A stretch of DNA of 64,000 nucleotides. Origin: Pedobacter aquae (GTDB taxonomy: Bacteria; Bacteroidota; Bacteroidia; Sphingobacteriales; Sphingobacteriaceae). The stretch is from NCBI RefSeq assembly GCF_008195825.1, contig NZ_CP043329.1:3348001-3412000 (forward strand), written 5' to 3'. The notes below the pieces were generated by a model that saw only the letters and a program-made list of their open reading frames with translations, was not told where the DNA came from and made no database searches. Positions 1 to 64,000 of this stretch are shown here, piece by piece; position 1 is the first letter of the stretch; every line of letters begins with the position of its first letter. The translations under genes and the position numbers were made by a program.

Positions 1-79
1 CATTGGGTAAAGCATTGTTTTGGGCAAAAGAAAAATAAGGTAGTACTAAAAAATATAAGAACAGATTTCTAAGTTTCAT
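1..79 (-). CDS. Secreted protein, N-terminal fragment (runs off the window)
   Basis: Reading leftward from an ATG at 77-79 there is an open frame to the window edge. It encodes a typical Bacteroidota signal peptide: Met-Lys-Leu-Arg, a hydrophobic core rich in Leu, Phe and Tyr, then a cleavage-like SFAQ. Only 26 codons are visible, so the mature protein cannot be named. It diverges from the DUF1080 gene starting at 257; the 177 bp between them would hold both promoters. Confidence 0.5.
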   Translation of the reverse strand, partial: MKLRNLFLYFLVLPYFSFAQNNALPN

Positions 80-256
80 GGGTTTGGTTTCTTTTAAACT
101 TCGGCTAAGTAAAATAATAAATTTTTGCTTATACGCTTCTAGAACAAAAAAATTACAAAACTCGCTATCAAAAGGTTAATAAAATTTCACGCTGTTAAAG
201 ATAATTAGATTTAATTTTTTTAGATTAGGAGTTGCTAACCAATTTATCAGTTCAAC

Positions 257-1609
257 ATGAAATTTAAAACAGGCATTGTATTGTTATTAACATTTGCTGC
301 TTTTGGGCAAACGATTGCCCAAGACAAATGGGAGTCTTTATTTAATGGAAAAGACTTTAAAGGCTGGAAACAGTTAAACGGAAAAGCTAAGTATGAAGTT
401 AGAAACGGAGAGATTGTAGGAACTACAGTTTCTAATGAACCTAACTCTTTTATGGCTACCGAAAAAAACTACGGCGACTTTATTCTAGAATTAGAACTTC
501 TGGTTGACAACAGCATGAATTCTGGCGTACAGTTTAGAAGTTTAAGTAAAGCAGACTATCGTGATGGTAGAGTTCATGGCTATCAGATGGAAATAGACCC
601 TTCTAGCAGAGCTTGGAGTGGCGGCGTTTACGATGAAGGTAGAAGAGGCTGGTTATATAATATGGAGATTAATCCAGAAGGTAAAAAAGCTTTTAAACCT
701 GGTCAATGGAATAAATACCGTATTGAAGCCATAGGTAATACTTTAAGAACTTGGGTAAATGGTATTCCTACAGCACATGTTGTAGATGCAGAAACAGCAT
801 CAGGTTTTATTGCCTTACAGGTACATTCTATCAGAAAAGATGAAACTCCTGGTAAAGAAATCAGATGGAGAAATATCAGAATACAAACGAGCAATTTACA
901 ACCTTCTAAGCCAGATGGTATTTTCATCGCTAATTATATCCCAAATCATTTGTCTCCGCAAGAGAAAGCTAAAGGTTATAGTTTGTTATTTGATGGAAAA
1001 AACACTTCGCAATGGAGAGGAGCTTATAAAACCACTTTCCCTACACAGGGTTGGGAAGTTGTTGAAAACGAGTTAAGAGTTAAAGATGCTGATGGAAGCG
1101 AGTCTACTAACGGTGGTGATATTGTTACTTTAAAAGAATATAGCGCTTTTGAGTTTCAGTTTGATTTTAAACTTTCTAAAGGCGCTAATAGCGGCGTAAA
1201 ATACTTTGTCACTGAAAGCGAGGGGAATAAAGGTTCTGCTATTGGCCCAGAGTATCAAATTTTAGATGATGCCACACATCCCGATGCAAAATTGGGTAGA
1301 GATGGCAATCGTACGCTTGGTTCTTTATATGATTTAATGACTTCTAAGAAAATACCTGCTGCACAAAAGGCTGTAGGCGAGTGGAATAAAGGCATCATCA
1401 GGGTTTACCCAGATAATAGGGTTGAGTATTGGTTAAACGGCCACAATATCCTTAATTATACCAGAGGATCGGCAGAGTTCTTGAAATTGGTGTCAGAAAG
1501 TAAGTATAAAGACTGGAAAAACTTTGGTATGGCTCCTAAAGGAAGACTTTTACTACAAGACCATGGAAATGCCGTGGCATTTAGAAGTTTAAAAATTAAA
1601 CAACTGTAA
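257..1609 (+). CDS. Secreted tandem DUF1080 (3-keto-disaccharide hydrolase type) protein
   Basis: A 450-residue secreted protein with a signal peptide ending near residue 21 (TIAQ). Two DUF1080-type (concanavalin-like) domains follow, roughly residues 24-212 and 240-450. Both open with the family signature: ESLFNGKDFKGWKQ in the first and LLFDGKNTSQWRG in the second. Both carry the NSGV(Q/K) motif of the fold (MNSGVQFR and ANSGVKYF). Members of this family hydrolyse 3-keto-glycosides or bind sugars; that is family knowledge, and the substrate here is unknown. Two Gfo/Idh/MocA oxidoreductases follow directly, and such oxidoreductases make or use 3-keto sugars, so a shared pathway is likely. 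The export signal suggests a periplasmic site of action. Confidence 0.85.
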   Translation: MKFKTGIVLLLTFAAFGQTIAQDKWESLFNGKDFKGWKQLNGKAKYEVRNGEIVGTTVSNEPNSFMATEKNYGDFILELELLVDNSMNSGVQFRSLSKADYRDGRVHGYQMEIDPSSRAWSGGVYDEGRRGWLYNMEINPEGKKAFKPGQWNKYRIEAIGNTLRTWVNGIPTAHVVDAETASGFIALQVHSIRKDETPGKEIRWRNIRIQTSNLQPSKPDGIFIANYIPNHLSPQEKAKGYSLLFDGKNTSQWRGAYKTTFPTQGWEVVENELRVKDADGSESTNGGDIVTLKEYSAFEFQFDFKLSKGANSGVKYFVTESEGNKGSAIGPEYQILDDATHPDAKLGRDGNRTLGSLYDLMTSKKIPAAQKAVGEWNKGIIRVYPDNRVEYWLNGHNILNYTRGSAEFLKLVSESKYKDWKNFGMAPKGRLLLQDHGNAVAFRSLKIKQL

Positions 1610-1627
1610 ACCTAAATTCAAAATAAA

Positions 1628-2980
1628 ATGAACTCACGTAGAAAATTTATAAAACAGTCTGCTATTGCAGCAGCAGGAACATATTTTGGAGCTATGGGCT
1701 TCAGTGCAAAAAGTTATGGTAGAATTTTAGGCGCAAATGATAGGGTGCGTGTAGGCGCAGTTGGTTTTTCAGATCGTTTTAAAGATACTTTATTACCATG
1801 TTTTCTAAACCATCATCAAGAATTAAATTTTGATATGGTAGCCGTTTCTGATTTATGGAGCTATAGAAGAAACTTAGGTGTAGAGCTTTTAAAATCTAAA
1901 TTTAATCATGATATAAAAGGATGTAGAAATAATGATGAATTGTATGCGATGAAAGATTTAGATGCTGTAATTGTGAGTACAGCAGATTTTCAGCATGCTT
2001 TACATGCCATAGAAGCTGTTAACGCTAAATGCGATGTTTACTGCGAAAAGCCTTTTGCAGAAACCATGGAAGATAATAGAGCAGCATTAAAAGCCATAAA
2101 AGCTTCTAAACAAATTATACAAATTGGTTCTCAAAGAAGAAGTGGCGCTAATTATAAAGCTGCGGCAGATTTTATCCAACAGGGTAAATTTGGCGATATC
2201 ACGATGGTAGAGCTTACCTGGAATGTAAACCAACCTGGCAGATGGCGCCGACCAGATTTAGTAGCTAAACTAAAACAAGAAGATACAGATTGGAAACGCT
2301 TTTTAATGAACCGCCCGTTTGAAGAATGGGACCCAAGAAAATACTTAGAATACCGTTTATTCTGGCCTTATTCTTCGGGTATGCCTGGGCAATGGATGTC
2401 GCACCAGATTGATACCGTACATTGGTTTACTGGCTTAATGCATCCAAGAAGTGTGGTTGCTAATGGTGGAATTTACCAATGGAAAGATGGAAGAAGAAAC
2501 TGGGATACCACAACTGCTGTTTTTGATTATGGTGATAAAGACATGAAAAAAGGTTTCCAAGTGGTATTTGGCTCTAGAATGCATAACGGAGACGAGCGCC
2601 CTGCCGAAATTTATTATGCTAATGGAGGTGAGTTAAACTTAAATACCAATAAAATTTCTCCTAAAGGTGGTTTGCAAGAGAAACAAGCTGCTGCTATGGG
2701 CTTAAAAGCTAATTTACTTCCAGAAATGAGCTTAACTAGCCAAGAGGAAAAAGTAGTTGCATCTGCCAATACTGGTGCAGATAGGTTAACTTCTAACCAT
2801 ATGCGTAATTGGATGGAATGTATCCGTAGTAGAAAAGAAACTAATGCACCAGTAGAAGCTGGTTATTACCATTCTGTTGCTACTATCATGACCAATGCTG
2901 CTGTAAGAACAGGTTCTAAAGCAACATTTGATGAAAAAACACAAGAAGTTATGGTAAATGGTAAAGTGTTTAAATATTAA
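1628..2980 (+). CDS. Gfo/Idh/MocA family oxidoreductase with Tat-type leader
   Basis: A 450-residue NAD(P)-dependent oxidoreductase. The N-terminus (RRKFIKQSAIAAAG) is a twin-arginine leader, so the folded enzyme is probably exported by TatC. The Rossmann region starts near residue 40 (VRVGAVGF). The family EKP motif occurs as CEKPFAET near residue 140, and GQWMSHQIDTVHWF contains the conserved His of the C-terminal domain. It starts 18 bp after the DUF1080 gene and is followed by a second family member, so the three genes probably form one operon. Substrate is unknown; a 3-keto-sugar or inositol-like compound is inferred from context. Confidence 0.88.
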   Translation: MNSRRKFIKQSAIAAAGTYFGAMGFSAKSYGRILGANDRVRVGAVGFSDRFKDTLLPCFLNHHQELNFDMVAVSDLWSYRRNLGVELLKSKFNHDIKGCRNNDELYAMKDLDAVIVSTADFQHALHAIEAVNAKCDVYCEKPFAETMEDNRAALKAIKASKQIIQIGSQRRSGANYKAAADFIQQGKFGDITMVELTWNVNQPGRWRRPDLVAKLKQEDTDWKRFLMNRPFEEWDPRKYLEYRLFWPYSSGMPGQWMSHQIDTVHWFTGLMHPRSVVANGGIYQWKDGRRNWDTTTAVFDYGDKDMKKGFQVVFGSRMHNGDERPAEIYYANGGELNLNTNKISPKGGLQEKQAAAMGLKANLLPEMSLTSQEEKVVASANTGADRLTSNHMRNWMECIRSRKETNAPVEAGYYHSVATIMTNAAVRTGSKATFDEKTQEVMVNGKVFKY

Positions 2981-3018
2981 TACTACTTGTTCATAGCTAT
3001 CGTTAATCATACTTAGAA

Positions 3019-4221
3019 ATGCTAAGAAGAAATTTTATCAAGAAGACAAGTATTGTAACCGGAGGATTACTTTTGCAGCAAGAGCTATTACATGCTTTTG
3101 CTGCAAATACTCCTTTAAAGGTTGCTGTGATAGGTTGTGGAGATAGAGGTAATGGCCTCATTCAAGTGATGCAGGAACTAAAAGAGCAATTTAAGGTAAC
3201 TGCTATTTGCGATACCTTAGATTTTAGACTAGCAGCTACACAAAAGTTATTAGGCAGAGAAAAAATAGCTTCTTACAAAGATTATAAAAAGCTTTTGGCT
3301 GAAGCCGATGTACAAGCTGTACTTATTGCTACTTCTCTTAATGCACATTATGATATTGCTTTAGCCGCTTTAAAAGCAGGAAAGCATGTGTATCTTGAAA
3401 AAGCAATGACTTACAATATCTCACAAGCTTTAGCTTTGGTAAAGGCTAAGGCTTTGCATCCAAATTTAACGTTGCAGGTTGGGCATCAATACCGTTACAC
3501 GCCGCTTTACTTTAAAGTAAAGGAAATGATTGATAAAGGTTATCTAGGTAAAGTAACACAAATAGACTGTAGGTGGGATAGAAACTGGAATTGGCGTAGA
3601 CCTGTACCTGAGCCATCTTTAGAAAGAAAAATCAATTGGCGTATGTACAAGGAGTATTCAGGTGGTTTAGCTGCCGAATTACTCTCTCACCAAATAGATT
3701 TTATCAATTGGGCTTTTGACACGCATCCAACGGAAGTTTATGCTACTGGAGGTGTAGATTATTATAAAGACGGACGAGAAACTTTTGATAATGTGCAAGC
3801 AACTTTTAGGTATGATAAAGACGGGATGATTGGTAATTACGGTGCCACCTGCGCTAATGCCAAGGATGGCTATCTATTTAAATTAAAAGGTACTAAAGGC
3901 AGCGTTTCTTTATTGATGAATCAAGGTGTTTTTTATCCCGAAAAGGAAACAAAAGCAGAGTTAGAAACCGTTGATGGCGTAACCGGTGCTACAAAAATTG
4001 TTTGGAATAAAGACGGGGGAATCCCTATTGAAGCTGATAAAAGTAAAGATGGAACATGGTATGCTCTAAAAGACTTTTTTGATTGTGTAGCCACGCATAA
4101 GAACCCACCATCTAACGTTTTAACAGGTGCCACTACAGCAATTTGTGTGCATATGGCCAATGAAGCTATGTATAACAGAAAAATACAATATTGGCAAAAA
4201 GAATATGATGTATTTACATAA
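3019..4221 (+). CDS. Gfo/Idh/MocA family oxidoreductase
   Basis: A 400-residue protein with a leader beginning LRRNFIKKTSIVTGG, which is Tat-like although its arginine pair sits near the very start. The nucleotide-binding motif VAVIGCGDRGNG lies near residues 35-46. The usual EKP catalytic-loop motif is replaced by LEKAMTYN (EKA), a variation found in some exported members. SHQIDFINWAF matches the C-terminal His region of its upstream paralogue. It is the last gene of the probable DUF1080 operon and is closed by a strong hairpin at 4221-4253. Specificity cannot be read from sequence. Confidence 0.85.
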   Translation: MLRRNFIKKTSIVTGGLLLQQELLHAFAANTPLKVAVIGCGDRGNGLIQVMQELKEQFKVTAICDTLDFRLAATQKLLGREKIASYKDYKKLLAEADVQAVLIATSLNAHYDIALAALKAGKHVYLEKAMTYNISQALALVKAKALHPNLTLQVGHQYRYTPLYFKVKEMIDKGYLGKVTQIDCRWDRNWNWRRPVPEPSLERKINWRMYKEYSGGLAAELLSHQIDFINWAFDTHPTEVYATGGVDYYKDGRETFDNVQATFRYDKDGMIGNYGATCANAKDGYLFKLKGTKGSVSLLMNQGVFYPEKETKAELETVDGVTGATKIVWNKDGGIPIEADKSKDGTWYALKDFFDCVATHKNPPSNVLTGATTAICVHMANEAMYNRKIQYWQKEYDVFT

Positions 4222-4253
4222 AAAAATCCTGCTTTTAACGAGCAGGATTTTTT
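4221..4253. terminator. Bidirectional intrinsic terminator
   Basis: A 12-bp perfect stem (AAAAAATCCTGC, 9-nt loop, GCAGGATTTTTT) sits between convergent genes, the oxidoreductase ending at 4221 and rpiB ending at 4254. A-tract and T-tract on either side make it usable from both directions. Confidence 0.85.
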
Positions 4254-4688
4254 TTAGCAGGATATTTTTCCCACTCTATTGGCATGTCTGCCGCCTTCAA
4301 ACTCTGTAGCTAAAAAAGCATCAATAATTTGTTTAGCTAAATCAATAGAAATAAAGCGCTCTGGAATACAAACAATATTAGCGTTGTTGTGCGCTCTTGC
4401 AAGTTTTGCCAGTTCAACTTCCCAACAAATGGCGGCTCTTATTCCTTGGTGTTTATTAGCTGTTATGGCTACACCATTAGCGCTTCCACAAATTAAAATA
4501 CCTAAATCATAAGCGCCACTTTCTACTGCATTTGCTGTAGGGTGTGCAAAATCTGGATAATCTGTAGAATCTGATGAATAAGTGCCAAAATCTTTAACTT
4601 CTGTAATTTGAGGTAAGGAGTTTAGATAAGGAATAATTTGTCCTTTATAATTAAAACCAGCGTGGTCTGCCCCTATTGCAATTTTCAT
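4254..4688 (-). CDS. rpiB: Ribose 5-phosphate isomerase B
   Basis: A 144-residue protein of normal RpiB length that interconverts ribose 5-phosphate and ribulose 5-phosphate in the cytosolic pentose phosphate pathway. Visible family motifs are IGADHAGF at the N-terminus, the active-site cysteine loop LILICGSANG, and NKHQGIRAA. The C-terminus contains FEGGRHANRV. It lies 6 bp after tatC on the same strand, so it is probably cotranscribed with it, and it ends at the convergent terminator. Related LacA/B isomerases share the fold, but the single standalone gene fits RpiB better. Confidence 0.92.
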   Translation of the reverse strand: MKIAIGADHAGFNYKGQIIPYLNSLPQITEVKDFGTYSSDSTDYPDFAHPTANAVESGAYDLGILICGSANGVAITANKHQGIRAAICWEVELAKLARAHNNANIVCIPERFISIDLAKQIIDAFLATEFEGGRHANRVGKISC

Positions 4689-4694
4689 ATGCTA

Positions 4695-5591
4695 TTAATT
4701 TGCGTAAAACTCTTGTTCTTCTTTTAATCTCTTTTTATTAACCCTGCCAGATACGCCAATACTTATTTCATATAATAAGAATAATGGGAAACTAACAGTT
4801 AACATAGTTAATATATCTGGTGTAGGCGTTACAATAGCTGCAATAAGTAAAATTAAAACTACAGCATATCTTCTTTTCTCACGCATAAATTGCGGAGTCA
4901 TGATACCTAATTTTGATAAAATATAAATCACTATAGGTAACTCAAAGACTACGCCACTACCTAAAGTTAATGTTGCCACAGATGATAAGTATGAATCTAT
5001 GGTGATGGTATTTTCTATAATATCAGAAACAGTATAGTTGGTTAAGAAATTAACAGAAAGTGGTGCTATAATATAGTAACCAAATAAAATACCTATCAAG
5101 AAAAGCATACTAGCGTAGAAAACAAAACCATTGGCAGATTTACGCTCATTTTCATGCAATGCAGGCTTTACAAAACGCCATATTTCCCACAATAAGTACG
5201 GAAAGCCTAATGTTATACCCATTAATAAAGATGAGTTAATTTGCAGCGTAAATTGCCCTGCCATTTCTGTATTGATAATTTTTCCAGGGATTTCGGTGAT
5301 GCAAAAATCAGGACCTAAGTTAAAACGTTCGCCAATTTTACACATCATTTGGTAAGTCCAGAAATCTGGGCGTTTGGGCCCCATGATGATGATATCAAAA
5401 AGAAAATCGTAGTAAGCAAAAGCAAGTACAGTGAAAACCACTATCGCTATAGCAGAGCGTATTAAATGCCATCTTAAAACCTCAATATGATCAAAGAAAG
5501 ACATTTCTGCCTCTATAGTTTTACCTTTCTGCTTGATAGCTTCAACTAAATCTTTTTTCGCTCTTTTGCCATATGAAAACAAAAATACCAT
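4695..5591 (-). CDS. tatC: Sec-independent protein translocase subunit TatC
   Basis: A 298-residue inner-membrane protein with about six hydrophobic segments. It is the substrate-recognising core of the twin-arginine translocase, which exports folded proteins such as the Tat-leader oxidoreductases at 1628 and 3019. The family hallmark MSFFDHIEVLRWHLIRS is near residues 30-46, and LWEIWRFVKPALHENE is the conserved first cytoplasmic loop. The first Met at 5591 lies inside a hairpin that also looks like the accC terminator; the internal Met at about residue 30 would give a start closer to many family members. No tatA is visible nearby. Confidence 0.93.
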   Translation of the reverse strand: MVFLFSYGKRAKKDLVEAIKQKGKTIEAEMSFFDHIEVLRWHLIRSAIAIVVFTVLAFAYYDFLFDIIIMGPKRPDFWTYQMMCKIGERFNLGPDFCITEIPGKIINTEMAGQFTLQINSSLLMGITLGFPYLLWEIWRFVKPALHENERKSANGFVFYASMLFLIGILFGYYIIAPLSVNFLTNYTVSDIIENTITIDSYLSSVATLTLGSGVVFELPIVIYILSKLGIMTPQFMREKRRYAVVLILLIAAIVTPTPDILTMLTVSFPLFLLYEISIGVSGRVNKKRLKEEQEFYAN

Positions 5592-5616
5592 TCTGTTTTA
5601 TAATCAGAATGGTATT
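5584..5616 (-). terminator. Hairpin after accC, overlapping the tatC start
   Basis: A 12-bp perfect inverted repeat (AATACCATTCTG / CAGAATGGTATT, 9-nt spacer) is followed on the minus strand by a T-rich tract. It fits an intrinsic terminator or attenuator after accC, and the annotated ATG of tatC is inside the 3' arm. Confidence 0.65.
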
Positions 5617-5639
5617 TGTATAAATAATATTATTAAAGT

Positions 5640-6980
5640 TTACTCAGCAAAATCAAAAGACTCCATAAACTTTGTAGTGAAGTTACCAGCTCTAAAATTA
5701 GGGTCTTTCAATAGCTTTAAGTGGAAAGGAATGGTTGTTTTAATACCTTCAATCACAAATTCACTTAAGGCTCTTTCCATGGTGTTTAAAGCTTCTTCAC
5801 GTGTTTGTGCAACGCAAATAACCTTTGCAATCATAGAATCGTAATTAGGTGGAATAGTATAACCCGCATAAACGTGAGTATCTATTCTAACTCCGTGTCC
5901 GCCTGGCGAGTGGAAATGTGTGATTTTACCAGGTGATGGTCTGAAATTATTGAATGGATCTTCCGCATTGATACGGCATTCTATAGCATGCATAGTTGGC
6001 TCGTAAGATTTTCCTGAGATAGGAATACCCGCAGCAACTTTTATCTGCTCTTTAATTAAGTCAAAATTGATAACTTCTTCCGTTACCGGATGCTCTACTT
6101 GGATACGCGTATTCATTTCCATGAAGTAGAAATTACGGTGTTTATCAACCAAAAATTCTACAGTACCCGCACCTTCATATTTTACAGCTTGTGCACCAGC
6201 GATAGCTGCTTTACCCATTCTCTCACGTAACTCTGGTGTCATGAAAGGAGAAGGAGCTTCTTCAACTAATTTTTGGTGACGTCTTTGAATAGAGCAATCT
6301 CTTTCAGAAAGGTGGCAAACTTTTCCGTATTGGTCTCCAATAACTTGGATTTCAATATGACGTGGGTCTTCTATATATTTTTCAAGATATAAACCATCGT
6401 TACCAAAAGCAGCACCTGATTCCTGACGAGCAGAATCATAAGCTGGTTCAAATTCTTCATCGTTCCAAACAACACGCATACCACGGCCACCACCGCCAGC
6501 AGTTGCTTTTAAGATAACCGGATAACCAATTTCATTAGCAGTAACAATTCCTGATTTTAAATCAGCAACCAAACCTTCTGAACCTGGTATAGTAGGTACA
6601 CCAGCAATTTTCATGGTTTCTTTTGCTGATGCTTTATCGCCCATGCTATTGATTTGTTCTGCCGTTGCACCAATAAATTTGATACCATACTCTGCACAAA
6701 TAGCAGAAAACTTAGCGTTTTCTGATAAAAATCCGTAACCAGGATGTATGGCATCTGCGTTGGTAACTTCAGCAGCAGAAATAATATTTGGGATATTTAA
6801 ATAGGAATCTTTACTTGGAGGTGGACCAATACAAACAGCTTCATCAGCAAATCTTACATGAAGACTGTCTCTATCTGCTGTAGAGTAAACGGCAACAGTT
6901 TTAATGCCCATTTCTTTACACGTACGTATGATACGTAATGCTATTTCTCCACGATTGGCAATTAGTATTTTTTTAAACAT
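5640..6980 (-). CDS. accC: Acetyl-CoA carboxylase, biotin carboxylase subunit
   Basis: A 446-residue ATP-grasp enzyme that carboxylates the biotin of AccB with bicarbonate and ATP, the first half-reaction of acetyl-CoA carboxylase in the cytosol. Motifs seen: [14 protein letters not shown] at the N-terminus, the glycine-rich ATP loop [11 protein letters not shown] near residues 160-170, [13 protein letters not shown], and the catalytic region [19 protein letters not shown]. Full length. It follows accB by 78 bp within the leftward lipid-synthesis block, so regulation with accB and fabH is likely. Confidence 0.96.
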
Positions 6981-7058
6981 GAGTATTCAATTTGTCGATA
7001 TTGATAAGTTAATTTTCTTCCAATGGCAAATTCTTCCTTGCTTATTTGGACAAATTGA

Positions 7059-7535
7059 TTAAATAGGTTCTACTAAGAATAAAGGTTGGTCGTACTCAAC
7101 AGGTTGTGCATTTTCAACCAAAACTTTAACGATACGGCCAGAAACTTCAGATTCTATTTCATTAAATAGTTTCATGGCTTCTATAATACAAACTACCTGA
7201 CCTGCTGAAATCTCATCTCCTACATTTACAAAAGATGGTTTTTCTGGGTTTGCTGAGCGGTAGAAAGTACCAATCATTGGAGATTTTACAGTGATGTATT
7301 TTGAAGCATCATCAATAGCTACCGCTGGAGCTGCTGCTGCAGGAGCCGCCGCCGCTGGAGCTGCTGCTGGAACCTGAGCTACCATTTGTTGCTGTGGTTG
7401 TGCAGTCACATAAGTAGGCTCTTGATTGGTTTTTATTGTAATTTTAAAGTCTTGCTCTTCTATTGACACTTCATTCACACCTGATTTTGATACGAACTTG
7501 ATCAGATCTTGAATTTGTTTAATATCCATTCCCAT
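7059..7535 (-). CDS. accB: Biotin carboxyl carrier protein of acetyl-CoA carboxylase
   Basis: A 158-residue carrier that shuttles carboxyl-biotin between AccC and the carboxyltransferase. The N-terminal region (about 1-55) is followed by a flexible Ala/Pro linker, residues 55-75, and a biotinyl domain from about residue 80 to the end. The biotinylated lysine is K122 in EAMKLFNE. The gene lies 70 bp downstream of fabH and directly ahead of accC. Usual length and domain order for the family. Confidence 0.96.
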
Positions 7536-7604
7536 TGATATAGGTTTTTATTAGTGTTAAAGTTTATTTTAAAAAAAATCTAATATAGTAATCTCTTAGC
7601 TAAA

Positions 7605-8600
7605 TTAAGCATTATATGCCCATTTCAAATATACAGAGCCCCAAGTGAAACCGCCACCAAAGGCTGCCAATATCACATTATCGCCTTTTTTTAGTTTGCT
7701 TTCCCATTCCCACAAACATAAAGCTATGGTTCCATTGGTGGTGTTTCCGTACTTTTCTATGTTAATCATTACTTTTTCTGGACCAACACCCATACGGTTT
7801 GCTGTAGCATCTATAATTCTTTTATTTGCTTGGTGAGGCACTAACCAGGCAATGTCATCAGAAGTAAGGTTGTTTTTCTCCATAATTTCTGCTGCCACAT
7901 TGGCCATATTGGTCACTGCAAATTTAAAAACAGTTTGTCCTTCTTGGTAAGCGTAATGTTCTTTATTGTCTATGGTTTCATAGCTGGCAGGTTTTAAAGA
8001 ACCTCCTGCTTTTAGGTTTAAGAAATTTTTTCCAGCACCATCACTTTTAAGGATAGAATCTATAATTCCTAATCCTTCATCATTAGGTTCTAAAAGTGCG
8101 CATCCACAACCATCACCAAAAATGATACAGGTTGTACGGTCTTCGTAATTGATGATAGAAGACATTTTATCACCACCTACTACTAAAACTTTTTTATGTT
8201 TACCAGACTCAATAAACTGAGCTCCGGTAGATAAACCAAATATAAAACCAGAGCAAGCAGCTTGTAAATCATATCCCCAAGCGTTAACGGCACCAATTTT
8301 ATCAGCTAAAATATTTGCTGTAGCTGGGAAAGGCATATCGGGTGTAGAAGTACAGAATATAATTAAATCAATTTCTTCTGCAGATATTCCTCTCTTTTTT
8401 AAAAGACCTTCTACGGCAGGTACTGCCATATCTGAAGTTGCAAGGCCTTCTCCTTTTTGTATTCTTCTCTCTTTGATACCAGTACGGGAGGTAATCCACT
8501 CGTCGTTGGTATCAACCATGGTTTCCAGTTCCTGGTTTGTTAAAATATAATCAGGTACGTAACCATTAACTGCTGTTATAGCAGCATGAATTTTACTCAT
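7605..8600 (-). CDS. fabH: 3-oxoacyl-ACP synthase III
   Basis: A 331-residue condensing enzyme that starts fatty-acid synthesis by joining an acyl-CoA primer with malonyl-ACP. The catalytic Cys is C116 in AACSGF, the His is in LVPHQAN (near residue 257) and the Asn in YGNTTNGT (near 287). N-terminal residues [17 protein letters not shown] match the FabH signature. It starts 17 bp after plsX, the standard plsX-fabH order, so the two are almost certainly cotranscribed. In Bacteroidota FabH commonly prefers branched primers, but that cannot be seen here. Confidence 0.95.
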
Positions 8601-8617
8601 ATTTTGGTGTTATTAGA

Positions 8618-9556
8618 TTAATTGAAGGCAATTTTAAACTTATCAATGATTTTAGTTTCAATCATATCTCTTGAAAGTAAAGCCATATTTTTAATTGCTT
8701 CTGGGCTTGATATACCATGCCCTATAATTACCGGAGCGTTAACGCCTAAAATAGGGCTGCCTCCATATTGTTCGTAGTTAAACCTATCAAAAAACTCATC
8801 TTTCATGCCCTTTTTAAGGGTTAATACATAAAAAGATTCAGCAAGTTTTAAGACAACATTACCAGTAAAACCGTCACAAACAATAACATCAGCTTTATCA
8901 TTAAAAAGGTCTCTGCCTTCTATGTTGCCAATGAAATTAATCAATTCGGTTTCTTTCATGAGGGTATAACTAGCCTGTGTTAACAGGTTACCTTTTTCTT
9001 CTTCCTCGCCTATGTTCATTAAACCCACTTTGGCATTGGCAATATTGTAAATATGCTCTGCGTAAATACTGCCCAATATACCAAACTGTAATAAGGTATC
9101 GGGTTTGCAATCTGCATTGGCACCAACATCTAACAAAATTCCGCAGCCACCTTTGGCTTTAGGGACAATAGAAGCAATTGCAGGTCTGATAACTCCAGGA
9201 ACTGTTTTTACGCTAAACATAGCGCCAACCAGCATGGCTCCGGTATTGCCAGCAGAAGCAAAAGAATCTATCTCACCATCTTTTAAAAGGGTAAAACCTA
9301 AAGAAATGCTAGAGTTTGGTTTTTGTACTATTGCTTTGGTAGGGTGTTCTCCCATACCAATTACCTCTGTGGTATGAATAATTTGAAAGAGGTCTGGATT
9401 AAAGTTGTTATCCTTAAGAATAGGGTCTATGAGAGTTCTATCTCCGATAAGAACTAACTTTTGGTCTTCTTTGAGTTGTTTATAAGCCTCAATGGCACCC
9501 AATACTGTTGCTTTGGGCGCATAATCGCCACCCATTATATCTAAGCCAATTTTCAT
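8618..9556 (-). CDS. plsX: Phosphate acyltransferase PlsX
   Basis: A 312-residue peripheral membrane enzyme that converts acyl-ACP to acyl-phosphate for phosphatidic-acid synthesis. The N-terminus MKIGLDIMGGDYAPK is the family hallmark; ASAGNTGAMLVGA and CDGFTGNVVLK are conserved core motifs. Length is normal. It lies between rpmF and fabH, the usual bacterial arrangement. A 17-bp hairpin in the 101-bp gap to rpmF could lower read-through from the ribosomal-protein gene. Confidence 0.95.
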   Translation of the reverse strand: MKIGLDIMGGDYAPKATVLGAIEAYKQLKEDQKLVLIGDRTLIDPILKDNNFNPDLFQIIHTTEVIGMGEHPTKAIVQKPNSSISLGFTLLKDGEIDSFASAGNTGAMLVGAMFSVKTVPGVIRPAIASIVPKAKGGCGILLDVGANADCKPDTLLQFGILGSIYAEHIYNIANAKVGLMNIGEEEEKGNLLTQASYTLMKETELINFIGNIEGRDLFNDKADVIVCDGFTGNVVLKLAESFYVLTLKKGMKDEFFDRFNYEQYGGSPILGVNAPVIIGHGISSPEAIKNMALLSRDMIETKIIDKFKIAFN

Positions 9557-9583
9557 AAGAATAATCTGCTTTTAAATGGAAAT

Positions 9584-9642
9584 AAAAAACTTTTATACAA
9601 TTTTAAGGTGAAAAAGCCATTTTGCATTGTATAAAAGTTTTT
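9584..9642 (-). terminator. Long hairpin between rpmF and plsX
   Basis: A 17-bp perfect inverted repeat (AAAAACTTTTATACAAT at 9585-9601 and its complement at 9626-9642, 24-nt loop). It is AT-rich but ends in a T tract on the minus strand. It fits a terminator or attenuator behind rpmF, ahead of plsX. Confidence 0.5.
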
Positions 9643-9657
9643 CATGCTTGAAAATAC

Positions 9658-9849
9658 TTAAGCTATTGTAGTATTCTCGATAAGAAGTTTACCCTTGTAG
9701 TAAAGATTACCGTCTACATTGTAGGCTCTGTGTGGCAAATGAACTGCACCAGTTTCTTTACAAGTCCATAATGATGGAGCTTCTGCTTTATAGTGCGTTC
9801 TTCTTTTATCTCTTCTAGATTTTGATATTTTACGCTTTGGATGTGCCAT
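9658..9849 (-). CDS. rpmF: 50S ribosomal protein L32
   Basis: A 63-residue basic protein of the large ribosomal subunit. [19 protein letters not shown] is the L32 N-terminus, followed by the LPHRAYN region. In the zinc-binding form of L32, two Cys pairs would flank this centre; here only one Cys (WTCKETG) remains, so it is probably the zinc-independent form. It lies 17 bp after the DUF177 gene, a conserved pairing. Confidence 0.95.
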
Positions 9850-9866
9850 TTTTTCCTATTTTATAA

Positions 9867-10397
9867 TTATTTTTTGATATTCTTTAAAGCTGCCCAACGG
9901 GGATCTAAATCACCATTATCTTCACTGTCTTCTGTTGATAGTTCTTGTAACTTAGCAATCATGTCTTTGTCACAAGCATCAGTATTTCCTGGATTATCAC
10001 ACATGTTAATGTATGGTGCTGCCAAGGTAATCATTTCATATATAAACGTAGAGGTATCAACCTCAACATCATTTTTTGTTAAAACAATAACTTCGTCTGT
10101 TTCCTCTAAATCATCTTCTTGAGAGAATTTAGCAATTAACCTATCACGGGTATCAAGCGCTTGAGGATATTCTGCCAAACAACGGTCACAATCTAGGTAA
10201 ATAAACCCAGTGATGTGAAAATCTAATACTAACATGGTTTCTTGTCTATCTAAAACAAGATCTACTTTTAGTAAGCCGTTTTTAACTAGCGAATATTCAA
10301 ACTCATTGAAAAAGCTACCATCAACATCAAAATTGAATTGATGAAGACCCAGCTTTAACCCCGTAAACGGAACCGAATATTGTTTAAGTAATTTCAA
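9867..10397 (-). CDS. DUF177 (YceD-like) domain protein
   Basis: A 176-residue protein of the YceD/DUF177 family. It is typically encoded directly before rpmF and is linked to large-subunit rRNA accumulation in plants and bacteria. Visible features are a pair-of-cysteines segment YLDCDRCLAEY near residue 85, an acidic central stretch (EDDLEETDE), and CDNPGNTDACDK. The C-terminal DPRWAALKNIKK is typical of the Bacteroidota version. Function here is inferred from family and from adjacency to rpmF. Confidence 0.88.
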   Translation of the reverse strand: MKLLKQYSVPFTGLKLGLHQFNFDVDGSFFNEFEYSLVKNGLLKVDLVLDRQETMLVLDFHITGFIYLDCDRCLAEYPQALDTRDRLIAKFSQEDDLEETDEVIVLTKNDVEVDTSTFIYEMITLAAPYINMCDNPGNTDACDKDMIAKLQELSTEDSEDNGDLDPRWAALKNIKK

Positions 10398-10516
10398 AGT
10401 CCGACAATTAAGCCTGCAAATTTAGGAAAAATAATTAAGCTGTAAAGGTTTTTTTCAAAATGTATGTTTCTGCCTTCAAGCTTTTTATAATCTCTTGGTG
10501 TAAAATGCCGTTATTT

Positions 10517-11572
10517 TTAGTCTCTATCTCTGCTCATTTTAGAGAAAGCAAGGGTATTTGCAGTTAGTTCTGCCTGCTCTCTTCTGCTTTTTACTATATG
10601 AATAGCTGCAAATAAAGCTTCTCTGAAAGATGCTGGTACAGCTAAATTTTTACCTGCTATATCGTATCCGGTGCCGTGGTCTGGTGATGTTCTTACTACC
10701 GGCAAGCCTGCTGTAAAGTTAACGCCACTATTAAAACTCATAGATTTGAAAGGAATCAAACCTTGATCATGGTACATAGCTAAAACAGCATCAAATTTTG
10801 CGAAGGCTTGGTTGCCAAAAAAACCATCGGCAGGGAAAGGGCCAAAAGCAAATACACCTGCTTCTGCGGCAGCTTCAATAGCCGGAATAATAATTTCTTG
10901 TTCTTCTTTCCCTAGTAGACCATTATCACCAGCATGCGGGTTTAATCCTAAAACAGCAATTTTTGGTTTTTCTACCCAAAAATCATTTTTTAAAGATTGG
11001 TTCATCAGCTTTAGCTTAGAAACTATATTTTCTACAGTGATATGGCTAGCAATATCTTTAACAGGGATATGCCCAGTTACTACACCTACTTTAAAGTTCT
11101 CGCTAATCATAAACATTAAAGCATCTTGCCCACCAGCTTTTTCCTGTATAAATTCTGTATGACCAGGGAATTTAAATTCCTCACTTTGGATGTTGTGTTT
11201 GTTAATTGGAGCGGTAACTAAAGCATCAATTTTACCAGAAACTAAATCATCAGTAGCTTTTTTTAGCGATAACAAAGCGTATTTTCCGCCTATTTCATTG
11301 GCCACACCCAACTCAATTTTTACATCTTCTTCCCAACAATTAATCATATTGGGTTTGCCAGAGTGTGCTTGACTAGCATCAGGAACTACCTGAAAAATAA
11401 ATTCATGAATATCAGCTGCTTTTCTATGAAAAGAAGCAACTTTGGTATGCCCGTAAACTATGGGGGTACAATATTTATAAACCTCGGCCTCCATTAAAGT
11501 TTTAATGATAACTTCTAAACCTATACCATTAACATCGCCTATAGAAATACCAATTTTTAATTGCTCGCTCAT
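10517..11572 (-). CDS. pdxA: 4-hydroxythreonine-4-phosphate dehydrogenase
   Basis: A 351-residue enzyme of the DXP-dependent pyridoxal 5'-phosphate pathway; it oxidises 4-phosphohydroxy-threonine with NAD. Motifs seen include GISIGDVNGIGLEV at the N-terminus, TAPINKHN, the metal-binding FPGHTEF, YHDQGLIPFK and RTSPDHGTGYDIAG. Length is slightly above the E. coli enzyme. It is divergent from rsmA across a 98-bp gap, an association often seen in bacteria, and lies upstream of the DUF177-rpmF block with a 119-bp gap. Confidence 0.94.
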   Translation of the reverse strand: MSEQLKIGISIGDVNGIGLEVIIKTLMEAEVYKYCTPIVYGHTKVASFHRKAADIHEFIFQVVPDASQAHSGKPNMINCWEEDVKIELGVANEIGGKYALLSLKKATDDLVSGKIDALVTAPINKHNIQSEEFKFPGHTEFIQEKAGGQDALMFMISENFKVGVVTGHIPVKDIASHITVENIVSKLKLMNQSLKNDFWVEKPKIAVLGLNPHAGDNGLLGKEEQEIIIPAIEAAAEAGVFAFGPFPADGFFGNQAFAKFDAVLAMYHDQGLIPFKSMSFNSGVNFTAGLPVVRTSPDHGTGYDIAGKNLAVPASFREALFAAIHIVKSRREQAELTANTLAFSKMSRDRD

Positions 11573-11670
11573 AAAAATGAATCTAAATTTTGTGCAAAAT
11601 AAATATTTTGAGTTTAATCTTCGGGTATTAACGTTAATCTTTACGTAATTTGTAAAGTATTTTAATAATT

Positions 11671-12459
11671 ATGAGTAAGGTAAAAGCCAAGAAACATTTA
11701 GGACAGCATTTTCTAACCGATAAAAATATTGCCGAAAAAATTGTCAATTCCCTTATTCATACGCATAAATACAATAAGGTTTTAGAGGTTGGTCCGGGAA
11801 TGGGCGTTTTGTCTGATTTCTTATTAAAAAAAGAAGCTTTTGAAACTTATTTAATAGATATTGATACCGAGTCTTTTGAATATCTACATAGGCAATACCC
11901 CAATTTGGGCGATAAATTAATTAATGCAGATTTTCTAGCGCTTCAATTCAAAGATATTTTCTTAGAGCCTTTTGCTATCATTGGTAATTTTCCTTACAAT
12001 ATAAGTTCGCAAATATTATTTAAAGTTTTAGAGAACAGGCAACAGGTGTCAGAAGTGGTTGGGATGTTTCAAAAGGAAGTTGCAGAGCGCTGTGTAGCAA
12101 AACCAGGCAGTAAAGAGTATGGTATTTTAAGTGTTTTTTTACAGGCATATTATAAGTGCGAATATCTTTTTACGGTAAAAGCAGGTGTTTTTAATCCGCC
12201 ACCTAAAGTGCTTTCGGCAGTCATCAGACTAAGCAGAAATGAAGTTGCTGATTTAGATTGTGATGAAAAACTGTTTTGGCAAGTGGTAAAGGCCGGTTTT
12301 AACCAAAGAAGAAAAACTTTAAGTAATGCTTTAGCAGGGATTATACCAAAAGATAAACAAGATGATACAGAAGTTTGGACATTAAGAGCAGAGCGTTTAA
12401 GTGTTGGTGATTTTGTAAAATTGACTAATTTGATCACTATAAGTATTAAAGAGAATTAG
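11671..12459 (+). CDS. rsmA: 16S rRNA (adenine1518/1519-N6) dimethyltransferase
   Basis: A 262-residue SAM-dependent methyltransferase (KsgA) that dimethylates two adjacent adenosines in helix 45 of 16S rRNA during small-subunit maturation. KKHLGQHFLTD is the family N-terminus, VLEVGPGMGVLSDFL binds SAM, and the catalytic motif is IGNFPYNIS near residue 106. FNPPPKVLSAVIRL is the conserved C-terminal signature. Divergent from pdxA, and a HEPN/MNT pair follows. Confidence 0.95.
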   Translation: MSKVKAKKHLGQHFLTDKNIAEKIVNSLIHTHKYNKVLEVGPGMGVLSDFLLKKEAFETYLIDIDTESFEYLHRQYPNLGDKLINADFLALQFKDIFLEPFAIIGNFPYNISSQILFKVLENRQQVSEVVGMFQKEVAERCVAKPGSKEYGILSVFLQAYYKCEYLFTVKAGVFNPPPKVLSAVIRLSRNEVADLDCDEKLFWQVVKAGFNQRRKTLSNALAGIIPKDKQDDTEVWTLRAERLSVGDFVKLTNLITISIKEN

Positions 12460-12510
12460 CTTATGCTCATATAAGATGCTTTTAGTTTAGTATGATTAAC
12501 GCTTAAAAAT

Positions 12511-12960
12511 ATGGAACAAGATATCAGATGGGAGCAAAGGTTTTCAAATTATGTGAAAGCATTACAGAAGCTCACCCAATCAATAGAATACATCAAAAAC
12601 AATCATGCTAATAGGAAAGAGTTGGTTGACAGGGATTTTGTTCTAAATGAAATGTTAAGAGAAGGGTTGATTCAAAGGTTTGAATATACTCATGAATTAG
12701 CCTGGAATGTAATGAAAGATTATGCTATTTACCAAGGCAACTCAAGCGTTGGAGGCAGCAGAGATGCATCTAGAGAAGCTTTTCAGCTTCAATTAATTGC
12801 TGACGGAAATGTGTGGATGGATATGATTAGCAGCAGGAATAAGACCTCACACACCTATAATGAAGAAACAGCAGAAGAAATTTTTTCTAAAATAATACAG
12901 CAATACTATCCAGCTTTTATAGCATTTAAAAATAAAATGGAAGAGAAAAAAAGTGAATGA
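12511..12960 (+). CDS. HEPN-like nucleotidyltransferase substrate-binding protein (HI0074 type)
   Basis: A 149-residue all-helical protein. It shares the layout of HI0074-type proteins: FEYTHELAWNVMKDY in the middle and DMISSRNKTSHTY near residue 112, where Arg, four residues and His form the RX4H motif of HEPN RNases. Its stop overlaps the next gene by 8 bp, and that gene encodes a minimal nucleotidyltransferase. This arrangement matches HEPN/MNT toxin-antitoxin modules, in which the MNT protein AMPylates the HEPN toxin. Toxicity here is inferred; some HI0074 pairs may serve other roles. Confidence 0.8.
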   Translation: MEQDIRWEQRFSNYVKALQKLTQSIEYIKNNHANRKELVDRDFVLNEMLREGLIQRFEYTHELAWNVMKDYAIYQGNSSVGGSRDASREAFQLQLIADGNVWMDMISSRNKTSHTYNEETAEEIFSKIIQQYYPAFIAFKNKMEEKKSE

Positions 12961-13285
12961 CATGGATAGTTTGAATGATAATATTGGTTTAGTGCCAGAT
13001 GATATCATAAAAATTAAAACTGTTTTTATGGGATATCCGCAACTTGACAGCGTTTTAATTTATGGATCAAGGGCAAAAGGTAATTATCGCCCAGCCTCTG
13101 ATATAGATTTGACGCTTATAGGTAAAGATTTAACATCATCATTATTAAATGAAATAGAGTTTAAACTTGATGATTTATTACTTCCTTATAAATTTGATAT
13201 TTCTATTTATGATAAAATTACGGATGCTCAATTTCTCGATCATATCAATAGAATAGGAAAAGAATTTTACAGAAAACAAAATTAA
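12953..13285 (+). CDS. Minimal nucleotidyltransferase (MNT) domain protein
   Basis: A 110-residue nucleotidyltransferase with the signature GSRAKGNYRPASDIDLTLIG near residues 41-60, giving the GS motif and the two metal-binding aspartates (DID). A third acidic residue may be in KFDISIYD. It overlaps the upstream HEPN-like gene by 8 bp, so translation is probably coupled. In comparable modules this protein is the antitoxin that adds AMP to the HEPN partner. Confidence 0.85.
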   Translation: MNDMDSLNDNIGLVPDDIIKIKTVFMGYPQLDSVLIYGSRAKGNYRPASDIDLTLIGKDLTSSLLNEIEFKLDDLLLPYKFDISIYDKITDAQFLDHINRIGKEFYRKQN

Positions 13286-13327
13286 AAAGTAATTCTTCCC
13301 TCTAAAGGGAGGATTTAGCATAAGCGA

Positions 13328-14254
13328 ATGAAGAAAATATTAATTGTAGACGATTTACATCCTGCGTTTAAAATAGCAGCACAAGATTTAGGTTATGAGG
13401 TGGATGATTTACCACTGATTAAGAAAAGCGAAGTACTAGAAATTCTTCACCAATACGAAGGTTTAGCTATCCGTACAAAATTTAGGGTTGATAAAGAGGT
13501 GATAGATGCAGCGCCAAACCTGAAATTTGTTGCCAGAGCCGGAGCCGGAATGGACAATATAGAAGTTGCTTACGCCGATGAAAAAAATATTCAATTGATA
13601 AACGCACCCGAAGGAAATTCTGATGCTGTTGGGGAGCATGCAATAGGTATGCTTTTATCTTTAATGAATAACTTACGCAAAGCGGATATTGAAATAAGAA
13701 ACGGAAAATGGGACCGTGAAGGCAACCGTGGGTACGAGCTAAAAGGCAAAACAGTTGGCATCATTGGCTATGGCCACATGGGGCAAAGTTTTGCTCGTAA
13801 GCTTAAAGGTTTTGAAATAAAAGTTTTGGCTTACGATAAATACAAAACCCGTTTTACTGATGATTTTGCTACCGAGGCTAGCATGGAAGAAATTGTGAAA
13901 TATGCTGATGTTTTAAGTCTTCATATTCCTTTAACTAAAGAAACCCGCCAGATGGTTGATGAAGAATATCTAAGACATTTCCGCAGGCCTATTTTCTTTA
14001 TTAACCTAGCTAGAGGCGAAATTGTAAATACCCAAGCCGTTTTACATGCCATAAAGGAAGGTAAAATTCTAGGTGCCGGATTAGATGTTTTAGAGACAGA
14101 AAAATTCCCCGCACTAGGAGAGCAAAATTGGTACACCGCTTTAAGCGAGAACCCTAAGGTATTATTAAGTCCACATGTTGGTGGGTGGACGTTTGATTCT
14201 TACCGAAAAATATCAGAAGTGTTAGCCGATAAATTAAAAAATTTGGAATTGTAA
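13328..14254 (+). CDS. D-2-hydroxyacid dehydrogenase (SerA-like)
   Basis: A 308-residue NAD-dependent dehydrogenase. The Rossmann motif GKTVGIIGYGHMGQS lies near residues 140-154. The catalytic triad is visible as Arg in INLARGEIVN, Glu in LDVLETE and His in SPHVGGW. It lacks the ACT regulatory domain of long phosphoglycerate dehydrogenases, so it may be the short 3-phosphoglycerate dehydrogenase of serine synthesis or another 2-hydroxyacid enzyme. Followed by a terminator hairpin. Confidence 0.85.
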   Translation: MKKILIVDDLHPAFKIAAQDLGYEVDDLPLIKKSEVLEILHQYEGLAIRTKFRVDKEVIDAAPNLKFVARAGAGMDNIEVAYADEKNIQLINAPEGNSDAVGEHAIGMLLSLMNNLRKADIEIRNGKWDREGNRGYELKGKTVGIIGYGHMGQSFARKLKGFEIKVLAYDKYKTRFTDDFATEASMEEIVKYADVLSLHIPLTKETRQMVDEEYLRHFRRPIFFINLARGEIVNTQAVLHAIKEGKILGAGLDVLETEKFPALGEQNWYTALSENPKVLLSPHVGGWTFDSYRKISEVLADKLKNLEL

Positions 14255-14286
14255 ACCCAAAAATATTATCTTCGTGATCATTGATG

Positions 14287-14332
14287 CAAGACTATGTCGG
14301 TTAAGACCAGATATAGTCTTGTTTGTTTTTTA
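14287..14332 (+). terminator. Intrinsic terminator
   Basis: A 9-bp stem (CAAGACTAT / ATAGTCTTG, 17-nt loop) followed by TTTGTTTTTT. It ends the dehydrogenase transcript and lies ahead of greA. Confidence 0.7.
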
Positions 14333-14385
14333 AGAGCTTGGTAACAGTCCGGGCTTTTTTTTCAATAACCAAATTAAAAGAGATT

Positions 14386-14859
14386 ATGACAGAGGTTGCG
14401 TATTTTACCAAAGAAGGTTTAGAGAATTTAAAACAAGAGCTGCAGTACCTAAAAACAGAAGGAAGGGCAAAAATTGCTGCTGCTATTGCTGAAGCAAGAG
14501 ATAAAGGAGACTTATCTGAAAACGCAGAATATGATGCAGCAAAAGAAGCACAAGGGCATCATGAATCAAAAATTGCGAAGCTTGAAAATACTTTAGCAAA
14601 CGCAAGATTGATTGATGAATCTAAAATAGATACCTCAAAGGTTTTGGCTTTATCTATTGTTAAAATCAAAAACTTAAAAAATAATGCTACCATGACCTAT
14701 CAATTGGTAGCAGAAAATGAAGCCGATTTAAAATCTGGTAAGATTTCTGTTAAATCACCCATAGCGCAGGGTTTATTAGGAAAATCTGTTGGAGATAAAA
14801 CGGAGATTACAGTTCCGGCTGGTAAAATCGAGTTTGAGATTATGGAAATTAGTAGGTAA
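14386..14859 (+). CDS. greA: Transcription elongation factor GreA
   Basis: A 157-residue factor that stimulates RNA polymerase to cleave backtracked transcripts. The N-terminal coiled-coil carries EARDKGDLSENAEYDAAKE with the acidic tip residues (D, E) that coordinate the active-site metal; the C-terminal FKBP-like domain ends with SPIAQGLLGKSVGDK. The frame is open back to 14323, but the ATG at 14386 gives the normal GreA length, and the upstream part overlaps the preceding terminator tract. A HIT-family gene follows after 18 bp. Confidence 0.95.
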   Translation: MTEVAYFTKEGLENLKQELQYLKTEGRAKIAAAIAEARDKGDLSENAEYDAAKEAQGHHESKIAKLENTLANARLIDESKIDTSKVLALSIVKIKNLKNNATMTYQLVAENEADLKSGKISVKSPIAQGLLGKSVGDKTEITVPAGKIEFEIMEISR

Positions 14860-14877
14860 TATCAATACATAAAAAAC

Positions 14878-15279
14878 ATGTCTAGCATATTTAAAAAAAT
14901 TATAGATAAAGATATTCCAGCACATATTGTTGCAGAGTCTGTAGATTTTATTGCTTTTCTGGATATCAGTCCGTTAAGAGAAGGGCATGTTTTAGTAATA
15001 CCTAAGCAAGAGGTAGATTATATTTTTGACGTAGAGGATACTTTATATGTAGAGATGATGCTATTTGCAAAAATTGTAGCCCGAGGCTTGAAAAAAGCAA
15101 TTCCTTGTAAAAAAATTGGGGTAGCTGTTATTGGTTTAGAAGTACCACATGCTCATATCCATCTTATTCCCATGAATAGCGTTTCTGATATGGATTTTAG
15201 TAAACCAAAGTTATCGCCAACGCAAGAAGAATTAAGTAATACTGCTTTAAAAATATTAGAAGCTTTAAGAGAAGATTAA
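14878..15279 (+). CDS. HIT family protein (Hint-like nucleotide hydrolase)
   Basis: A 133-residue histidine-triad protein. The active-site HAHIHLIP is near residue 97, and IFKKIIDKDIPAHIV at the start matches Hint-type proteins, which hydrolyse AMP-linked substrates such as adenosine phosphoramidates. It follows greA by 18 bp, an arrangement common in Bacteroidota, and is probably cotranscribed. A strong terminator follows at 15298. The physiological substrate is unknown. Confidence 0.9.
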   Translation: MSSIFKKIIDKDIPAHIVAESVDFIAFLDISPLREGHVLVIPKQEVDYIFDVEDTLYVEMMLFAKIVARGLKKAIPCKKIGVAVIGLEVPHAHIHLIPMNSVSDMDFSKPKLSPTQEELSNTALKILEALRED

Positions 15280-15297
15280 TTTTCACCGCCAAGAAGT

Positions 15298-15333
15298 AAA
15301 AAGCCTCGAAATGCAATTTTGAGGCTTTTTTTA
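15298..15333 (+). terminator. Intrinsic terminator after the HIT gene
   Basis: AAAAAGCCTC pairs with GAGGCTTTTT around a 13-nt loop that can itself pair AAAT with ATTT, then a T tract. The rest of the gap to the histidine kinase start is AT-rich; apart from the upstream ATG at 15569 I see nothing else clear in it. Confidence 0.85.
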
Positions 15334-15608
15334 TGATTTACGTTATACCTTCTCTCATGCTTATTCAGTATTATCTGAACGAAGCAAATACCCTTAGCTA
15401 TTGTTCGGGCTTAGTAAGAAAATAACTTGTTTTATTTATATTGCAAAGATATAAGTTAGTGGGTTATAGTGTGATAAGCTTAGCCGTAAATTCACTTATG
15501 AAGTAGCGATTTTTTACCCTACAAACGGTATAGTTTTAATTGAATAACAATGTAATTGATCAGGTTTAATGAACATTAAAACACTAGTACTCATTATCAT
15601 TAAATAGT

Positions 15609-17225
15609 TTGATCGTATTAGTGATTGGTTTATTATCATTTTCTTTTTATGAGCAGTTTTCAAGTGTTTTGAATGATCGTATTCTAATGCAATTGAATTC
15701 AATCGAAACTCTCGAAAGTATACAAATAGAAAATCTAATAAAGTCAGAATGGCAAAGCTTTGAATCATCTGAAAAGTATTACAAAAATGTTGATAGTAGT
15801 AGTTTAGTGCTTTCAGACAGCATCAAGAGGATAAATGGTATTCATGATTTTACGCCTTATCATAAAAATAAAAAGGCAACAATAGGTTTTGTTTTAAATT
15901 CTAACAAAGGCAGAAAAATCAAGGTCATAGATTATAGCAACATACAAAATATTCTTCTGGAAAGAACTGGTATGGGCGAGAGTGGGGAGACCTATTTGGT
16001 GGGCGAAGATTTTAGAATGCGTTCTGAATCTAGGTTTCTACCTGATAAAAAACCTTATGATATAGCTGTAAAAACCCCAGGTGTCATAAGCGCTTTAAAA
16101 GGGATTAACGGAAGAGGTATTTTTAAGGACTACAGAGGTGTGCCGGTTTATAGTGTTTATAGCCTTATTCAAATTTCAAATCTGAAATTGGTTATCCTTT
16201 CTGAAATTGATATAAGCGAGGTTACGAAGCCTTTAGAAAAATTAAAAATGAGGCTTATGACCTTAACGCTCATCATTTTTTTAGTAGCTGTTACCCTTTC
16301 TCTTTTCCTAACAAGAATTATTGTTAATCCAATAAAGAACATGCAAAATAGCCTAAGAGTTATGGCTAAGGGCGACTATAATCAAACCATCGAATATAAA
16401 AGAAGTTCGAATGAAATTAAAGAAATGTTTGAAGCGCTATTAAATCTGAAAGCTTCTTTACAAGGTGCTGTAAAATTTTCTGACGCAATAGGTAATATGA
16501 ATTTGGAAACAAACTATGAACCCAGTAGCGCCAATGATGTCCTTGGAAAAAGTCTTTTAACGATGAGAAATAAACTCATTGATTATAAAAATAAAGAAGA
16601 TAATAGCAGAATAATGGCTAAGCGCTTTTTGGTAAACGGATTGGAAAATGAAAGACGTAGACTTTCAAGAGAACTTCATGATGGCTTGGGGCCTTATTTA
16701 ACTTCTTTGAAGTTTTATATAGAAAATAACGTTAAAGATGAGTTGAAGAAAACGGAGATGAAGAAAATAGTGGATGAGGCTATTTCCGAGATCAGATTGA
16801 TGTCTAATGCACTAATGCCCGCTTCTATTGATGATTTTGGGATTGGAGTAACACTAACCAACTATATAGAAAACTTAAATAGATCAACTACGATAAACAT
16901 TGAATACGAAGATTTAACCAAACAAGAAAATTCTAATATTTCTAATCATCAAGGCATTAATCTTTTTAGAATAAGCCAAGAGCTCATAAATAACTCTTTA
17001 AAACATTCTAAAGCAAAAAATATCCGAATTACGCTTTCAGAATTTGATGACTTTATTTCTCTTTTTTATTTTGATGATGGCCTTGGTTTTGAAATGAACT
17101 CGGTTAAACTAGGATCTGGAATTATTAATATCAAAGAGCGTGTAGAAATTTGTAATGGCAGTATTTTAATCAGTGCTTTACCCGGAAATACAACTTTCGA
17201 AATTGAATTACCTGTTGAATTATGA
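15609..17225 (+). CDS. Membrane sensor histidine kinase, HisKA_3 (NarL/DegS type)
   Basis: A 538-residue sensor kinase. The N-terminal membrane segment is short in this frame. An extracytoplasmic region follows, with GMGESGETYLVGEDFRMRSE near residues 121-140, a motif of cache-like sensors. A second membrane segment lies at about 215-238, HAMP at about 236-290, HisKA_3 with phospho-acceptor H357 in RELHDGLGP, and a C-terminal ATPase with INNSLKHSKA and DDGLGFE. The frame begins only at a TTG; an ATG at 15569 in another frame would supply the missing N-terminal residues if one base were changed. It overlaps the response regulator by 4 bp. Confidence 0.85.
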   Translation: MIVLVIGLLSFSFYEQFSSVLNDRILMQLNSIETLESIQIENLIKSEWQSFESSEKYYKNVDSSSLVLSDSIKRINGIHDFTPYHKNKKATIGFVLNSNKGRKIKVIDYSNIQNILLERTGMGESGETYLVGEDFRMRSESRFLPDKKPYDIAVKTPGVISALKGINGRGIFKDYRGVPVYSVYSLIQISNLKLVILSEIDISEVTKPLEKLKMRLMTLTLIIFLVAVTLSLFLTRIIVNPIKNMQNSLRVMAKGDYNQTIEYKRSSNEIKEMFEALLNLKASLQGAVKFSDAIGNMNLETNYEPSSANDVLGKSLLTMRNKLIDYKNKEDNSRIMAKRFLVNGLENERRRLSRELHDGLGPYLTSLKFYIENNVKDELKKTEMKKIVDEAISEIRLMSNALMPASIDDFGIGVTLTNYIENLNRSTTINIEYEDLTKQENSNISNHQGINLFRISQELINNSLKHSKAKNIRITLSEFDDFISLFYFDDGLGFEMNSVKLGSGIINIKERVEICNGSILISALPGNTTFEIELPVEL

Positions 17226-17854
17226 ATGAAATTAAATTAATAATAGCTGATGATCATGAACTTTTCCGGATTGGGCTGGCAGAATTGCTTAAAAAGCATA
17301 ACGACATTAAAATTGTTAAAAGTGTTGCTGATGGAGTAGAGTTGATGGATGCACTTAACAGCGAGCTTAATGCTGATATAGTTTTACTAGACCTTACCAT
17401 GCCGAATATGGATGGTTTTCAAGTTTTAAAAGGAATAAAAAACTTAAATTCTAATATAAAACCTATTGTAATTTCTATGCATAGTGTGGGTAACTATATT
17501 GCTAAATGTGCCAAAATGGGCGCATATGGTTACTTATTAAAAAATACTGATGAATCTGAATTGGTATTTGCAATAAGAAATGTTTACAAAGGAAAGAAAT
17601 ATTTTAGCTCAGAAATTTCTGAAAAGATGATAAATTTTATGTCTACCCAAAGCGTTAGCGAAAATGTCTTATCAAATAAAGAAATTGAGGTTTTGGTATT
17701 AATTTCTAAAGGTTTAACCACAAAAGAAATTGCCGCTAAACTATTTGTAAGTACACGTACTATAGAAACACACCGCACTAGCATTCTTAAAAAATTTGAG
17801 GTAAAAAATACTGCCGAGCTTATTAAAAAAGCTACAGAAATAAATCTGATATAA
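17222..17854 (+). CDS. LuxR/NarL-family response regulator
   Basis: A 210-residue transcriptional regulator. The receiver domain occupies residues 1-120, with acidic pair DD at 10-11 and phospho-acceptor D57 in VLLDLTMPNMDG. The LuxR-type helix-turn-helix near 145-205 contains LTTKEIAAKLFVSTRTIETH. The start overlaps the kinase stop (ATGA), so the two are translated together and form a two-component pair. A perfect 9-bp inverted repeat begins 17 bp after the stop codon and may be its operator for the next gene. Confidence 0.93.
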   Translation: MNEIKLIIADDHELFRIGLAELLKKHNDIKIVKSVADGVELMDALNSELNADIVLLDLTMPNMDGFQVLKGIKNLNSNIKPIVISMHSVGNYIAKCAKMGAYGYLLKNTDESELVFAIRNVYKGKKYFSSEISEKMINFMSTQSVSENVLSNKEIEVLVLISKGLTTKEIAAKLFVSTRTIETHRTSILKKFEVKNTAELIKKATEINLI

Positions 17855-17870
17855 TTTAAGGCAGTAACTC

Positions 17871-17890
17871 TATCCGTATAAATACGGATA
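17871..17890. promoter_or_regulatory. Inverted-repeat candidate operator
   Basis: TATCCGTAT, two As, ATACGGATA: a perfect 9-bp palindrome in an otherwise AT-rich gap. It lies between the response regulator stop and the small secreted protein start, about 70 bp upstream of the latter. NarL-type regulators bind such inverted repeats, so regulation of the next gene is an inference. It lacks a T tract, so it is not a typical terminator. Confidence 0.5.
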
Positions 17891-17959
17891 TAAATAGCGT
17901 AAATTCTTACAATACTAAATTCTTACTACTGACTGTACATTTAATAAGAATAATAAAAA

Positions 17960-18292
17960 ATGACGGTCATGAAAAAAGTAGCATTGGTTTTAGGGTTATT
18001 TACCTTATCGTTTGGGGCACTGGCACAAGATAAAAGTGAAGTGAAACAAAGTGATTTAAAAGGTCCAGCATATAAAAATTATAAGTTTTGGATGCATAAA
18101 TCGGTTCCAACAAAAATACAGTCAGCTTCAACTGTTAATACACTACAGGGGCCAGCATATAAAAACCAAAATTTTAGTGCAAATACATCAAATACGGAAA
18201 TGGTCTTGGTAAGCACTGTTGGCAATGAGCAGCAAAATTTGAAAGGGCCAGCTTACAAAAACTACAATCACTTTAGTAGAAAATCAAATTAA
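17960..18292 (+). CDS. Small secreted protein with three GPAYKN repeats
   Basis: A protein of up to 110 residues that I do not recognise. The in-frame ATG at 17969 gives a cleaner signal peptide (MKKVALVLG through GALAQ) than the first ATG. The mature part, about 85 residues, contains three copies of a short motif: DLKGPAYKNYKFW, LQGPAYKNQNFS and LKGPAYKNYNHFS, spaced about 30 residues apart by low-complexity Ser/Thr/Asn segments. The repeats are basic and aromatic, suggesting binding to a surface or polymer. It stands alone behind a two-component system with its own terminator, so it may be that system's target. Confidence 0.75.
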   Translation: MTVMKKVALVLGLFTLSFGALAQDKSEVKQSDLKGPAYKNYKFWMHKSVPTKIQSASTVNTLQGPAYKNQNFSANTSNTEMVLVSTVGNEQQNLKGPAYKNYNHFSRKSN

Positions 18293-18375
18293 TACAAGGT
18301 TTTAAACATAGTTTAAAGTTATACATACACCTTAAGTTTTAGTAAGTTGCTAAACCTGAAACAGAGGTAAATCTT

Positions 18376-18417
18376 AAACAAATGGGGAAGTCATAAGAAA
18401 GACTTCCCCATTTGTTT
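18376..18417 (+). terminator. Strong intrinsic terminator
   Basis: A 17-bp perfect stem (AAACAAATGGGGAAGTC / its complement, 8-nt loop) in the gap between the secreted repeat protein and convergent ruvC. The 3' arm runs into TTTGTTTTG. Nothing else clear is seen in 18293-18551. Confidence 0.85.
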
Positions 18418-18551
18418 TGTTAAGCCCTTGTGCGTTTAGGATATATTAATTTTAGTTTGTTTGTAATCTGTTGAATATAAATCAATTGAAGTATTGTGAA
18501 TATGGTTGTTTTCACTCGTACGACTTGCCTCAGTTACAGAACTACTCGTGG

Positions 18552-19118
18552 TTATTTCACTCTCTTAGCATTATCCTTAACAAAACTCTCCCAGCCGCTA
18601 TAAGTTTTGCCTTTACCGCCAGTTGAAATTTTCTGAAAAGAATGACAAACTGCAACAGCCAAACCATCTGTAGCATCTAAAAACTCCGGAGTTTCTTTAA
18701 AGCCTAATAATTGTTGTAGCATAGCTGCTACTTGCTCTTTACCTGCATTTCCGTTTCCGGTGATAGATTGCTTGATTTTTTTTGGCGAATATTCAAATAT
18801 GGGAAGTCCTTTTGCCAAGCCTGCAGCCATAGCAACACCTTGGGCCCTGCCTAATTTTAACATCACTTGTATGTTTTTACCGTAAAAGGGCGCCTCAAGT
18901 GCCATACAATCTGGCTGATATTGCTCTATTAAGCTGGTGGTGCGTTCAAAAATGCGTTGCAGCTTAAGCGGATGATCGTCTAAATGATCTAATTTAACAA
19001 TGCCTAAATTAACTAAAGAAAGTTTACTACCAGTTTCTTTTACTAAACCATAACCCATAACGGCAGTACCGGGGTCTATCCCTAAGATGATTCTTTCTTT
19101 TGATTTTTCTCTTAGCAT
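18552..19118 (-). CDS. ruvC: Crossover junction endodeoxyribonuclease RuvC
   Basis: A 188-residue Holliday-junction resolvase that cuts four-way junctions with RuvAB. The acidic active site is visible: D in GIDPGTAVMGYG, E in ALEAPFYGKN, and D/D in LDATDGLAVAVCHS. Length is slightly above the E. coli protein because of a C-terminal tail. Divergent from the membrane protein at 19157 across 38 bp. Confidence 0.95.
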   Translation of the reverse strand: MLREKSKERIILGIDPGTAVMGYGLVKETGSKLSLVNLGIVKLDHLDDHPLKLQRIFERTTSLIEQYQPDCMALEAPFYGKNIQVMLKLGRAQGVAMAAGLAKGLPIFEYSPKKIKQSITGNGNAGKEQVAAMLQQLLGFKETPEFLDATDGLAVAVCHSFQKISTGGKGKTYSGWESFVKDNAKRVK

Positions 19119-19156
19119 AAGGGCAATATTAAGCTAATTTCTTAACATTGTAAAAA

Positions 19157-20137
19157 ATGGCGGTTTTGACAAAGCAGCACAAAAAAATTATCAGCTACCT
19201 TATAAAATTTAGTATCCTGCTTTTGGCGGCTATTTTTATTTATAAGCGATTGTCTGATAATACCAATCTACAAAATTTCAATCAGTTAATTTCTACACTA
19301 GATAAAAACCGGGTAACGCTTATTTTGTCTTTTATACTTTTGTTGATGCTTTTTAATTGGTTGTTAGAGAGCTTAAAATGGAAGTTTTTAATTGCTAAGG
19401 TAGAGACTATTAAACTTCAAAAAGCTATAGCATCTGTTTTTTGCGGTTTAACTTGGGCAGTTTTTACACCAAACAGAATTGGAGAATACGGCGGACGTAT
19501 CTTTTTTTTATCGCCAAGGAAAAGAATACAAGGTGCCATAGCCATGAGTGTTGGGCACATAGCCCAAATGGTTATCACCAATGTTGCAGGCGCTATAGCT
19601 TTGTTATGGTTTTTGTTTCATTTTGTGATAACAAACCAAAGTTTATTTTTCGCTATCTCCTTTCTGGTAATTGTATTTTGCAGCTTTTTTATTCTTTTCT
19701 ATTTCAATATTCATTGGCTTAATCATCTTCTTAATAGTATTAAACCTTTTAGGCGTTTTAATGCTTTTTTTGGAGTTTTAAACAGCTATAATATTAAAGA
19801 ATTAAGCAAAGTATTGTTGTTTAGCATAGCTAGATTTGCAGTCTTTACCACACAATATATTTTAATTATTCATTTACTTGTACCCGAGATACCTTTTTAT
19901 CAAATAAGTTTATTGGTATTTATTTTGTTCTTTGTTCAATCTGCATTACCATCATTAGATTTACTTGATATTGGCGTTAGAAGTATGACAGCTACTTATT
20001 TTTTCAGTTTCATCACTCATCAAGAAATTGCAATTATGGCTTCTGCGGCATTAATTTGGTTGGTTAATTTAATTATTCCTGCTATTTTGGGTTCTTTCTT
20101 TGTTTTTAAACTCAATTTCTTTGGTAACAATTCTTAG
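19157..20137 (+). CDS. Lysylphosphatidylglycerol-synthase-TM / flippase-like membrane protein
   Basis: A 326-residue protein with about seven to eight membrane segments and little soluble sequence, of the UPF0104/AglD type. The conserved TPNRIGEYGGRIFFL segment near residues 97-111 and LDLLDIGVRSMTATYFF near 270 are typical. Relatives move lipid-linked substrates or carry the membrane part of MprF. It overlaps the next glycosyltransferase gene by 38 bp, so a joint role in lipid or glycan export is plausible. Confidence 0.75.
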   Translation: MAVLTKQHKKIISYLIKFSILLLAAIFIYKRLSDNTNLQNFNQLISTLDKNRVTLILSFILLLMLFNWLLESLKWKFLIAKVETIKLQKAIASVFCGLTWAVFTPNRIGEYGGRIFFLSPRKRIQGAIAMSVGHIAQMVITNVAGAIALLWFLFHFVITNQSLFFAISFLVIVFCSFFILFYFNIHWLNHLLNSIKPFRRFNAFFGVLNSYNIKELSKVLLFSIARFAVFTTQYILIIHLLVPEIPFYQISLLVFILFFVQSALPSLDLLDIGVRSMTATYFFSFITHQEIAIMASAALIWLVNLIIPAILGSFFVFKLNFFGNNS

Positions 20138-21251
20138 TATATTTTCTATCCTGCTTAGCATTATTTATGCATTATTATTGCTTTTTTTAAATAAGGGTTG
20201 GTTAAATCTGCCTAATTTTGCTTTTAAAAAGATACAGCCTCTAACAAAAGTTTCTATCATTATAGCCGCCAGAAATGAAGAAGATAAAATTGCTTTAACT
20301 ATTGATGATATCCTAAAACAAGAGTATCCAAAATCGCTTTTTGAATTAATTGTAGTTGATGACCATTCTACAGATGCAACAGCAGAAATTATAAGCCGTT
20401 ATGCCAACCAAGGCGTTAAGCTCATCAAATTAAATGAAAGCGAGCCTTTAAATTCATACAAGAAAAAGGCTATAGCAGAAGCTATAAAAATAGCTTCCGG
20501 AGAGCTTATCATCACTACAGATGCCGACTGCCGCATGGAGAATTTATGGTTACCAACCATTATCAATTATTATAACCAGCATGATTACAAATTAATAAGT
20601 TCGCCAGTAGCCTATTTTGAGGAACAAAGCTTTTTTGAAAAGCTGCAAACTTTAGAGTTCTCTTTTTTGATAGGTTTAGGAGCAGCAGGTATAGGTAATA
20701 AAATGGCTTCTACTTGCAATGGCGCTAATTTAGCTTATCGTAAAGATGTTTTTGTAGAGCTAGGTGGTTTTAAAGGGATAGATGATTTAGCCTCTGGAGA
20801 TGATGAGCTTTTATTACATAAAGTAGCATTTGCATACCCCGGAAGTATTGGTTTTTGTAAATCTTATGATGCTATAGTTTTTACGCATGCTAAAGAAAAC
20901 TTAAAAGCTTTTATTCAGCAGCGTAAACGTTGGGCTAGTAAAAGTGTAAAATATAAAGATAAACGTATTGTTGCTTTGGCAGTTTCTGTATGGTTATCAA
21001 ACCTAAGTTTGATTGTAAATGGTTTGCTAGCCATGTTTTTACCTGTTTTATTATACGTCTTTATTATCCAATACTTACTTAAATTATGGGTAGAATTATG
21101 GTTTTTATATCCCGTTTTGACATTTAACCGGAGAAAAAACCTGCTATTTTTATTGCCTCTACTTACACTTATTCATCCTTTATATTTCATTTATATTGGT
21201 ATTGCAGGAAATTCTGGAAAATATAATTGGAAAGGTAGAATGGTTAGATAG
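20100..21251 (+). CDS. Membrane-anchored family 2 glycosyltransferase
   Basis: A 383-residue GT-A enzyme starting at TTG inside the preceding gene. An N-terminal membrane helix (residues 5-28) precedes the catalytic domain: VSIIIAARNEEDKI, DDHSTDAT, the metal-binding TTDADCRM, and the product-binding QQRKRWASKS. Two or three C-terminal membrane helices follow, as in processive or lipid-acceptor GT2 enzymes. The acceptor is unknown. Overlap with the flippase-like gene suggests translational coupling. Confidence 0.85.
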   Translation: MFLNSISLVTILSIFSILLSIIYALLLLFLNKGWLNLPNFAFKKIQPLTKVSIIIAARNEEDKIALTIDDILKQEYPKSLFELIVVDDHSTDATAEIISRYANQGVKLIKLNESEPLNSYKKKAIAEAIKIASGELIITTDADCRMENLWLPTIINYYNQHDYKLISSPVAYFEEQSFFEKLQTLEFSFLIGLGAAGIGNKMASTCNGANLAYRKDVFVELGGFKGIDDLASGDDELLLHKVAFAYPGSIGFCKSYDAIVFTHAKENLKAFIQQRKRWASKSVKYKDKRIVALAVSVWLSNLSLIVNGLLAMFLPVLLYVFIIQYLLKLWVELWFLYPVLTFNRRKNLLFLLPLLTLIHPLYFIYIGIAGNSGKYNWKGRMVR

Positions 21252-21307
21252 TTTTAAAATTGAGTTTTAATAGATAAATAATTAATTTAGAAACATAGAA
21301 CAACATT

Positions 21308-22558
21308 TTGAAAAACGAACAGAACCATTCCAATGATGAAGAGCAAATAGACCTGATTGAGCTTTTGCTGAAAAGGCAAGCCGAGCTAAATGCGCTTCTG
21401 GAAATTACACAGGCTATTAATAGTAATGTGCCAGGTTCTGTCTTGATAGAAATGCTGGAACTTATTTTAAAAACCAATTTAAAAGTTGGTAGGTTTAGAT
21501 TGCTCTTTGTTAATGAAGATGACTTTATCTGTGTTTCTCAGTTTGGTGGAGATTTAGATATTTACGAGGATTACAATGCCATAAGTAAAGAGTTGATTGA
21601 GCTTAAAAATCCTACGCAGCTTTCAGACCATCCCGACCCGATTTTTAAAGGATACGACTTTTTTATTCCTGTTTATCATAAAGACCAAGCTTTAGCATAT
21701 GTTTTGGTCGGAGATTTTCCTCAAAAAGAAAAGCTTTTAGGCAATCAGATAGATTATATCCAAACCTTAATTAACGTTATTATTGTTGCTTTTGAAAATA
21801 AGAAACTTTTTAAAGAGCGTATTCAAAAAGAACGTTTGCAAAGAGATTTAGAATTGGCCAGTCAGGTGCAAAACATGTTAATTCCGCAGGTTTTACCTAA
21901 AAATGCAGAGTTAGATGTGGAAGCCATTTACCGTCAGCACCAAACCATAGGTGGCGATTTTTACGATTTCATAGAGCTTAACGAATCAGAAATTCTTTGG
22001 TGCGTTGCCGATGTTTCTGGAAAAGGTATTTCAGCCGCTTTAATTATGGCCAACTTTCAGGCTAGTTTAAGGGCGCTTGTTTCTGTTGATATTTCTTTAT
22101 CAGAATTGATTACTCGCTTAAATAAAGTGGTGTATCAAAACACTAAAGGAGATAGGTTTATTACCTTGTTTTTAGGTAAATACAATAAGCAAACCAGGGT
22201 ACTTAATTTTCTTAATGCAGGGCATAATGCTTCTTTATTGATACAAGGAAACGGCGTAGTGCCTCTTTTAAAAGGAACTACCATGATTGGCGTTTTTGAT
22301 GAATTGCCTTTTGTAAATGAAGGCTTCATAGCGATAGAACCAGAAGCCCTCATTTTTAATTATACCGATGGTATTTTAGAATTTGATGGAGAAGAAGAAA
22401 GAAGCCTTTCTGAGGTAGATTTAATGGACTTCCTCATCGCTAACAAGCAGCTAGATTTAAATGTTATTCACCACTTACTCATCAAAAAGATAGAAGGTAT
22501 TAGAAGAAGCCTCACAGCAACAGATGATATTACCATTTTATCTTTAAGGTTTCATTAG
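21308..22558 (+). CDS. RsbU-type PP2C serine phosphatase with GAF-like sensor domain
   Basis: A 416-residue cytosolic protein. The N-terminal half (about 20-170) is a GAF-like domain preceded by a helix. The SpoIIE/PP2C domain starts near residue 195 with ELASQVQNMLIP and carries the metal-binding motifs IGGDFYDF, VADVSGKGISAALIMA, LNAGHNASLL and YTDGILE. Such phosphatases act on anti-anti-sigma proteins in partner-switching cascades; no such partner is nearby. Start codon is TTG; no better ATG lies in frame upstream of the sensor domain. Confidence 0.85.
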   Translation: MKNEQNHSNDEEQIDLIELLLKRQAELNALLEITQAINSNVPGSVLIEMLELILKTNLKVGRFRLLFVNEDDFICVSQFGGDLDIYEDYNAISKELIELKNPTQLSDHPDPIFKGYDFFIPVYHKDQALAYVLVGDFPQKEKLLGNQIDYIQTLINVIIVAFENKKLFKERIQKERLQRDLELASQVQNMLIPQVLPKNAELDVEAIYRQHQTIGGDFYDFIELNESEILWCVADVSGKGISAALIMANFQASLRALVSVDISLSELITRLNKVVYQNTKGDRFITLFLGKYNKQTRVLNFLNAGHNASLLIQGNGVVPLLKGTTMIGVFDELPFVNEGFIAIEPEALIFNYTDGILEFDGEEERSLSEVDLMDFLIANKQLDLNVIHHLLIKKIEGIRRSLTATDDITILSLRFH

Positions 22559-22655
22559 ATTGGTTCATAGCGAATGGTTAAAAGTGTAAATTAAACACCT
22601 GTATTACAGAAAGACTAAACCACCTAACAAACTAACGACCTAAACCATATCACCC

Positions 22656-23366
22656 CTAATGAATAAAAATACCCGAGGTAGCACCCTGCCAACTAGCATC
22701 ATAAGTTTTACCGTGATGAGTACCATTTGTCTTTTCGTAATTACTAGCTTCTAAAACATAAAAACCTTTCCATACTGGTTTAAAAGTAATATAACCATTT
22801 TCATCTGCAATGCATTCTTTGCTCCAACCCTCGGGTGAGAAAATCATTACTTTTCCTTTTGCAAATGCATTGTTGTTTAACAAAACTTGAAATTCTACTT
22901 CCTGATTTATTTGATGTACTTTATGCGATTTAAAAACTGTTTTTAGCAGGTTAGGCACATCAGCCTGAGCTTTAATGTTACCTACATTCACAATAGCGTA
23001 AGAAGAAAATTCATATTTGGTAGTACCACCTAATTCTTTGGCTTCATGCACTACGGATAAAGCATATTGCCCTTGTACAGTAGGTGTAAAAGATGTTGTA
23101 AAACCATTTTCAGTTTCTTTTACTTGTAATTTAATTTTCTCTTTTCCGGGTTTTATTAGCCATAAGCTAAACTGGTTAACATCAGAATACCATTTAGCTG
23201 GTGCTTCTTTTTCTTGCGTTGCATATTCACCATAAAAAATATTTACTTGCTGTACTTGGCCTATTTTACCGTTTAGCGGAGTTTCTATCCATAAAGCATG
23301 GGCTAATAAATTTTTAAATGGAAGCGCTAATAAGGCTAAAAAGAGTATTGATTTTAGAGTTTTCAT
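22656..23366 (-). CDS. DUF4198-like periplasmic protein of an iron-uptake operon
   Basis: A 236-residue secreted protein with a signal peptide ending near residue 22 (NLLAHALWIE). The mature start HALWIETP matches DUF4198 proteins, which often begin with a metal-ligand-like His after cleavage. The rest is beta-rich, with a C-terminal FKPVWKGFYVLEAS. It is the third gene of an operon after a TonB receptor and a PepSY membrane protein. A role in metal handling in the periplasm is inferred from this setting. Confidence 0.75.
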   Translation of the reverse strand: MKTLKSILFLALLALPFKNLLAHALWIETPLNGKIGQVQQVNIFYGEYATQEKEAPAKWYSDVNQFSLWLIKPGKEKIKLQVKETENGFTTSFTPTVQGQYALSVVHEAKELGGTTKYEFSSYAIVNVGNIKAQADVPNLLKTVFKSHKVHQINQEVEFQVLLNNNAFAKGKVMIFSPEGWSKECIADENGYITFKPVWKGFYVLEASNYEKTNGTHHGKTYDASWQGATSGIFIH

Positions 23367-23378
23367 AATTGTATTTTA

Positions 23379-24563
23379 TTAAGCTGTAATTAATTTTTCT
23401 GAGTGTATGATTTTTGTTTTTTTATTTTTTCTTCCCCACCATATCATGAAACCGGTAATGGGTAAGCTAGACGATATAAGGCTAGCTATAAATGCCAATA
23501 TTTTACCGGGTAAGCCTAAGATGGCCCCCACATGGATGTCATAATTCATGGCGATAATTTTTTCTCCGTTATTGGCATCAGTAAAATTTTTACGATGTAA
23601 GCGTTTACCGCTATACTGGTCAAACTGTAACTGGTCTTGGTTGTAGTAAACCTCTTTTCCACGATAGCCTGTAATTCTAATGGTAGCTTCTGCTGTTGCA
23701 GGTTTGAGTATAGCTAATCTATCTGCTTCTGCTAATTCTCTTTTAGCAGTTTGGTATGCTAAATCAATAGGGTTTTGAGTGGTTTTTAAAGTTGAATCTG
23801 CCAAGTTTGAGCTAAGTTTTATTTGTTCTGGTGCTGTAGTACTTTGTGCAGCTACAAGATAAACCGTAGCCTGAAACCATTTAAAGGCCCAAACCATCCC
23901 CGTAAGGGCTAAAAGTAATAACACAAATGAAGCATAAAAGCCAGCTACATTATGTAAGTCGTAATTGAGGCGCTTAAATTTTGCCGACCATTTAACTTTG
24001 AAACTCTTGTTAACATTAGATTTTTTAAGGTTTTTTGGCCACCATAAAATGATACCACTGATAAGCATCACTACAAAAATTAGCGTGGCATAGCCAACAA
24101 TAGGCTGCCCATAGGTAGTGCTTAACAATAAACTCCAATGCATGTATTTAACCAGACTAAAGAAATTGTATTTGTAATCTATCTTACCAGTAACAGCTCC
24201 AGTGTAAGGGTTTAAGTAAATGGCATCGTAATATTCAATAGCCTCAAAATAGGTAATGGCATCTTCTGGGCCAGCTTTAAAAAACATAAATTCCCATGCT
24301 TTATCAGTCTGTTTAAAACTTGTTGCCGTACGTATGGGTATTTGTTTGCCATACTCCAGTTCTGCTTTTTTAATAAGCTCGGATATGGGTAAAGTTGATG
24401 CGTTTTTAGGTACATCAACATACAAGACATCATGATAATAAAGGCTTGATATTTCTTTTTGAAAAACATACAAGCAACCGGTGATGCTTACTATAAACAC
24501 CACTAGCCCGGATGATAATCCGAGCCAGAGGTGAATTTTTCTGATACTTCTTTTAAAGCTCAT
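23379..24563 (-). CDS. PepSY-associated transmembrane protein (iron-regulated membrane protein type)
   Basis: A 394-residue inner-membrane protein with four membrane helices, near residues 14-35, 150-172, 205-228 and 355-378. The opening FKRSIRKIHLWLGLSSGLV is the PepSY_TM signature, and LNYDLHNVAGFYASFVLL is the second His-bearing helix. Relatives are encoded with siderophore receptors and are thought to reduce or release iron from siderophores at the inner membrane. It lies 14 bp downstream of the receptor gene and 12 bp before the DUF4198 gene. Confidence 0.88.
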   Translation of the reverse strand: MSFKRSIRKIHLWLGLSSGLVVFIVSITGCLYVFQKEISSLYYHDVLYVDVPKNASTLPISELIKKAELEYGKQIPIRTATSFKQTDKAWEFMFFKAGPEDAITYFEAIEYYDAIYLNPYTGAVTGKIDYKYNFFSLVKYMHWSLLLSTTYGQPIVGYATLIFVVMLISGIILWWPKNLKKSNVNKSFKVKWSAKFKRLNYDLHNVAGFYASFVLLLLALTGMVWAFKWFQATVYLVAAQSTTAPEQIKLSSNLADSTLKTTQNPIDLAYQTAKRELAEADRLAILKPATAEATIRITGYRGKEVYYNQDQLQFDQYSGKRLHRKNFTDANNGEKIIAMNYDIHVGAILGLPGKILAFIASLISSSLPITGFMIWWGRKNKKTKIIHSEKLITA

Positions 24564-24577
24564 CTTAAATTTTATAC

Positions 24578-26980
24578 TTAAAACTTGTAACTAAAGCTAG
24601 CATTTACAGTTCTTGGTCTTTGGGCTTCTATGGTAGACCAACCTTTGTAATATTCTTTATTAGTTAGGTTATCTAACTTTAAGATTAGGCCTATTCGGTT
24701 AGTTTGGTAAGATGCTGAGGCATTTAATACAGTATAAGCTGGAAGTGCAAAAGCACCAGGCGTTAACCTGTTCATAATAAAATTTTCACTAGCATAATTA
24801 CCACCAAAACCTAAACCAAAGCCATTTAAATAGCCCTCTAAGAATTTATAGCTTAGCCATAAGTTTATCATATCTTGTGGGCCAGCACTTTCTGGTCTTC
24901 TACCAACAAATTGTAAATCGCTGCTTTCAACAACTTTACTATCATTATGGCTATAGCCGGCAATAATATTTAAACCTTTAAAAGGGTTAGCTATAACTTC
25001 TGCTTCAAAACCTTTACTGTAGTTTTCACCATCTTGCGAGTATTGGAAAACGCCAGAACCTGGTGCAGTTTCGCCACCTTGTCTTACCACATCAGAAACT
25101 CTAATATCATAATAGCTTAATGTACCTGTTAGAAGATTATTGAATAAGCTTAATTTAACACCACCCTCTAATTGGTTGGCTTGCTCTGGTCTGAAGGTAT
25201 TCACAACGCTTCCTTGGGTAATAGGAGCAATGTTTCTAAAACCATTCATGTAATTACCAAAAATGGAAATCTTGTCTTTTATAGGTTGGTACACGACACC
25301 CAATTTTGGTGAAAATGCAGTTTGGTCATAATCATCATTAGGATTGGTTTCTACACCTTTATTATTGAAAAAATCAAACCTACCGCTCAGCATGGCAGAA
25401 AGTTGTGGCGTAAAGTTGAATACGTTAGAAATATAAGCGCTATAAACTTCTTGCGATGCTTTAGTTTTTGGAGCAGCCAATGTCCTTAGTCTATCATCAA
25501 CAGCAGGTCTGGTTAAAATACCCGTATCTTCACCATTCATTTTAACATCACCAACCACAGCATAACCGCTGCTGTTATTGATGTTAACTCTGTTATAATA
25601 ATCTAAACCTGCAACTAAGCGGTTTCTAAATTTCCCAATTTTAAAATCACCTATAAAGTTTTGTTGAATATCTGAAGTATAAGTATTACCATTTTGCTTG
25701 CTTATGTATCTTCTAAATACGCCGTCAATATTTGGGTAATTAGGAATAAATCTCGATACTTCGTACAAATAAGAGTAGTAACCATCAGATTTAGCAGCAC
25801 TTCTAGAATATACAGTTTGGGAGGTCCAACTATCAGAAAGTTTGTAGTTGATTTGACCTTGGAAACTACTAATCGGGTTTTTTAAAGTTAGCTCGTTATT
25901 GGTGAAAGAAAGTTTAGGATTATAACCTAACTCATCCATGTTTTTAGCTAGCAATGGGGCTCCACGGTCTAAAAATATCATCGCTGGGTTGGTTCTTTCA
26001 TCGTTTAAAAACTCAGCATTTAAATCAATACTTAATCTATCGCTGGCTTTGTAGCTTAAAGAAGGCGCAAAAGACAAAGCTTTTCTGAAGCCAGCATCTT
26101 GGAAGCTACCCTCTGTATGGTAAGCGGTATTAATTCTTAAAAATAAGTTTTCTTTAACCGGAGTATTAATGTCTGCGCTAAATCTGTTTAAGCCATAAGT
26201 GCCTGATGTATAATTAATTTCTCCACCAAATTGCTCATATGGTTTTTTGGTAACCACGTTAATTAAACCACCATAAGAAACCAAACTACTTCCAAATAAG
26301 GTGCCTGAGGGGCCTTTAATAACCTCCAAACGCTCTACATTAGAAACATCTAAACCACCATTGGTTAAGCCTGGTAAGCCGTTTAATAAATTAGGTTGTA
26401 CGGCAAAACCTCTTAAAGAGTAGTAGGCCGCTCCGTCTCCAGATCTTCCAGTAGAAGTCCAAAGTTTATCAATACCAGGGGCATTTTTAACAATATCATC
26501 AAAACTTGTAATGACTTGTTCTTTTATCAGCTCGCTAGAAATGGTGCTATAAACCTGAGGGTTTTCCATATTTAGTAGCGGTAACCTAGCTACATACGGA
26601 GATTCTTTTTTAGCAAACTTATTAGCTTTAATCTCCTTAATCGTAACTTCTTTTAATTGCTGTCCGCTCTCAGAAAGGATAAAATCTAGTTCTGCTATTT
26701 GGTTAGTTATAACCACAGCTTGTTTGCTTTGTGATGCTAAACCTACATAGCTGGCTGTAACTTCATAAACACCAGGTTTTAAGCCTTTGAGTAGATATTG
26801 GCCTTTATCGTCTACCAAGGTACTTTTAACGCCTTTAATGGTTATAGAAACTAAAGGGGCTGCTTGTCCGTCTGAACTTGTTACTTTTCCTTTTATAGCT
26901 CCGGATTGAGCATTAGCTAACTGATAGCTAAATATGATAGATAGGAATAAAATGAAAGATTTTAGATAATTATTATTCAT
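24578..26980 (-). CDS. TonB-dependent siderophore receptor
   Basis: An 800-residue outer-membrane receptor. Signal peptide to about residue 24 (ANAQ), then a carboxypeptidase-regulatory-like domain (27-112, SGAIKGKVTSSDG), a plug domain (about 140-245, with IVKNAPGIDKLW and VEVIKGPSGTLFGS), and a beta-barrel ending in FSYKF, the terminal aromatic typical of outer-membrane proteins. It resembles ferric-siderophore receptors of the FhuE/FoxA kind, but the ligand cannot be read. It heads the operon with the PepSY and DUF4198 genes, and two inverted Fur-box-like sites lie upstream. Confidence 0.92.
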   Translation of the reverse strand: MNNNYLKSFILFLSIIFSYQLANAQSGAIKGKVTSSDGQAAPLVSITIKGVKSTLVDDKGQYLLKGLKPGVYEVTASYVGLASQSKQAVVITNQIAELDFILSESGQQLKEVTIKEIKANKFAKKESPYVARLPLLNMENPQVYSTISSELIKEQVITSFDDIVKNAPGIDKLWTSTGRSGDGAAYYSLRGFAVQPNLLNGLPGLTNGGLDVSNVERLEVIKGPSGTLFGSSLVSYGGLINVVTKKPYEQFGGEINYTSGTYGLNRFSADINTPVKENLFLRINTAYHTEGSFQDAGFRKALSFAPSLSYKASDRLSIDLNAEFLNDERTNPAMIFLDRGAPLLAKNMDELGYNPKLSFTNNELTLKNPISSFQGQINYKLSDSWTSQTVYSRSAAKSDGYYSYLYEVSRFIPNYPNIDGVFRRYISKQNGNTYTSDIQQNFIGDFKIGKFRNRLVAGLDYYNRVNINNSSGYAVVGDVKMNGEDTGILTRPAVDDRLRTLAAPKTKASQEVYSAYISNVFNFTPQLSAMLSGRFDFFNNKGVETNPNDDYDQTAFSPKLGVVYQPIKDKISIFGNYMNGFRNIAPITQGSVVNTFRPEQANQLEGGVKLSLFNNLLTGTLSYYDIRVSDVVRQGGETAPGSGVFQYSQDGENYSKGFEAEVIANPFKGLNIIAGYSHNDSKVVESSDLQFVGRRPESAGPQDMINLWLSYKFLEGYLNGFGLGFGGNYASENFIMNRLTPGAFALPAYTVLNASASYQTNRIGLILKLDNLTNKEYYKGWSTIEAQRPRTVNASFSYKF

Positions 26981-26984
26981 TGTT

Positions 26985-27068
26985 TTTATTTAGATTAATT
27001 ATAAACAGAGGCAAATATAAATCATGAATTCTTAAATCCAAAAGTTATTTATAATTAATCTAAATAAA
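26985..27068. promoter_or_regulatory. Paired inverted 21-bp sites upstream of the siderophore receptor
   Basis: A 21-bp AT-rich sequence at 26985-27005 (core TTTAGATTAATTATAAA) is repeated perfectly in inverted orientation at 27048-27068, 42 bp apart. Each copy is itself an imperfect palindrome similar to Fur-family boxes. The nearer copy is 4 bp from the receptor start. An operator pair controlling the iron operon is an inference; the hairpin is too AT-rich and far apart for a convincing terminator. Confidence 0.5.
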
Positions 27069-28481
27069 TTTAATGTTTTTATGCTGATGGTAAATAGCCC
27101 CCGTCATACCTAACAAGGCCCAAAATACAAGAGCGGCTTTATCTTGGTCTAGAAAATTATTAAGAAAGCCATGTATCAAATAGGTTGATAAACTTAATAA
27201 AACAGCTAAGGCGTATAGTTGAAGTTGCTTATCCGGAGATTGATAAATAACGTTTAAAAGTAATTTAATGACCGTAAAAACGAGCATTAAAAAAGTGAGT
27301 AAGCCTACAACACCACTTTCTATTAAAGGCCTCAAATATTCGCTATGTATACCGCCCATATCTCCGGTGGTAGTGCTAATAGAAGTCATTTCATGGGCTC
27401 TTTGATAGCCCGAGTATTGAAACTGATAGGTACCTGGTCCGTATCCCCAAAAGGGTTTTTCTTGAAACATCCTCCAGGCAGATTTCCATCTGTTTAGCCT
27501 TTCTACGTTAGAATCATCAGTGCTGATGTTAGAAATAGATTTTAAATCTCCCTCTAGGGTTTTGCCCGATGCTGATTTATTAAACCTGATGGTTTGGTAA
27601 ATCTGATTTTGAAAAATTAACGCTATACATGCCGCTATCACCAAACCTATGATGATGGTTTTAAATCTTAGCCGCAGTTTAATTAGTAAAGCGAAGCCCA
27701 AGGTAATGATAATGCTTAACCAAGCCGCTCTGGAATAAGAAAGTAGTATCCCAACTGTGGTTGATGCGGCAATTATCAATAAAAAAATAAAATTTACGTT
27801 TGATAAATACGCCCTGCCTTTAATGATTAAAACCATAGCAAAAACAAATATCATGGCGCAAACAGCACTGTAAACGGTATGGTCATCAAAGAAAGGAGTC
27901 ATAACAAAGGTTCCGCTTTTTTGTGAAAAACCACGTTGCCAATGTCTTATGCTGGTGTAATAAATAATCAGGCATAAGCCTAAACCGTAAGAAATGATAA
28001 AGTTTTTGATGTTATGCTTTTGTTGGAAAATGAAAAATCCCCATAAAAATCCCGTAGCAATAAACCAAAAATGAGTAAGTAAAAATTTTAAGGAAACTAA
28101 AGGAATACTACTGCTTAAACTGGTGATGATGAGCCAGCAATAAAACATTAGTACACAAATGGTTAAAGGGCTTTTAAATACAGTTTTAAAATCTGATGGT
28201 TCTTGCCAAAGCTTTAAAAAAAACACCAAGCTAAAGGCAAACATCATAGGTTCATCAGGCAGGTTTATACCTGCCGTTCCTAGCATAATCTTTACCGACA
28301 GCGGCGTACAAAAAGCTATCAATAACAAAATCTTATCTAAAGAAAATATAAAAAGAGCTGTGAAAATTAATGCAGCAGGAATAAGCAATCCATAATAAAC
28401 AGGAAACTTAAATACCACAAAAGCTATCAGCATTAAGAAGCCAATACTTAAGGCGTAAATCTGTTTAATAGATGTTATCAA
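27060..28481 (-). CDS. O-antigen ligase / Wzy-type polymerase
   Basis: A 473-residue inner-membrane protein with about ten to twelve hydrophobic segments. The large periplasmic loop region contains NRWKSAWRMFQEKPFWGYGP near residues 330-349, the Wzy_C motif, followed by a His-bearing IHSEYLRPLIESG. This family joins polysaccharide repeat units or ligates glycans to a lipid core. It starts 1 bp after the Wzz-like gene and completes a Wzx-Wzz-Wzy set on this strand. Confidence 0.82.
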   Translation of the reverse strand: MITSIKQIYALSIGFLMLIAFVVFKFPVYYGLLIPAALIFTALFIFSLDKILLLIAFCTPLSVKIMLGTAGINLPDEPMMFAFSLVFFLKLWQEPSDFKTVFKSPLTICVLMFYCWLIITSLSSSIPLVSLKFLLTHFWFIATGFLWGFFIFQQKHNIKNFIISYGLGLCLIIYYTSIRHWQRGFSQKSGTFVMTPFFDDHTVYSAVCAMIFVFAMVLIIKGRAYLSNVNFIFLLIIAASTTVGILLSYSRAAWLSIIITLGFALLIKLRLRFKTIIIGLVIAACIALIFQNQIYQTIRFNKSASGKTLEGDLKSISNISTDDSNVERLNRWKSAWRMFQEKPFWGYGPGTYQFQYSGYQRAHEMTSISTTTGDMGGIHSEYLRPLIESGVVGLLTFLMLVFTVIKLLLNVIYQSPDKQLQLYALAVLLSLSTYLIHGFLNNFLDQDKAALVFWALLGMTGAIYHQHKNIKFI

Positions 28482-28482
28482 T

Positions 28483-29562
28483 TTAATTAGAATTTTCCTT
28501 GGCCAAAAAGCCTAAACAAGCTAACAAAAATGCACTTAAACCAATGCTCAACATCACTAATAATTTATTGGGGTAAGTGCTTTTTTCTGGTACGCTTGCT
28601 TTATCAACAATAAATTTTTGGGCAGCAGATTTCTTTAAATCTACCTCGGCATTTTCATAACGTAGTTGTAAATTGGTTAAAGCTTCTTTTTCCTTTTCGT
28701 AAACAGCTTCATAATCTAAATATTTACCACTTAGCTTGCTAAAAGTACTTACCGTTGGTTGTAAAGATTTTAAAGTAGCCCTAGCAGCCTCCAAACGTCC
28801 TTTTGCTTTAATATAGGTGGTATCTGGTAAATCTTTTCGGTAGGCATCATAAACTTTTAAACGAGCTTCTTCTGCTTTTAATTGTGTTTCTGCTTTAATA
28901 ATGGCTTCGCTTAAAACTTCAGATTGTGCTTCATAATCAAATACACCTTGTGCTCTTATGCTACTTAGTTGTGCTAAAATAGAATCAACCTGTTTTTGCT
29001 TTTTTTGGTATTGAAAATCTAAAATATCAAAAGCTTGTTTTGCTCTTGCTTGCTGCATCAATGTACGCATGCTATCTAGCGCAAAAGATATATAGTTGGC
29101 AATAGCTGCTGCCATTTTTGGGTCTTCATCTTTAACAGCAATTTTTATAGCTAAATAATCTGTACGGTTAATTTTAGTATTTGATGCTAGTTGCTCTCTT
29201 ACTTTGGTTTGCGGGTATTTCTCATCAGCTTTTATATCGTAATGAGCTCTTAAATTAAATTTTTGAATCACCTTGTCTTTCAACTCATCAGCCTGAAGCA
29301 TTTCTAAAACTTGGTCGGTTTGCTCTTCGCTTCCAAACTCCATAAAGTCTTCTAGATTACTTTCTCCTAGTACAGATTTTGATATAGAATTATTTGCTGG
29401 AGTATAAAAAACCGTGTATGCCTCGTATTTAGGTGTAATTAAAAAGCTGATGATTAAGCCTATAACCAAACCAATAAGGCTTATCATAGCAATATGCTTC
29501 CGGTTTTTGATAATGATATTGCTGATAGAGAGAAGGTTAAGCTGTGGTATTACTTTTTCCAA
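28483..29562 (-). CDS. Wzz-type polysaccharide chain-length determinant
   Basis: A 359-residue protein with two membrane helices (about residues 24-44 and 330-352) and a long periplasmic coiled-coil region, including repeated charged helices near 160-310. It has the N-terminal Wzz layout (IIIKNRKHIAMISLIGLVIG). The C-terminal PEKSTYPNKLLVMLSIGL carries the Pro-rich motif ahead of the second helix. No kinase domain is present, so it is a Wzz rather than a full Wzc. Cotranscribed with the Wzy-like gene. Confidence 0.85.
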   Translation of the reverse strand: MEKVIPQLNLLSISNIIIKNRKHIAMISLIGLVIGLIISFLITPKYEAYTVFYTPANNSISKSVLGESNLEDFMEFGSEEQTDQVLEMLQADELKDKVIQKFNLRAHYDIKADEKYPQTKVREQLASNTKINRTDYLAIKIAVKDEDPKMAAAIANYISFALDSMRTLMQQARAKQAFDILDFQYQKKQKQVDSILAQLSSIRAQGVFDYEAQSEVLSEAIIKAETQLKAEEARLKVYDAYRKDLPDTTYIKAKGRLEAARATLKSLQPTVSTFSKLSGKYLDYEAVYEKEKEALTNLQLRYENAEVDLKKSAAQKFIVDKASVPEKSTYPNKLLVMLSIGLSAFLLACLGFLAKENSN

Positions 29563-29602
29563 TTTCTTGATTTTAAGCTGTTAAATTAAAAATAATATCT
29601 GT

Positions 29603-31036
29603 TTATACCATTTTTAACATATCCTTAATTTTTTCTAGGGATAAAAGTTTAATGATAAAGCTGGTGATGATACTGCCGCTTATAAAGATGAATAAGGAGA
29701 GTAACCAATGTATGTTACTATATTTTAGAAGGTAGCCACCTAAAACTAATATTGCTACAAAGCCAAATAATTTTAAAATGATGCGAAGCGGAAAATGAGC
29801 TTCAAAATAAATATGGTAAAAAACCTGATAAGATAAACCCGCAACCACTAAAGCTATTAAAGTGCTTAAAGCTGCGCCATAAGCTAAATATTGCGGTATG
29901 AGGTAGCAGTTTAACACGATATTGATGAGTAAACCCATTCCGGAAATTATATTTAATGCTTTTAATTTATTGGCGGCTGTTAAAATGCTGCTGAAAATAT
30001 AATAAAGCACAATAAATGGGCTGTTAAACATTAGCAAACCAAAAACATCGGCCAAATGGTTACTACTTTTATCTCCATATAAAAGATGCATCATTTCTAC
30101 TTTAAAAAACCAGCAACTTAAAGAAATGATGATGGCCAAAACCATCAACAATTCAAAACTCTCTTTTACTACACCTTGGATATTTTTCCCCTCGGCAATA
30201 AATCTACTTACGGTAGGAAAAAACAAAGATGCAAACAAGACATAAATGATATTTGAGGCATCTAACAAGCGGTAAGCCGCAGCATAAATACCGGCTTCTA
30301 ATTGTCCGTTTGGGAGCATTTTTTCTAGCATGATGCTATCAATTTTATTGTAGGCTAGCACTAAAAAGGTAAAAAGTGTAAAAGGCATTAAGCTTTTTAG
30401 GATACTGAAATCTGGTTTTAATTTGCTTAAATGAATAACATGAATTCGGTTTTTATGTAAAACTAAAGCGCAACAAACAATACTCATGGCTACTGCAATT
30501 ACTTGGCTCAGGGCAAAGAATAAGAGATTGCTACTTAAAGCTATTTCATAAACCAAAAGTGGGATAAATAATAAAATCAGCAAGAGCTTATCTAAAACAG
30601 AAAAAACGGTTTCTGCCTTGTACAGCTCGGCACCTTTTAAATAAGACCTTAAAAAGTTTAAGAAAGACCATAGTACATGGTACAAACTCAGCCAAAATAA
30701 AAGCACAAAATAACTGCTATCATAACCGCTAGATAGGGCACTTAAAAAGGTAATGATGATGTAAATGGCAGATAGTATCAGCTTTAAGCTAAAAAGTTTT
30801 ACGTTTTCTTTTGCGGCAACTTTTTGTGCTACAGAGCGTAACAGGTAGTTATTAATGCCAGGATCTGTAACAATGCTTAAAACAAAACTGAAATTAAAAA
30901 GACTATAATACAAGCCATAAGCTTCAAAACCGGCAGCTAATTGTACACCACGTTCTACTCCAAAAATCCAGACTAATTTTATGGAAACATTTACAAGAAT
31001 TAATATAATTACCCAGCCAGCTAACTTTTTATGCAT
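29603..31036 (-). CDS. Wzx-type polysaccharide flippase (MOP superfamily)
   Basis: A membrane protein of 477 residues when started at the ATG at 31036 (MHKKLAGWVIILI); the open frame extends 12 codons further to 31072, but the nearer Met starts directly at the first helix. It has about 12-14 helices. It would move lipid-linked glycan units across the inner membrane. It lies 41 bp upstream of the Wzz gene and is divergent from a glycosyltransferase, together forming an exopolysaccharide locus. Confidence 0.85.
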   Translation of the reverse strand: MHKKLAGWVIILILVNVSIKLVWIFGVERGVQLAAGFEAYGLYYSLFNFSFVLSIVTDPGINNYLLRSVAQKVAAKENVKLFSLKLILSAIYIIITFLSALSSGYDSSYFVLLFWLSLYHVLWSFLNFLRSYLKGAELYKAETVFSVLDKLLLILLFIPLLVYEIALSSNLLFFALSQVIAVAMSIVCCALVLHKNRIHVIHLSKLKPDFSILKSLMPFTLFTFLVLAYNKIDSIMLEKMLPNGQLEAGIYAAAYRLLDASNIIYVLFASLFFPTVSRFIAEGKNIQGVVKESFELLMVLAIIISLSCWFFKVEMMHLLYGDKSSNHLADVFGLLMFNSPFIVLYYIFSSILTAANKLKALNIISGMGLLINIVLNCYLIPQYLAYGAALSTLIALVVAGLSYQVFYHIYFEAHFPLRIILKLFGFVAILVLGGYLLKYSNIHWLLSLFIFISGSIITSFIIKLLSLEKIKDMLKMV

Positions 31037-31132
31037 AACAGTTGAAAGATGAAAATAAACTAATAAATGCAAAGCCGCAATTTTATTATGAAGCAGGTTT
31101 ATTTATCTTAGCCCTTAACCTTAATTTATATT

Positions 31133-32233
31133 TTGCGAATAGCCGTTAACACCCGTTTTTTACAAAAAGATAATCTGGAAGGTATAGGAAGATTTTCTTT
31201 TGAAACTTTAAAAAGGATGGTCCTCAAGCATCCAGAGGTAGAGTTTATCTTTTTGTTTGATAGAAAATTTGATGCTTCATTTATTTTTGCGCCAAATGTA
31301 AAGGCATATGTAGTTTATCCACAAGCAAGGCATCCTTTTTTGTATTATATCTGGTTTCAGTACAGTTTAAAAAGAAAATTAAAAGCGCTTAAAGCGGATG
31401 TTTTCCTATCTCCTGATGGCTTTTTAACTTTAAATATTGATGTTAAAAAAATAGCGGTTATACATGATTTGGCTTTTGAGCATTATCCTGAAGCTATAGA
31501 TTGGCTTTCTTCTGTTTATTACCGATACTTTTTTCCAAAATTTGCCCACCAGGCTGATGCCATTGTTACCGTATCGCATTTTAGCAAGGCAGATATCGTC
31601 CAAAAATATCAAATACCAGAAAGTAAAATAGCTGTTGTTTACAATGGTGTATCTGATGTTTTTAAACCTTTAGCTCAGCAAGAAAAGCAGCAGCAAAAAT
31701 TTGATAAACCTTATTTTATTCATACCGGAGCCATACATCCACGTAAAAATATACTTTGCTTATTACAAGCTTTTGAAGCTTTTAAAACAAAAAATCAATT
31801 ACCACATATATTGGTGCTTACCGGAAGGAAGGCTTGGAAAAATCAAGAGCTGGAAAATTATTACCAGCAAATGCAGCATAAAGCCGATGTTATTTTTACC
31901 GGTAAATTACCTGATGAAGAATTGGCAAGTTTAGTAGCACAGGCAACTGCTGCTGTCTACCCTTCTTATTTTGAGGGTTTTGGCTTGCCTGTAATAGAAG
32001 CTTTTGCATGCGGTACGTCAGTTATCACCAGTAAAGACACAGCTATGGAAGAAATTTCTGGCGGCTTGGCACATTTAATTAATCCGTTTAACGTTTTTGA
32101 CTTAGAAAATGCTTTGCTTAAATTAGCAAATATGCAAGCAGATAAAGAGCAGCAACTTAAAAGAATAGCTTTTTCGCAAAGGTACACTTGGGACATTGCT
32201 GCTGATAAATTGTGGGATATTATACAAAAATAA
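31133..32233 (+). CDS. Family 4-type GT-B glycosyltransferase
   Basis: A 366-residue retaining glycosyltransferase. It begins at TTG with [10 protein letters not shown], the typical start of this family, so the TTG is probably real. The donor-binding half contains [12 protein letters not shown] near residue 200 and the EX7E motif [14 protein letters not shown] near 282. It lies in the polysaccharide cluster between the divergent wzx and rnhB. Sugar specificity is not visible. Confidence 0.88.
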
Positions 32234-32237
32234 GCTA

Positions 32238-32870
32238 ATGCTACTACCATTTTACCAACAAGAGCTTTTAGAAGCCGGCTGTGATGAAGCTGGTAGAGGT
32301 TGTTTGGCAGGACCAGTTTTTGCAGCGGCTGTTATATTACCTCCCGATTTTCATCATCCTTTACTTAATGATTCTAAACAGCTTGCAGAGAAAGAGCGTA
32401 ATAAACTGCGTAAAGAGATTGAAGAAATGGCCATTGCTTTTGCTGTGGCAGCCGTAGACCATCAAGAAATTGATAAAATAAATATCCTAAATGCTTCTTT
32501 TTTGGCTATGCACAGGGCTTTAGACCAGTTAAAGCAACAGCCAGATTTTATCATTATAGATGGTAATAGGTTTAAGCCTTATCAAAATACCAAACACCAA
32601 TGCATCGTAAAAGGCGATGGTAAATATTTCTCTATAGCTGCGGCTTCTATTTTAGCTAAAACTTATAGAGATGAATATATGGAAAATCTGCACCAGCAGT
32701 TTCCACATTACGATTGGAAACAGAATAAAGGTTACCCAACAGTAAAACACCGCGAGGCTGTATTTAGTTATGGTTTAAGCCCCTATCATAGGAAGACTTT
32801 TAGAATAACCAATCCGCAACTTTCTATCTTCAATAGCCTACCTTATGAAAGTACTACTACTCACCAATAG
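32238..32870 (+). CDS. rnhB: Ribonuclease HII
   Basis: A 210-residue enzyme that nicks RNA in RNA-DNA hybrids and removes single ribonucleotides. The first catalytic acids are in [32 protein letters not shown] and IIIDGNRF with the later Asp region ([15 protein letters not shown]) match the family. The open frame begins at 32196, but the ATG at 32238 is 4 bp after the glycosyltransferase stop and gives the normal length. Its 3' end overlaps the next glycosyltransferase by 26 bp. Confidence 0.95.
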
Positions 32871-34053
32871 AGTCCCATTTCCGCCTAATGGTGGTTATCC
32901 TATTGTGATTTACAATACGATTAGGGAGCTTACTGAGCTAGGTTGCGAGGTCACACTTTTCTCTTTAAATACTACCAAACATTTTGTAAAAACTAAGGAA
33001 ATTAAAGACCCTGTTTTTAAGAAGATAAAATTTATACAGTATAAAATTGATAATAGGGTTAAGGTAAAAGATGCATTTCTAAACTTATTTACAGGACAGT
33101 CTTATAATCTCAGTAGGTTTTATGATAAAAACTGTGCTAGTAAACTTGCACATCTGCTAAGAACGCAAGAGTTTGACATTATACAATTTGAAGGCTTGCA
33201 AGTAGTACCTTATTTAGACATCATAAAAGAGGTAAGTAAAGGAAAGCTTATTTACAGGGCACATAATATCGAACATCAAATATGGAAGCGCTTAACCTTA
33301 CAAGAAAATTTCTTCTTGCGTAAGATGTATTTTGGACTGTTAAGTAAGCGTTTACAAAAATTCGAGTTTAAGATTTTAAATAGTTTCGATACTATTTTAG
33401 CTATCAGTTCTGTTGATGAACATTTTTTCAAAAGTGTAGGCTGCCAAAGGCCGGTTTATACTTTCCCGGTAGCTCTAAATTTAGAAAATTATGAGGTTCA
33501 GCAGCAGCTGTCTCCACATAAAAGCATAGGCTATATTGGTTCTATGGATTGGAGACCAAATCTCGAAGGTATAGATTGGTTTTTAGAAAAAGTATGGCCT
33601 TCTATTAAACAGCTTGATGCGGGTATTACTTTCCATTTGGCAGGTAAAAATATGCCTAAATATTTAGAGGTTTTAAATAGCCAATCTTTCATTTTAGAAG
33701 GCGAGGTAGAAGATGCTACAGCTTTTATGGCAAGGCAGCATGTGCTTATTGTTCCCTTACTTTCTGGTAGTGGTATGCGGGTAAAAATTATAGAAGCCAT
33801 GGCCTTAGGAAAATGTGTTATTGCTACTTCTATTGCCGCAGAAGGTATCAACTATCAGCATGATTTGAATATTTTAATCGCCGATAAGGCCGATGATTTT
33901 TACAAACAAATTCTTCGTTGTTTTACTGATAAAACTTTAATCAGCCGGATAGGAAAGGAAGCTAAAAAGCTGGTAGCCAAGCATCACGACAATAAAACGA
34001 TGAGTAAAGATTTACTAAATGTTTATCAAACAATTTGTGACAAAAAGCCTTGA
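32845..34053 (+). CDS. GT-B glycosyltransferase
   Basis: A 402-residue glycosyltransferase. The N-terminus [20 protein letters not shown] is the acceptor-domain glycine loop. The C-terminal donor domain shows [20 protein letters not shown] near residue 228 and [20 protein letters not shown] near 310, where Glu binds the nucleotide sugar. Similar to enzymes that add sugars in exopolysaccharide loci. It overlaps rnhB by 26 bp, so the three genes 31133-34053 are probably one transcript. Confidence 0.87.
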
Positions 34054-34094
34054 TGTTTTTTGTTAATTTCGCATCAATATAACCCATAAAATTC

Positions 34095-35177
34095 ATGAAA
34101 AATACAGCTTTAACCGATAAGCATATTGCTCTAGGCGCCAAAATGGTTCCTTTTGCAGGATATAACATGCCAGTACAATACGCTGGAATTAATGTAGAGC
34201 ATGAAACGGTACGAAATGCTGTTGGTGTTTTTGATGTTAGCCATATGGGCGAGTTTATCCTAAAAGGCGATGGCGCTTTAGCTTTAATACAACAAGTGAG
34301 CGCTAACGATGCCACTAAACTTTTTGATGGCAAAGTACAATACTCGTACTTGCCTAATAAAGAAGGCGGTATCGTTGATGATTTACTGGTTTACCGTATA
34401 AATGAAAAAACATATATGTTGGTGGTAAATGCTTCTAACATAGAGAAAGATTGGGATTGGATACAAAGCTTCAATACCCAAGGTGTTGATATGAAAAACA
34501 TATCAGACCGTACTTCATTACTAGCGGTACAGGGCCCTTTAGCTGCCCAAGCGCTACAAAGTTTAACTAGCGTAGATTTAGCAGCCATGGAGTACTACAC
34601 TTTTACAAAAGGTGTTTTTGCTGGGGTAGAAAATGTTTTGATTTCTGCTACCGGATATACTGGTGCTGGTGGTTTTGAAATTTATTTTGATCATCAACAT
34701 TCTGAAAAAATTTGGGATGCTGTTTTTGAAGCAGGTGCTGCTTATGGTATCAAACCTATTGGTTTAGGCGCTAGAGATACTTTAAGACTAGAAATGGGTT
34801 TCTGTTTATATGGTAATGATATCAACGACCAAACATCGCCATTAGAAGCTGGCTTAGGTTGGGTTACCAGTTTTAATAAATCTTTTACCAATTCAGAAGC
34901 CTTAGCTTTACAAAAACAAAATGGTGTGGCTAATAAATTAGTTAGCTTTGAAATGGTAGAGCGTGGTATTCCTCGTCATGATTATGAAATCTGCGATGCT
35001 AATGGAAACACCATAGGAAAAGTAACATCAGGTACACAATCTCCTTCTTTACAAAAAGCTATAGGTTTAGGCTATGTAGATAAAGCTTTTAGTAAAATAG
35101 ATACCGATATTTTTATCAAAATAAGAGATAACAAGATTAAGGCTAAAGTTGTAAAACTTCCTTTCTTCAAGAAATAA
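34095..35177 (+). CDS. gcvT: Aminomethyltransferase (glycine cleavage T protein)
   Basis: A 360-residue tetrahydrofolate-dependent enzyme of the glycine cleavage system; it transfers the methylene group from the H protein to THF with release of ammonia. Motifs: [59 protein letters not shown] and [16 protein letters not shown]. Normal length. Other glycine cleavage genes are not in the window. It is followed by a frameshifted comB gene. Confidence 0.95.
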
Positions 35178-35207
35178 ACCATTCTAATAAAAGATTATAC
35201 GCAACAT

Positions 35208-35929
35208 ATGCAGCAGCAAAGAAAGATAGAAGTTTGTCTTACTCCGGCCTTACTTCCACTTTATAATATTGAGAATTCTATCGTTATTGTTATTGATATT
35301 TTAGAGCAACATCTTCCATTTGTTATGGGATAGATAATGGTGCCGAAGCTATTATACCTGTAGCTACCGTAGAAGAATGTATTGCCTTAAAGGATGATAT
35401 TTGCCTTCTGGCAGCAGAACGTGATGGCAAAGTGGTAGAAGGTTTTGATTTTGGTAATTCGCCTTTTGCTTACACCACAGAAAAAGTTAAAGGTAAAACC
35501 ATTGTCTTAACCACCACCAATGGTACACATGCCATAGATGAGTCTAAAAGAACAGCTTATCAGGTTATTATAGGTTCTTTTTTAAATGTTGATGCTGTTT
35601 GCGATTATCTGAAAACACAAGATAAAGACGTTTTTTTACTTTGTGCCGGATGGAAAAATAAGTTCAACTTAGAAGATACGCTATTTGCTGGAGCAGTGGT
35701 GAGCAGATTAAAAGATGAAAATTATTTTCAGGATGATTCTAGTACTGCGGCAGAAGACTTGTACCAATTAGCCAAGCATGATTTAGGAGCTTATACCGCT
35801 AAAACTTCTCATAGCGAAAGATTGAAGCTTTTGGGTATAGAAGAAGATATTAAGTTTTGCCTTCAAGAAAATATTACCCAGACTATTCCGGTTTTAAAAG
35901 GTAATAAGTTAGTGAAGATGGTTTTTTAA
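35208..35929 (+). pseudogene. comB: comB-like 2-phosphosulfolactate phosphatase, frameshifted
   Basis: An intact comB would run 35208-35929. The first frame starts at ATG 35208 and reaches a stop after about 42 codons. The second frame resumes with IDNGAEAIIPVATVEE and continues through KTIVLTTTNGTHAIDESKR, LCAGWKNKFNLEDTLFAG and TSHSERLKLLG, all family motifs. Adding one T to the four-T run at 35299-35302 restores DIFRATSSICYGIDNG, exactly the conserved phosphatase segment. So a single-base deletion, real or from sequencing, splits the gene. The enzyme dephosphorylates 2-phospho-3-sulfolactate; its role in Bacteroidota is not established, with sulfonate metabolism one possibility. Confidence 0.85.
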
Positions 35930-35940
35930 TTTAAAAGTAG

Positions 35941-36520
35941 AAAGTTAAAAGTATTAAAGTACAGAGTACAAAGTATAAAGATGCCTAAAAAGCGATGATT
36001 AGGAACTTCCAATAATATTAAATCAAACTTTTCCGAAGGACTAAAGACAATCTATGAAGATTTGGAGGTGAAGTCTAATAAATCTTTTGCAAAAAACTTT
36101 TCTTAAGCAGTATCGGGAAACAATCTTACGGGTATTGTAGAAACCTTCATAAGCCATAACCATAACCATTCACATCACTTAGGGTCGTGTATAAAGATTT
36201 ATTTAGACGAAACGACAAATATTCATCAGCCTTGCCTGCCTGCCGGTAGGCAGGATTTATTCATTTTTTATTTATGGTTTTTCTTAGGCATTCATGAACT
36301 CGTTCCTCGTTTTTTGTTTACTTTTTTATCAAGAAAAAAGTAAATAGGGTTGGCCGCCTATGAGGCAGGAAAGACTTGTGTGATACGGTCAATTCGTCAA
36401 GCTATTTTTAAAAATAATATTCATCCGCCTCTATCGCCGGCGGGGCTCGTTCCTTTTGAGGGACCAAAAGGAACCAAAATGAAGCTTTAGCGAATTCATG
36501 AATACCTTTAAAAATCAATA
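35941..36520. repeat. Degenerate repeat unit A (of three)
   Basis: First of three related non-coding units filling 35930-37690. Shared landmarks, in order: AATAAATCTTTTGCAAAA, a CGACAAATATTCAT segment, the near-palindrome CCTGCCTGCCGGTAGGCAGG at 36235-36254, a GAACTCGTTCCTCG segment, GGCCGCCTATGAGG, and ACCAAAAGGAACCAAAATGA. Translations of the units contain many stops, so they are relics. Between A and B (36521-36790) is more low-complexity sequence with no supportable gene. Confidence 0.7.
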
Positions 36521-36789
36521 AAAAATAATGAATAAAGTCCTGAACAATCCCCGCTGGAGCCTTTGCCGCACAAAGCTCTCCCACACTCAAAAACAGTGAG
36601 TGCTTATTTTTGCTCGGATGTGGTTTTTCAATGTTAGTATAAACTCGAACGCAAAACCGCATTCGCTATAGGCTTGGTTGTGCAAGATTTTTTAATTTCT
36701 GCTGCTGTTTTTTCGTCTTCCCAGCTCTGGGGGATTGCTCATGCACTTCGGTTTAGGCTGTTTTCTTATGAATGGTTGTTCCTTTCTAT

Positions 36790-37276
36790 CGGTAGAAAGT
36801 ACAGAGTATAAAGACTCCAAAGAGCAAATATTTAGGTGCTACCTCTAAAAACCAAACAATACTTTTCCGAAGAACGAAAGATGGCCTATGAATATTTGGA
36901 AGTGTAGGCAAATAAATCTTTTGCAAAAACTTTCATGAAGCAGTATCGGGAAACAATCCGACGGGTGTTGTAGAAGCTATCATTTAGCAAAACCATTCAC
37001 ACCACTCAGGATTGTGGATGAAGATTTATTTAGGCGAAACGACAAATATTCATGAGCCTTGCCTGCCTGCCGGTAGGTAGGAATTTTTGGGCACTTTTTT
37101 TTCAAGAAAAAAGTGCCTAGGGCAGGCCGCCTATGAGGCCGGAAAGCCTTGTGCTATACAACCAATTAGTTTATAATATCTTTAATCATAATAATCATTC
37201 TCCTCTATCGCTGGAAAGGTTCGTTCCTTTTGCGAAACCAAAAGGAACCAAAATGAAGCTTTAGCGAATTCTAGAA
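36790..37276. repeat. Degenerate repeat unit B (of three)
   Basis: Second copy of the unit in the same orientation. Its palindrome at 37062-37081 carries one substitution. It lacks the GAACTCGTTCCTCG segment, so it carries an internal deletion relative to A and C, but keeps the flanking landmarks. Confidence 0.7.
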
Positions 37277-37690
37277 AGTAAAAAGACCTAAAAAAGAGGC
37301 TATTTAGGAAGTTCCTTTGAAAATTATATATGCCTTACCAAAGAACGGTCTATGAAGATTTGGAAGTGTAGATAAATAAATCTTTTGCAAAAACTTTCAT
37401 AGAGCACTATCGGAAAACAATCCGATGGGTGTTGTAGAAACTTTCATAAAGCACAATCCTTCACACCACTCAGGATTGTGGCTAAAGATTTATTTAGACG
37501 GAACGACAAATATTCATCAGCCTTGCCTGCCTGCCGGTAGGCAGGATTTATTCATTTTTTGGTTATGGTTTTTCTTAGGCATTCATGAACTCGTTCCTCG
37601 TTTTTGGGGACTTTTTTTTCAAGAAAAATTGCCTAGGGCTGGCCGCCTATGAGGCCGGAAAGCCTTGTGTGTAAAGGCCAATACTGAAAA
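37277..37690. repeat. Degenerate repeat unit C (of three)
   Basis: Third copy, same orientation, palindrome at 37526-37545. It keeps a short open stretch that reads into the palindrome as CLPAGRQ, a peptide that appears only because the palindrome is translated. The end is GGCCGCCTATGAGGCCGGAAAGCC, shared with unit B. Confidence 0.7.
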
Positions 37691-37787
37691 AAATCAATAC
37701 CCAGCTAAGGTTTTAACCCCTTTTCCACAATGTCTATTTAATATTTCTTAGTCAGTAAGAAATATACTCAAAAACCTTTGAACAGCT

Positions 37788-38264
37788 TTACTTCAGCGTA
37801 ATCTGCCTTTTAATACTTTCCTCTAAAGAGATAAAAGTCTCCGTACGTTGAATGCCTGGTACAGCCTGTACTTGGTCATTTAAAACATGGCGAAGATGCG
37901 TAGTATCTCTACAAATAATTTTGGCAAACATAGAATAAGCTCCAGTACAGTAGTGTAACTCTACAATTTCTTTTACTTGTTTTAGTTTTTCAACAGCATC
38001 GTGGTAAATAGAACCTTTCTCTAGGTAAATACCTAAGAAGGCACAAATATCATAACCAACTTTCTGTGCATCTACTATTAAGTTAGAACCTTTGATGATA
38101 CCCATATCTTGCATCTTCTTCATTCTCACGTGGATAGTACCACCAGAAACGATTAATTCTTTGGCTATTTCAGTATATGCAGTAGTTGCATCATTCATCA
38201 GGATAGACAAAATTTCAATATCCAGATTATCAATTTCTAAATTTTGGCGGGATTTATCAATCAT
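37788..38264 (-). CDS. Lrp/AsnC-family transcriptional regulator
   Basis: A 158-residue regulator. The N-terminal helix-turn-helix (about 15-62) includes DNATTAYTEIAKELIVSGGT and HVRMKKMQDMGIIKG. The C-terminal RAM (ligand-binding) domain runs from about 70 to 150, with YCTGAYSMFAKIICRDT. Lrp-type regulators respond to amino acids and form octamers. It diverges from the tRNA-like gene at 38428. Confidence 0.92.
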   Translation of the reverse strand: MIDKSRQNLEIDNLDIEILSILMNDATTAYTEIAKELIVSGGTIHVRMKKMQDMGIIKGSNLIVDAQKVGYDICAFLGIYLEKGSIYHDAVEKLKQVKEIVELHYCTGAYSMFAKIICRDTTHLRHVLNDQVQAVPGIQRTETFISLEESIKRQITLK

Positions 38265-38337
38265 GTTTTTGCTATTTTTTAATCGTAAACAATATTAAAT
38301 AAAAAATTGCTAAAAATTAAAATATATTGTTGAAATA

Positions 38338-38369
38338 TTTGTAAAATATAAGTTTTGCTATTACATTTG
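38338..38369 (+). promoter_or_regulatory. Bacteroidota-type promoter for the tRNA-like gene
   Basis: TTTG at 38338-38341 and TACATTTG at 38362-38369 with 20 bp between match the TTTG / TAnnTTTG promoter of Bacteroidota primary sigma factors. Transcription would begin just downstream and run into the tRNA-like gene about 60 bp away. Confidence 0.6.
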
Positions 38370-38427
38370 TATTGTTCAATCAACAGAAAGAAGGCGATCT
38401 TCTTCAGAAATTGAAAAATAAATATAC

Positions 38428-38539
38428 TGTAGGGTGGTGAAATTGGCAGACACACCTCCTTGTCTCGGTGGCGAAGGTTTGGGAAATAGCAGCAATGTGA
38501 AATAACTACTTCGTGTAGGTTCGACTCCTACCCCTACAG
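38428..38539 (+). tRNA. Unusual tRNA-like gene with 42-nt variable arm and apparent GTC anticodon
   Basis: A cloverleaf can be drawn by hand. Acceptor TGTAGGG (38428-38434) pairs perfectly with CCCTACA (38532-38538), discriminator G. The D arm is GTG / CAC with a Leu-like loop AAATTGGCAGA. The anticodon arm is CCTCC / GGTGG (one T-T mismatch) with loop TTGTCTC, which places GTC at the anticodon. The variable arm runs from CGAAG (38472-38476) to CTTCG (38509-38513) with a 32-nt loop. The T arm GTAGG / CCTAC has loop TTCGACT. Long variable arms belong to Leu, Ser or Tyr tRNAs, not Asp, so identity is uncertain. CCA is not encoded. Confidence 0.65.
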
Positions 38540-38551
38540 CCCTTTCGTTTA

Positions 38552-38622
38552 ATTTAGGTTTATAATTGGTTAGTTTAAGCTCAGTTCTCCCCGTTCTGAG
38601 CTTAACTGTTTTATAGGGGTTT
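38552..38622. repeat. Left copy of 71-bp perfect direct repeat (candidate attL)
   Basis: Identical over 71 bp to 50809-50879. It starts 13 bp after the tRNA-like gene's discriminator base and contains a hairpin, TTAAGCTCAG / CTGAGCTTAA with an 11-nt loop (38575-38605), followed by TTTTATAGGGG. An integrase gene follows 168 bp later. The hairpin may also be the tRNA terminator, making that terminator the integration target. Confidence 0.75.
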
Positions 38623-38710
38623 GGTTACGTATTAAAACAAGCTTTTTTTATATTCCTAAATACTTCTAAATTCATAAAGATAATAGGCTTTTAAAGCTGT
38701 TTTAAAGCAC

Positions 38711-38736
38711 ATCATACTCCTAATCATACTACCAAA
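38711..38736. repeat. Candidate integrase arm-type sites
   Basis: Two adjacent copies of ATCATAC followed by a C/A-rich tail: ATCATACTCC then AATCATACTACCAA. An almost identical double site lies upstream of the truncated second integrase at 52378-52403, and a single copy (CCATACTACCAA) lies just inside the right repeat at 50740-50751. Repeated sites at both ends fit arm-type binding by a tyrosine recombinase. Confidence 0.45.
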
Positions 38737-38789
38737 TTTTTAGTAATTCTACTGCAAAAACTTCATAAACCTTCTAAAAACAAACGAAA

Positions 38790-39980
38790 ATGAATACACA
38801 TATATATTCTTTAAACCCAACTTGTACCCAACCCAGAGGTGTAGGCAAATCTGTAAAAGATAAATGGTATGTCTATTTCTATTATACTAATAGCAATGGA
38901 ATAAGAAAATCCTTTAAAAGTTATAAAGACCTAAACAATAAAAATCAAGATTTAAATCAGCGTAGAAAGTTATTAGCAGAAACCGTAGCAAAATTTGATG
39001 AATTGCTGAAAACCAAAAAATTTGATATTGAAACTGGAATATTTATAAAAACAGTATCAGAACAAGTATTAATAAATAATCTAATTGAAGATTACCTAAA
39101 ATTCAAAAAAGCCATTATAAGCCACTACACCTATTTAAATTATAACTCCTTATTTGAAAGATTCAAACTATCTGCTAAAGGATTAACCCTCTCCCAGATA
39201 GACCAACAGTTTATTAAAGACTTTCTGAAGAAAACTCCTGCTAAACCACAATCAAAAAGAAGTTATAGAACCTATGTATCAGGTTTTTTTAATTGGTTAA
39301 AAGATGAAAAGGATATTAATATCATTAATCCTACACATGGTTTAAGGTTAGACAGGAATGAACCTGTAGAAAGGCATAAAATCTATTCTAAAGAAGAAAT
39401 TAAAGCCATTATAGACTACTGTGATGCCAATGGTCATGTTATCCTCAAAACAATTATTTATTTAGTATACGGAGCTCAAATGAGGATTTCAGAGATACTA
39501 AGAATTCAGGTAGAAGATATAAATCTGGACTATAATAAAATTGTGCTTCCTAAAGGTAAAGGCAAGATTAAAAATAGGGAAAAGATTGTTCTGCTGGATG
39601 AGCCATTAAAAGTTTACCTCTTAAATATGGGACTTGATTTTAAGGATAAGGATAACCAGAAATTATATTTTATTGGTCAAAAGAGAGCTTATGATAAAGC
39701 CAAATTTTTTGGAAGATATCCTATTTCTAAAAACACCATTGATACCAGATTTAAACTGCTTAAAAAAGATCTTAATATTAGCCTGCATAAGACGCTTTAC
39801 AGCTTTAAACATACTGGTAATGTTAATCTTTTGCTAAGTGGAGCAGACCTTATAGAATTGATGTATAAGAACGGACATAAGAAGATATCACAGACAGAAA
39901 CTTATGCTAGACAGTTGATAGAACAAGTGCCAGAGACTAAATATATTAGGAAAAGTAGGGATGATCTAGATTTTAAGTAA
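38790..39980 (+). CDS. Tyrosine-type site-specific integrase
   Basis: A 396-residue tyrosine recombinase. An N-terminal arm-binding region begins with SLNPTCTQPRGVGKSVKDKW. A SAM-like core-binding domain covers about 110-200, and the catalytic domain about 205-390. The catalytic residues are Arg in QMRISEILRIQV, the HxxR-equivalent in YSFKHTG (a common Bacteroidota variant), His in NGHKKISQTETYA, and Tyr in the same stretch. It sits just inside the left 71-bp repeat and is the evident integrase of the element. A diverged, truncated relative starts at 52447. Confidence 0.93.
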   Translation: MNTHIYSLNPTCTQPRGVGKSVKDKWYVYFYYTNSNGIRKSFKSYKDLNNKNQDLNQRRKLLAETVAKFDELLKTKKFDIETGIFIKTVSEQVLINNLIEDYLKFKKAIISHYTYLNYNSLFERFKLSAKGLTLSQIDQQFIKDFLKKTPAKPQSKRSYRTYVSGFFNWLKDEKDINIINPTHGLRLDRNEPVERHKIYSKEEIKAIIDYCDANGHVILKTIIYLVYGAQMRISEILRIQVEDINLDYNKIVLPKGKGKIKNREKIVLLDEPLKVYLLNMGLDFKDKDNQKLYFIGQKRAYDKAKFFGRYPISKNTIDTRFKLLKKDLNISLHKTLYSFKHTGNVNLLLSGADLIELMYKNGHKKISQTETYARQLIEQVPETKYIRKSRDDLDFK

Positions 39981-40362
39981 TTTAGGACCTAATTTCATTT
40001 ATGATAAGTAAAATTAAACACCTACTTATATTTTTTTTAGCAGTATTTATTAGCTCTTGTAATCAAAAAAGTAAATCTGAAGAAATAGAGGAACTTGTAA
40101 TTTTTGGAAATTCTGGCTTCTGTCTAAAAGATAATAACGGGAACTCTTATTCTTCTACTTACTGGATTGATTGTGATTCATGTGATACTAAAGACCTGAA
40201 ATACGATTCAACTAAACTGGATATAAGGTTATATTTTGAATACAAAAAGGATGATCATACCAAAACTTCTATTAGAAAGCCTGAAAGTACAACTGAATAT
40301 TACATATTATCAGAACAAGAGACTCAAGGGTTTAAGAGTTTAATTAATTCTACTCTTCTTAG

Positions 40363-41380
40363 TAATAACCTGAGTTCGATTAATCAAAAAGCTAAGATTT
40401 GATTAGAATTAGCATTTTGATATTTAATTGAAGGTTTTTTAGGAAAAAAAGAATAGGCAATTAATGCGGCAATCATGTTGGATATAAAATTTGTAAAAGA
40501 CCTATGTCTTGAATGCTCAATTTGGCAAATGTTTTTTAGTTCATCGTTTACCGTTTCTATTACTGATCTTTTTCTAAGAGTAATCTTATCATTCATAGTC
40601 ATTAAGCTGTTTTTCATATTGTTACGAATGCTCGTAATTAGATGTATATCATTGACAAACAATATATTGGCTAGTTTCTCAGAAATATATCCCTTATCTG
40701 CGAATAGTTTTCCAAATACTGATTTCAGGAAGTTTTCATTTTTGAGCGGATCTCTGTCATCAACATTTGCCTGTGTAATTGCAAAGTTTAAAATTTCTCC
40801 TTTATCGTTGATTACAATGTGGAGCTTAAATCCATAAAACCAGCCCATTGTAGATTTACCTACCTCTGCAATGCCCTTAAATACCTTATTCCGTTTTATT
40901 CGCTTATTGTTACATACCCTAACTGGGGTTGAATCTACAAATGAAATACCGCTACAAATACCTAAACAGCAGGTCTTCAAAAATATGGTCATCGGCATAA
41001 GTATGCTTTGGCTAAGCTCAACAAAGCGATTATAAGAAACCGTTTTTGGAAATTCGGACTGCATGTGTCGTTGAATATAAAACAGATAAAAGTGCTTAAA
41101 GCACCTGAAACCACTAAGATGAAAGAATAGGCAAATCGATATAACCTCACTCTTGGACATCACTGGTGGTCGCTTAGAAGCTTTTCCCAGTAGAAAGGAA
41201 TGTGTATTGTTATCGAAATCTTTGCAAAATTCATCCACAAGACAAAAAATATCGCTAATTTTAGAGTAGTCAATCATATATAATTATAGTTAAGTATTTG
41301 ATTTTAAGACACTTAAATATAACTATTTTTATTATGATTGACTAATTTATTTTAAAATATTAATCGAACTCAGGTTAATA
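40363..41380 (-). mobile_element. IS982-family insertion sequence with 5-bp target duplication
   Basis: The element itself spans 40368-41375 (1,008 bp). It has 17-bp perfect terminal inverted repeats (ACCTGAGTTCGATTAAT at 40368-40384, its complement at 41359-41375). TAATA flanks it on both sides (40363-40367 and 41376-41380) as target duplication. Size, ends beginning ACC and one transposase gene fit IS982. Perfect ends suggest recent insertion. Confidence 0.88.
40384..41277 (-). CDS. IS982-family transposase
   Basis: A 297-residue DDE transposase. The N-terminal half has the family segment SKSEVISICLFFHLSGFRCF. The catalytic acids can be placed as D in ISFVDSTPVRVC, D in LFADKGYISEKL, and E in RSVIETVNDELKNICQIEH. 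The stop codon overlaps the inner edge of the left terminal repeat. Complete, so the copy may be active. Confidence 0.9.
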   Translation of the reverse strand: MIDYSKISDIFCLVDEFCKDFDNNTHSFLLGKASKRPPVMSKSEVISICLFFHLSGFRCFKHFYLFYIQRHMQSEFPKTVSYNRFVELSQSILMPMTIFLKTCCLGICSGISFVDSTPVRVCNNKRIKRNKVFKGIAEVGKSTMGWFYGFKLHIVINDKGEILNFAITQANVDDRDPLKNENFLKSVFGKLFADKGYISEKLANILFVNDIHLITSIRNNMKNSLMTMNDKITLRKRSVIETVNDELKNICQIEHSRHRSFTNFISNMIAALIAYSFFPKKPSIKYQNANSNQILAF

Positions 41381-41851
41381 AGTACAAAAATAAATATGCT
41401 CCCATAAAACCTATAGTTTATGATGGATGGACATATACTTTGTATTTTAAAACTTCTAAGGGAACGGAAAAGGTTATAAACTACATTCCTAACTATTTAC
41501 CTGATTCCTTAAAAACTTTGCATGACACATTAAGAGAAATAACACTTAAGCAATCTAAGGTAACCTCTGATAGTTTTAAATATCATGAAATTGTTAATGA
41601 TGAGTCTATAAAACAATATGTTAGTAATCCACCTCCTGTCTTACCTATAAAAGAACAAATTAAGTTCCCACTAGACAAATAGATAGATAAACGTTACAAA
41701 TTTTAAATTACAATTAGAAATTACCTGGATTTTAAATAATTCAGGTATTTCTATTTACAGGTTATGCTGTATTATGCTTTACTACTTTGATTTGAGATGG
41801 TTTAACCTGTTTAAAAGAAAAACCCATGAAATGTAGAGTAGATTTTAATCT

Positions 41852-43381
41852 CTAATACTTATTATCATTATATATGTAACCATTATCAATACATATTTCC
41901 AGAGCTTTTTTGAATACGTGAAATGGATTCGGATTAATATAAACTTCTGATTCAGAAATCTTACCAATAATTATCCCAGTATTATTGACTGCCTTTTTGA
42001 AATAGAAAGATAAACTATCAGTTTCCCAATCCTCTTTAACATCATAAACCAGAAAAATCCTCTCTCCAAATTCATTATCCACGCCTATTATTAAATCCTC
42101 AGTTATCTTAATATTCTTTCTTATATCTCTTATTTCAATAAAAAAGGGGATAGAGTAGGAAATTAAAAAATAATCATGATTCCAAATTACTTCTCTACTA
42201 GTTCCATAGTTAGAACTATAGTTATCACTTAAATCACCAATGATTCTGACAAAATCTTCAATTCTAGGAAAAAACTGACACATTATATTGGTCATGATTA
42301 ATAGAGGAAAATTGCTAACATGATAGCTTCTTCCCTTTACCTTTATTTCACAATCAGGAATAGAAAAATCAGTAAGCTTTTTCAAGTTCCTAATCCGAAG
42401 AATATCTTTATCTATGAATTTATAAGTTAATCTTAAAATATCACTAAAAAAATTGCTATCCTTATTTATCTTTCTATGCTTTGTGTTGCTATTTTCTATG
42501 AAAGAACTATCCAGATAATCGGAAATTTTTTCTTTTAAATACTGCTTGTGATTAAAAAAATATGGCTTATAAGAATAAAACTTATCTATATATCCTTCAA
42601 AATTTGATTTAGCTCCAAATTTATGATGGAACATATGTTCTATGTTTGGAATATCGCATACAAAAATAACTTTATCAAATCCAAACTTATTGGTATCACT
42701 TTTACTGTCATGATGAGCAGTAAAAATATTAAATAACCTAAAGGTGTGATCCGGATCTAACCTATCTAAATCGTCAATTACTAACACAAATTCTTTATTC
42801 TCTCTTTTAACCTTTATTCTTTTTAAAAAGTCTTGGATAAGGACAGTAAACTCATCTCGCTCTTTATATGAACCCTTTTTATATTCTATTGAGGTCATAA
42901 ATTTTAATAACTGTTCTACCTCACCTTCTTCAACATCTTTTTTAAAGCGTTTGAAATCATTAATCAATTCCTTTGTGTCCTTAATAATATCTACTAAACC
43001 CTCTATTTTAGGAAAGAACTTACTAAGTGAACTTAGAAATGGAAACAAGTTTAGTTTACTACTCACAAAGCTTTGAGCCAGTAATAAGTTTGAAAAATCA
43101 TCCTTTTTCAGATCTAGTTCTTCAAAATAATGGTCAATTAAGTAATCAAAAATATCGAACTTTATTAGTTCAAATATATCCTCGTTAGAGGCCACAGAAT
43201 AATCCACTGGAAATAAAGTTATTTTAAGATATTCTTGACTATTCTCGAAAAATTCGTTTAGGAAATATGATTTTCCACTTCCAAATGGCGCAGTAAATAA
43301 TACTCTTTTATTATCTTTTAGCTTCAAATGAATATTAAACAGCTCAAGTACTGAAGAATTGTCAACAATTATTTCTTCCAT
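41852..43381 (-). CDS. KAP-type P-loop NTPase
   Basis: A 509-residue protein with Walker A APFGSGKSYF (residues 31-40, K37) and Walker B FVLVIDDLDRLDP (198-210), the D-D-L-D-R pattern of the KAP/STAND side of the AAA+ class. A long helical insertion (about 85-160) separates the two, as in KAP ATPases. I see no clear membrane helices. The C-terminal 250 residues are not recognised. Bacterial KAP NTPases occur in mobile elements and some are in phage-defence contexts. It is divergent from the helicase-like gene with 112 bp between, suggesting shared regulation. Confidence 0.75.
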   Translation of the reverse strand: MEEIIVDNSSVLELFNIHLKLKDNKRVLFTAPFGSGKSYFLNEFFENSQEYLKITLFPVDYSVASNEDIFELIKFDIFDYLIDHYFEELDLKKDDFSNLLLAQSFVSSKLNLFPFLSSLSKFFPKIEGLVDIIKDTKELINDFKRFKKDVEEGEVEQLLKFMTSIEYKKGSYKERDEFTVLIQDFLKRIKVKRENKEFVLVIDDLDRLDPDHTFRLFNIFTAHHDSKSDTNKFGFDKVIFVCDIPNIEHMFHHKFGAKSNFEGYIDKFYSYKPYFFNHKQYLKEKISDYLDSSFIENSNTKHRKINKDSNFFSDILRLTYKFIDKDILRIRNLKKLTDFSIPDCEIKVKGRSYHVSNFPLLIMTNIMCQFFPRIEDFVRIIGDLSDNYSSNYGTSREVIWNHDYFLISYSIPFFIEIRDIRKNIKITEDLIIGVDNEFGERIFLVYDVKEDWETDSLSFYFKKAVNNTGIIIGKISESEVYINPNPFHVFKKALEICIDNGYIYNDNKY

Positions 43382-43493
43382 ATTAACTTATATCTCTTAA
43401 CTATTTACTAAAATAAACTTTATAACTTCTACTTCCCCCCTTAACTGAACATTTTACTATTTTACAGTCATTAATTACTAAAAACTAATATTA

Positions 43494-45455
43494 ATGAATT
43501 TAGATATAAAAGAAGAAGCCAAACATTTACTAATAACAGAAGAAAAAAAGGGAGTTTTAGAATTAACAATAAAGGATAACTCTAAAAAATTAGGAGAAAT
43601 ACTAAATTTCCTACCTCATGGAATTATTGATAAAACAGTAACTGGAATTGGAGCCACAACTTTAGAAATCTATTCTAAAAGGAATTCCATAATCGTAGTC
43701 CCACTAAAAATAATAGCTGCTTCTAAAGTTGAACAACATCCAGAGAACTGTTATTATGTTGGTAGTGCTATAAATAATTTTCAAACATTTGGTGAAGAGG
43801 CTTTTGACCTCTTTCTAACAAATGATAAGATTCCCTATAAGAACGTCATAGTAGTTGCAGAAAGCTTACCTAAAGTTATTAAAACCATTGGAGAAGATGT
43901 TTACAAGAATTATTTTCTACTAATAGATGAAATTAATACTATTCAGGAAGATTCTAAATTCAGAGAGACTATTGAAAATTGCCTAGATATATATTTAAAA
44001 TTTCCACCACAATCAAGAGCAATGGTTACTGCCACTATGATTAATTTTTCTCATCCAGAAATTGCTAAAGAACAAAAAACAACTATAAACTATGAGGAAC
44101 AAAAGCCTAATCTTATAGATGAATTTATAATGTCTTACAACACCCTGGGTGTTTGTATAGATTTAATTGAAAAATTATTAAAAGAACATCAGGATGCTAA
44201 AATAGTAATAGCTTACAACTCTGTAATAGGTTCAAAAATACTTGCGGAGGAATTGGTTCTTTCAAATCCAGAAAATGCCAAAAATGTAAGCATTCTTTGT
44301 TCTAAATCAAATAAAAAAAAAGCAGGCGTATTTTATGCCGAGCTTACTGGATTAAAATATCCAAGTAAAATAAATTTTATTACCGCAGCTTATTTCTCTG
44401 GGTATGATATTGAAGAACAGTACTACTTAATTAACTTAATTGACGAGAATGAAATATTTAGTAAAATATCAATAAATGCAGTTAGACAAATTGCAGGTAG
44501 AGCAAGAGAAGGTCTTCATAAACATTATATTGTATATCCATATTCTGAAAATGAAGAAGAATTAATAGAATATGTGGATGAAAAACAACTTTTAGATTTA
44601 GCAAAAGTAGAACTTAAATCAATAGAGTGTATCGAGAATAATTTTAAAGAATATCCATTTTTTAAAACTACAATGTTGGACATTCATAGTGCTGTTATTG
44701 ATAACGGAGGCTATAAAGGTTTTAAGCTTATCAGAAGGAACATTGAAAATGAAATAAACATATCATATTTTAATATTGATTCATATTTAGAACATCAAAA
44801 AACACAATATGAAGAACATGCTAGCTATAATTCATTTCTTAAATCGTTATCAAATAGCTTTTCAGTTCTACACGTACTTAATCTACAATCTCACCATGAA
44901 TTCAGTAAAGTAAAAGAAAGTAATTTGGACGTTGATCAGAGTATTAAAACTGCAATTGAAAATTTACAAAATATTACAACCGATAATGAAGCATATTATT
45001 TGTCTGTAAAAGCTGAGGATAATATTCAAAAAAAGGTTTACTTCATTTATGATAAGCTGTCAAAGTTCTACTATGAAAAAGAGACATTATTAGATAAAAT
45101 AGCGGAAGTAGCGAAGAAAAATTCTAAAGCCTTCAATATATTGAAATCAGAGGTTACACATAAAAGCTTACCCCCTTATCATCCACTTAAAAAATTTATT
45201 TTTGAATATTTTAAAGAAGGTGTAATATATAAATCCAGTGAAATTTTAGAGCTTTTAAATAAAGTACATGCTTTAGCCTCTACTAACCATAAGAAAATTG
45301 ATAGTGAATTAAAGGCTGTAGAAATTTTTAACTGTTATTTTGAAACTGTTAGAAAGAAGTACAATAATGGGTATTTATTGAAAAATTATATTAAACAAGA
45401 AGATTATTTAGATACAGTAATAAATAGAGATGAGAATAACATCTTTAGTTACTAA
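43494..45455 (+). CDS. SF2-helicase-like protein with lysine-less P-loop
   Basis: A 653-residue protein I cannot assign to a named family. The first 350 residues follow the SF2 motif order: TVTGIGATTLE at 48-58 (in place of GxGKT, without the lysine), LIDEIN at 143-148 (DExx-like), VTATM at 178-182 (motif III), TAAYFSGYD at 297-305 (motif V) and RQIAGRARE at 331-339 (motif VI). Residues 350-653 are helical and unassigned. Loss of the P-loop lysine makes ordinary ATP hydrolysis doubtful. Cargo of the element, divergent from the KAP NTPase; replication, regulation or defence are all open. Confidence 0.6.
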   Translation: MNLDIKEEAKHLLITEEKKGVLELTIKDNSKKLGEILNFLPHGIIDKTVTGIGATTLEIYSKRNSIIVVPLKIIAASKVEQHPENCYYVGSAINNFQTFGEEAFDLFLTNDKIPYKNVIVVAESLPKVIKTIGEDVYKNYFLLIDEINTIQEDSKFRETIENCLDIYLKFPPQSRAMVTATMINFSHPEIAKEQKTTINYEEQKPNLIDEFIMSYNTLGVCIDLIEKLLKEHQDAKIVIAYNSVIGSKILAEELVLSNPENAKNVSILCSKSNKKKAGVFYAELTGLKYPSKINFITAAYFSGYDIEEQYYLINLIDENEIFSKISINAVRQIAGRAREGLHKHYIVYPYSENEEELIEYVDEKQLLDLAKVELKSIECIENNFKEYPFFKTTMLDIHSAVIDNGGYKGFKLIRRNIENEINISYFNIDSYLEHQKTQYEEHASYNSFLKSLSNSFSVLHVLNLQSHHEFSKVKESNLDVDQSIKTAIENLQNITTDNEAYYLSVKAEDNIQKKVYFIYDKLSKFYYEKETLLDKIAEVAKKNSKAFNILKSEVTHKSLPPYHPLKKFIFEYFKEGVIYKSSEILELLNKVHALASTNHKKIDSELKAVEIFNCYFETVRKKYNNGYLLKNYIKQEDYLDTVINRDENNIFSY

Positions 45456-45478
45456 AATATAATATAATAATAAATCTT

Positions 45479-45537
45479 ATGGCATCTACTTTCTATTATA
45501 ATTTAAAATATAGATGGTAGGTGTCATTTTTATTTTT
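45479..45537 (+). terminator. Probable intrinsic terminator after the helicase-like gene
   Basis: GGCATCTACTTTCTAT pairs, with G-U pairs, with ATAGATGGTAGGTGTC across an AT-rich loop, then a T-rich tail. It separates the helicase-like gene from the downstream replication/recombination-like module. Confidence 0.5.
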
Positions 45538-45663
45538 AGTTTGTGTCTTTCTTTTTGAGCTTGCCTGTACAACTCTCCCCTCCATAACTTCACAGCTTGA
45601 TATACCCGTCATCTTGCTACAAAAAACTCATTTTATTCACTTTAAAAATTAAATCCAAAAATT

Positions 45664-46005
45664 ATGGTAACAGTAACTAATTATCTGCAAAAAGAAAATG
45701 CAGAGGGGAAAGCCTTTTTTATGCTAGAATTAACCGGAGAATTAGAAATTGTAGTTTCTCAAACAACAGGAAAGCCTTATGCTACAGTAAGGAAGGTAAG
45801 TATACCAACAACTCTTGATGAAAACATGTGCAAGTTGATGTTGGGAAAACAAATGCCTGGTCAAATAGCAAAAGTTGAAGTAGAAGAAGCATATGACTAC
45901 ACTAATAAAGAAACAGGGGAAGTACTCAGCCTAAATTATAGGTATGAATATTCTGCTACAGAAAAAGCACAGACTATGGAACAAGCTGTTTTTCAAGTAT
46001 CTTGA
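45664..46005 (+). CDS. Conserved small protein of the element's recombination module
   Basis: A 113-residue protein without a signal peptide. It is beta-rich with a hydrophilic middle; the segment SQTTGKPYATVRKVSIPTT looks like an OB-fold strand pair, but this is only an impression. It precedes a Sak4-like ATPase and a DUF3871 gene. In phages a single-stranded DNA-binding protein often occupies this place, so that role is possible but not supported by motifs. Confidence 0.6.
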   Translation: MVTVTNYLQKENAEGKAFFMLELTGELEIVVSQTTGKPYATVRKVSIPTTLDENMCKLMLGKQMPGQIAKVEVEEAYDYTNKETGEVLSLNYRYEYSATEKAQTMEQAVFQVS

Positions 46006-46036
46006 AGGTTTAGTATAAGTCAGAACTTAAGATTAT

Positions 46037-46072
46037 AAGGTGATATGTTATAAAAGCGTATCACCTTTTTTA
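46037..46072 (+). terminator. Intrinsic terminator or attenuator
   Basis: AAGGTGATA / TATCACCTT stem with 13-nt loop and a T tract, between the 113-residue gene and the ATPase. It may limit how much of the ATPase and DUF3871 genes is transcribed from upstream. Confidence 0.7.
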
Positions 46073-46091
46073 TTTAATAATTTTTAGAATT

Positions 46092-46925
46092 ATGGAAATT
46101 AGAAAAGCAGAAAGAAAAAGAGCCAAAATTAAAATGGCTTTACAAGGGAGTGCTGGTTCTGGTAAAACATTTAGCGCTTTATTAATAGCTCATGGTATCT
46201 CTACTGATTGGTCTAAAATTGTTGTTATTGATTTAGAAAATAATAGTGCTGATCTGTATTCACACTTTGGACACTATAATGTATTACCATTAGAACAACC
46301 TTATTCGCCAGAGAAATGTATTCAAGCATTAGAACTATGTGAGCAGGCAGGTATGGAAGTAATCATCATTGATGGTTTAACACCATGTTGGGAATATCTT
46401 TTGGATTTACATGCCAATATGAGTGGTAATTCATTTACAAATTGGTCTAAAATTACTCCCAGACAAAATGCTTTGGTAAATAAGATATTATCTATTCAAT
46501 CTCATGTGATTAGCACCATCAGGGTAAAACAAGACTACGTACTAAATAATAAGGATGGTAAAATAGTTCCTGAAAAAGTAGGGCTTAAAGCCATTCAAAG
46601 AGATGGATTAGATTATGAATTCACTATAGTGCTAGACATTGATAATAAACATCATGCAGTAGCTTCTAAAGACAGAACAACCCTATTTATGGGTAAACCT
46701 GAATTTACAATTAGCAGAAAAACTGGAGAAGATATTTTAAAATGGTGTAATGAAGGTATTGATGATACTAGCAATATTTTAGAACTCATTAAAAACGCCA
46801 ATTCCATTGAAGTATTAAAGGATATATATTTCTCCTATCCTGATTATCAAAATAGCCTATCAAAAGCATTTGCTAGTAGAAAAGAAGCACTTAATAAACT
46901 TGAACCCTTTAACCAAAAAACTTAA
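46092..46925 (+). CDS. Phage-type AAA ATPase (Sak4/RecA-like)
   Basis: A 277-residue RecA-fold ATPase. Walker A is GSAGSGKT (residues 19-26), Walker B VIIIDGLT (91-98), and the core includes VVIDLENNSADLYSHF at about 45-60. Length and order match the AAA_24 / Sak4 proteins that phages use for single-strand annealing or recombination. The next gene (DUF3871) starts 2 bp after its stop, so the two are coupled. This pair is commonly carried by Bacteroidota mobile elements. Confidence 0.8.
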   Translation: MEIRKAERKRAKIKMALQGSAGSGKTFSALLIAHGISTDWSKIVVIDLENNSADLYSHFGHYNVLPLEQPYSPEKCIQALELCEQAGMEVIIIDGLTPCWEYLLDLHANMSGNSFTNWSKITPRQNALVNKILSIQSHVISTIRVKQDYVLNNKDGKIVPEKVGLKAIQRDGLDYEFTIVLDIDNKHHAVASKDRTTLFMGKPEFTISRKTGEDILKWCNEGIDDTSNILELIKNANSIEVLKDIYFSYPDYQNSLSKAFASRKEALNKLEPFNQKT

Positions 46926-46927
46926 TT

Positions 46928-47890
46928 ATGGAACTATTAACAATTAATCCTCCTCCAATATTAAAACAATCTTCACAGAAATCTTTCATTGTTGCAAATA
47001 CCCTTGCATCTTCTTATCAGGAAATAAGAAATAATCATATTATCCCTGTATTCATTAAAGATAATGAGCCTGTTATATCACATGCAGATTTTATTGATGT
47101 TAGTAATGAGATTGTACATCATGTATTCCAAAATGAAACCATTTTAAGCCCTTCTATAAGGTTAAGTCATCCAATTAAAGGCAGAGTTCCAGAAGCTAAA
47201 AATAAGCCTGCTAATCAATTATTAGAAGAGGAAAAAACCATTTATTATGAAAGAATGGCTTTTGTTATTGAAGTACCTACCATAAGAGATACAGTTTCAG
47301 GAAATCAATTAAACCTGACTATAGGAGGTGTAAAATCTTATAATTTGGATAACCTCTACAGCAAAAAAGGGACAGATGAACATTTCAAAATCTTCATTGG
47401 GTTTGAAAATAAAGTATGTACCAATATGTGTGTATGGTCTGATGGCTTTATAGCAGATTTAAAGGTAAGGAGTATACATGAACTTACAGATGCTATTTTA
47501 AATCTGATTACCAACTATAATGCAAAACAGCATTTAGATAATCTGAATAAGTTTACCAATTACACTTTAACAGAAAATCAGTTTGCAGAACTAATTGGAA
47601 AATGTAGAATGTACAACTATCTACCACAAAATGCTAAACAGGAAATTCAACAGTTACTGTTTGGAGATACCCAAATTAATTCTGTAGCTAAAGACTATTA
47701 TAATGATAAAAGTTTCTGCAGATCTGCTAATGGAGATATTGATTTATGGAGGTTTTATAACCTTTTAACAGGAGCTAATAAGAGCAGTTATATTGATACT
47801 TTTTTAGATAGAGGACTGAATGCTTATGAGTTTACCAATTCTATTGTAAACGCTTTAGAATCGCCCAAAAGTAACTGGTTTTTAAATTAA
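46928..47890 (+). CDS. DUF3871 family protein
   Basis: A 320-residue protein of the Bacteroidota-specific DUF3871 family, recognised by SPSIRLSHPIKGRVPEAK, MAFVIEVPTIRDTVSGN, LTIGGVKSYNLDNLYSKKG and CTNMCVWSDG. The family has no known activity; its members occur in mobile elements beside Sak4-like ATPases. It is soluble, with a cysteine pair (CTNMC) near residue 165. Starts 2 bp after the ATPase stop. Confidence 0.82.
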   Translation: MELLTINPPPILKQSSQKSFIVANTLASSYQEIRNNHIIPVFIKDNEPVISHADFIDVSNEIVHHVFQNETILSPSIRLSHPIKGRVPEAKNKPANQLLEEEKTIYYERMAFVIEVPTIRDTVSGNQLNLTIGGVKSYNLDNLYSKKGTDEHFKIFIGFENKVCTNMCVWSDGFIADLKVRSIHELTDAILNLITNYNAKQHLDNLNKFTNYTLTENQFAELIGKCRMYNYLPQNAKQEIQQLLFGDTQINSVAKDYYNDKSFCRSANGDIDLWRFYNLLTGANKSSYIDTFLDRGLNAYEFTNSIVNALESPKSNWFLN

Positions 47891-47902
47891 CCCTGTTAAA
47901 AT

Positions 47903-48103
47903 GTGAAAGACATTATTTATACCCACAGTCTTTTAGTAGTAGATTCTAAAGGTCAAATTTTCAGAATATTTACTCCATTTTTAGTAATTGAAAAATTAAC
48001 ACAGCAGAAATACTGGGTGTCTAAAATAGTTTGGGATGCTTTTGGACTTCCTTATTTTGAAATAGAGGGAAATCTGGCAATTTATAGCAAATTTAAAATC
48101 TAG
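47903..48103 (+). CDS. Hypothetical 66-residue protein
   Basis: A small GTG-started frame 12 bp after DUF3871. The translation is plausible for a compact soluble protein (hydrophobic beta-like stretches alternating with charge, SKGQIFRIFTPFLVIEKL). It probably belongs to the same operon. No family is recognised, and with no ATG it could be a chance frame, though its codon use resembles its neighbours. Confidence 0.5.
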   Translation: MKDIIYTHSLLVVDSKGQIFRIFTPFLVIEKLTQQKYWVSKIVWDAFGLPYFEIEGNLAIYSKFKI

Positions 48104-48354
48104 TGAGCCTTAGTAAATCTACCAATAAACTTGATAAAGTATTTTCTTTATTTTATAACTTATTAGCATTAATATAGCCATTGTTAAAAATTCAGAGATA
48201 GAATACAAATGGATTTTATAAATTAGCTGAATAAATAAGGAAGATTATTAAGAGATATTAAATACATATTCGATTAAAATATAAGCGTTAACTAAAAGTT
48301 CTTGTAAGAAGAAACCTGAGAAATTTCAAAGTACAAACAAGAGCAGTTAGAATA

Positions 48355-48480
48355 ACGTCTCATGCTAATAAGCGTGGGGCGTAATCTATCTGTTTGTACG
48401 GGCTTCTCAGGGCCTCTTCTACAGATCAGGTTATTGTCCTGCGCTTATTGTATTATAAACCGCCGTTGTTGGGACTTCTT
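48355..48480. other. attC-like imperfect palindrome
   Basis: The gap 48104-48506 holds a roughly 125-bp folded segment. AATAAGCG (48367-48374) pairs with CGCTTATT (48442-48449). Inside, ATCTGT (48388-48393) pairs with ACAGAT (48421-48426), with imperfect pairing and unpaired bases between. Left edge AACGTCTCA and right edge GTTGTTGGGAC are partly complementary. Long imperfect hairpins with such edges resemble integron-cassette attC sites. It ends about 27 bp before the lipoprotein gene. The AT-rich part 48104-48354 shows nothing else clear. Confidence 0.4.
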
Positions 48481-48506
48481 TGGCAATAAAAAATCAATTT
48501 ATTTTT

Positions 48507-49271
48507 ATGAAAAAAGTTTTATTGTTAATGCTTACTGCATCAGCATTACTCGGTGCTTGTAAAAAAGACAAGGATGATTCAAATCCTGCAAATGGCTGTA
48601 AAATTGTAAAATTTACACCTTCTGGAGGGCATGATTATGTTAATTCAGAATATTTAATAACTTATAACTCAGATGGTAAAATATCCACGATTACAAATGC
48701 TGATGAAACTAGAAGATTTTCCTATGAGTCTAGTAAAATGCTGGTTAGTGTCGATAATCTATTGATTACCTACAATTATAATAGTCCAAACCAGATAAAT
48801 AGTATTATAACCAATAGTCAGTGGCCAGAGAATGTATCTGTTACTTATGCAGATAACAAAGTTTCTAAAATACTTACATCTGTAGACGACATCTCTTCAA
48901 CATTTACTTATTCAAGTAATGAAGTAGTTAAAATATTAGAAAAATGGGGAGATACAGATACAGAAGAGGCTTTAATAACCTACAAAGAGGAAAAATATTC
49001 AAACCCTTTAATCTTTGAATTGATATTTCCTTCAATGATTGACGGAGATATCAGGAATTTTATTAGATATAATTTATCCAATTCTTTTGGAGCTTCAGAG
49101 AAAAGACTAATTGATAAAATAGAATATATAGGCAAAGGAGACCGTAGTTATAATACTCGTACAGATACTTATTCTTATTTAAAAGATGATAAAGGGAATA
49201 TAATCCAAATCATTATTACTAGCACAAGTTATACCACAAGATCTTTTACCCTTGAATATAGCTGTAATTAA
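48507..49271 (+). CDS. Lipoprotein with YD-like beta repeats
   Basis: A 254-residue lipoprotein when started at the ATG at 48507; the frame opens at 48480, but this Met starts the signal peptide (MKKVLLLMLTASALLGAC). The lipobox is LLGAC with Cys at about residue 18. The mature protein has repeated short units such as YNSDGKISTITN, YNYNSPNQINSIITN and YADNKVSKILTS, as in DUF4595-like/YD-repeat lipoproteins, which form beta sheets. Function is unknown. It lies directly behind the attC-like site. Confidence 0.8.
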   Translation: MKKVLLLMLTASALLGACKKDKDDSNPANGCKIVKFTPSGGHDYVNSEYLITYNSDGKISTITNADETRRFSYESSKMLVSVDNLLITYNYNSPNQINSIITNSQWPENVSVTYADNKVSKILTSVDDISSTFTYSSNEVVKILEKWGDTDTEEALITYKEEKYSNPLIFELIFPSMIDGDIRNFIRYNLSNSFGASEKRLIDKIEYIGKGDRSYNTRTDTYSYLKDDKGNIIQIIITSTSYTTRSFTLEYSCN

Positions 49272-49284
49272 AATCTAATAAATA

Positions 49285-49455
49285 ATGAGAAAAGTAAAAA
49301 CCCTAATTATAAGAGCGGCTATATTATATGGTATAGCCGCTCTATTTAGTTTGTCATTATCAGTATATAATTGGAATACATTTTCTATATACTTCTTTAT
49401 TATCCTACTTGGTATGATAGCCACTGACATATTATTTAATTCAAAACATGATTAA
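49285..49455 (+). CDS. Small two-helix membrane protein
   Basis: A 56-residue frame from ATG 49285 to TAA 49453-49455. It encodes a basic start (MRKVKTLIIR) and two hydrophobic segments (about 11-28 and 34-50). Its end overlaps the next start by 8 bp, which supports a real, coupled gene. No family is recognised. First of five overlapping small genes. Confidence 0.6.
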   Translation: MRKVKTLIIRAAILYGIAALFSLSLSVYNWNTFSIYFFIILLGMIATDILFNSKHD

Positions 49456-49843
49456 CAGTTTAGTTATTAACTTAATAATACTGGCTATATGTCTTATTAT
49501 TAATATAGCCTATTTAAATAGTAAAGTTAACCGAATTCCTAACCACTATATTTTTAAATTAATTGGAAATATTAATACAATAGGAATTTTAATAATTATT
49601 ATCCTAATTGGTATTAAAGTATCTGTATGGTACGCTATTTTAACATTTGTAATTGCTTTAATAATATCTAGAATAGCACATGTGATTTTTAATGATTCTT
49701 TAACTAATTTAAAGCGTCAAATCAATGCAGTTGATCCAAACAGTTCTGAAAAATATAGTTTTATGAGTATTGCTATAATACCAATAAATCTATTTGCTAC
49801 TTATATTATAATACAAGCTCTTATAAATTTATTTAGAATGTAA
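49448..49843 (+). CDS. Membrane protein of the overlapping gene cluster
   Basis: A 131-residue protein with about four hydrophobic segments (near 5-24, 42-60, 62-84, 108-128) and a polar loop LTNLKRQINAVDPNSSEKYS between the last two. No family is recognised. It overlaps both neighbours (8 bp upstream, 1 bp downstream). Confidence 0.65.
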   Translation: MINSLVINLIILAICLIINIAYLNSKVNRIPNHYIFKLIGNINTIGILIIIILIGIKVSVWYAILTFVIALIISRIAHVIFNDSLTNLKRQINAVDPNSSEKYSFMSIAIIPINLFATYIIIQALINLFRM

Positions 49844-50178
49844 TGGGAATTATTTATTCATTTACTTGTGGTAAGTGTTCCTACCATAATGAAGAAGTCA
49901 AAATCGGAAATTCTAGATTAGGTTGCCATAATGGAGAAGATGATTATGAACTTGGAACATGTTCTGATTGCAAGATAATATTTGGTTATAATTGGCCATA
50001 TTGTCCTCAATGTGGAGAATGGAAAACTTCTATGAAGTCAAATATTAAATTAGTTTTAAAACTGAAGAGGCCTAAGTATACAGTGAAATTTCATAAAAGC
50101 AATGACGTGAAAATAATTCCCTGTCCAAAATGTAACCACGAATATTTAACCCCACATTTAAAATTGTTTTATGATTAA
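49843..50178 (+). CDS. Small zinc-ribbon protein
   Basis: A 111-residue soluble protein with three Cys pairs that could bind zinc: CGKC near 9-12, CSDC near 40-43 with CPQC near 54-57, and CPKCNHEY near 97. The central region is acidic and aromatic. It looks like a nucleic-acid or protein-binding zinc ribbon, but no known family was recognised. The first codon overlaps the stop of the membrane protein upstream, and 8 bp overlap the next gene. Confidence 0.65.
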   Translation: MGIIYSFTCGKCSYHNEEVKIGNSRLGCHNGEDDYELGTCSDCKIIFGYNWPYCPQCGEWKTSMKSNIKLVLKLKRPKYTVKFHKSNDVKIIPCPKCNHEYLTPHLKLFYD

Positions 50179-50494
50179 TATTAAACCCTATACCACCATA
50201 AAAACCATTTTAATAGCTTTATTACTCCTTTGTTTATTAAACCTCCCTTATGGTTTATATCAGCTTTTTAGAGTAATATTTACTATTGGCTTTGTATTAT
50301 TAGCAATTAAAGCAAATGAGGATAAAAAGCAAACGGAGTTAACAATTTTTATAGTACTGGCAGTATTGTTTCAACCTTTATTAAAGATTCCTTTAGGTAG
50401 AGAGATATGGAATATTTTAGATGTTGTTGTTGCTTTAGGATTGATTGTAAACTTATTTAAAACTTCCAAGAATGAAACCAGTTCAAATATTTAA
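50171..50494 (+). CDS. Membrane protein, DUF6804-like
   Basis: A 107-residue protein with three to four hydrophobic segments. The pattern LLCLLNLPYGLYQLFRVI followed by ANEDKKQTEL and PLGREIWNILDVVVALG resembles DUF6804 membrane proteins. Function is unknown. Overlaps the zinc-ribbon gene by 8 bp and the next gene by 23 bp. Confidence 0.65.
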   Translation: MINIKPYTTIKTILIALLLLCLLNLPYGLYQLFRVIFTIGFVLLAIKANEDKKQTELTIFIVLAVLFQPLLKIPLGREIWNILDVVVALGLIVNLFKTSKNETSSNI

Positions 50495-50720
50495 ATATTG
50501 TGAGCAGGAAGATTATAAACTTCCAGATACAGCAGATATAGATGTAATACCTCTAGAGTGCATTAATTGTATTTTAGATGATATACTTTCTACTTCTGAG
50601 AATATTAGAAAAGATTGGATTAAGCTATATAAGGATGGAAATATGCAATTACAATGTAGGTTAACAGGTAAAAAGCACCTTATTACTAAAGAGTTTTTTG
50701 ATAAAGTAAAATGGGATTAG
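50472..50720 (+). CDS. Small soluble protein, end of the overlapping cluster
   Basis: An 82-residue acidic protein (MKPVQIFKYCEQEDYKLPD) with a Cys pair in ECINC and a charged C-terminus. No family is recognised. Its 23-bp overlap with the DUF6804-like gene suggests coupled translation. It is the last gene before the right 71-bp repeat. Confidence 0.55.
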   Translation: MKPVQIFKYCEQEDYKLPDTADIDVIPLECINCILDDILSTSENIRKDWIKLYKDGNMQLQCRLTGKKHLITKEFFDKVKWD

Positions 50721-50808
50721 TACTATGTCCAACTACCAACCATACTACCAAACCCCCTTTATTTTTATTGGTTTATTAGCATTAAATAGCTTAAAAATTT
50801 AAAAAATG

Positions 50809-50879
50809 ATTTAGGTTTATAATTGGTTAGTTTAAGCTCAGTTCTCCCCGTTCTGAGCTTAACTGTTTTATAGGGGTTT
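50809..50879. repeat. Right copy of 71-bp perfect direct repeat (candidate attR)
   Basis: Identical to 38552-38622, including the TTAAGCTCAG / CTGAGCTTAA hairpin. It marks the right end of the 12.3-kb element. It is followed, after an ISL3-like insertion, by the start of a second related integrase, so it also looks like the left end of a second element. Confidence 0.75.
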
Positions 50880-50977
50880 CTATAACGCAAAAATCAACGC
50901 TATTGCCTTTATACTGGATCAAGCGTAAAAGTTGGGGAGGATTACAGATTTGATTATTTTTGTAGAAAATCAATGTT

Positions 50978-51340
50978 TTGGATTCTACCTTACTATCATT
51001 AATCTTACCCGAAGGTCTTAGCGAATACTTTGAACTGGACAAAGTAGAGACTGTATCGGATTCTTATTACATCTATCTTAAAGAAAGGAATATACAACCC
51101 AAAGAGTTCACCGCTCAAAAGTTAATTTCTAAGGGTTTTTTCGAAGAGATTTCTGTCAGAGACTTTCCCTTACGCGGAAAACCTTGTTTTTTAAAGCTTA
51201 AAAGGCGGAAATGGATGATCGTAGAGACAGGAGAAATCGTATTTAGAGATTGGAATTTGGTAGCAGAAGGGACAAAAATGACTCAGGAGTTTGCCTTTTT
51301 TTTTGAGAGACTATTTGGATTCAAGCCCAATAAGCTGTAA
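50978..51340 (+). CDS. ISL3-like transposase, N-terminal reading frame
   Basis: A 120-residue frame starting at TTG. It carries the helix-turn-helix and zinc-ribbon-like N-terminal region (FPLRGKPCFLKLKRRKWMIV). It ends 49 bp into the next frame. A run of nine T at 51296-51304 lies in the overlap and may be where RNA polymerase or the ribosome changes frame, as in other two-part transposases. Confidence 0.75.
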   Translation: MDSTLLSLILPEGLSEYFELDKVETVSDSYYIYLKERNIQPKEFTAQKLISKGFFEEISVRDFPLRGKPCFLKLKRRKWMIVETGEIVFRDWNLVAEGTKMTQEFAFFFERLFGFKPNKL

Positions 51341-52299
51341 AACACTTGGAAGATTCTTTGGAGTTGAGGGTAAACGACTGCAAGAACAGTATGTAAGCCA
51401 TTTGAGTGACTTTATGAGTTGGGATCAAGCTGAACATGCTCAGGACTGGTTGCTTTTTCCAGACAACCTTGGTGAATATCTATCTATTGATGAGACCAGC
51501 CTTTCACAAGGGGAACTATATACCATTGTTACCAATAAAGCAGCAAAAGGCAAAAAAGGTGCTTTGGTTGCTATTGTAAAAGGCACAGAAAGTGAAACGG
51601 TTATAAAAGTTCTGTGCCGTATAAAAGAATGGGCGAGAAAAAAGGTAAAAGAGGTCACTCTTGATCTAGCTCCCACCATGGCTAAGATCGTACGAAGGAG
51701 CTTTCCAAAAGCAAAGCTTGTCTCCGATAGATTCCATGTGCAACAGCTAGCCAGCGAAGCTGTTCAGGAAATCAGGATAAAACATAGATGGGATGCTATT
51801 GAACAGGAAAACAAGGAAATGGATCTTGCTAAAGAAATAAAGAAGCCTTGGATTCCAGAATTATTAGAAAATGGAGATACCTTAAAGCAATTATTGGCAA
51901 GGAGCAGGTATTTACTGTTTAAGAAAAGAGGTGAATTGGACATCGTCCCAAAATCATAGAGCAGAACTGTTGTTTAAACGATATCCAGATTTACAGAAAG
52001 CCTATGAAATCTCCCAGGAGTTGTCCTCTATATTTAGCCGTTCAAAAGACAGAAGAATAGCTTTCAAAAAGTTGGCAATATGGTATAATAAGATAGAAAA
52101 ACTAGGTTATAAACCCTTCAATACCATAGCTAGAACCATTCAGAACAATTATGAAACCATATTGAACTATTTTGATAACAGAAGCACAAATGCATCCGCA
52201 GAATCTTTCAATGCCAAGATAAAAGCTTTCAGATCGCAGTTCAGAGGCGTAAGAAATGTGAAGTTCTTCCTCTTTAGACTAGCTAAAATATACGCTTAA
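51291..52299 (+). pseudogene. ISL3-like transposase catalytic part, frameshifted
   Basis: The catalytic region is split over two frames, 51291-51959 and 51931-52299. The first carries D in YLSIDETSLSQGELYT and D in VTLDLAPTMAKIV. The third catalytic residue, E in NASAESFNAKIKAFRS, is in the second frame. The two join at KKRGNWTSSQNHR if one base near 51930-51936 is removed. As it stands the protein lacks its Glu, so this copy is probably inactive, unless the frameshift is a sequencing artefact. Confidence 0.75.
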
Positions 52300-52377
52300 T
52301 GTCTCCTCCCCAACTTTTACGCTTGATCCTTTATACTGGTGTTTGTTGTTTTGGAAATATTAGGTTTAAATATCAGC

Positions 52378-52403
52378 ATCATACCATTAATCATACCACC
52401 AAC
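52378..52403. repeat. Second set of candidate integrase arm sites
   Basis: ATCATACCATT then AATCATACCACCAA, nearly the same as 38711-38736 and at a similar distance before an integrase start. Supports the idea of two related elements in tandem. Confidence 0.4.
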
Positions 52404-52446
52404 ATTCCTTCAACATCATTAATTAACCTTCTAAAGAACAAACGAA

Positions 52447-52626
52447 ATGAGTATACAAACATACTCACTCAATCCTTTTTGTACCCATCCAAAAGGAGTT
52501 GGTAAATCTGTAAAAGATAAATGGTATGTATATTTTTATTATTCCAAGATTCAAGGAGTAAGAAAACTTTACAGATCTTATACAGATTTAAATAACATGC
52601 ATCAGCATGCTTACCCAAGTTTATAA
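52447..52626 (+). pseudogene. Truncated second integrase
   Basis: An ATG-started frame of 59 codons whose first 50 residues align with the integrase at 38790. Both have GVGKSVKDKWYVYFYY, for example, but with many other differences, so it is a diverged relative and not a recent copy. It stops at a TAA just as the sequence becomes similar to the T9SS tail at 54449. The recombinase catalytic domain is absent. Confidence 0.8.
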
Positions 52627-52735
52627 AAGAAAAGCATTTCAATAGTAGAAACCGGGTTACATTTGATTTAAATATTAGGATGCTGGTTAATTATTTAATA
52701 TCTTTAGAGGGTATAGCGATTGTAATGAAACAGCG
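52624..52735 (+). pseudogene. Relic of a T9SS C-terminal sorting domain
   Basis: About 100 bp resemble 54449-54545, the sorting tail of the secreted protein. Shared stretches include ACATTTGATTTAAA, GGATGCTGG and TTAGAGGG. No open frame remains. It abuts the truncated integrase, so a recombination joined the two fragments. Confidence 0.65.
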
Positions 52736-52764
52736 ATCAAAGCCTGTTTTAAATAGTGGTTTAT

Positions 52765-52891
52765 AAAAGAGGCTGTCTCAAATTACCGTTTTGTGTCAGG
52801 CTGAGCGGAGTCGAAGCCTTTTCTAAGCATATCAGAGAACATTTCGACTCCGCTCAATGTGACAGATACTATTTTTGAGACAGCCTCTTTT
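52765..52891. repeat. MITE-like palindrome
   Basis: An 18-bp perfect terminal inverted repeat (AAAAGAGGCTGTCTCAAA, 52765-52782, and its complement 52874-52891) encloses an inner pair GAGCGGAGTCGAA / TTCGACTCCGCTC. No coding frame. It resembles short palindromic elements common between genes in this phylum. Confidence 0.7.
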
Positions 52892-53009
52892 TTGTTTTTA
52901 CAGCTTTTTTAGCTCAGCTAGTATAATCTCCCGACATTCAGTCAGGAATATAATAAATGGTTTAAACTTTAATAATAAAATTAAAAATAAGTTAAAATAA
53001 ATTAGATAA

Positions 53010-54577
53010 ATGAAGAAACTTCTACTATTTGGGTTGCTCATAGCCTGCTCATTTAATTTAAAAGCTCAAACGCTTTATGACTTCAATACTACTGGAGATT
53101 TGGAAAAATATTTTCAAAAAAGTGGGACAACTACCGGGGTTACGCAAACAACAGGTACAGGTTTAAATGCATCAGGATCAATAAATGTAACTCAAGGAAT
53201 TAACGAGATTTTTACCACCAAACAGGGTTATAGTAATGGTGGCATTGGTGCTATTTATACCTTCTCTACTTATTTTAAAAGTGAAGGTGTTAATGGATAT
53301 GGTGGAGTTGGATTTACCAATGCCCCAGGTAGAACAAGAGGAATTTACGCAAACTTAGATATTGGACTTGGTATTTCAGTACATGGCGGTGGCTTTGTTT
53401 GGCATAATAATACCACTTCTATTGATGGAATTTGGACTGCAGGCGGTGTAGTAAACTCTACAATTGCAGATTTATTAGGTGCTGGTTCTCCTGATAAATG
53501 GTTTAAAGTAATATTGATGATTACCGCTAAAGCAAATAGTGTATTTGATTTAAGAGTAGAGGTTTATCCAGCTTATGCTACAGGAGCTCTTATTAGTAAT
53601 AGCCCTGCTGCAGTGCAAACTACAACTTTTACCAATACCAATTTGGCAAATACCTCTATCTTACATTCTTATTTTGGATTTGCAGGAAATAGAATTACTA
53701 ATTTTGATGACTATTCAATGAGTTTACAAGGTTCTTCAGTTATTGATGCTGGAACACCTGTTGTTTTAGGTACAGCCGCCTTAAGTGGAAGTACTATCAA
53801 CTTAAGTGGTAACGTAACTGATGAAAGAAATTCTACCGTTTCACAGAAAGGCTTTGTTTGGAGCAAGACAGTAGCAGATCCTACTACCGCGGATACTAAA
53901 ATCATAGCATCTACTGGTGGTTTAGGAACTTATTCTGCTCAAATAACTGATGTTACGGCTGGAACTTATTATGTAAAAGCTTATGCAATTAACGCTATAG
54001 GAACAAGTTATGGTGCCTTGCAAACCATTACGATTTCGGTATTACCCGTTTCATTAATCAGTTTTACAGCAAAAGCTCAAAATAATAGCGTTATTTTAGA
54101 CTGGAGCACATCATCAGAACAATATAACAGTCATTTTAAATTAAGTTATGCTACAGATGGCGCAAACTTTACTTTATTAAAGCATGTGTCGGCTTCCATA
54201 AATGGAAACATCAAAAACGCTTATTCTTTTGCGCATTTAAGTCCTGCAAACGGCGCTAATTACTACCTTTTAGAACAAGTAGATTTAGATGGTACAGTTA
54301 AAGACTTAGGTATTAAAGCGGTGAATTTCTCTCTATCTAAAACTACGCAGGTAGTATTTTATCCTAACCCACCCAAAATGAGGTAAAGGTGAACTTTGAG
54401 AAAGACTTTTATACCACTGCAAAACTGATTGACTTACAAGGTAAAATCCTACAAAAGAGAAACATTTCAATAGCAGACACCCAATTAACATTTGATTTAA
54501 AATCTTTGGATGCTGGGAATTATTTGATTCAGTTAGAGGGCAAGGGAACGAATGTTCAAAAGGTAGTAAAGGAGTAA
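53010..54577 (+). pseudogene. T9SS-secreted protein with C-terminal sorting domain, frameshifted
   Basis: A secreted protein with signal peptide to about residue 19 (LKAQ). A large beta-rich region (about 20-250) is followed by a repeated-sheet region with KGFVWSKTVADPTT and GTYYVKAYAINAIGTSYG. Then comes a linker and a type IX sorting domain. The first frame ends at 54386 after VVFYPNPP. The next, 54389-54577, continues KDFYTTAKLIDLQGKIL and GNYLIQLEGKG. Adding one A near 54371 restores VFYPNPTQNEVKVNFEKDF, the usual sorting motif. The frameshift may be real or a sequencing error. Confidence 0.85.
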
Positions 54578-54600
54578 ATTTAACCTTAAAATATTTACAA

Positions 54601-54634
54601 CAACCAGTACCCGAAAAGTACTGGTTTTTTTATT
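54601..54634 (+). terminator. Intrinsic terminator after the T9SS gene
   Basis: AACCAGTAC / GTACTGGTT stem with a 7-nt loop and a T tract. The remaining stretch to 54960 is AT-rich with no other clear feature. Confidence 0.8.
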
Positions 54635-54960
54635 TAAAAATTGTAGCAACAGAAAATTCAATAGTATCAAAAATACAGGAACTAGGGGTTAAGACTATAA
54701 ATTAGCCGACTTAACCCAATAATAAAATCAATTTATGCTCTACCCCGGTAAGGAAGGCGTCACAGGAGCTTAATAGAAGCACTTTTTAGCGCTATAAAGA
54801 CAACTCATAAACATAAAACATGGTAATTTAACTGTGTCTACTACTCTATATGACTTATGTTTATACAACTAAAATTGAAACAAAACTTTGATGAGTTGGT
54901 ACTGAATATGTTCATTTTGCTGAAATTATTTTTGTAATTTTATATATAAAAATTCAGCAA

Positions 54961-55191
54961 ATGGATCTACAGACACGAAAACTAAATATTATCCAATACC
55001 TGATAGAACTTAAGGATGAGAAGTTGTTCAACAAGATTGAAACAATTATTAAGGATAAGATTGGTAATGAAAAATTAAAACCGTTTACTCAAGAAGAATT
55101 ATTAAGTAGAATTAAACATTCTAATGATGATTATCTTACAGGAAACTTTAAAACGCAAGAACAACTAGAGATTGAATCTGAGAACTGGTAA
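54961..55191 (+). CDS. Antitoxin-like protein of a ParE/RelE module
   Basis: A 76-residue soluble, helical and charged protein (LIELKDEKLFNKIETIIKDK) whose C-terminus is acidic (QEQLEIESENW). Size and position, 4 bp before a ParE-like toxin gene, fit an antitoxin of this class. The DNA-binding fold cannot be assigned. Confidence 0.7.
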   Translation: MDLQTRKLNIIQYLIELKDEKLFNKIETIIKDKIGNEKLKPFTQEELLSRIKHSNDDYLTGNFKTQEQLEIESENW

Positions 55192-55195
55192 TTCG

Positions 55196-55507
55196 ATGAA
55201 AATAATCTGGACTAATTTTGCAATTGAAAACCTTAAAGCCATCACTAAATACTACACTAAAGTAGCAGGAAAAAGTATCGCATATAAAATAAAAACAGAG
55301 ATATTTAAATCTACCAAACAACTAAAGCATTATCCTGATTCCGGTCAGGAGGAAATCTCTCTTAAGTAACTAAATGAAGGATACAGGTATATTGTCAACG
55401 GAAACTATAAGGTAATTTATAAAAGAGTTGCAGAAGGAGTTCTGATTACCGATATATTTGATACTCGCCAAGACCCGGTTAAGATAAACGATCCGAAGCG
55501 TAAATAA
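55196..55507 (+). pseudogene. ParE/RelE-like toxin with internal nonsense codon
   Basis: ATG 55196 begins MKIIWTNFAIENLKAITKYY, the ParE/RelE N-terminus. A TAA at 55367-55369 stops it after 57 codons. The same frame continues to 55507 with NEGYRYIVNGNYKVIYKRV and LITDIFDTRQDP, the conserved C-terminal part holding the toxin core. Normal length would be about 103 residues. The toxin is probably inactive while the antitoxin is intact. The rest of the gap to 55733 shows no clear gene. Confidence 0.85.
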
Positions 55508-55733
55508 ATAGTATTAAGCTAAGCTTTAATAAACCTTTTCAGCTAATTTAAATCAGTAACTACTACCAACGGAAATAATCATCAATCTTCTACTCAATTC
55601 CAACCTCATTTAAAAAAAATCCCAAATAAATTCCCCCTCCCCAAATCATACCTCCCCCTCAAAATTCCTAGCACAAAAAAATTACAATCACTAGCGGATG
55701 ATTATAAGTAGATTAGGATACTAAATCATTTGT

Positions 55734-58700
55734 ATGAAGAAAATATTACTATTAATAGGGGCATTATTTTGCGTTGCTATGGTGCAAGCTCAGGAGACAT
55801 TTCCTGTCAATGGATCATACGATATACGTAGTGGCCAGTTTGCTTTTACCAATGCCAATATTGTGGTAAGTGCAGAGCAAACCCTTAAAAACGGCACTTT
55901 AATCATTAAAGACCGTAAAATTGAACAAGTAGGTACAGCGCTAAACATCCCGAAAGGTTATGTGATTATTGATTTGAAAGGGAAATACATTTACCCTTCG
56001 CTTATTGATGCTTATACTTCTTACGGTTTGCCAGAAATCCCTCGTCAGAGTTTTAGCGGCAGAGGTTCTGCACCGGTGTTTACCACAACCAAGCAAGGTG
56101 CTTATCATTGGAACGAAGCCATAAAGCCAGAAATGAATGCCCATAGTATTTTTAATTTGGAGGCTAAAAAGGCCGAAGAAATGAAGAAAAACGGTTTTGG
56201 TACTATAAATACCTTAATTAAAGACGGTATTGCCCGTGGCACTTCTGCGGCAGTTACCCTTGGCGATGAAAGTAATAACTTAGTGATGCTATCGGCTAAA
56301 ACAGCTGCAAATTATTCTTTTAGCAAGGGTACCGCAAAAACAGATTATCCGAGTTCTTTAATGGGTTCTATTGCTTTGTTACGTCAAACTTATATAGATG
56401 CGGCTTGGTATAAAAGCCAAAGTAAAGAGTTTAATATCTCTTTAGACGAGTTTAACAAGCAACAAAGTTTACCTCAAGTTTTTGAAGTAGAAAACTGGGA
56501 AGATGTTTTAAGAGCCGATAAACTAGGCGATGAATTTGGTAAGCAATACGTTTTTAAGTCGGGCGGCGATGAATACCAACGCATAGCAGACATAAAAGCT
56601 ACCACAGGTAAATTTATCATTCCTATTAATTTCCCTAAAGCTTATGATGTGGAAGACCCTGCCGATGCTCGCTCTGTAACCTTTGCACAAATGAAACATT
56701 GGGAATTGGCACCTACCAACCCAGCTGTGTTAGAGCAAAACGGAATCACTTTCGCTATTAGTCCTGCCGGCTTAGAAAGCCCTAAAGATTTTTGGACCAA
56801 CCTACGCCTAGCCATTGATTTTGGTTTATCAGAAAAACAAGCTTTAAAATCTTTAACAGAAATACCCGCTAGCATTTTAGGGATAGATAAAAAGGTTGGT
56901 ACCTTAAACGTAGGTAAAGAGGCTAATTTCTTAATTACATCATCGCCATTATTTGCTAAAGAGAACATCATTTTTGAAAACTGGGTGCAAGGCAAAAGGT
57001 TTATAGTTTCACAAATGGATGTGAAAGATTTACGTGGCGATTATGATTTAGTGATAGCCGGCTTAGGCAAGCTAGACATGAAAATTGGCGGAAGCATTGG
57101 TGCTTATGAAGTAAATATTGTAAGAACTGGAGCTGATAGCGTAAAAACAAAAGCAAATTTTGTGCGTAATGGAGATTTGGTTAATCTGGTTTTTGATTTA
57201 ACCAAGAATCCTAAAGGTGATTTTAGATTATCAGGCTATTTAGATAAAGCATCACCTTTAACTTTTAAAGGTGAAGCGGTTGCGGCTAACGGAAATACCA
57301 CCAATTGGTCGGCAACTTTTAAAGCTCCTTTTATAGAAAAAGAAAAGAAAGAAGAAGCCAAAGGTGTTAGCCAAGTAGGTAAAGTTGTTTATCCATTAGT
57401 GGCTTACGGTAACCCAGATTTGCCCAAGACAGAAGCCATTATTTTTAAAAATGCTACCGTTTGGACAAACGAAAAAGATGGTATTTTAAAAGATGCTGAT
57501 GTTTGGGTAGAAAACGGTAAGATTAAAGCCGTTGGTAAAAATTTAAGCACCAACAATGCTAAAATTATTGATGCTAAGGGCAAACATATAACACCAGGTA
57601 TTATTGATGAACACTCGCATATTGCCATTAGCAGAGGTGTGAACGAAGGTACCCAAGCTGTTACTTCTGAGGTGCGTATTGGTGATGTGCTAGATGCTGA
57701 GGATGTTAATATTTACAGACAATTGGCCGGTGGCGTAACAACATCGCATTTATTGCATGGCTCTGCAAATCCTGTTGGTGGACAAACACAATTGATAAAA
57801 TTGAGATGGGGAAATACACCAGAGGGATTGAAATTTGGTAATAACCCGGGCTTCATCAAATTTGCTTTGGGCGAGAATGTGAAGCAAAGCAATTGGGGCG
57901 AGTTTAATACCATCCGTTTTCCGCAAACCCGTATGGGGGTAGAACAAGTTTTTATAGATGCTTTTACTAGAGCTAAAGAGTATAAAGCTGCTATGGCGGC
58001 TTATAACGGCGCTAAGAATAAATCGGGTTTAACCCAACCCCGTAAAGATTTAGAGTTGGAAGCTTTAGTTGAGATTTTAGACGGCAAAAGACATATTACT
58101 TGCCATTCTTATGTGCAATCAGAAATAAATATGTTGATGAAAGTTGCAGATAGCATGGACTTTAAAGTAAATACTTTCACCCACATTTTAGAAGGCTATA
58201 AAGTAGCTGATAAAATGGCCAAAAGAGGTATTGCTGGTTCTACTTTTTCAGATTGGTGGACGTATAAAATGGAAGTGTTAGACGCTATTCCGTACAACGG
58301 AAAGCTGATGCATGAAGCCGGAGTATTAACCGCTTTCAATTCTGATGATGCTGAAATGGCTCGTCGTTTAAACCAAGAAGCTGCCAAAGCAGTTAAATAT
58401 GGTGGTGTTAGCGAGGAGGAAGCTTTAAAATTTGTAACCCTAAATCCGGCTATCATGATGCATATTGATGATAGGGTGGGTAGCCTTAAGCCCGGTAAAG
58501 ATGCCGATTTGGTTTTATGGTCAGAACATCCTTTATCTGTTTATGCTAAGGCAGAAAAAACGCTTGTTGATGGTATTGTTTATTGGGATTATGAGAAAGA
58601 TGAGCAGAAGCGAAAAGAAATTAAAGAAGAGCAGGCTCGTTTAATCCAGAAAATGATTAATGCTAAAACTAAAGGAGCAAAAACACAACGTCCGTCTTTA

Positions 58701-58766
58701 GAAAAACCAAGTCTGTATGATTGTGACACTTTAGAAGGTGAGCATGCTGAAACCGAAGAACATTAA
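55734..58766 (+). CDS. Secreted double amidohydrolase
   Basis: A 1,010-residue protein with signal peptide ending near residue 19 (MVQAQ). Two amidohydrolase-like halves follow. The first half (about 25-410) has the fold's opening (NGTLIIKDRKIEQVG) and closing (LNVGKEANFLITS) strands, but YPSLIDAYTSYG replaces the metal-binding HxH, so it seems degenerate. The second (about 555-985) keeps GIIDEHSHI, ITCHSYVQ, THILEGYKV and FNSDDAEMA, the usual metal and catalytic positions. Substrate unknown (imidazolonepropionase/prolidase class). Followed after 12 bp by a third related protein. Confidence 0.85.
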   Translation: MKKILLLIGALFCVAMVQAQETFPVNGSYDIRSGQFAFTNANIVVSAEQTLKNGTLIIKDRKIEQVGTALNIPKGYVIIDLKGKYIYPSLIDAYTSYGLPEIPRQSFSGRGSAPVFTTTKQGAYHWNEAIKPEMNAHSIFNLEAKKAEEMKKNGFGTINTLIKDGIARGTSAAVTLGDESNNLVMLSAKTAANYSFSKGTAKTDYPSSLMGSIALLRQTYIDAAWYKSQSKEFNISLDEFNKQQSLPQVFEVENWEDVLRADKLGDEFGKQYVFKSGGDEYQRIADIKATTGKFIIPINFPKAYDVEDPADARSVTFAQMKHWELAPTNPAVLEQNGITFAISPAGLESPKDFWTNLRLAIDFGLSEKQALKSLTEIPASILGIDKKVGTLNVGKEANFLITSSPLFAKENIIFENWVQGKRFIVSQMDVKDLRGDYDLVIAGLGKLDMKIGGSIGAYEVNIVRTGADSVKTKANFVRNGDLVNLVFDLTKNPKGDFRLSGYLDKASPLTFKGEAVAANGNTTNWSATFKAPFIEKEKKEEAKGVSQVGKVVYPLVAYGNPDLPKTEAIIFKNATVWTNEKDGILKDADVWVENGKIKAVGKNLSTNNAKIIDAKGKHITPGIIDEHSHIAISRGVNEGTQAVTSEVRIGDVLDAEDVNIYRQLAGGVTTSHLLHGSANPVGGQTQLIKLRWGNTPEGLKFGNNPGFIKFALGENVKQSNWGEFNTIRFPQTRMGVEQVFIDAFTRAKEYKAAMAAYNGAKNKSGLTQPRKDLELEALVEILDGKRHITCHSYVQSEINMLMKVADSMDFKVNTFTHILEGYKVADKMAKRGIAGSTFSDWWTYKMEVLDAIPYNGKLMHEAGVLTAFNSDDAEMARRLNQEAAKAVKYGGVSEEEALKFVTLNPAIMMHIDDRVGSLKPGKDADLVLWSEHPLSVYAKAEKTLVDGIVYWDYEKDEQKRKEIKEEQARLIQKMINAKTKGAKTQRPSLEKPSLYDCDTLEGEHAETEEH

Positions 58767-58778
58767 TAGCTAAACATC

Positions 58779-60080
58779 ATGAAAAAAATCATATATCAAT
58801 TCATCATATTAACGGTTGCGGCATGTACAGCTTATGCGCAACCCAATATAGCTCCGGCTAAAGCCCAAACTCAGGCAATTGCTTTGGTGGGTGCTACGCT
58901 GCATATTGGCAACGGTACCGTAATAGAAAATGGGATTATTGTTTTTGATAAAGGTAAAATTACCGCTGTTGGCGATGGTAAAACAGCATTACCGCAAAAT
59001 GCAAACGTTATTCAGGTTTCAGGAAAACATATTTACCCAGGTTTTATTGCCCCGGCTAATGGTTTGGGTTTAACCGAGGTAGAATCTGTAAGAGCTACCA
59101 GAGATATACAAGAAGTAGGCTTTATCAATCCGCATGTAAGGTCTATTATTGCTTATAATACCGATTCTAGAATTATCCCTACGGTACGTTCTAATGGTGT
59201 TTTACTTTCTCAGCCAGCGCCAGAAGGTGGTTTGGTTTCAGGAACATCCTCTATAGTGCAGTTAGATGCTTGGAATTGGGAAGATGCAGCTTATAAAACC
59301 GATATGGCTATCCATTTTAATTGGCCAACATCAAGAATAAGAACCAGCAGAAGAGCAGGGGCGGCAGTTAGCGAAGAACAGCAAAAAGAGCGTTACCAAA
59401 GGCAAATGGCCGAGTTACAAAACTATTTTGAAGAAGCTAAGGCTTACGCCGAGCTTAGTAAACCTAAAGTTTTTAATGCTCGTTTTGATGCAATGAAAGG
59501 CTTATTTACAGGTACTAAAAAAGCTTTTGTAAATGTATCAGCACAAAAAGATATCATTATAGCCGTTAAATTTTTCGAAGGGTTTGGTATAAAACCTGTT
59601 TTGCTTGGCGCTGATGAGGCTATACAAGTTGCAGGATTTTTAAAGGAGCATCAAATTCCTGTTATTGTTAACGAGAGTCATGCTTTACCAGCAAATGATG
59701 ATGACGATGTTTACCTTCCATACAAAAATGCAGCACTTTTACATAAAGCAGGGATATTAATAGCCATGAGTATTGAAGGTTATTGGCAGCAACGTAATTT
59801 ACCTTTTATGGCAGGTACAGCAGCGGCTTATGGTTTAAGTAAAGAAGAAGCTTTGGCTTTAATTACATCCAATACAGCTAAAATTTTAGGTATAGATAAA
59901 CAAACAGGTACTTTAGAGATAGGTAAAGATGCCAATATCATAATTTCTGAAGGCGATGCTTTAGACATGCGAACAAACAATATCAGCAAAGCTTATATCC
60001 AAGGTCGTGATATAAATTTAGACAATGTTCAAAAGCAATTGTACAAACGCTATGCAGAAAAATTAGGTATCAAAGAGTAA
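58779..60080 (+). CDS. Secreted amidohydrolase-like protein, lacking the HxH motif
   Basis: A 433-residue protein with signal peptide to about residue 20 (AYAQ). It resembles the first half of the preceding protein: ENGIIVFDKGKITAVGDG, then YPGFIAPANGLGLTEVES where HxH would be expected, and LEIGKDANIIISEG near the end. The metal-binding histidines are mostly missing, so it may be a non-catalytic partner of the neighbouring enzyme. Twelve bp separate the genes, suggesting one operon, ending in a terminator at 60112. Confidence 0.85.
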   Translation: MKKIIYQFIILTVAACTAYAQPNIAPAKAQTQAIALVGATLHIGNGTVIENGIIVFDKGKITAVGDGKTALPQNANVIQVSGKHIYPGFIAPANGLGLTEVESVRATRDIQEVGFINPHVRSIIAYNTDSRIIPTVRSNGVLLSQPAPEGGLVSGTSSIVQLDAWNWEDAAYKTDMAIHFNWPTSRIRTSRRAGAAVSEEQQKERYQRQMAELQNYFEEAKAYAELSKPKVFNARFDAMKGLFTGTKKAFVNVSAQKDIIIAVKFFEGFGIKPVLLGADEAIQVAGFLKEHQIPVIVNESHALPANDDDDVYLPYKNAALLHKAGILIAMSIEGYWQQRNLPFMAGTAAAYGLSKEEALALITSNTAKILGIDKQTGTLEIGKDANIIISEGDALDMRTNNISKAYIQGRDINLDNVQKQLYKRYAEKLGIKE

Positions 60081-60111
60081 TTTGAGCTAAGTGTTTTAAC
60101 GATATTAAAGG

Positions 60112-60144
60112 CAGCGTCTCCCTAGAAAGTGACGCTGTTTTTTT
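60112..60144 (+). terminator. Intrinsic terminator after the amidohydrolase operon
   Basis: CAGCGTC / GACGCTG with a 12-nt loop, followed by a T tract. Confidence 0.8.
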
Positions 60145-60253
60145 GTGGTATTTATCTTAATGCTATTGTTAAGTTAGAATCACTCTTTTATTAATTTTCA
60201 TAAAAACCCTATTTCATTCATATAGATTTTTATATTTGGTTAATATCTGTTTA

Positions 60254-62221
60254 ATGATTTTAAGGGGGCCTAAAATAAAACAACTATTAAGAAGTATAGC
60301 GCTTTTAGTGTTTTTACTGTTGCCTATTTTTGGCGCTGCTTTTCAAAAGGCGTATCGGCTAAATCCCCAACTTAAAGTTTATGATTCTCTGGTAAGCAGG
60401 TATAGGTATTTTAAACCAGACTCTGCCCTTTATTTCATGAACCAAGGCTTAGAACTAGCCACTAAGTTAAATGATGCTAACGGGAAGGCCGTGATGCTGA
60501 ATCAATGGGGGATGATTTATGACAACAAAGGGAACTACCAAGAATCTAGAGAAAAGTACTTACAAGCCCTAAAAATTTACCAAAAAACAGGTTATGTAAA
60601 GGGTATTTCCGCTGTGAATATACGCCTAGGCGTAGTGGAAAATAGAAAAGGTAATCATGATAAAGCTATAGCTTATTTCCTAAAAGCATTGGCTATTAGC
60701 GAGAAAAATAATTATGCTTATGGCATTATGGAAGCTAACCTTACCGTAGCAGAGGGTTTTCTGGGGCAAAAGAACTACCCGATAGCTTTAAAATATTTAA
60801 AAAAAGCAGAATTTATTAGTGATACCATCCCTTTTTCAAATCTTAACCTTAACATTTACAATAATTTTGGGGTTATCTATAGAGATATTAAAAAATATGA
60901 TTTAGCCGAGTATTACCTTAAAAAAGGCATCGCTTTAAGCAGTAATATTAAATACCAAGGCCTAAATATTACGCTAACCAATAATTTAGCTAGTGTTTAT
61001 GCTCGTACAGGAAAAAAACAGCAAGCTATAGCGCTTCAAAAAGAAGCGCTTAAAAAGGCTAAAGAAATACAAAATTTCTTAAGAGAAATAGAGGTTTTAT
61101 TAGGTTTAGCAGAGAATTATAAAGATACCGATAGTAAAAAGGCTCTGGCTTATTACAAAGATGCCTTAAACCTCACCAGAAAAAATAATGCCTATAAAAG
61201 ACAGGTAGAAATTCTAAACCAAATGGTAATTCTTTACCGCAAAGAGGGCAATTACAAAGAAGCTTTAACCTTAAAAGAAGAAGAAAAAAACTTAGCAGAT
61301 AGCTTTTTGTATAAAGATATCGATAGTCGCATTAGCGATTTACAAGCCCAGTATGAGCTGGCTAAATCTCAAGCCCGGGTGAAAGAACTGCAATACAGCA
61401 ATACCCAACAAAATTTGCGTAGCACCATTATCTTAAGTGTTGCAGTATTTGTTATGATTATTCTTGTTTTTATGGTTTTTAACAACCGCAGAAACAGGAA
61501 ATTTAATCAGCTTTTGTCTAAAGCCAATCAAGAATTAAAAGAATCTAACTCGGTAAAAGATAAATTATTCTCTGTTCTGGCCCATGATTTAAGAGGACCA
61601 TTTGCAGCTATTATCAACCTTTTAAGCATGGTTAAAGATGGTTATTTAGACGAGCGAGAGAAAAATGAGTTGATTGATAAAATTACCCAAAATAGCACCA
61701 CTTATTTAGACACCCTAAACGATTTAGTGAAATGGGGCGAAACACAAATTAAAGGTTTAAGAATAAATCCGCAACCCATAGCCCTAGCTCAGGAAGTTGA
61801 ACTTAATAAGGAGTTTTTAAGCGTACTTATTGAGGATAAGAATATCAGTTTCAGTAATGAAATACTACCTCATGTAGCTGTTTTGGCAGATAAAGCCCAC
61901 TTTGATTTAATCATCAGAAATTTATTAAGTAATGCCGTAAAATTTACCAATACGGGAGGCAGCATCAAGGTTTTTGCAGAAGATGAAAGCCAATATATCA
62001 GAATTACAGTTAAAGATACAGGCATTGGCATGTCTGCAGATAAGCAAAGTCGAATTTTTAATTTTGAAAACATCAGCTTAGCAGGCACAGGTAATGAAAA
62101 AGGAAATAGCTTAGGCCTCATCTTGTGTAAAGAGTACGTTTTAGCAAATAAAGGCACCATAAGTGTAAAGAGTAAAAAAGGCGAAGGTTCTGAGTTTAGT
62201 TTTACCTTACCTAAGGCTTAA
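60254..62221 (+). CDS. TPR-containing sensor histidine kinase
   Basis: A 655-residue kinase from the ATG at 60254 (the frame opens at TTG 60236). An N-terminal hydrophobic segment (about 12-28) precedes about six tetratricopeptide repeats (about 45-330), such as GNYQESREKYLQALKIYQK. A coiled-coil and a membrane helix (STIILSVAVFVMIILVFMVF) follow, then HisKA with AHDLRGPFAAIINL and an ATPase with NLLSNAVKFTN and DTGIGM. The periplasmic TPRs suggest protein-ligand sensing. No partner regulator is adjacent. Confidence 0.9.
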   Translation: MILRGPKIKQLLRSIALLVFLLLPIFGAAFQKAYRLNPQLKVYDSLVSRYRYFKPDSALYFMNQGLELATKLNDANGKAVMLNQWGMIYDNKGNYQESREKYLQALKIYQKTGYVKGISAVNIRLGVVENRKGNHDKAIAYFLKALAISEKNNYAYGIMEANLTVAEGFLGQKNYPIALKYLKKAEFISDTIPFSNLNLNIYNNFGVIYRDIKKYDLAEYYLKKGIALSSNIKYQGLNITLTNNLASVYARTGKKQQAIALQKEALKKAKEIQNFLREIEVLLGLAENYKDTDSKKALAYYKDALNLTRKNNAYKRQVEILNQMVILYRKEGNYKEALTLKEEEKNLADSFLYKDIDSRISDLQAQYELAKSQARVKELQYSNTQQNLRSTIILSVAVFVMIILVFMVFNNRRNRKFNQLLSKANQELKESNSVKDKLFSVLAHDLRGPFAAIINLLSMVKDGYLDEREKNELIDKITQNSTTYLDTLNDLVKWGETQIKGLRINPQPIALAQEVELNKEFLSVLIEDKNISFSNEILPHVAVLADKAHFDLIIRNLLSNAVKFTNTGGSIKVFAEDESQYIRITVKDTGIGMSADKQSRIFNFENISLAGTGNEKGNSLGLILCKEYVLANKGTISVKSKKGEGSEFSFTLPKA

Positions 62222-62247
62222 ATCACGTAATTTTAATAGAGAACATC

Positions 62248-63135
62248 ATGCAATTTGGAAAAGTAGAAGATCCATCAATCATAAATTTCAGCCTTCCGGC
62301 TGATGCTCCTGAAACTAAAGACTTACTAAAAAACACTTCAAAAAGTACTTTTGAAGCCTATGTAGGATGCGCAAAATGGAATAAAGCCGATTTAAAAGGA
62401 TTTTATCCAAGAGGTACAAAAGACGAGCTAACTTACTACGCCACGCAGTTTAATAGTATTGAGCTAAATGCTACTTTTTACAATTTGCCAAGTAGCGCAC
62501 AAGTAAGCAGTTGGAGAGATAAAACACCCGATGATTTTAAGTTTTTCCCTAAAATAACCAACTCGGTGAGTCATTACCGCAGGTTAATAGATGTTAAAGA
62601 ACCTGTTACTTTATTTTGCGATGCCATTAGCCATTTTGAAGAAAAATTAGGGATGGCTTTTTTGCAACTGCATGATAATTTTAAGCCTAAAGATTTTGAC
62701 CGACTTAAAACTTTTGTTGAAGATTTTCCAAAGGTAATTCCACTGGCTATAGAGGTTAGAAATGAGGAATGGTTTACCAATAAGGCTATTGCCGATGAAC
62801 TTTACCAATTGTTAAAAAAGCATCATATCACCAATGTTTTGGTAGATACAGCAGGCAGAAGAGACATGATGCACATGAAATTAAGCACACCTATTGCTTT
62901 TATTCGTTATGTAGGTGCTAATCATGAATCTGATTATAGCAGATTAGACGAATGGGTAAAACGCATTGTTGATTGGAAAGCGGCTGGTTTACAGAAACTG
63001 TATTTCTTTGTTCACCAAAATGTAGAGCTGGCATCGCCTTTATTGTCTGCTTATTTTATAGAAAAATTAAATAAAGCTATAGGTATAAAGCTTCATATTC
63101 CTGTAATGGCAACGGAAAATCCTACTTTATTTTAA
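62248..63135 (+). CDS. DUF72 family protein
   Basis: A 295-residue cytosolic TIM-barrel-like protein. Family motifs: VGCAKWNKADLKGFYP, YATQFNSIELNATFYNLPS, FKFFPKITNSVSHYRRL, LQLHDNFKP, AIEVRNEEWF and LYFFVHQN near the C-terminus. Function of DUF72 (YecE-like) proteins is not known. It lies 11 bp ahead of the DUF1801 gene. Confidence 0.88.
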   Translation: MQFGKVEDPSIINFSLPADAPETKDLLKNTSKSTFEAYVGCAKWNKADLKGFYPRGTKDELTYYATQFNSIELNATFYNLPSSAQVSSWRDKTPDDFKFFPKITNSVSHYRRLIDVKEPVTLFCDAISHFEEKLGMAFLQLHDNFKPKDFDRLKTFVEDFPKVIPLAIEVRNEEWFTNKAIADELYQLLKKHHITNVLVDTAGRRDMMHMKLSTPIAFIRYVGANHESDYSRLDEWVKRIVDWKAAGLQKLYFFVHQNVELASPLLSAYFIEKLNKAIGIKLHIPVMATENPTLF

Positions 63136-63146
63136 ACGTTTAACAG

Positions 63147-63509
63147 ATGGAAAATTTCGAATCTGTTGAGGCATATATAGCCCATTTCCCTGAAGAAGTG
63201 CAAAATCTACTTAAGCAAATAAGGGTCATCATTAAAAGGATTGCGCCTGATTCGGTAGAAGGCATCAGCTATGGTATGCCAGCTTATAAGCTTCATAAAA
63301 AGCCATTGGTTTACTTTGCGGCTTTTAAAAAACATATCGGTTTTTATGCAACACCTAGTGGGCATACTGCTTTTTCTGTAGAGTTGGCTGCTTACAAACA
63401 AGGAAAAGGCTCAGTACAGTTTCCTTTAAACAAGCCTATTCCTTATGCTTTAATAGAAAAGATGGTAGCTTTTAGGGTAGAAGAAAATAGGGCAATCCGT
63501 TACCGTTAA
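63147..63509 (+). CDS. DUF1801 (YdhG-like) protein
   Basis: A 120-residue protein. Motifs VEAYIAHFPEEVQNLLKQIR, ISYGMPAYKLHKKPLVYFAA and HIGFYATPSG match the DUF1801 family (sometimes called iron-chaperone-like on fold similarity). Its 3' end overlaps the convergent dehydrogenase by 4 bp. Confidence 0.88.
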   Translation: MENFESVEAYIAHFPEEVQNLLKQIRVIIKRIAPDSVEGISYGMPAYKLHKKPLVYFAAFKKHIGFYATPSGHTAFSVELAAYKQGKGSVQFPLNKPIPYALIEKMVAFRVEENRAIRYR

Positions 63510-64000
63510 TCCACCTTGTTTTTTAGTTCTTCGCCATTGCAAAATGCATCAATATTAGCAAAAGAAACTCTTGCTATTTCGCCTATAGCTTCTTGCGTAA
63601 AAAATCCTTGATGTGAGGTGATTAAAACATTAGGAAAAGAAATTAAGCGGGTAATCAATTCATCTTGTATAATTCCTTCTGATAAATCATGGAAAAATAA
63701 ATCTCCTTCTTGTTCATAAACATCTAAACCTAAAGCCCCTAATTGGCCGCTTTTTAAGGCTTTTATAGCATCTTTGGTATGTACCAAAGCGCCTCTACTG
63801 GTATTAATCAGCATGGCGCCATGCTTAAATAGTTTTAATGTTTTTTGGTTGATTAAGTATTGCGTTTCTGGCGTTAAAGGGCAATGTAGAGATACAATAT
63901 CAGCATCGCATAAGGTTTCTTCTAAAGTGCCGTATTGTACGCCCATGGCTTTAACTTCGTCTTGCGGGTACAAATCATAAGCACTTATTTTACAGCCAAA
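63506..64000 (-). CDS. D-lactate-dehydrogenase-like 2-hydroxyacid dehydrogenase, C-terminal part
   Basis: The visible 164 codons run off the window. They carry YGTLEETLCDADIVSLHCPL, LINTSRGALVHTKDAI (catalytic Arg), LGLDVYEQEGDLFFHD (Glu) and VLITSHQGFFTQEA (His), the pattern of fermentative D-lactate dehydrogenases. Upstream codons (GCKISAYDLYPQDE) continue the NAD-binding fold, so the true start is beyond 64000. Ends 4 bp inside the convergent DUF1801 gene. Confidence 0.85.
   Translation of the reverse strand, partial: FGCKISAYDLYPQDEVKAMGVQYGTLEETLCDADIVSLHCPLTPETQYLINQKTLKLFKHGAMLINTSRGALVHTKDAIKALKSGQLGALGLDVYEQEGDLFFHDLSEGIIQDELITRLISFPNVLITSHQGFFTQEAIGEIARVSFANIDAFCNGEELKNKVD

Follow-up and report, generated by a model that had tools for sequence, protein, structure and literature searches.

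Insertion site and boundaries of the island

The window, the whole stretch of 64,000 nucleotides from Pedobacter aquae that we analysed, contains two direct repeats of 71 bp (attL, 38552–38622; attR, 50809–50879), 100% identical, with a distance of 12,257 bp between their starts. No other exact repeat of the window is as long (the runners-up measure 59 and 43 bp), and the 3.85-Mb genome has no perfect copy elsewhere, its two further matches being 86% and 80% identical. The span between the copies is 12.26 kb, corresponding to an element of ~12.3 kb with a G+C content of 28.9%, compared with 34.7% and 36.2% in the flanks. A tRNA-like RNA gene (38428–38539, plus strand), the integration target, ends 12 nt before attL, and the repeat itself is the terminator-like hairpin region behind this gene. 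The Rfam tRNA model detects the gene at 35.2 bits, whereas ARAGORN overlooks it at default settings; its anticodon-loop letters are UUGUCUC, and it has a long structured variable arm. It is near-identical across the genus and in a genome of another genus (G023).

A sequence-only reading of this DNA had proposed an integrated element of 12.3 kb between the repeats, to be checked by comparison with related genomes. The congener G013 has a single 71-bp copy at this site and lacks the insert; it aligns with the left flank up to 38628 and, after 48 bp, resumes at window position 54783. Because this site is empty and the DUF3871 gene of the insert was not found in the 59 other relatives searched, a chromosomal origin of the insert could be excluded. 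Thus, neither outcome named as contrary to the reading, both repeats without the insert or a conserved chromosomal gene content, was seen. The notion that both repeats are old and native is countered by the 26-nt core of the repeat, which is single-copy in 12 of 12 other fetched sites. We also considered the 86% match (G000:C1:171637) as a second insertion site and rejected it: it is a conserved locus carrying the same terminator module across the genus. In G023, an integrase (55% identical to that of the island, as is a relative in G029) and a helicase lie between 80-bp repeats 14.06 kb apart, and this element adjoins lrp and the tRNA-like gene, the same target as in the window. Taken together, the comparisons indicate that these 12.3 kb do form a mobile island, integrated behind the tRNA-like gene.

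The extra DNA extends past the right copy to about 54783. Of a decayed sibling element, the left end occupies 50880–52620 (plus strand) and consists of an ISL3-type IS (inverted ends 50910–50941 and 52304–52335) and the start of a second integrase, of which the first ~55 codons remain from 52447 onward. It is followed by further DNA missing from G013 (52621–54782), including a secreted-protein gene (53010–54386). A decayed sibling lies behind the right copy; elements have therefore accreted at this site. The tRNA-like target gene, this remnant and the island class described below are additions to the sequence-only reading.

Genes of the island and its helicase

The features below lie on the plus strand unless stated otherwise. 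Just inside attL is a tyrosine integrase gene (38790–39980; Pfam Phage_integrase, 3e-19), as had been read from the letters. The lipoprotein gene described as split proved to be interrupted by an insertion sequence: its 5′ part (40001–40402) runs into an IS on the minus strand (40363–41380) with 22-nt inverted ends (40363–40384 and 41359–41380) and a DDE_Tnp_1_3 transposase (40384–41277, minus strand). The KAP NTPase (41852–43381, minus strand; Pfam KAP, 2.3e-11) was compared with the anti-phage KAP NTPases (PifA, QatA) and gave only weak and partial matches to PADLOC defence models (PDC-S20, 2e-5; PifA, 4e-4); it is a possible defence gene. Then come the hallmark SF2-type helicase (43494–45455), a 113-aa protein (45664–46005), found ahead of the Sak4-like gene in related loci too, for which an SSB-like role is a guess, the AAA_24/Sak4-like ATPase (46092–46925) and the DUF3871 protein (46928–47890; Pfam, 9e-121). 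DUF3871 relatives occur in 13 loci. The protein has no sequence match in the PDB, and assignment of a function by fold was abandoned, its model (pLDDT 69) having no PDB match at E ≤ 0.001. A structured noncoding element (48281–48484) is immediately followed by a lipoprotein gene (48507–49271) and by the five overlapping small genes noticed before (49285–50720), which encode a 56-aa protein, a 131-aa membrane-like protein, a zinc-ribbon-like protein, a DUF6804 protein and an 82-aa protein; of the 82-aa gene, the final 52 codons persist at this site in G009 (92%).

In agreement with the sequence-only reading, no relaxase, capsid or terminase family was found among the island proteins scanned, several of which match no family; nor was any packaging or capsid-remodelling family. 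No type IV secretion gene was found among the window proteins scanned, which also lack RadC, and the two ORFs that commonly separate integrase and helicase are missing from the island.

The helicases of this island and its relatives are ~600–650 aa long and SF2-type, with a Walker A motif without lysine: there is no lysine after GxGxT, and an invariant lysine lies upstream of it. No Pfam family scores above the cut-off, and the DEAD match of the window protein (0.001) is below it. The proteins contain a DE box, the A-T of motif III and a QxxGRxR motif. The core of the predicted model (mean pLDDT 56) matched BLM in Foldseek at 1.6e-8. The helicase is present in 63 of 400 Sphingobacteriales genomes, and relatives are found on Acinetobacter plasmids, in phage records (22–26% identity) and, with an alignment query of viral_contigs that yielded 12 loci, on large viral contigs of 68–204 kb. 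Single-protein queries of viral_contigs with DUF3871 and with the window helicase gave no confirmed relative.

A structured element ahead of the cargo genes

The ~205-nt element at 48281–48484 had been taken for an attC-like site. The comparisons do not support this reading as it was worded and identify a conserved structured element, which occupies a constant type of position in the 18 of 23 related islands that have it; in the other five loci the model matches nothing. Loop 1 (CCUGAG, 48315–48320) is complementary to loop 2 (CUCAGG, 48406–48411), and such complementarity, 7–9 bp long, was found in 21/21 members of the model and in 35/36 members outside it. The loop-loop pairing crosses two other helices and has been rewritten many times. 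By three measures, covariation is stronger than in 500 of 500 shuffles; in the strand comparison, the helices have 161 G-U cells versus 34 A-C cells, an excess also present in the shuffled columns (181 and 54). The model (R2) was built on a first RNAalifold structure and lacks several helices seen on a better alignment; it served for searching only, and the loop pairing was assessed separately. Rfam 15 has no match to the element at the curated score.

Each island has one strong, oriented copy of the element. In genomes outside the model, it lies at most 12 kb downstream of the helicase on the same strand in 32 of 47 helicase loci; the gap to the helicase is 0.6–5.5 kb in 50 of 51. In 31 of 38 loci, 13–37 nt separate its 3′ end from a following start codon, usually that of a secreted protein or lipoprotein, and the genes that follow are unrelated between islands. 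At E ≤ 1e-4, the RNA family is present in 231 of 400 Sphingobacteriales genomes. Many of the weaker members (60–106 bits) are away from helicase genes: a helicase is nearby in none of 11, and only five of these 11 end 2–20 nt before an ORF start. The strongest members of the family reside mainly on mobile islands. Judging from these positions and pairings, the best reading is that the element acts as a 5′ leader RNA controlling the cargo. If true, it would represent a new regulatory RNA family, and possibly a sensor, just ahead of defence-type island cargo.

An island class, its rival explanations and known systems

Comparison of loci shows that the island belongs, by gene order, to a widespread class with the arrangement integrase, variable genes, helicase, structured element and cargo. 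This integrase-helicase class was defined in the present analysis; in the window, the integrase is upstream of the helicase and the structured element downstream of it on the same strand. The integrase precedes the helicase in 22 of 23 fetched loci. Repeats of 47–205 bp, 9.2–15.7 kb apart, were found at 12 of the 23 other loci, nine of them at tRNA genes detected by ARAGORN; the remaining 11 loci have no long repeat within the fetched stretch. RadC, present in 11 of the 12 repeat-bounded islands, is usual in the class and not defining. The cargo includes RadC as well as defence-type proteins, namely TIR, CAP12-TIR, SLATT, SIR2, ThsB-like and methylase proteins and matches many PADLOC models; among the matches listed for 116 cargo proteins, there was no capsid, portal, terminase, capsid-remodelling or relaxase family. 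A search of the open-licence PMC literature found nothing describing the class or the RNA, and the Charybdis element described in PMC12324425 is different from the present island. The class is apparently unnamed, and it often carries phage-defence genes.

The sequence-only suggestion of a satellite or mobilisable island is consistent with what is known of the island, the transfer of which is putative. Packaging by a helper phage, as with PICI, PICMI or P4, is a real possibility that we place somewhat short of probable. The size of 9–16 kb, the tRNA sites, the integrase, the island's own helicase and the defence-type cargo agree with it, as do the helicase relatives in viral contigs and phage records; the want of capsid, portal, terminase and capsid-remodelling families in the window proteins and among the listed cargo matches argues against it, and so does the outcome of the single viral_contigs queries. 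Bacteroidota harbour many ICEs and mobilisable units. Movement in trans by conjugation machinery, through an unrecognised oriT or relaxase, would accord with the helicase relatives on Acinetobacter plasmids, but no relaxase family was found among the island proteins, and we regard this explanation as rather unlikely. ICEs and mobilisable units of this group are treated in PMC11389934.

For the structured element, a role as DNA, as a replication origin or packaging site, could account for the single oriented copy downstream of the helicase. However, its position tracks the start codon and not the helicase, and relatives occur outside islands, which makes such a role improbable. Even less credible is an integron-type attC or another folded-strand recombination site with exchangeable cassettes behind it: the long imperfect hairpin and the unrelated genes behind it would fit, but the islands have one strong copy and no arrays, the ~205 nt contain a conserved loop-loop pairing across two other helices, and the island integrase scores 60.9 bits on integrase_gron against a cut-off of 265.

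We consider it quite likely that the following account holds as a whole. Site-specific integration is shown by comparison, through the empty one-copy site, the attachment repeats, the sibling that uses this site in a different genus and the sibling remnant. The island entered behind the tRNA-like RNA gene by its own tyrosine integrase, which could also recombine the two 71-bp sites to release a circle. The helicase, with the putative SSB-like, Sak4-like and DUF3871 proteins, may copy or repair this circle. The ~205-nt element would form the 5′ leader in the transcript of the first cargo gene, the expression of which its loop-loop pairing and alternative stems would control. The cargo, probably directed against phages, would comprise the KAP NTPase together with the membrane or secreted proteins. 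Because the island has no transfer machinery of its own, transfer would depend on a helper phage or conjugative element.

On balance, we lean towards a broader view, in which these are widespread, unnamed Bacteroidota islands without capsid or relaxase that have an unclassified lysine-less SF2 helicase at their core and are marked by a new structured RNA, the loop-loop switch of which would gate the first cargo gene (for example, at phage infection), the RNA family occurring also outside islands. Many genomic islands have integrases yet show no evident way to transfer; the present class can be counted and offers two handles, the helicase and the RNA, which make packaging, mobilisation and regulation testable in culturable soil bacteria.

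The phage satellites PICI, cfPICI, PICMI, P4 and tycheposons are small and integrase-bearing, use tRNA-type sites and carry a replication-type protein of their own and defence cargo (PMC11389934 and PMC10803314). The island resembles them in all these respects; unlike them, it has no packaging, capsid-remodelling or terminase gene that we could see, and its hallmark helicase is different. NBU-type elements of Bacteroidota have a tyrosine integrase, tRNA sites and no transfer apparatus, all of which the island shares; it differs in having no relaxase found and, instead, the helicase and the structured element. One of them, NBU1, is named in PMC11389934. With SF2 helicases (RecQ/BLM, DEAD-box), the island helicase shares the predicted core fold and the three motifs given above, whereas its invariant lysine precedes GxGxT and no Pfam model reaches the cut-off. 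Integron attC sites have in common with the structured element a long imperfect hairpin followed by varied genes; the element differs from them in its crossing loop-loop pairing, its length and its single copy per island. It also resembles riboswitch-like and leader RNAs with loop-loop contacts, which are likewise ~200 nt long with a conserved loop-loop pairing and a 3′ end near the start codon; unlike the known ones, it is without an Rfam 15 match and is found in its strongest form mainly on mobile islands.

Integration beside a tRNA-like gene

The 71-bp repeats (38552–38622 and 50809–50879) are 100% identical, with their starts separated by 12,257 bp; the next-longest exact repeat anywhere in the window is 59 bp, and the genome contains no third perfect copy. 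The sequence-only reading of an element lying between perfect repeats is upheld, the copies being identical and specific to the two sites. The G+C content of the island is 28.9%, as against 34.7% and 36.2% in its flanks.

The integration target is a tRNA-like gene (38428–38539), whose 3′ end lies 12 nt ahead of the left repeat. ARAGORN at default settings detected no tRNA there, and the Rfam tRNA model gave 35.2 bits against the curated 29. The anticodon-arm region is almost unchanged across the genus and in G023, a genome of another genus, and inspection of the alignments by eye showed that pairing in the long variable arm is preserved despite changes. Within the anticodon arm lies ACCUCCUU (38454–38461), the letters of the anti-Shine-Dalgarno. 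A model of this conserved RNA family matched at E ≤ 1e-6 in 149 of the 151 family genomes, although the weaker matches may represent ordinary tRNAs. The 71-bp repeat corresponds to the conserved region with a terminator-like hairpin that lies 3′ of this gene. Strong copies of the gene are tandemly arranged in some genomes (G021, G086), and G002 has a diverged second copy of the lrp/tRNA-like/terminator region (L049; G002:C1:4180000–4199500). The genus has another conserved locus (L050–L057) where the same terminator module follows two small hairpins, without a tRNA-like gene.

An empty site with a single repeat copy, sought in related genomes, is present in the congener G013. Its left flank matches the window through 38628, carrying one 71-bp copy, and 48 bp further on the alignment picks up at 54783 with 95% identity; therefore, 38622–54783 represents extra DNA in the window. 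The 26-nt core of the repeat occurs once in each of 12 comparison stretches of 12–20 kb. In another genome, G009, the 82-aa gene of the island persists next to the site as its final 52 codons, with 92% identity, likely a scar left by a close relative of the island. The right repeat is followed by an ISL3-type IS, after which a second integrase begins. Its opening ~55 codons are present, with 72% DNA identity to the island integrase over 186 bp, and we read this arrangement as the putative left end of an older sibling element that used the same site. At the same lrp/tRNA-like locus, G023 has a 55%-identical integrase, a helicase, and repeats of 80 bp separated by 14.06 kb. Nearby features include a secreted-protein gene (53010–54577), apparently broken into two frames near 54386, a RelB/RelE-like pair (54961–55507; named by eye) with one internal stop in the RelE-like frame, and three related noncoding repeats of several hundred bp each, 63–89% alike (36020–37686).

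Gene content of related islands

Helicase relatives were found at E ≤ 1e-8 in 63 of 400 Sphingobacteriales genomes, including the window's own. We compared 23 loci, consisting of 20 regions from these 63 genomes, two found as integrase relatives (L061, L062) and one from B. finegoldii (L114). In 22 of them, an integrase of one of two families is encoded upstream of the helicase (the exception is L093). Repeats of 47–205 bp, spaced 9.2–15.7 kb apart, bound 12 loci, at nine of which ARAGORN found a tRNA gene; the other 11 have no long repeats within the compared stretch. G013, empty at the window's site, carries its own island of this class between 71-bp repeats in tRNA-Arg.

We scanned 116 cargo ORFs of at least 85 aa from the 12 islands bounded by repeats, excluding the integrase and helicase families. 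RadC was the leading Pfam domain, present in 11 of the 12 islands, followed by TIR, CAP12-TIR, SLATT, SIR2, DndB, methylase, ABC-type and ResIII domains (12 of 12 and the best 25 of 29 families). PADLOC matched 92 and 169 models (the best 25 of each listed), and PHROGs gave DNA repair, methylases, transposases and replication initiation (13 of 13 and the best 25 of 54). No capsid, portal, terminase or relaxase was among the matches listed for these ORFs from the three collections. The window island has neither RadC nor the two ORFs usual between integrase and helicase; in this interval lie a lipoprotein gene split by an IS and a gene for a KAP NTPase, which matches defence models weakly. Its 113-aa, Sak4-like and DUF3871 genes are adjacent in nine of 13 loci found via DUF3871, the other four being partial or missing one. 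Integration of the island is well supported; its excision, replication, expression and transfer we infer.

A conserved structured element

The hairpin previously named attC-like (48281–48484) is 70–73% identical to stretches preceding lipoprotein genes in four other loci (L098, L099, L104, L105), and a profile built on these five sequences detected the element in most other islands. Two loops are complementary over 7–9 bp, with no mismatch, in all 21 aligned members, which have eight distinct loop sequences; loops combined across members reach 6 bp in 26 of 262 combinations. The pairing is kept in 35 of 36 distinct sequences outside model building (the exception is L176), the cross control among 24 strong ones giving 24 of 402. 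For the full proposed structure, 85.5% of cells are paired versus 81.2% in shuffles, and 55 cells have both-sided changes versus 22.0, each exceeding every one of 500 shuffles (slid versions give up to 23), where the shuffles ignore relatedness and the sequences tested are those from which the structure was derived. By eye, the strand AGCGUGGGG has two possible pairing partners, one upstream and one downstream, an arrangement that would be compatible with a switch.

The model matches 18 of the 23 loci, and all 18 contributed to it. In genomes outside the model, 32 of 47 helicase loci are followed within 12 kb, on the same strand, by a match scoring 101 bits or more. Conversely, 51 of 93 such matches have an upstream helicase from the E ≤ 1e-8 relatives, and more sensitive searches found one for nine of ten strong examples. 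The simple view that the element belongs to islands only is countered by the commonness of weaker members: the family occurs at E ≤ 1e-4 in 231 of 400 Sphingobacteriales genomes and at E ≤ 1e-6 in 24 of 296 across the phylum, and none of 11 weak examples has a helicase nearby, five ending 2–20 nt ahead of an ORF start. A weaker second copy (62.8 bits) lies in the window's own genome outside a helicase island (L178; G000:C1:131000–131191). Among 38 strong loci including the window, the distance from the element's end to an ATG-started ORF is 13–37 nt in 31, −1 in one and 158 in two, with no ORF found in four; by a crude hydrophobicity rule, 28 of the 38 have a signal-like N-terminus behind the element. 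Because the element ends shortly before the start of ORFs with mostly signal-like N-termini, we favour its interpretation as a putative 5′ leader.

Helicase and relation to known families

Thirteen members of the helicase family (43494–45455 in the window) share an invariant lysine at position 47, GxGxT (53, 55), E58, D145-E146, A180-T181 and Q332/G335-R336/R338; all 13 lack a lysine after the GxGxT glycine. Pfam reported DEAD alone, at 0.001 and below the cut-off, in two of the 13. The predicted structure was poor overall (mean pLDDT 56.4), with a better core, and its best Foldseek match was BLM (1.6e-8) among 192 matches at E ≤ 0.001. Relatives also occur on Acinetobacter plasmids. The family is present on large viral contigs (L117–L122, L126), the longest being 204 kb, which suggests possible exchange with big phages.

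Rfam gave no match at the structured element's place at E ≤ 1, nothing but tRNAs in seven islands at curated scores, and two chance matches for L098 at E ≤ 10. The open-licence literature searched held no description of such integrase-helicase islands. The class to which the window island belongs is broad, and its hallmarks are an unclassified helicase and an RNA family lacking an Rfam entry.
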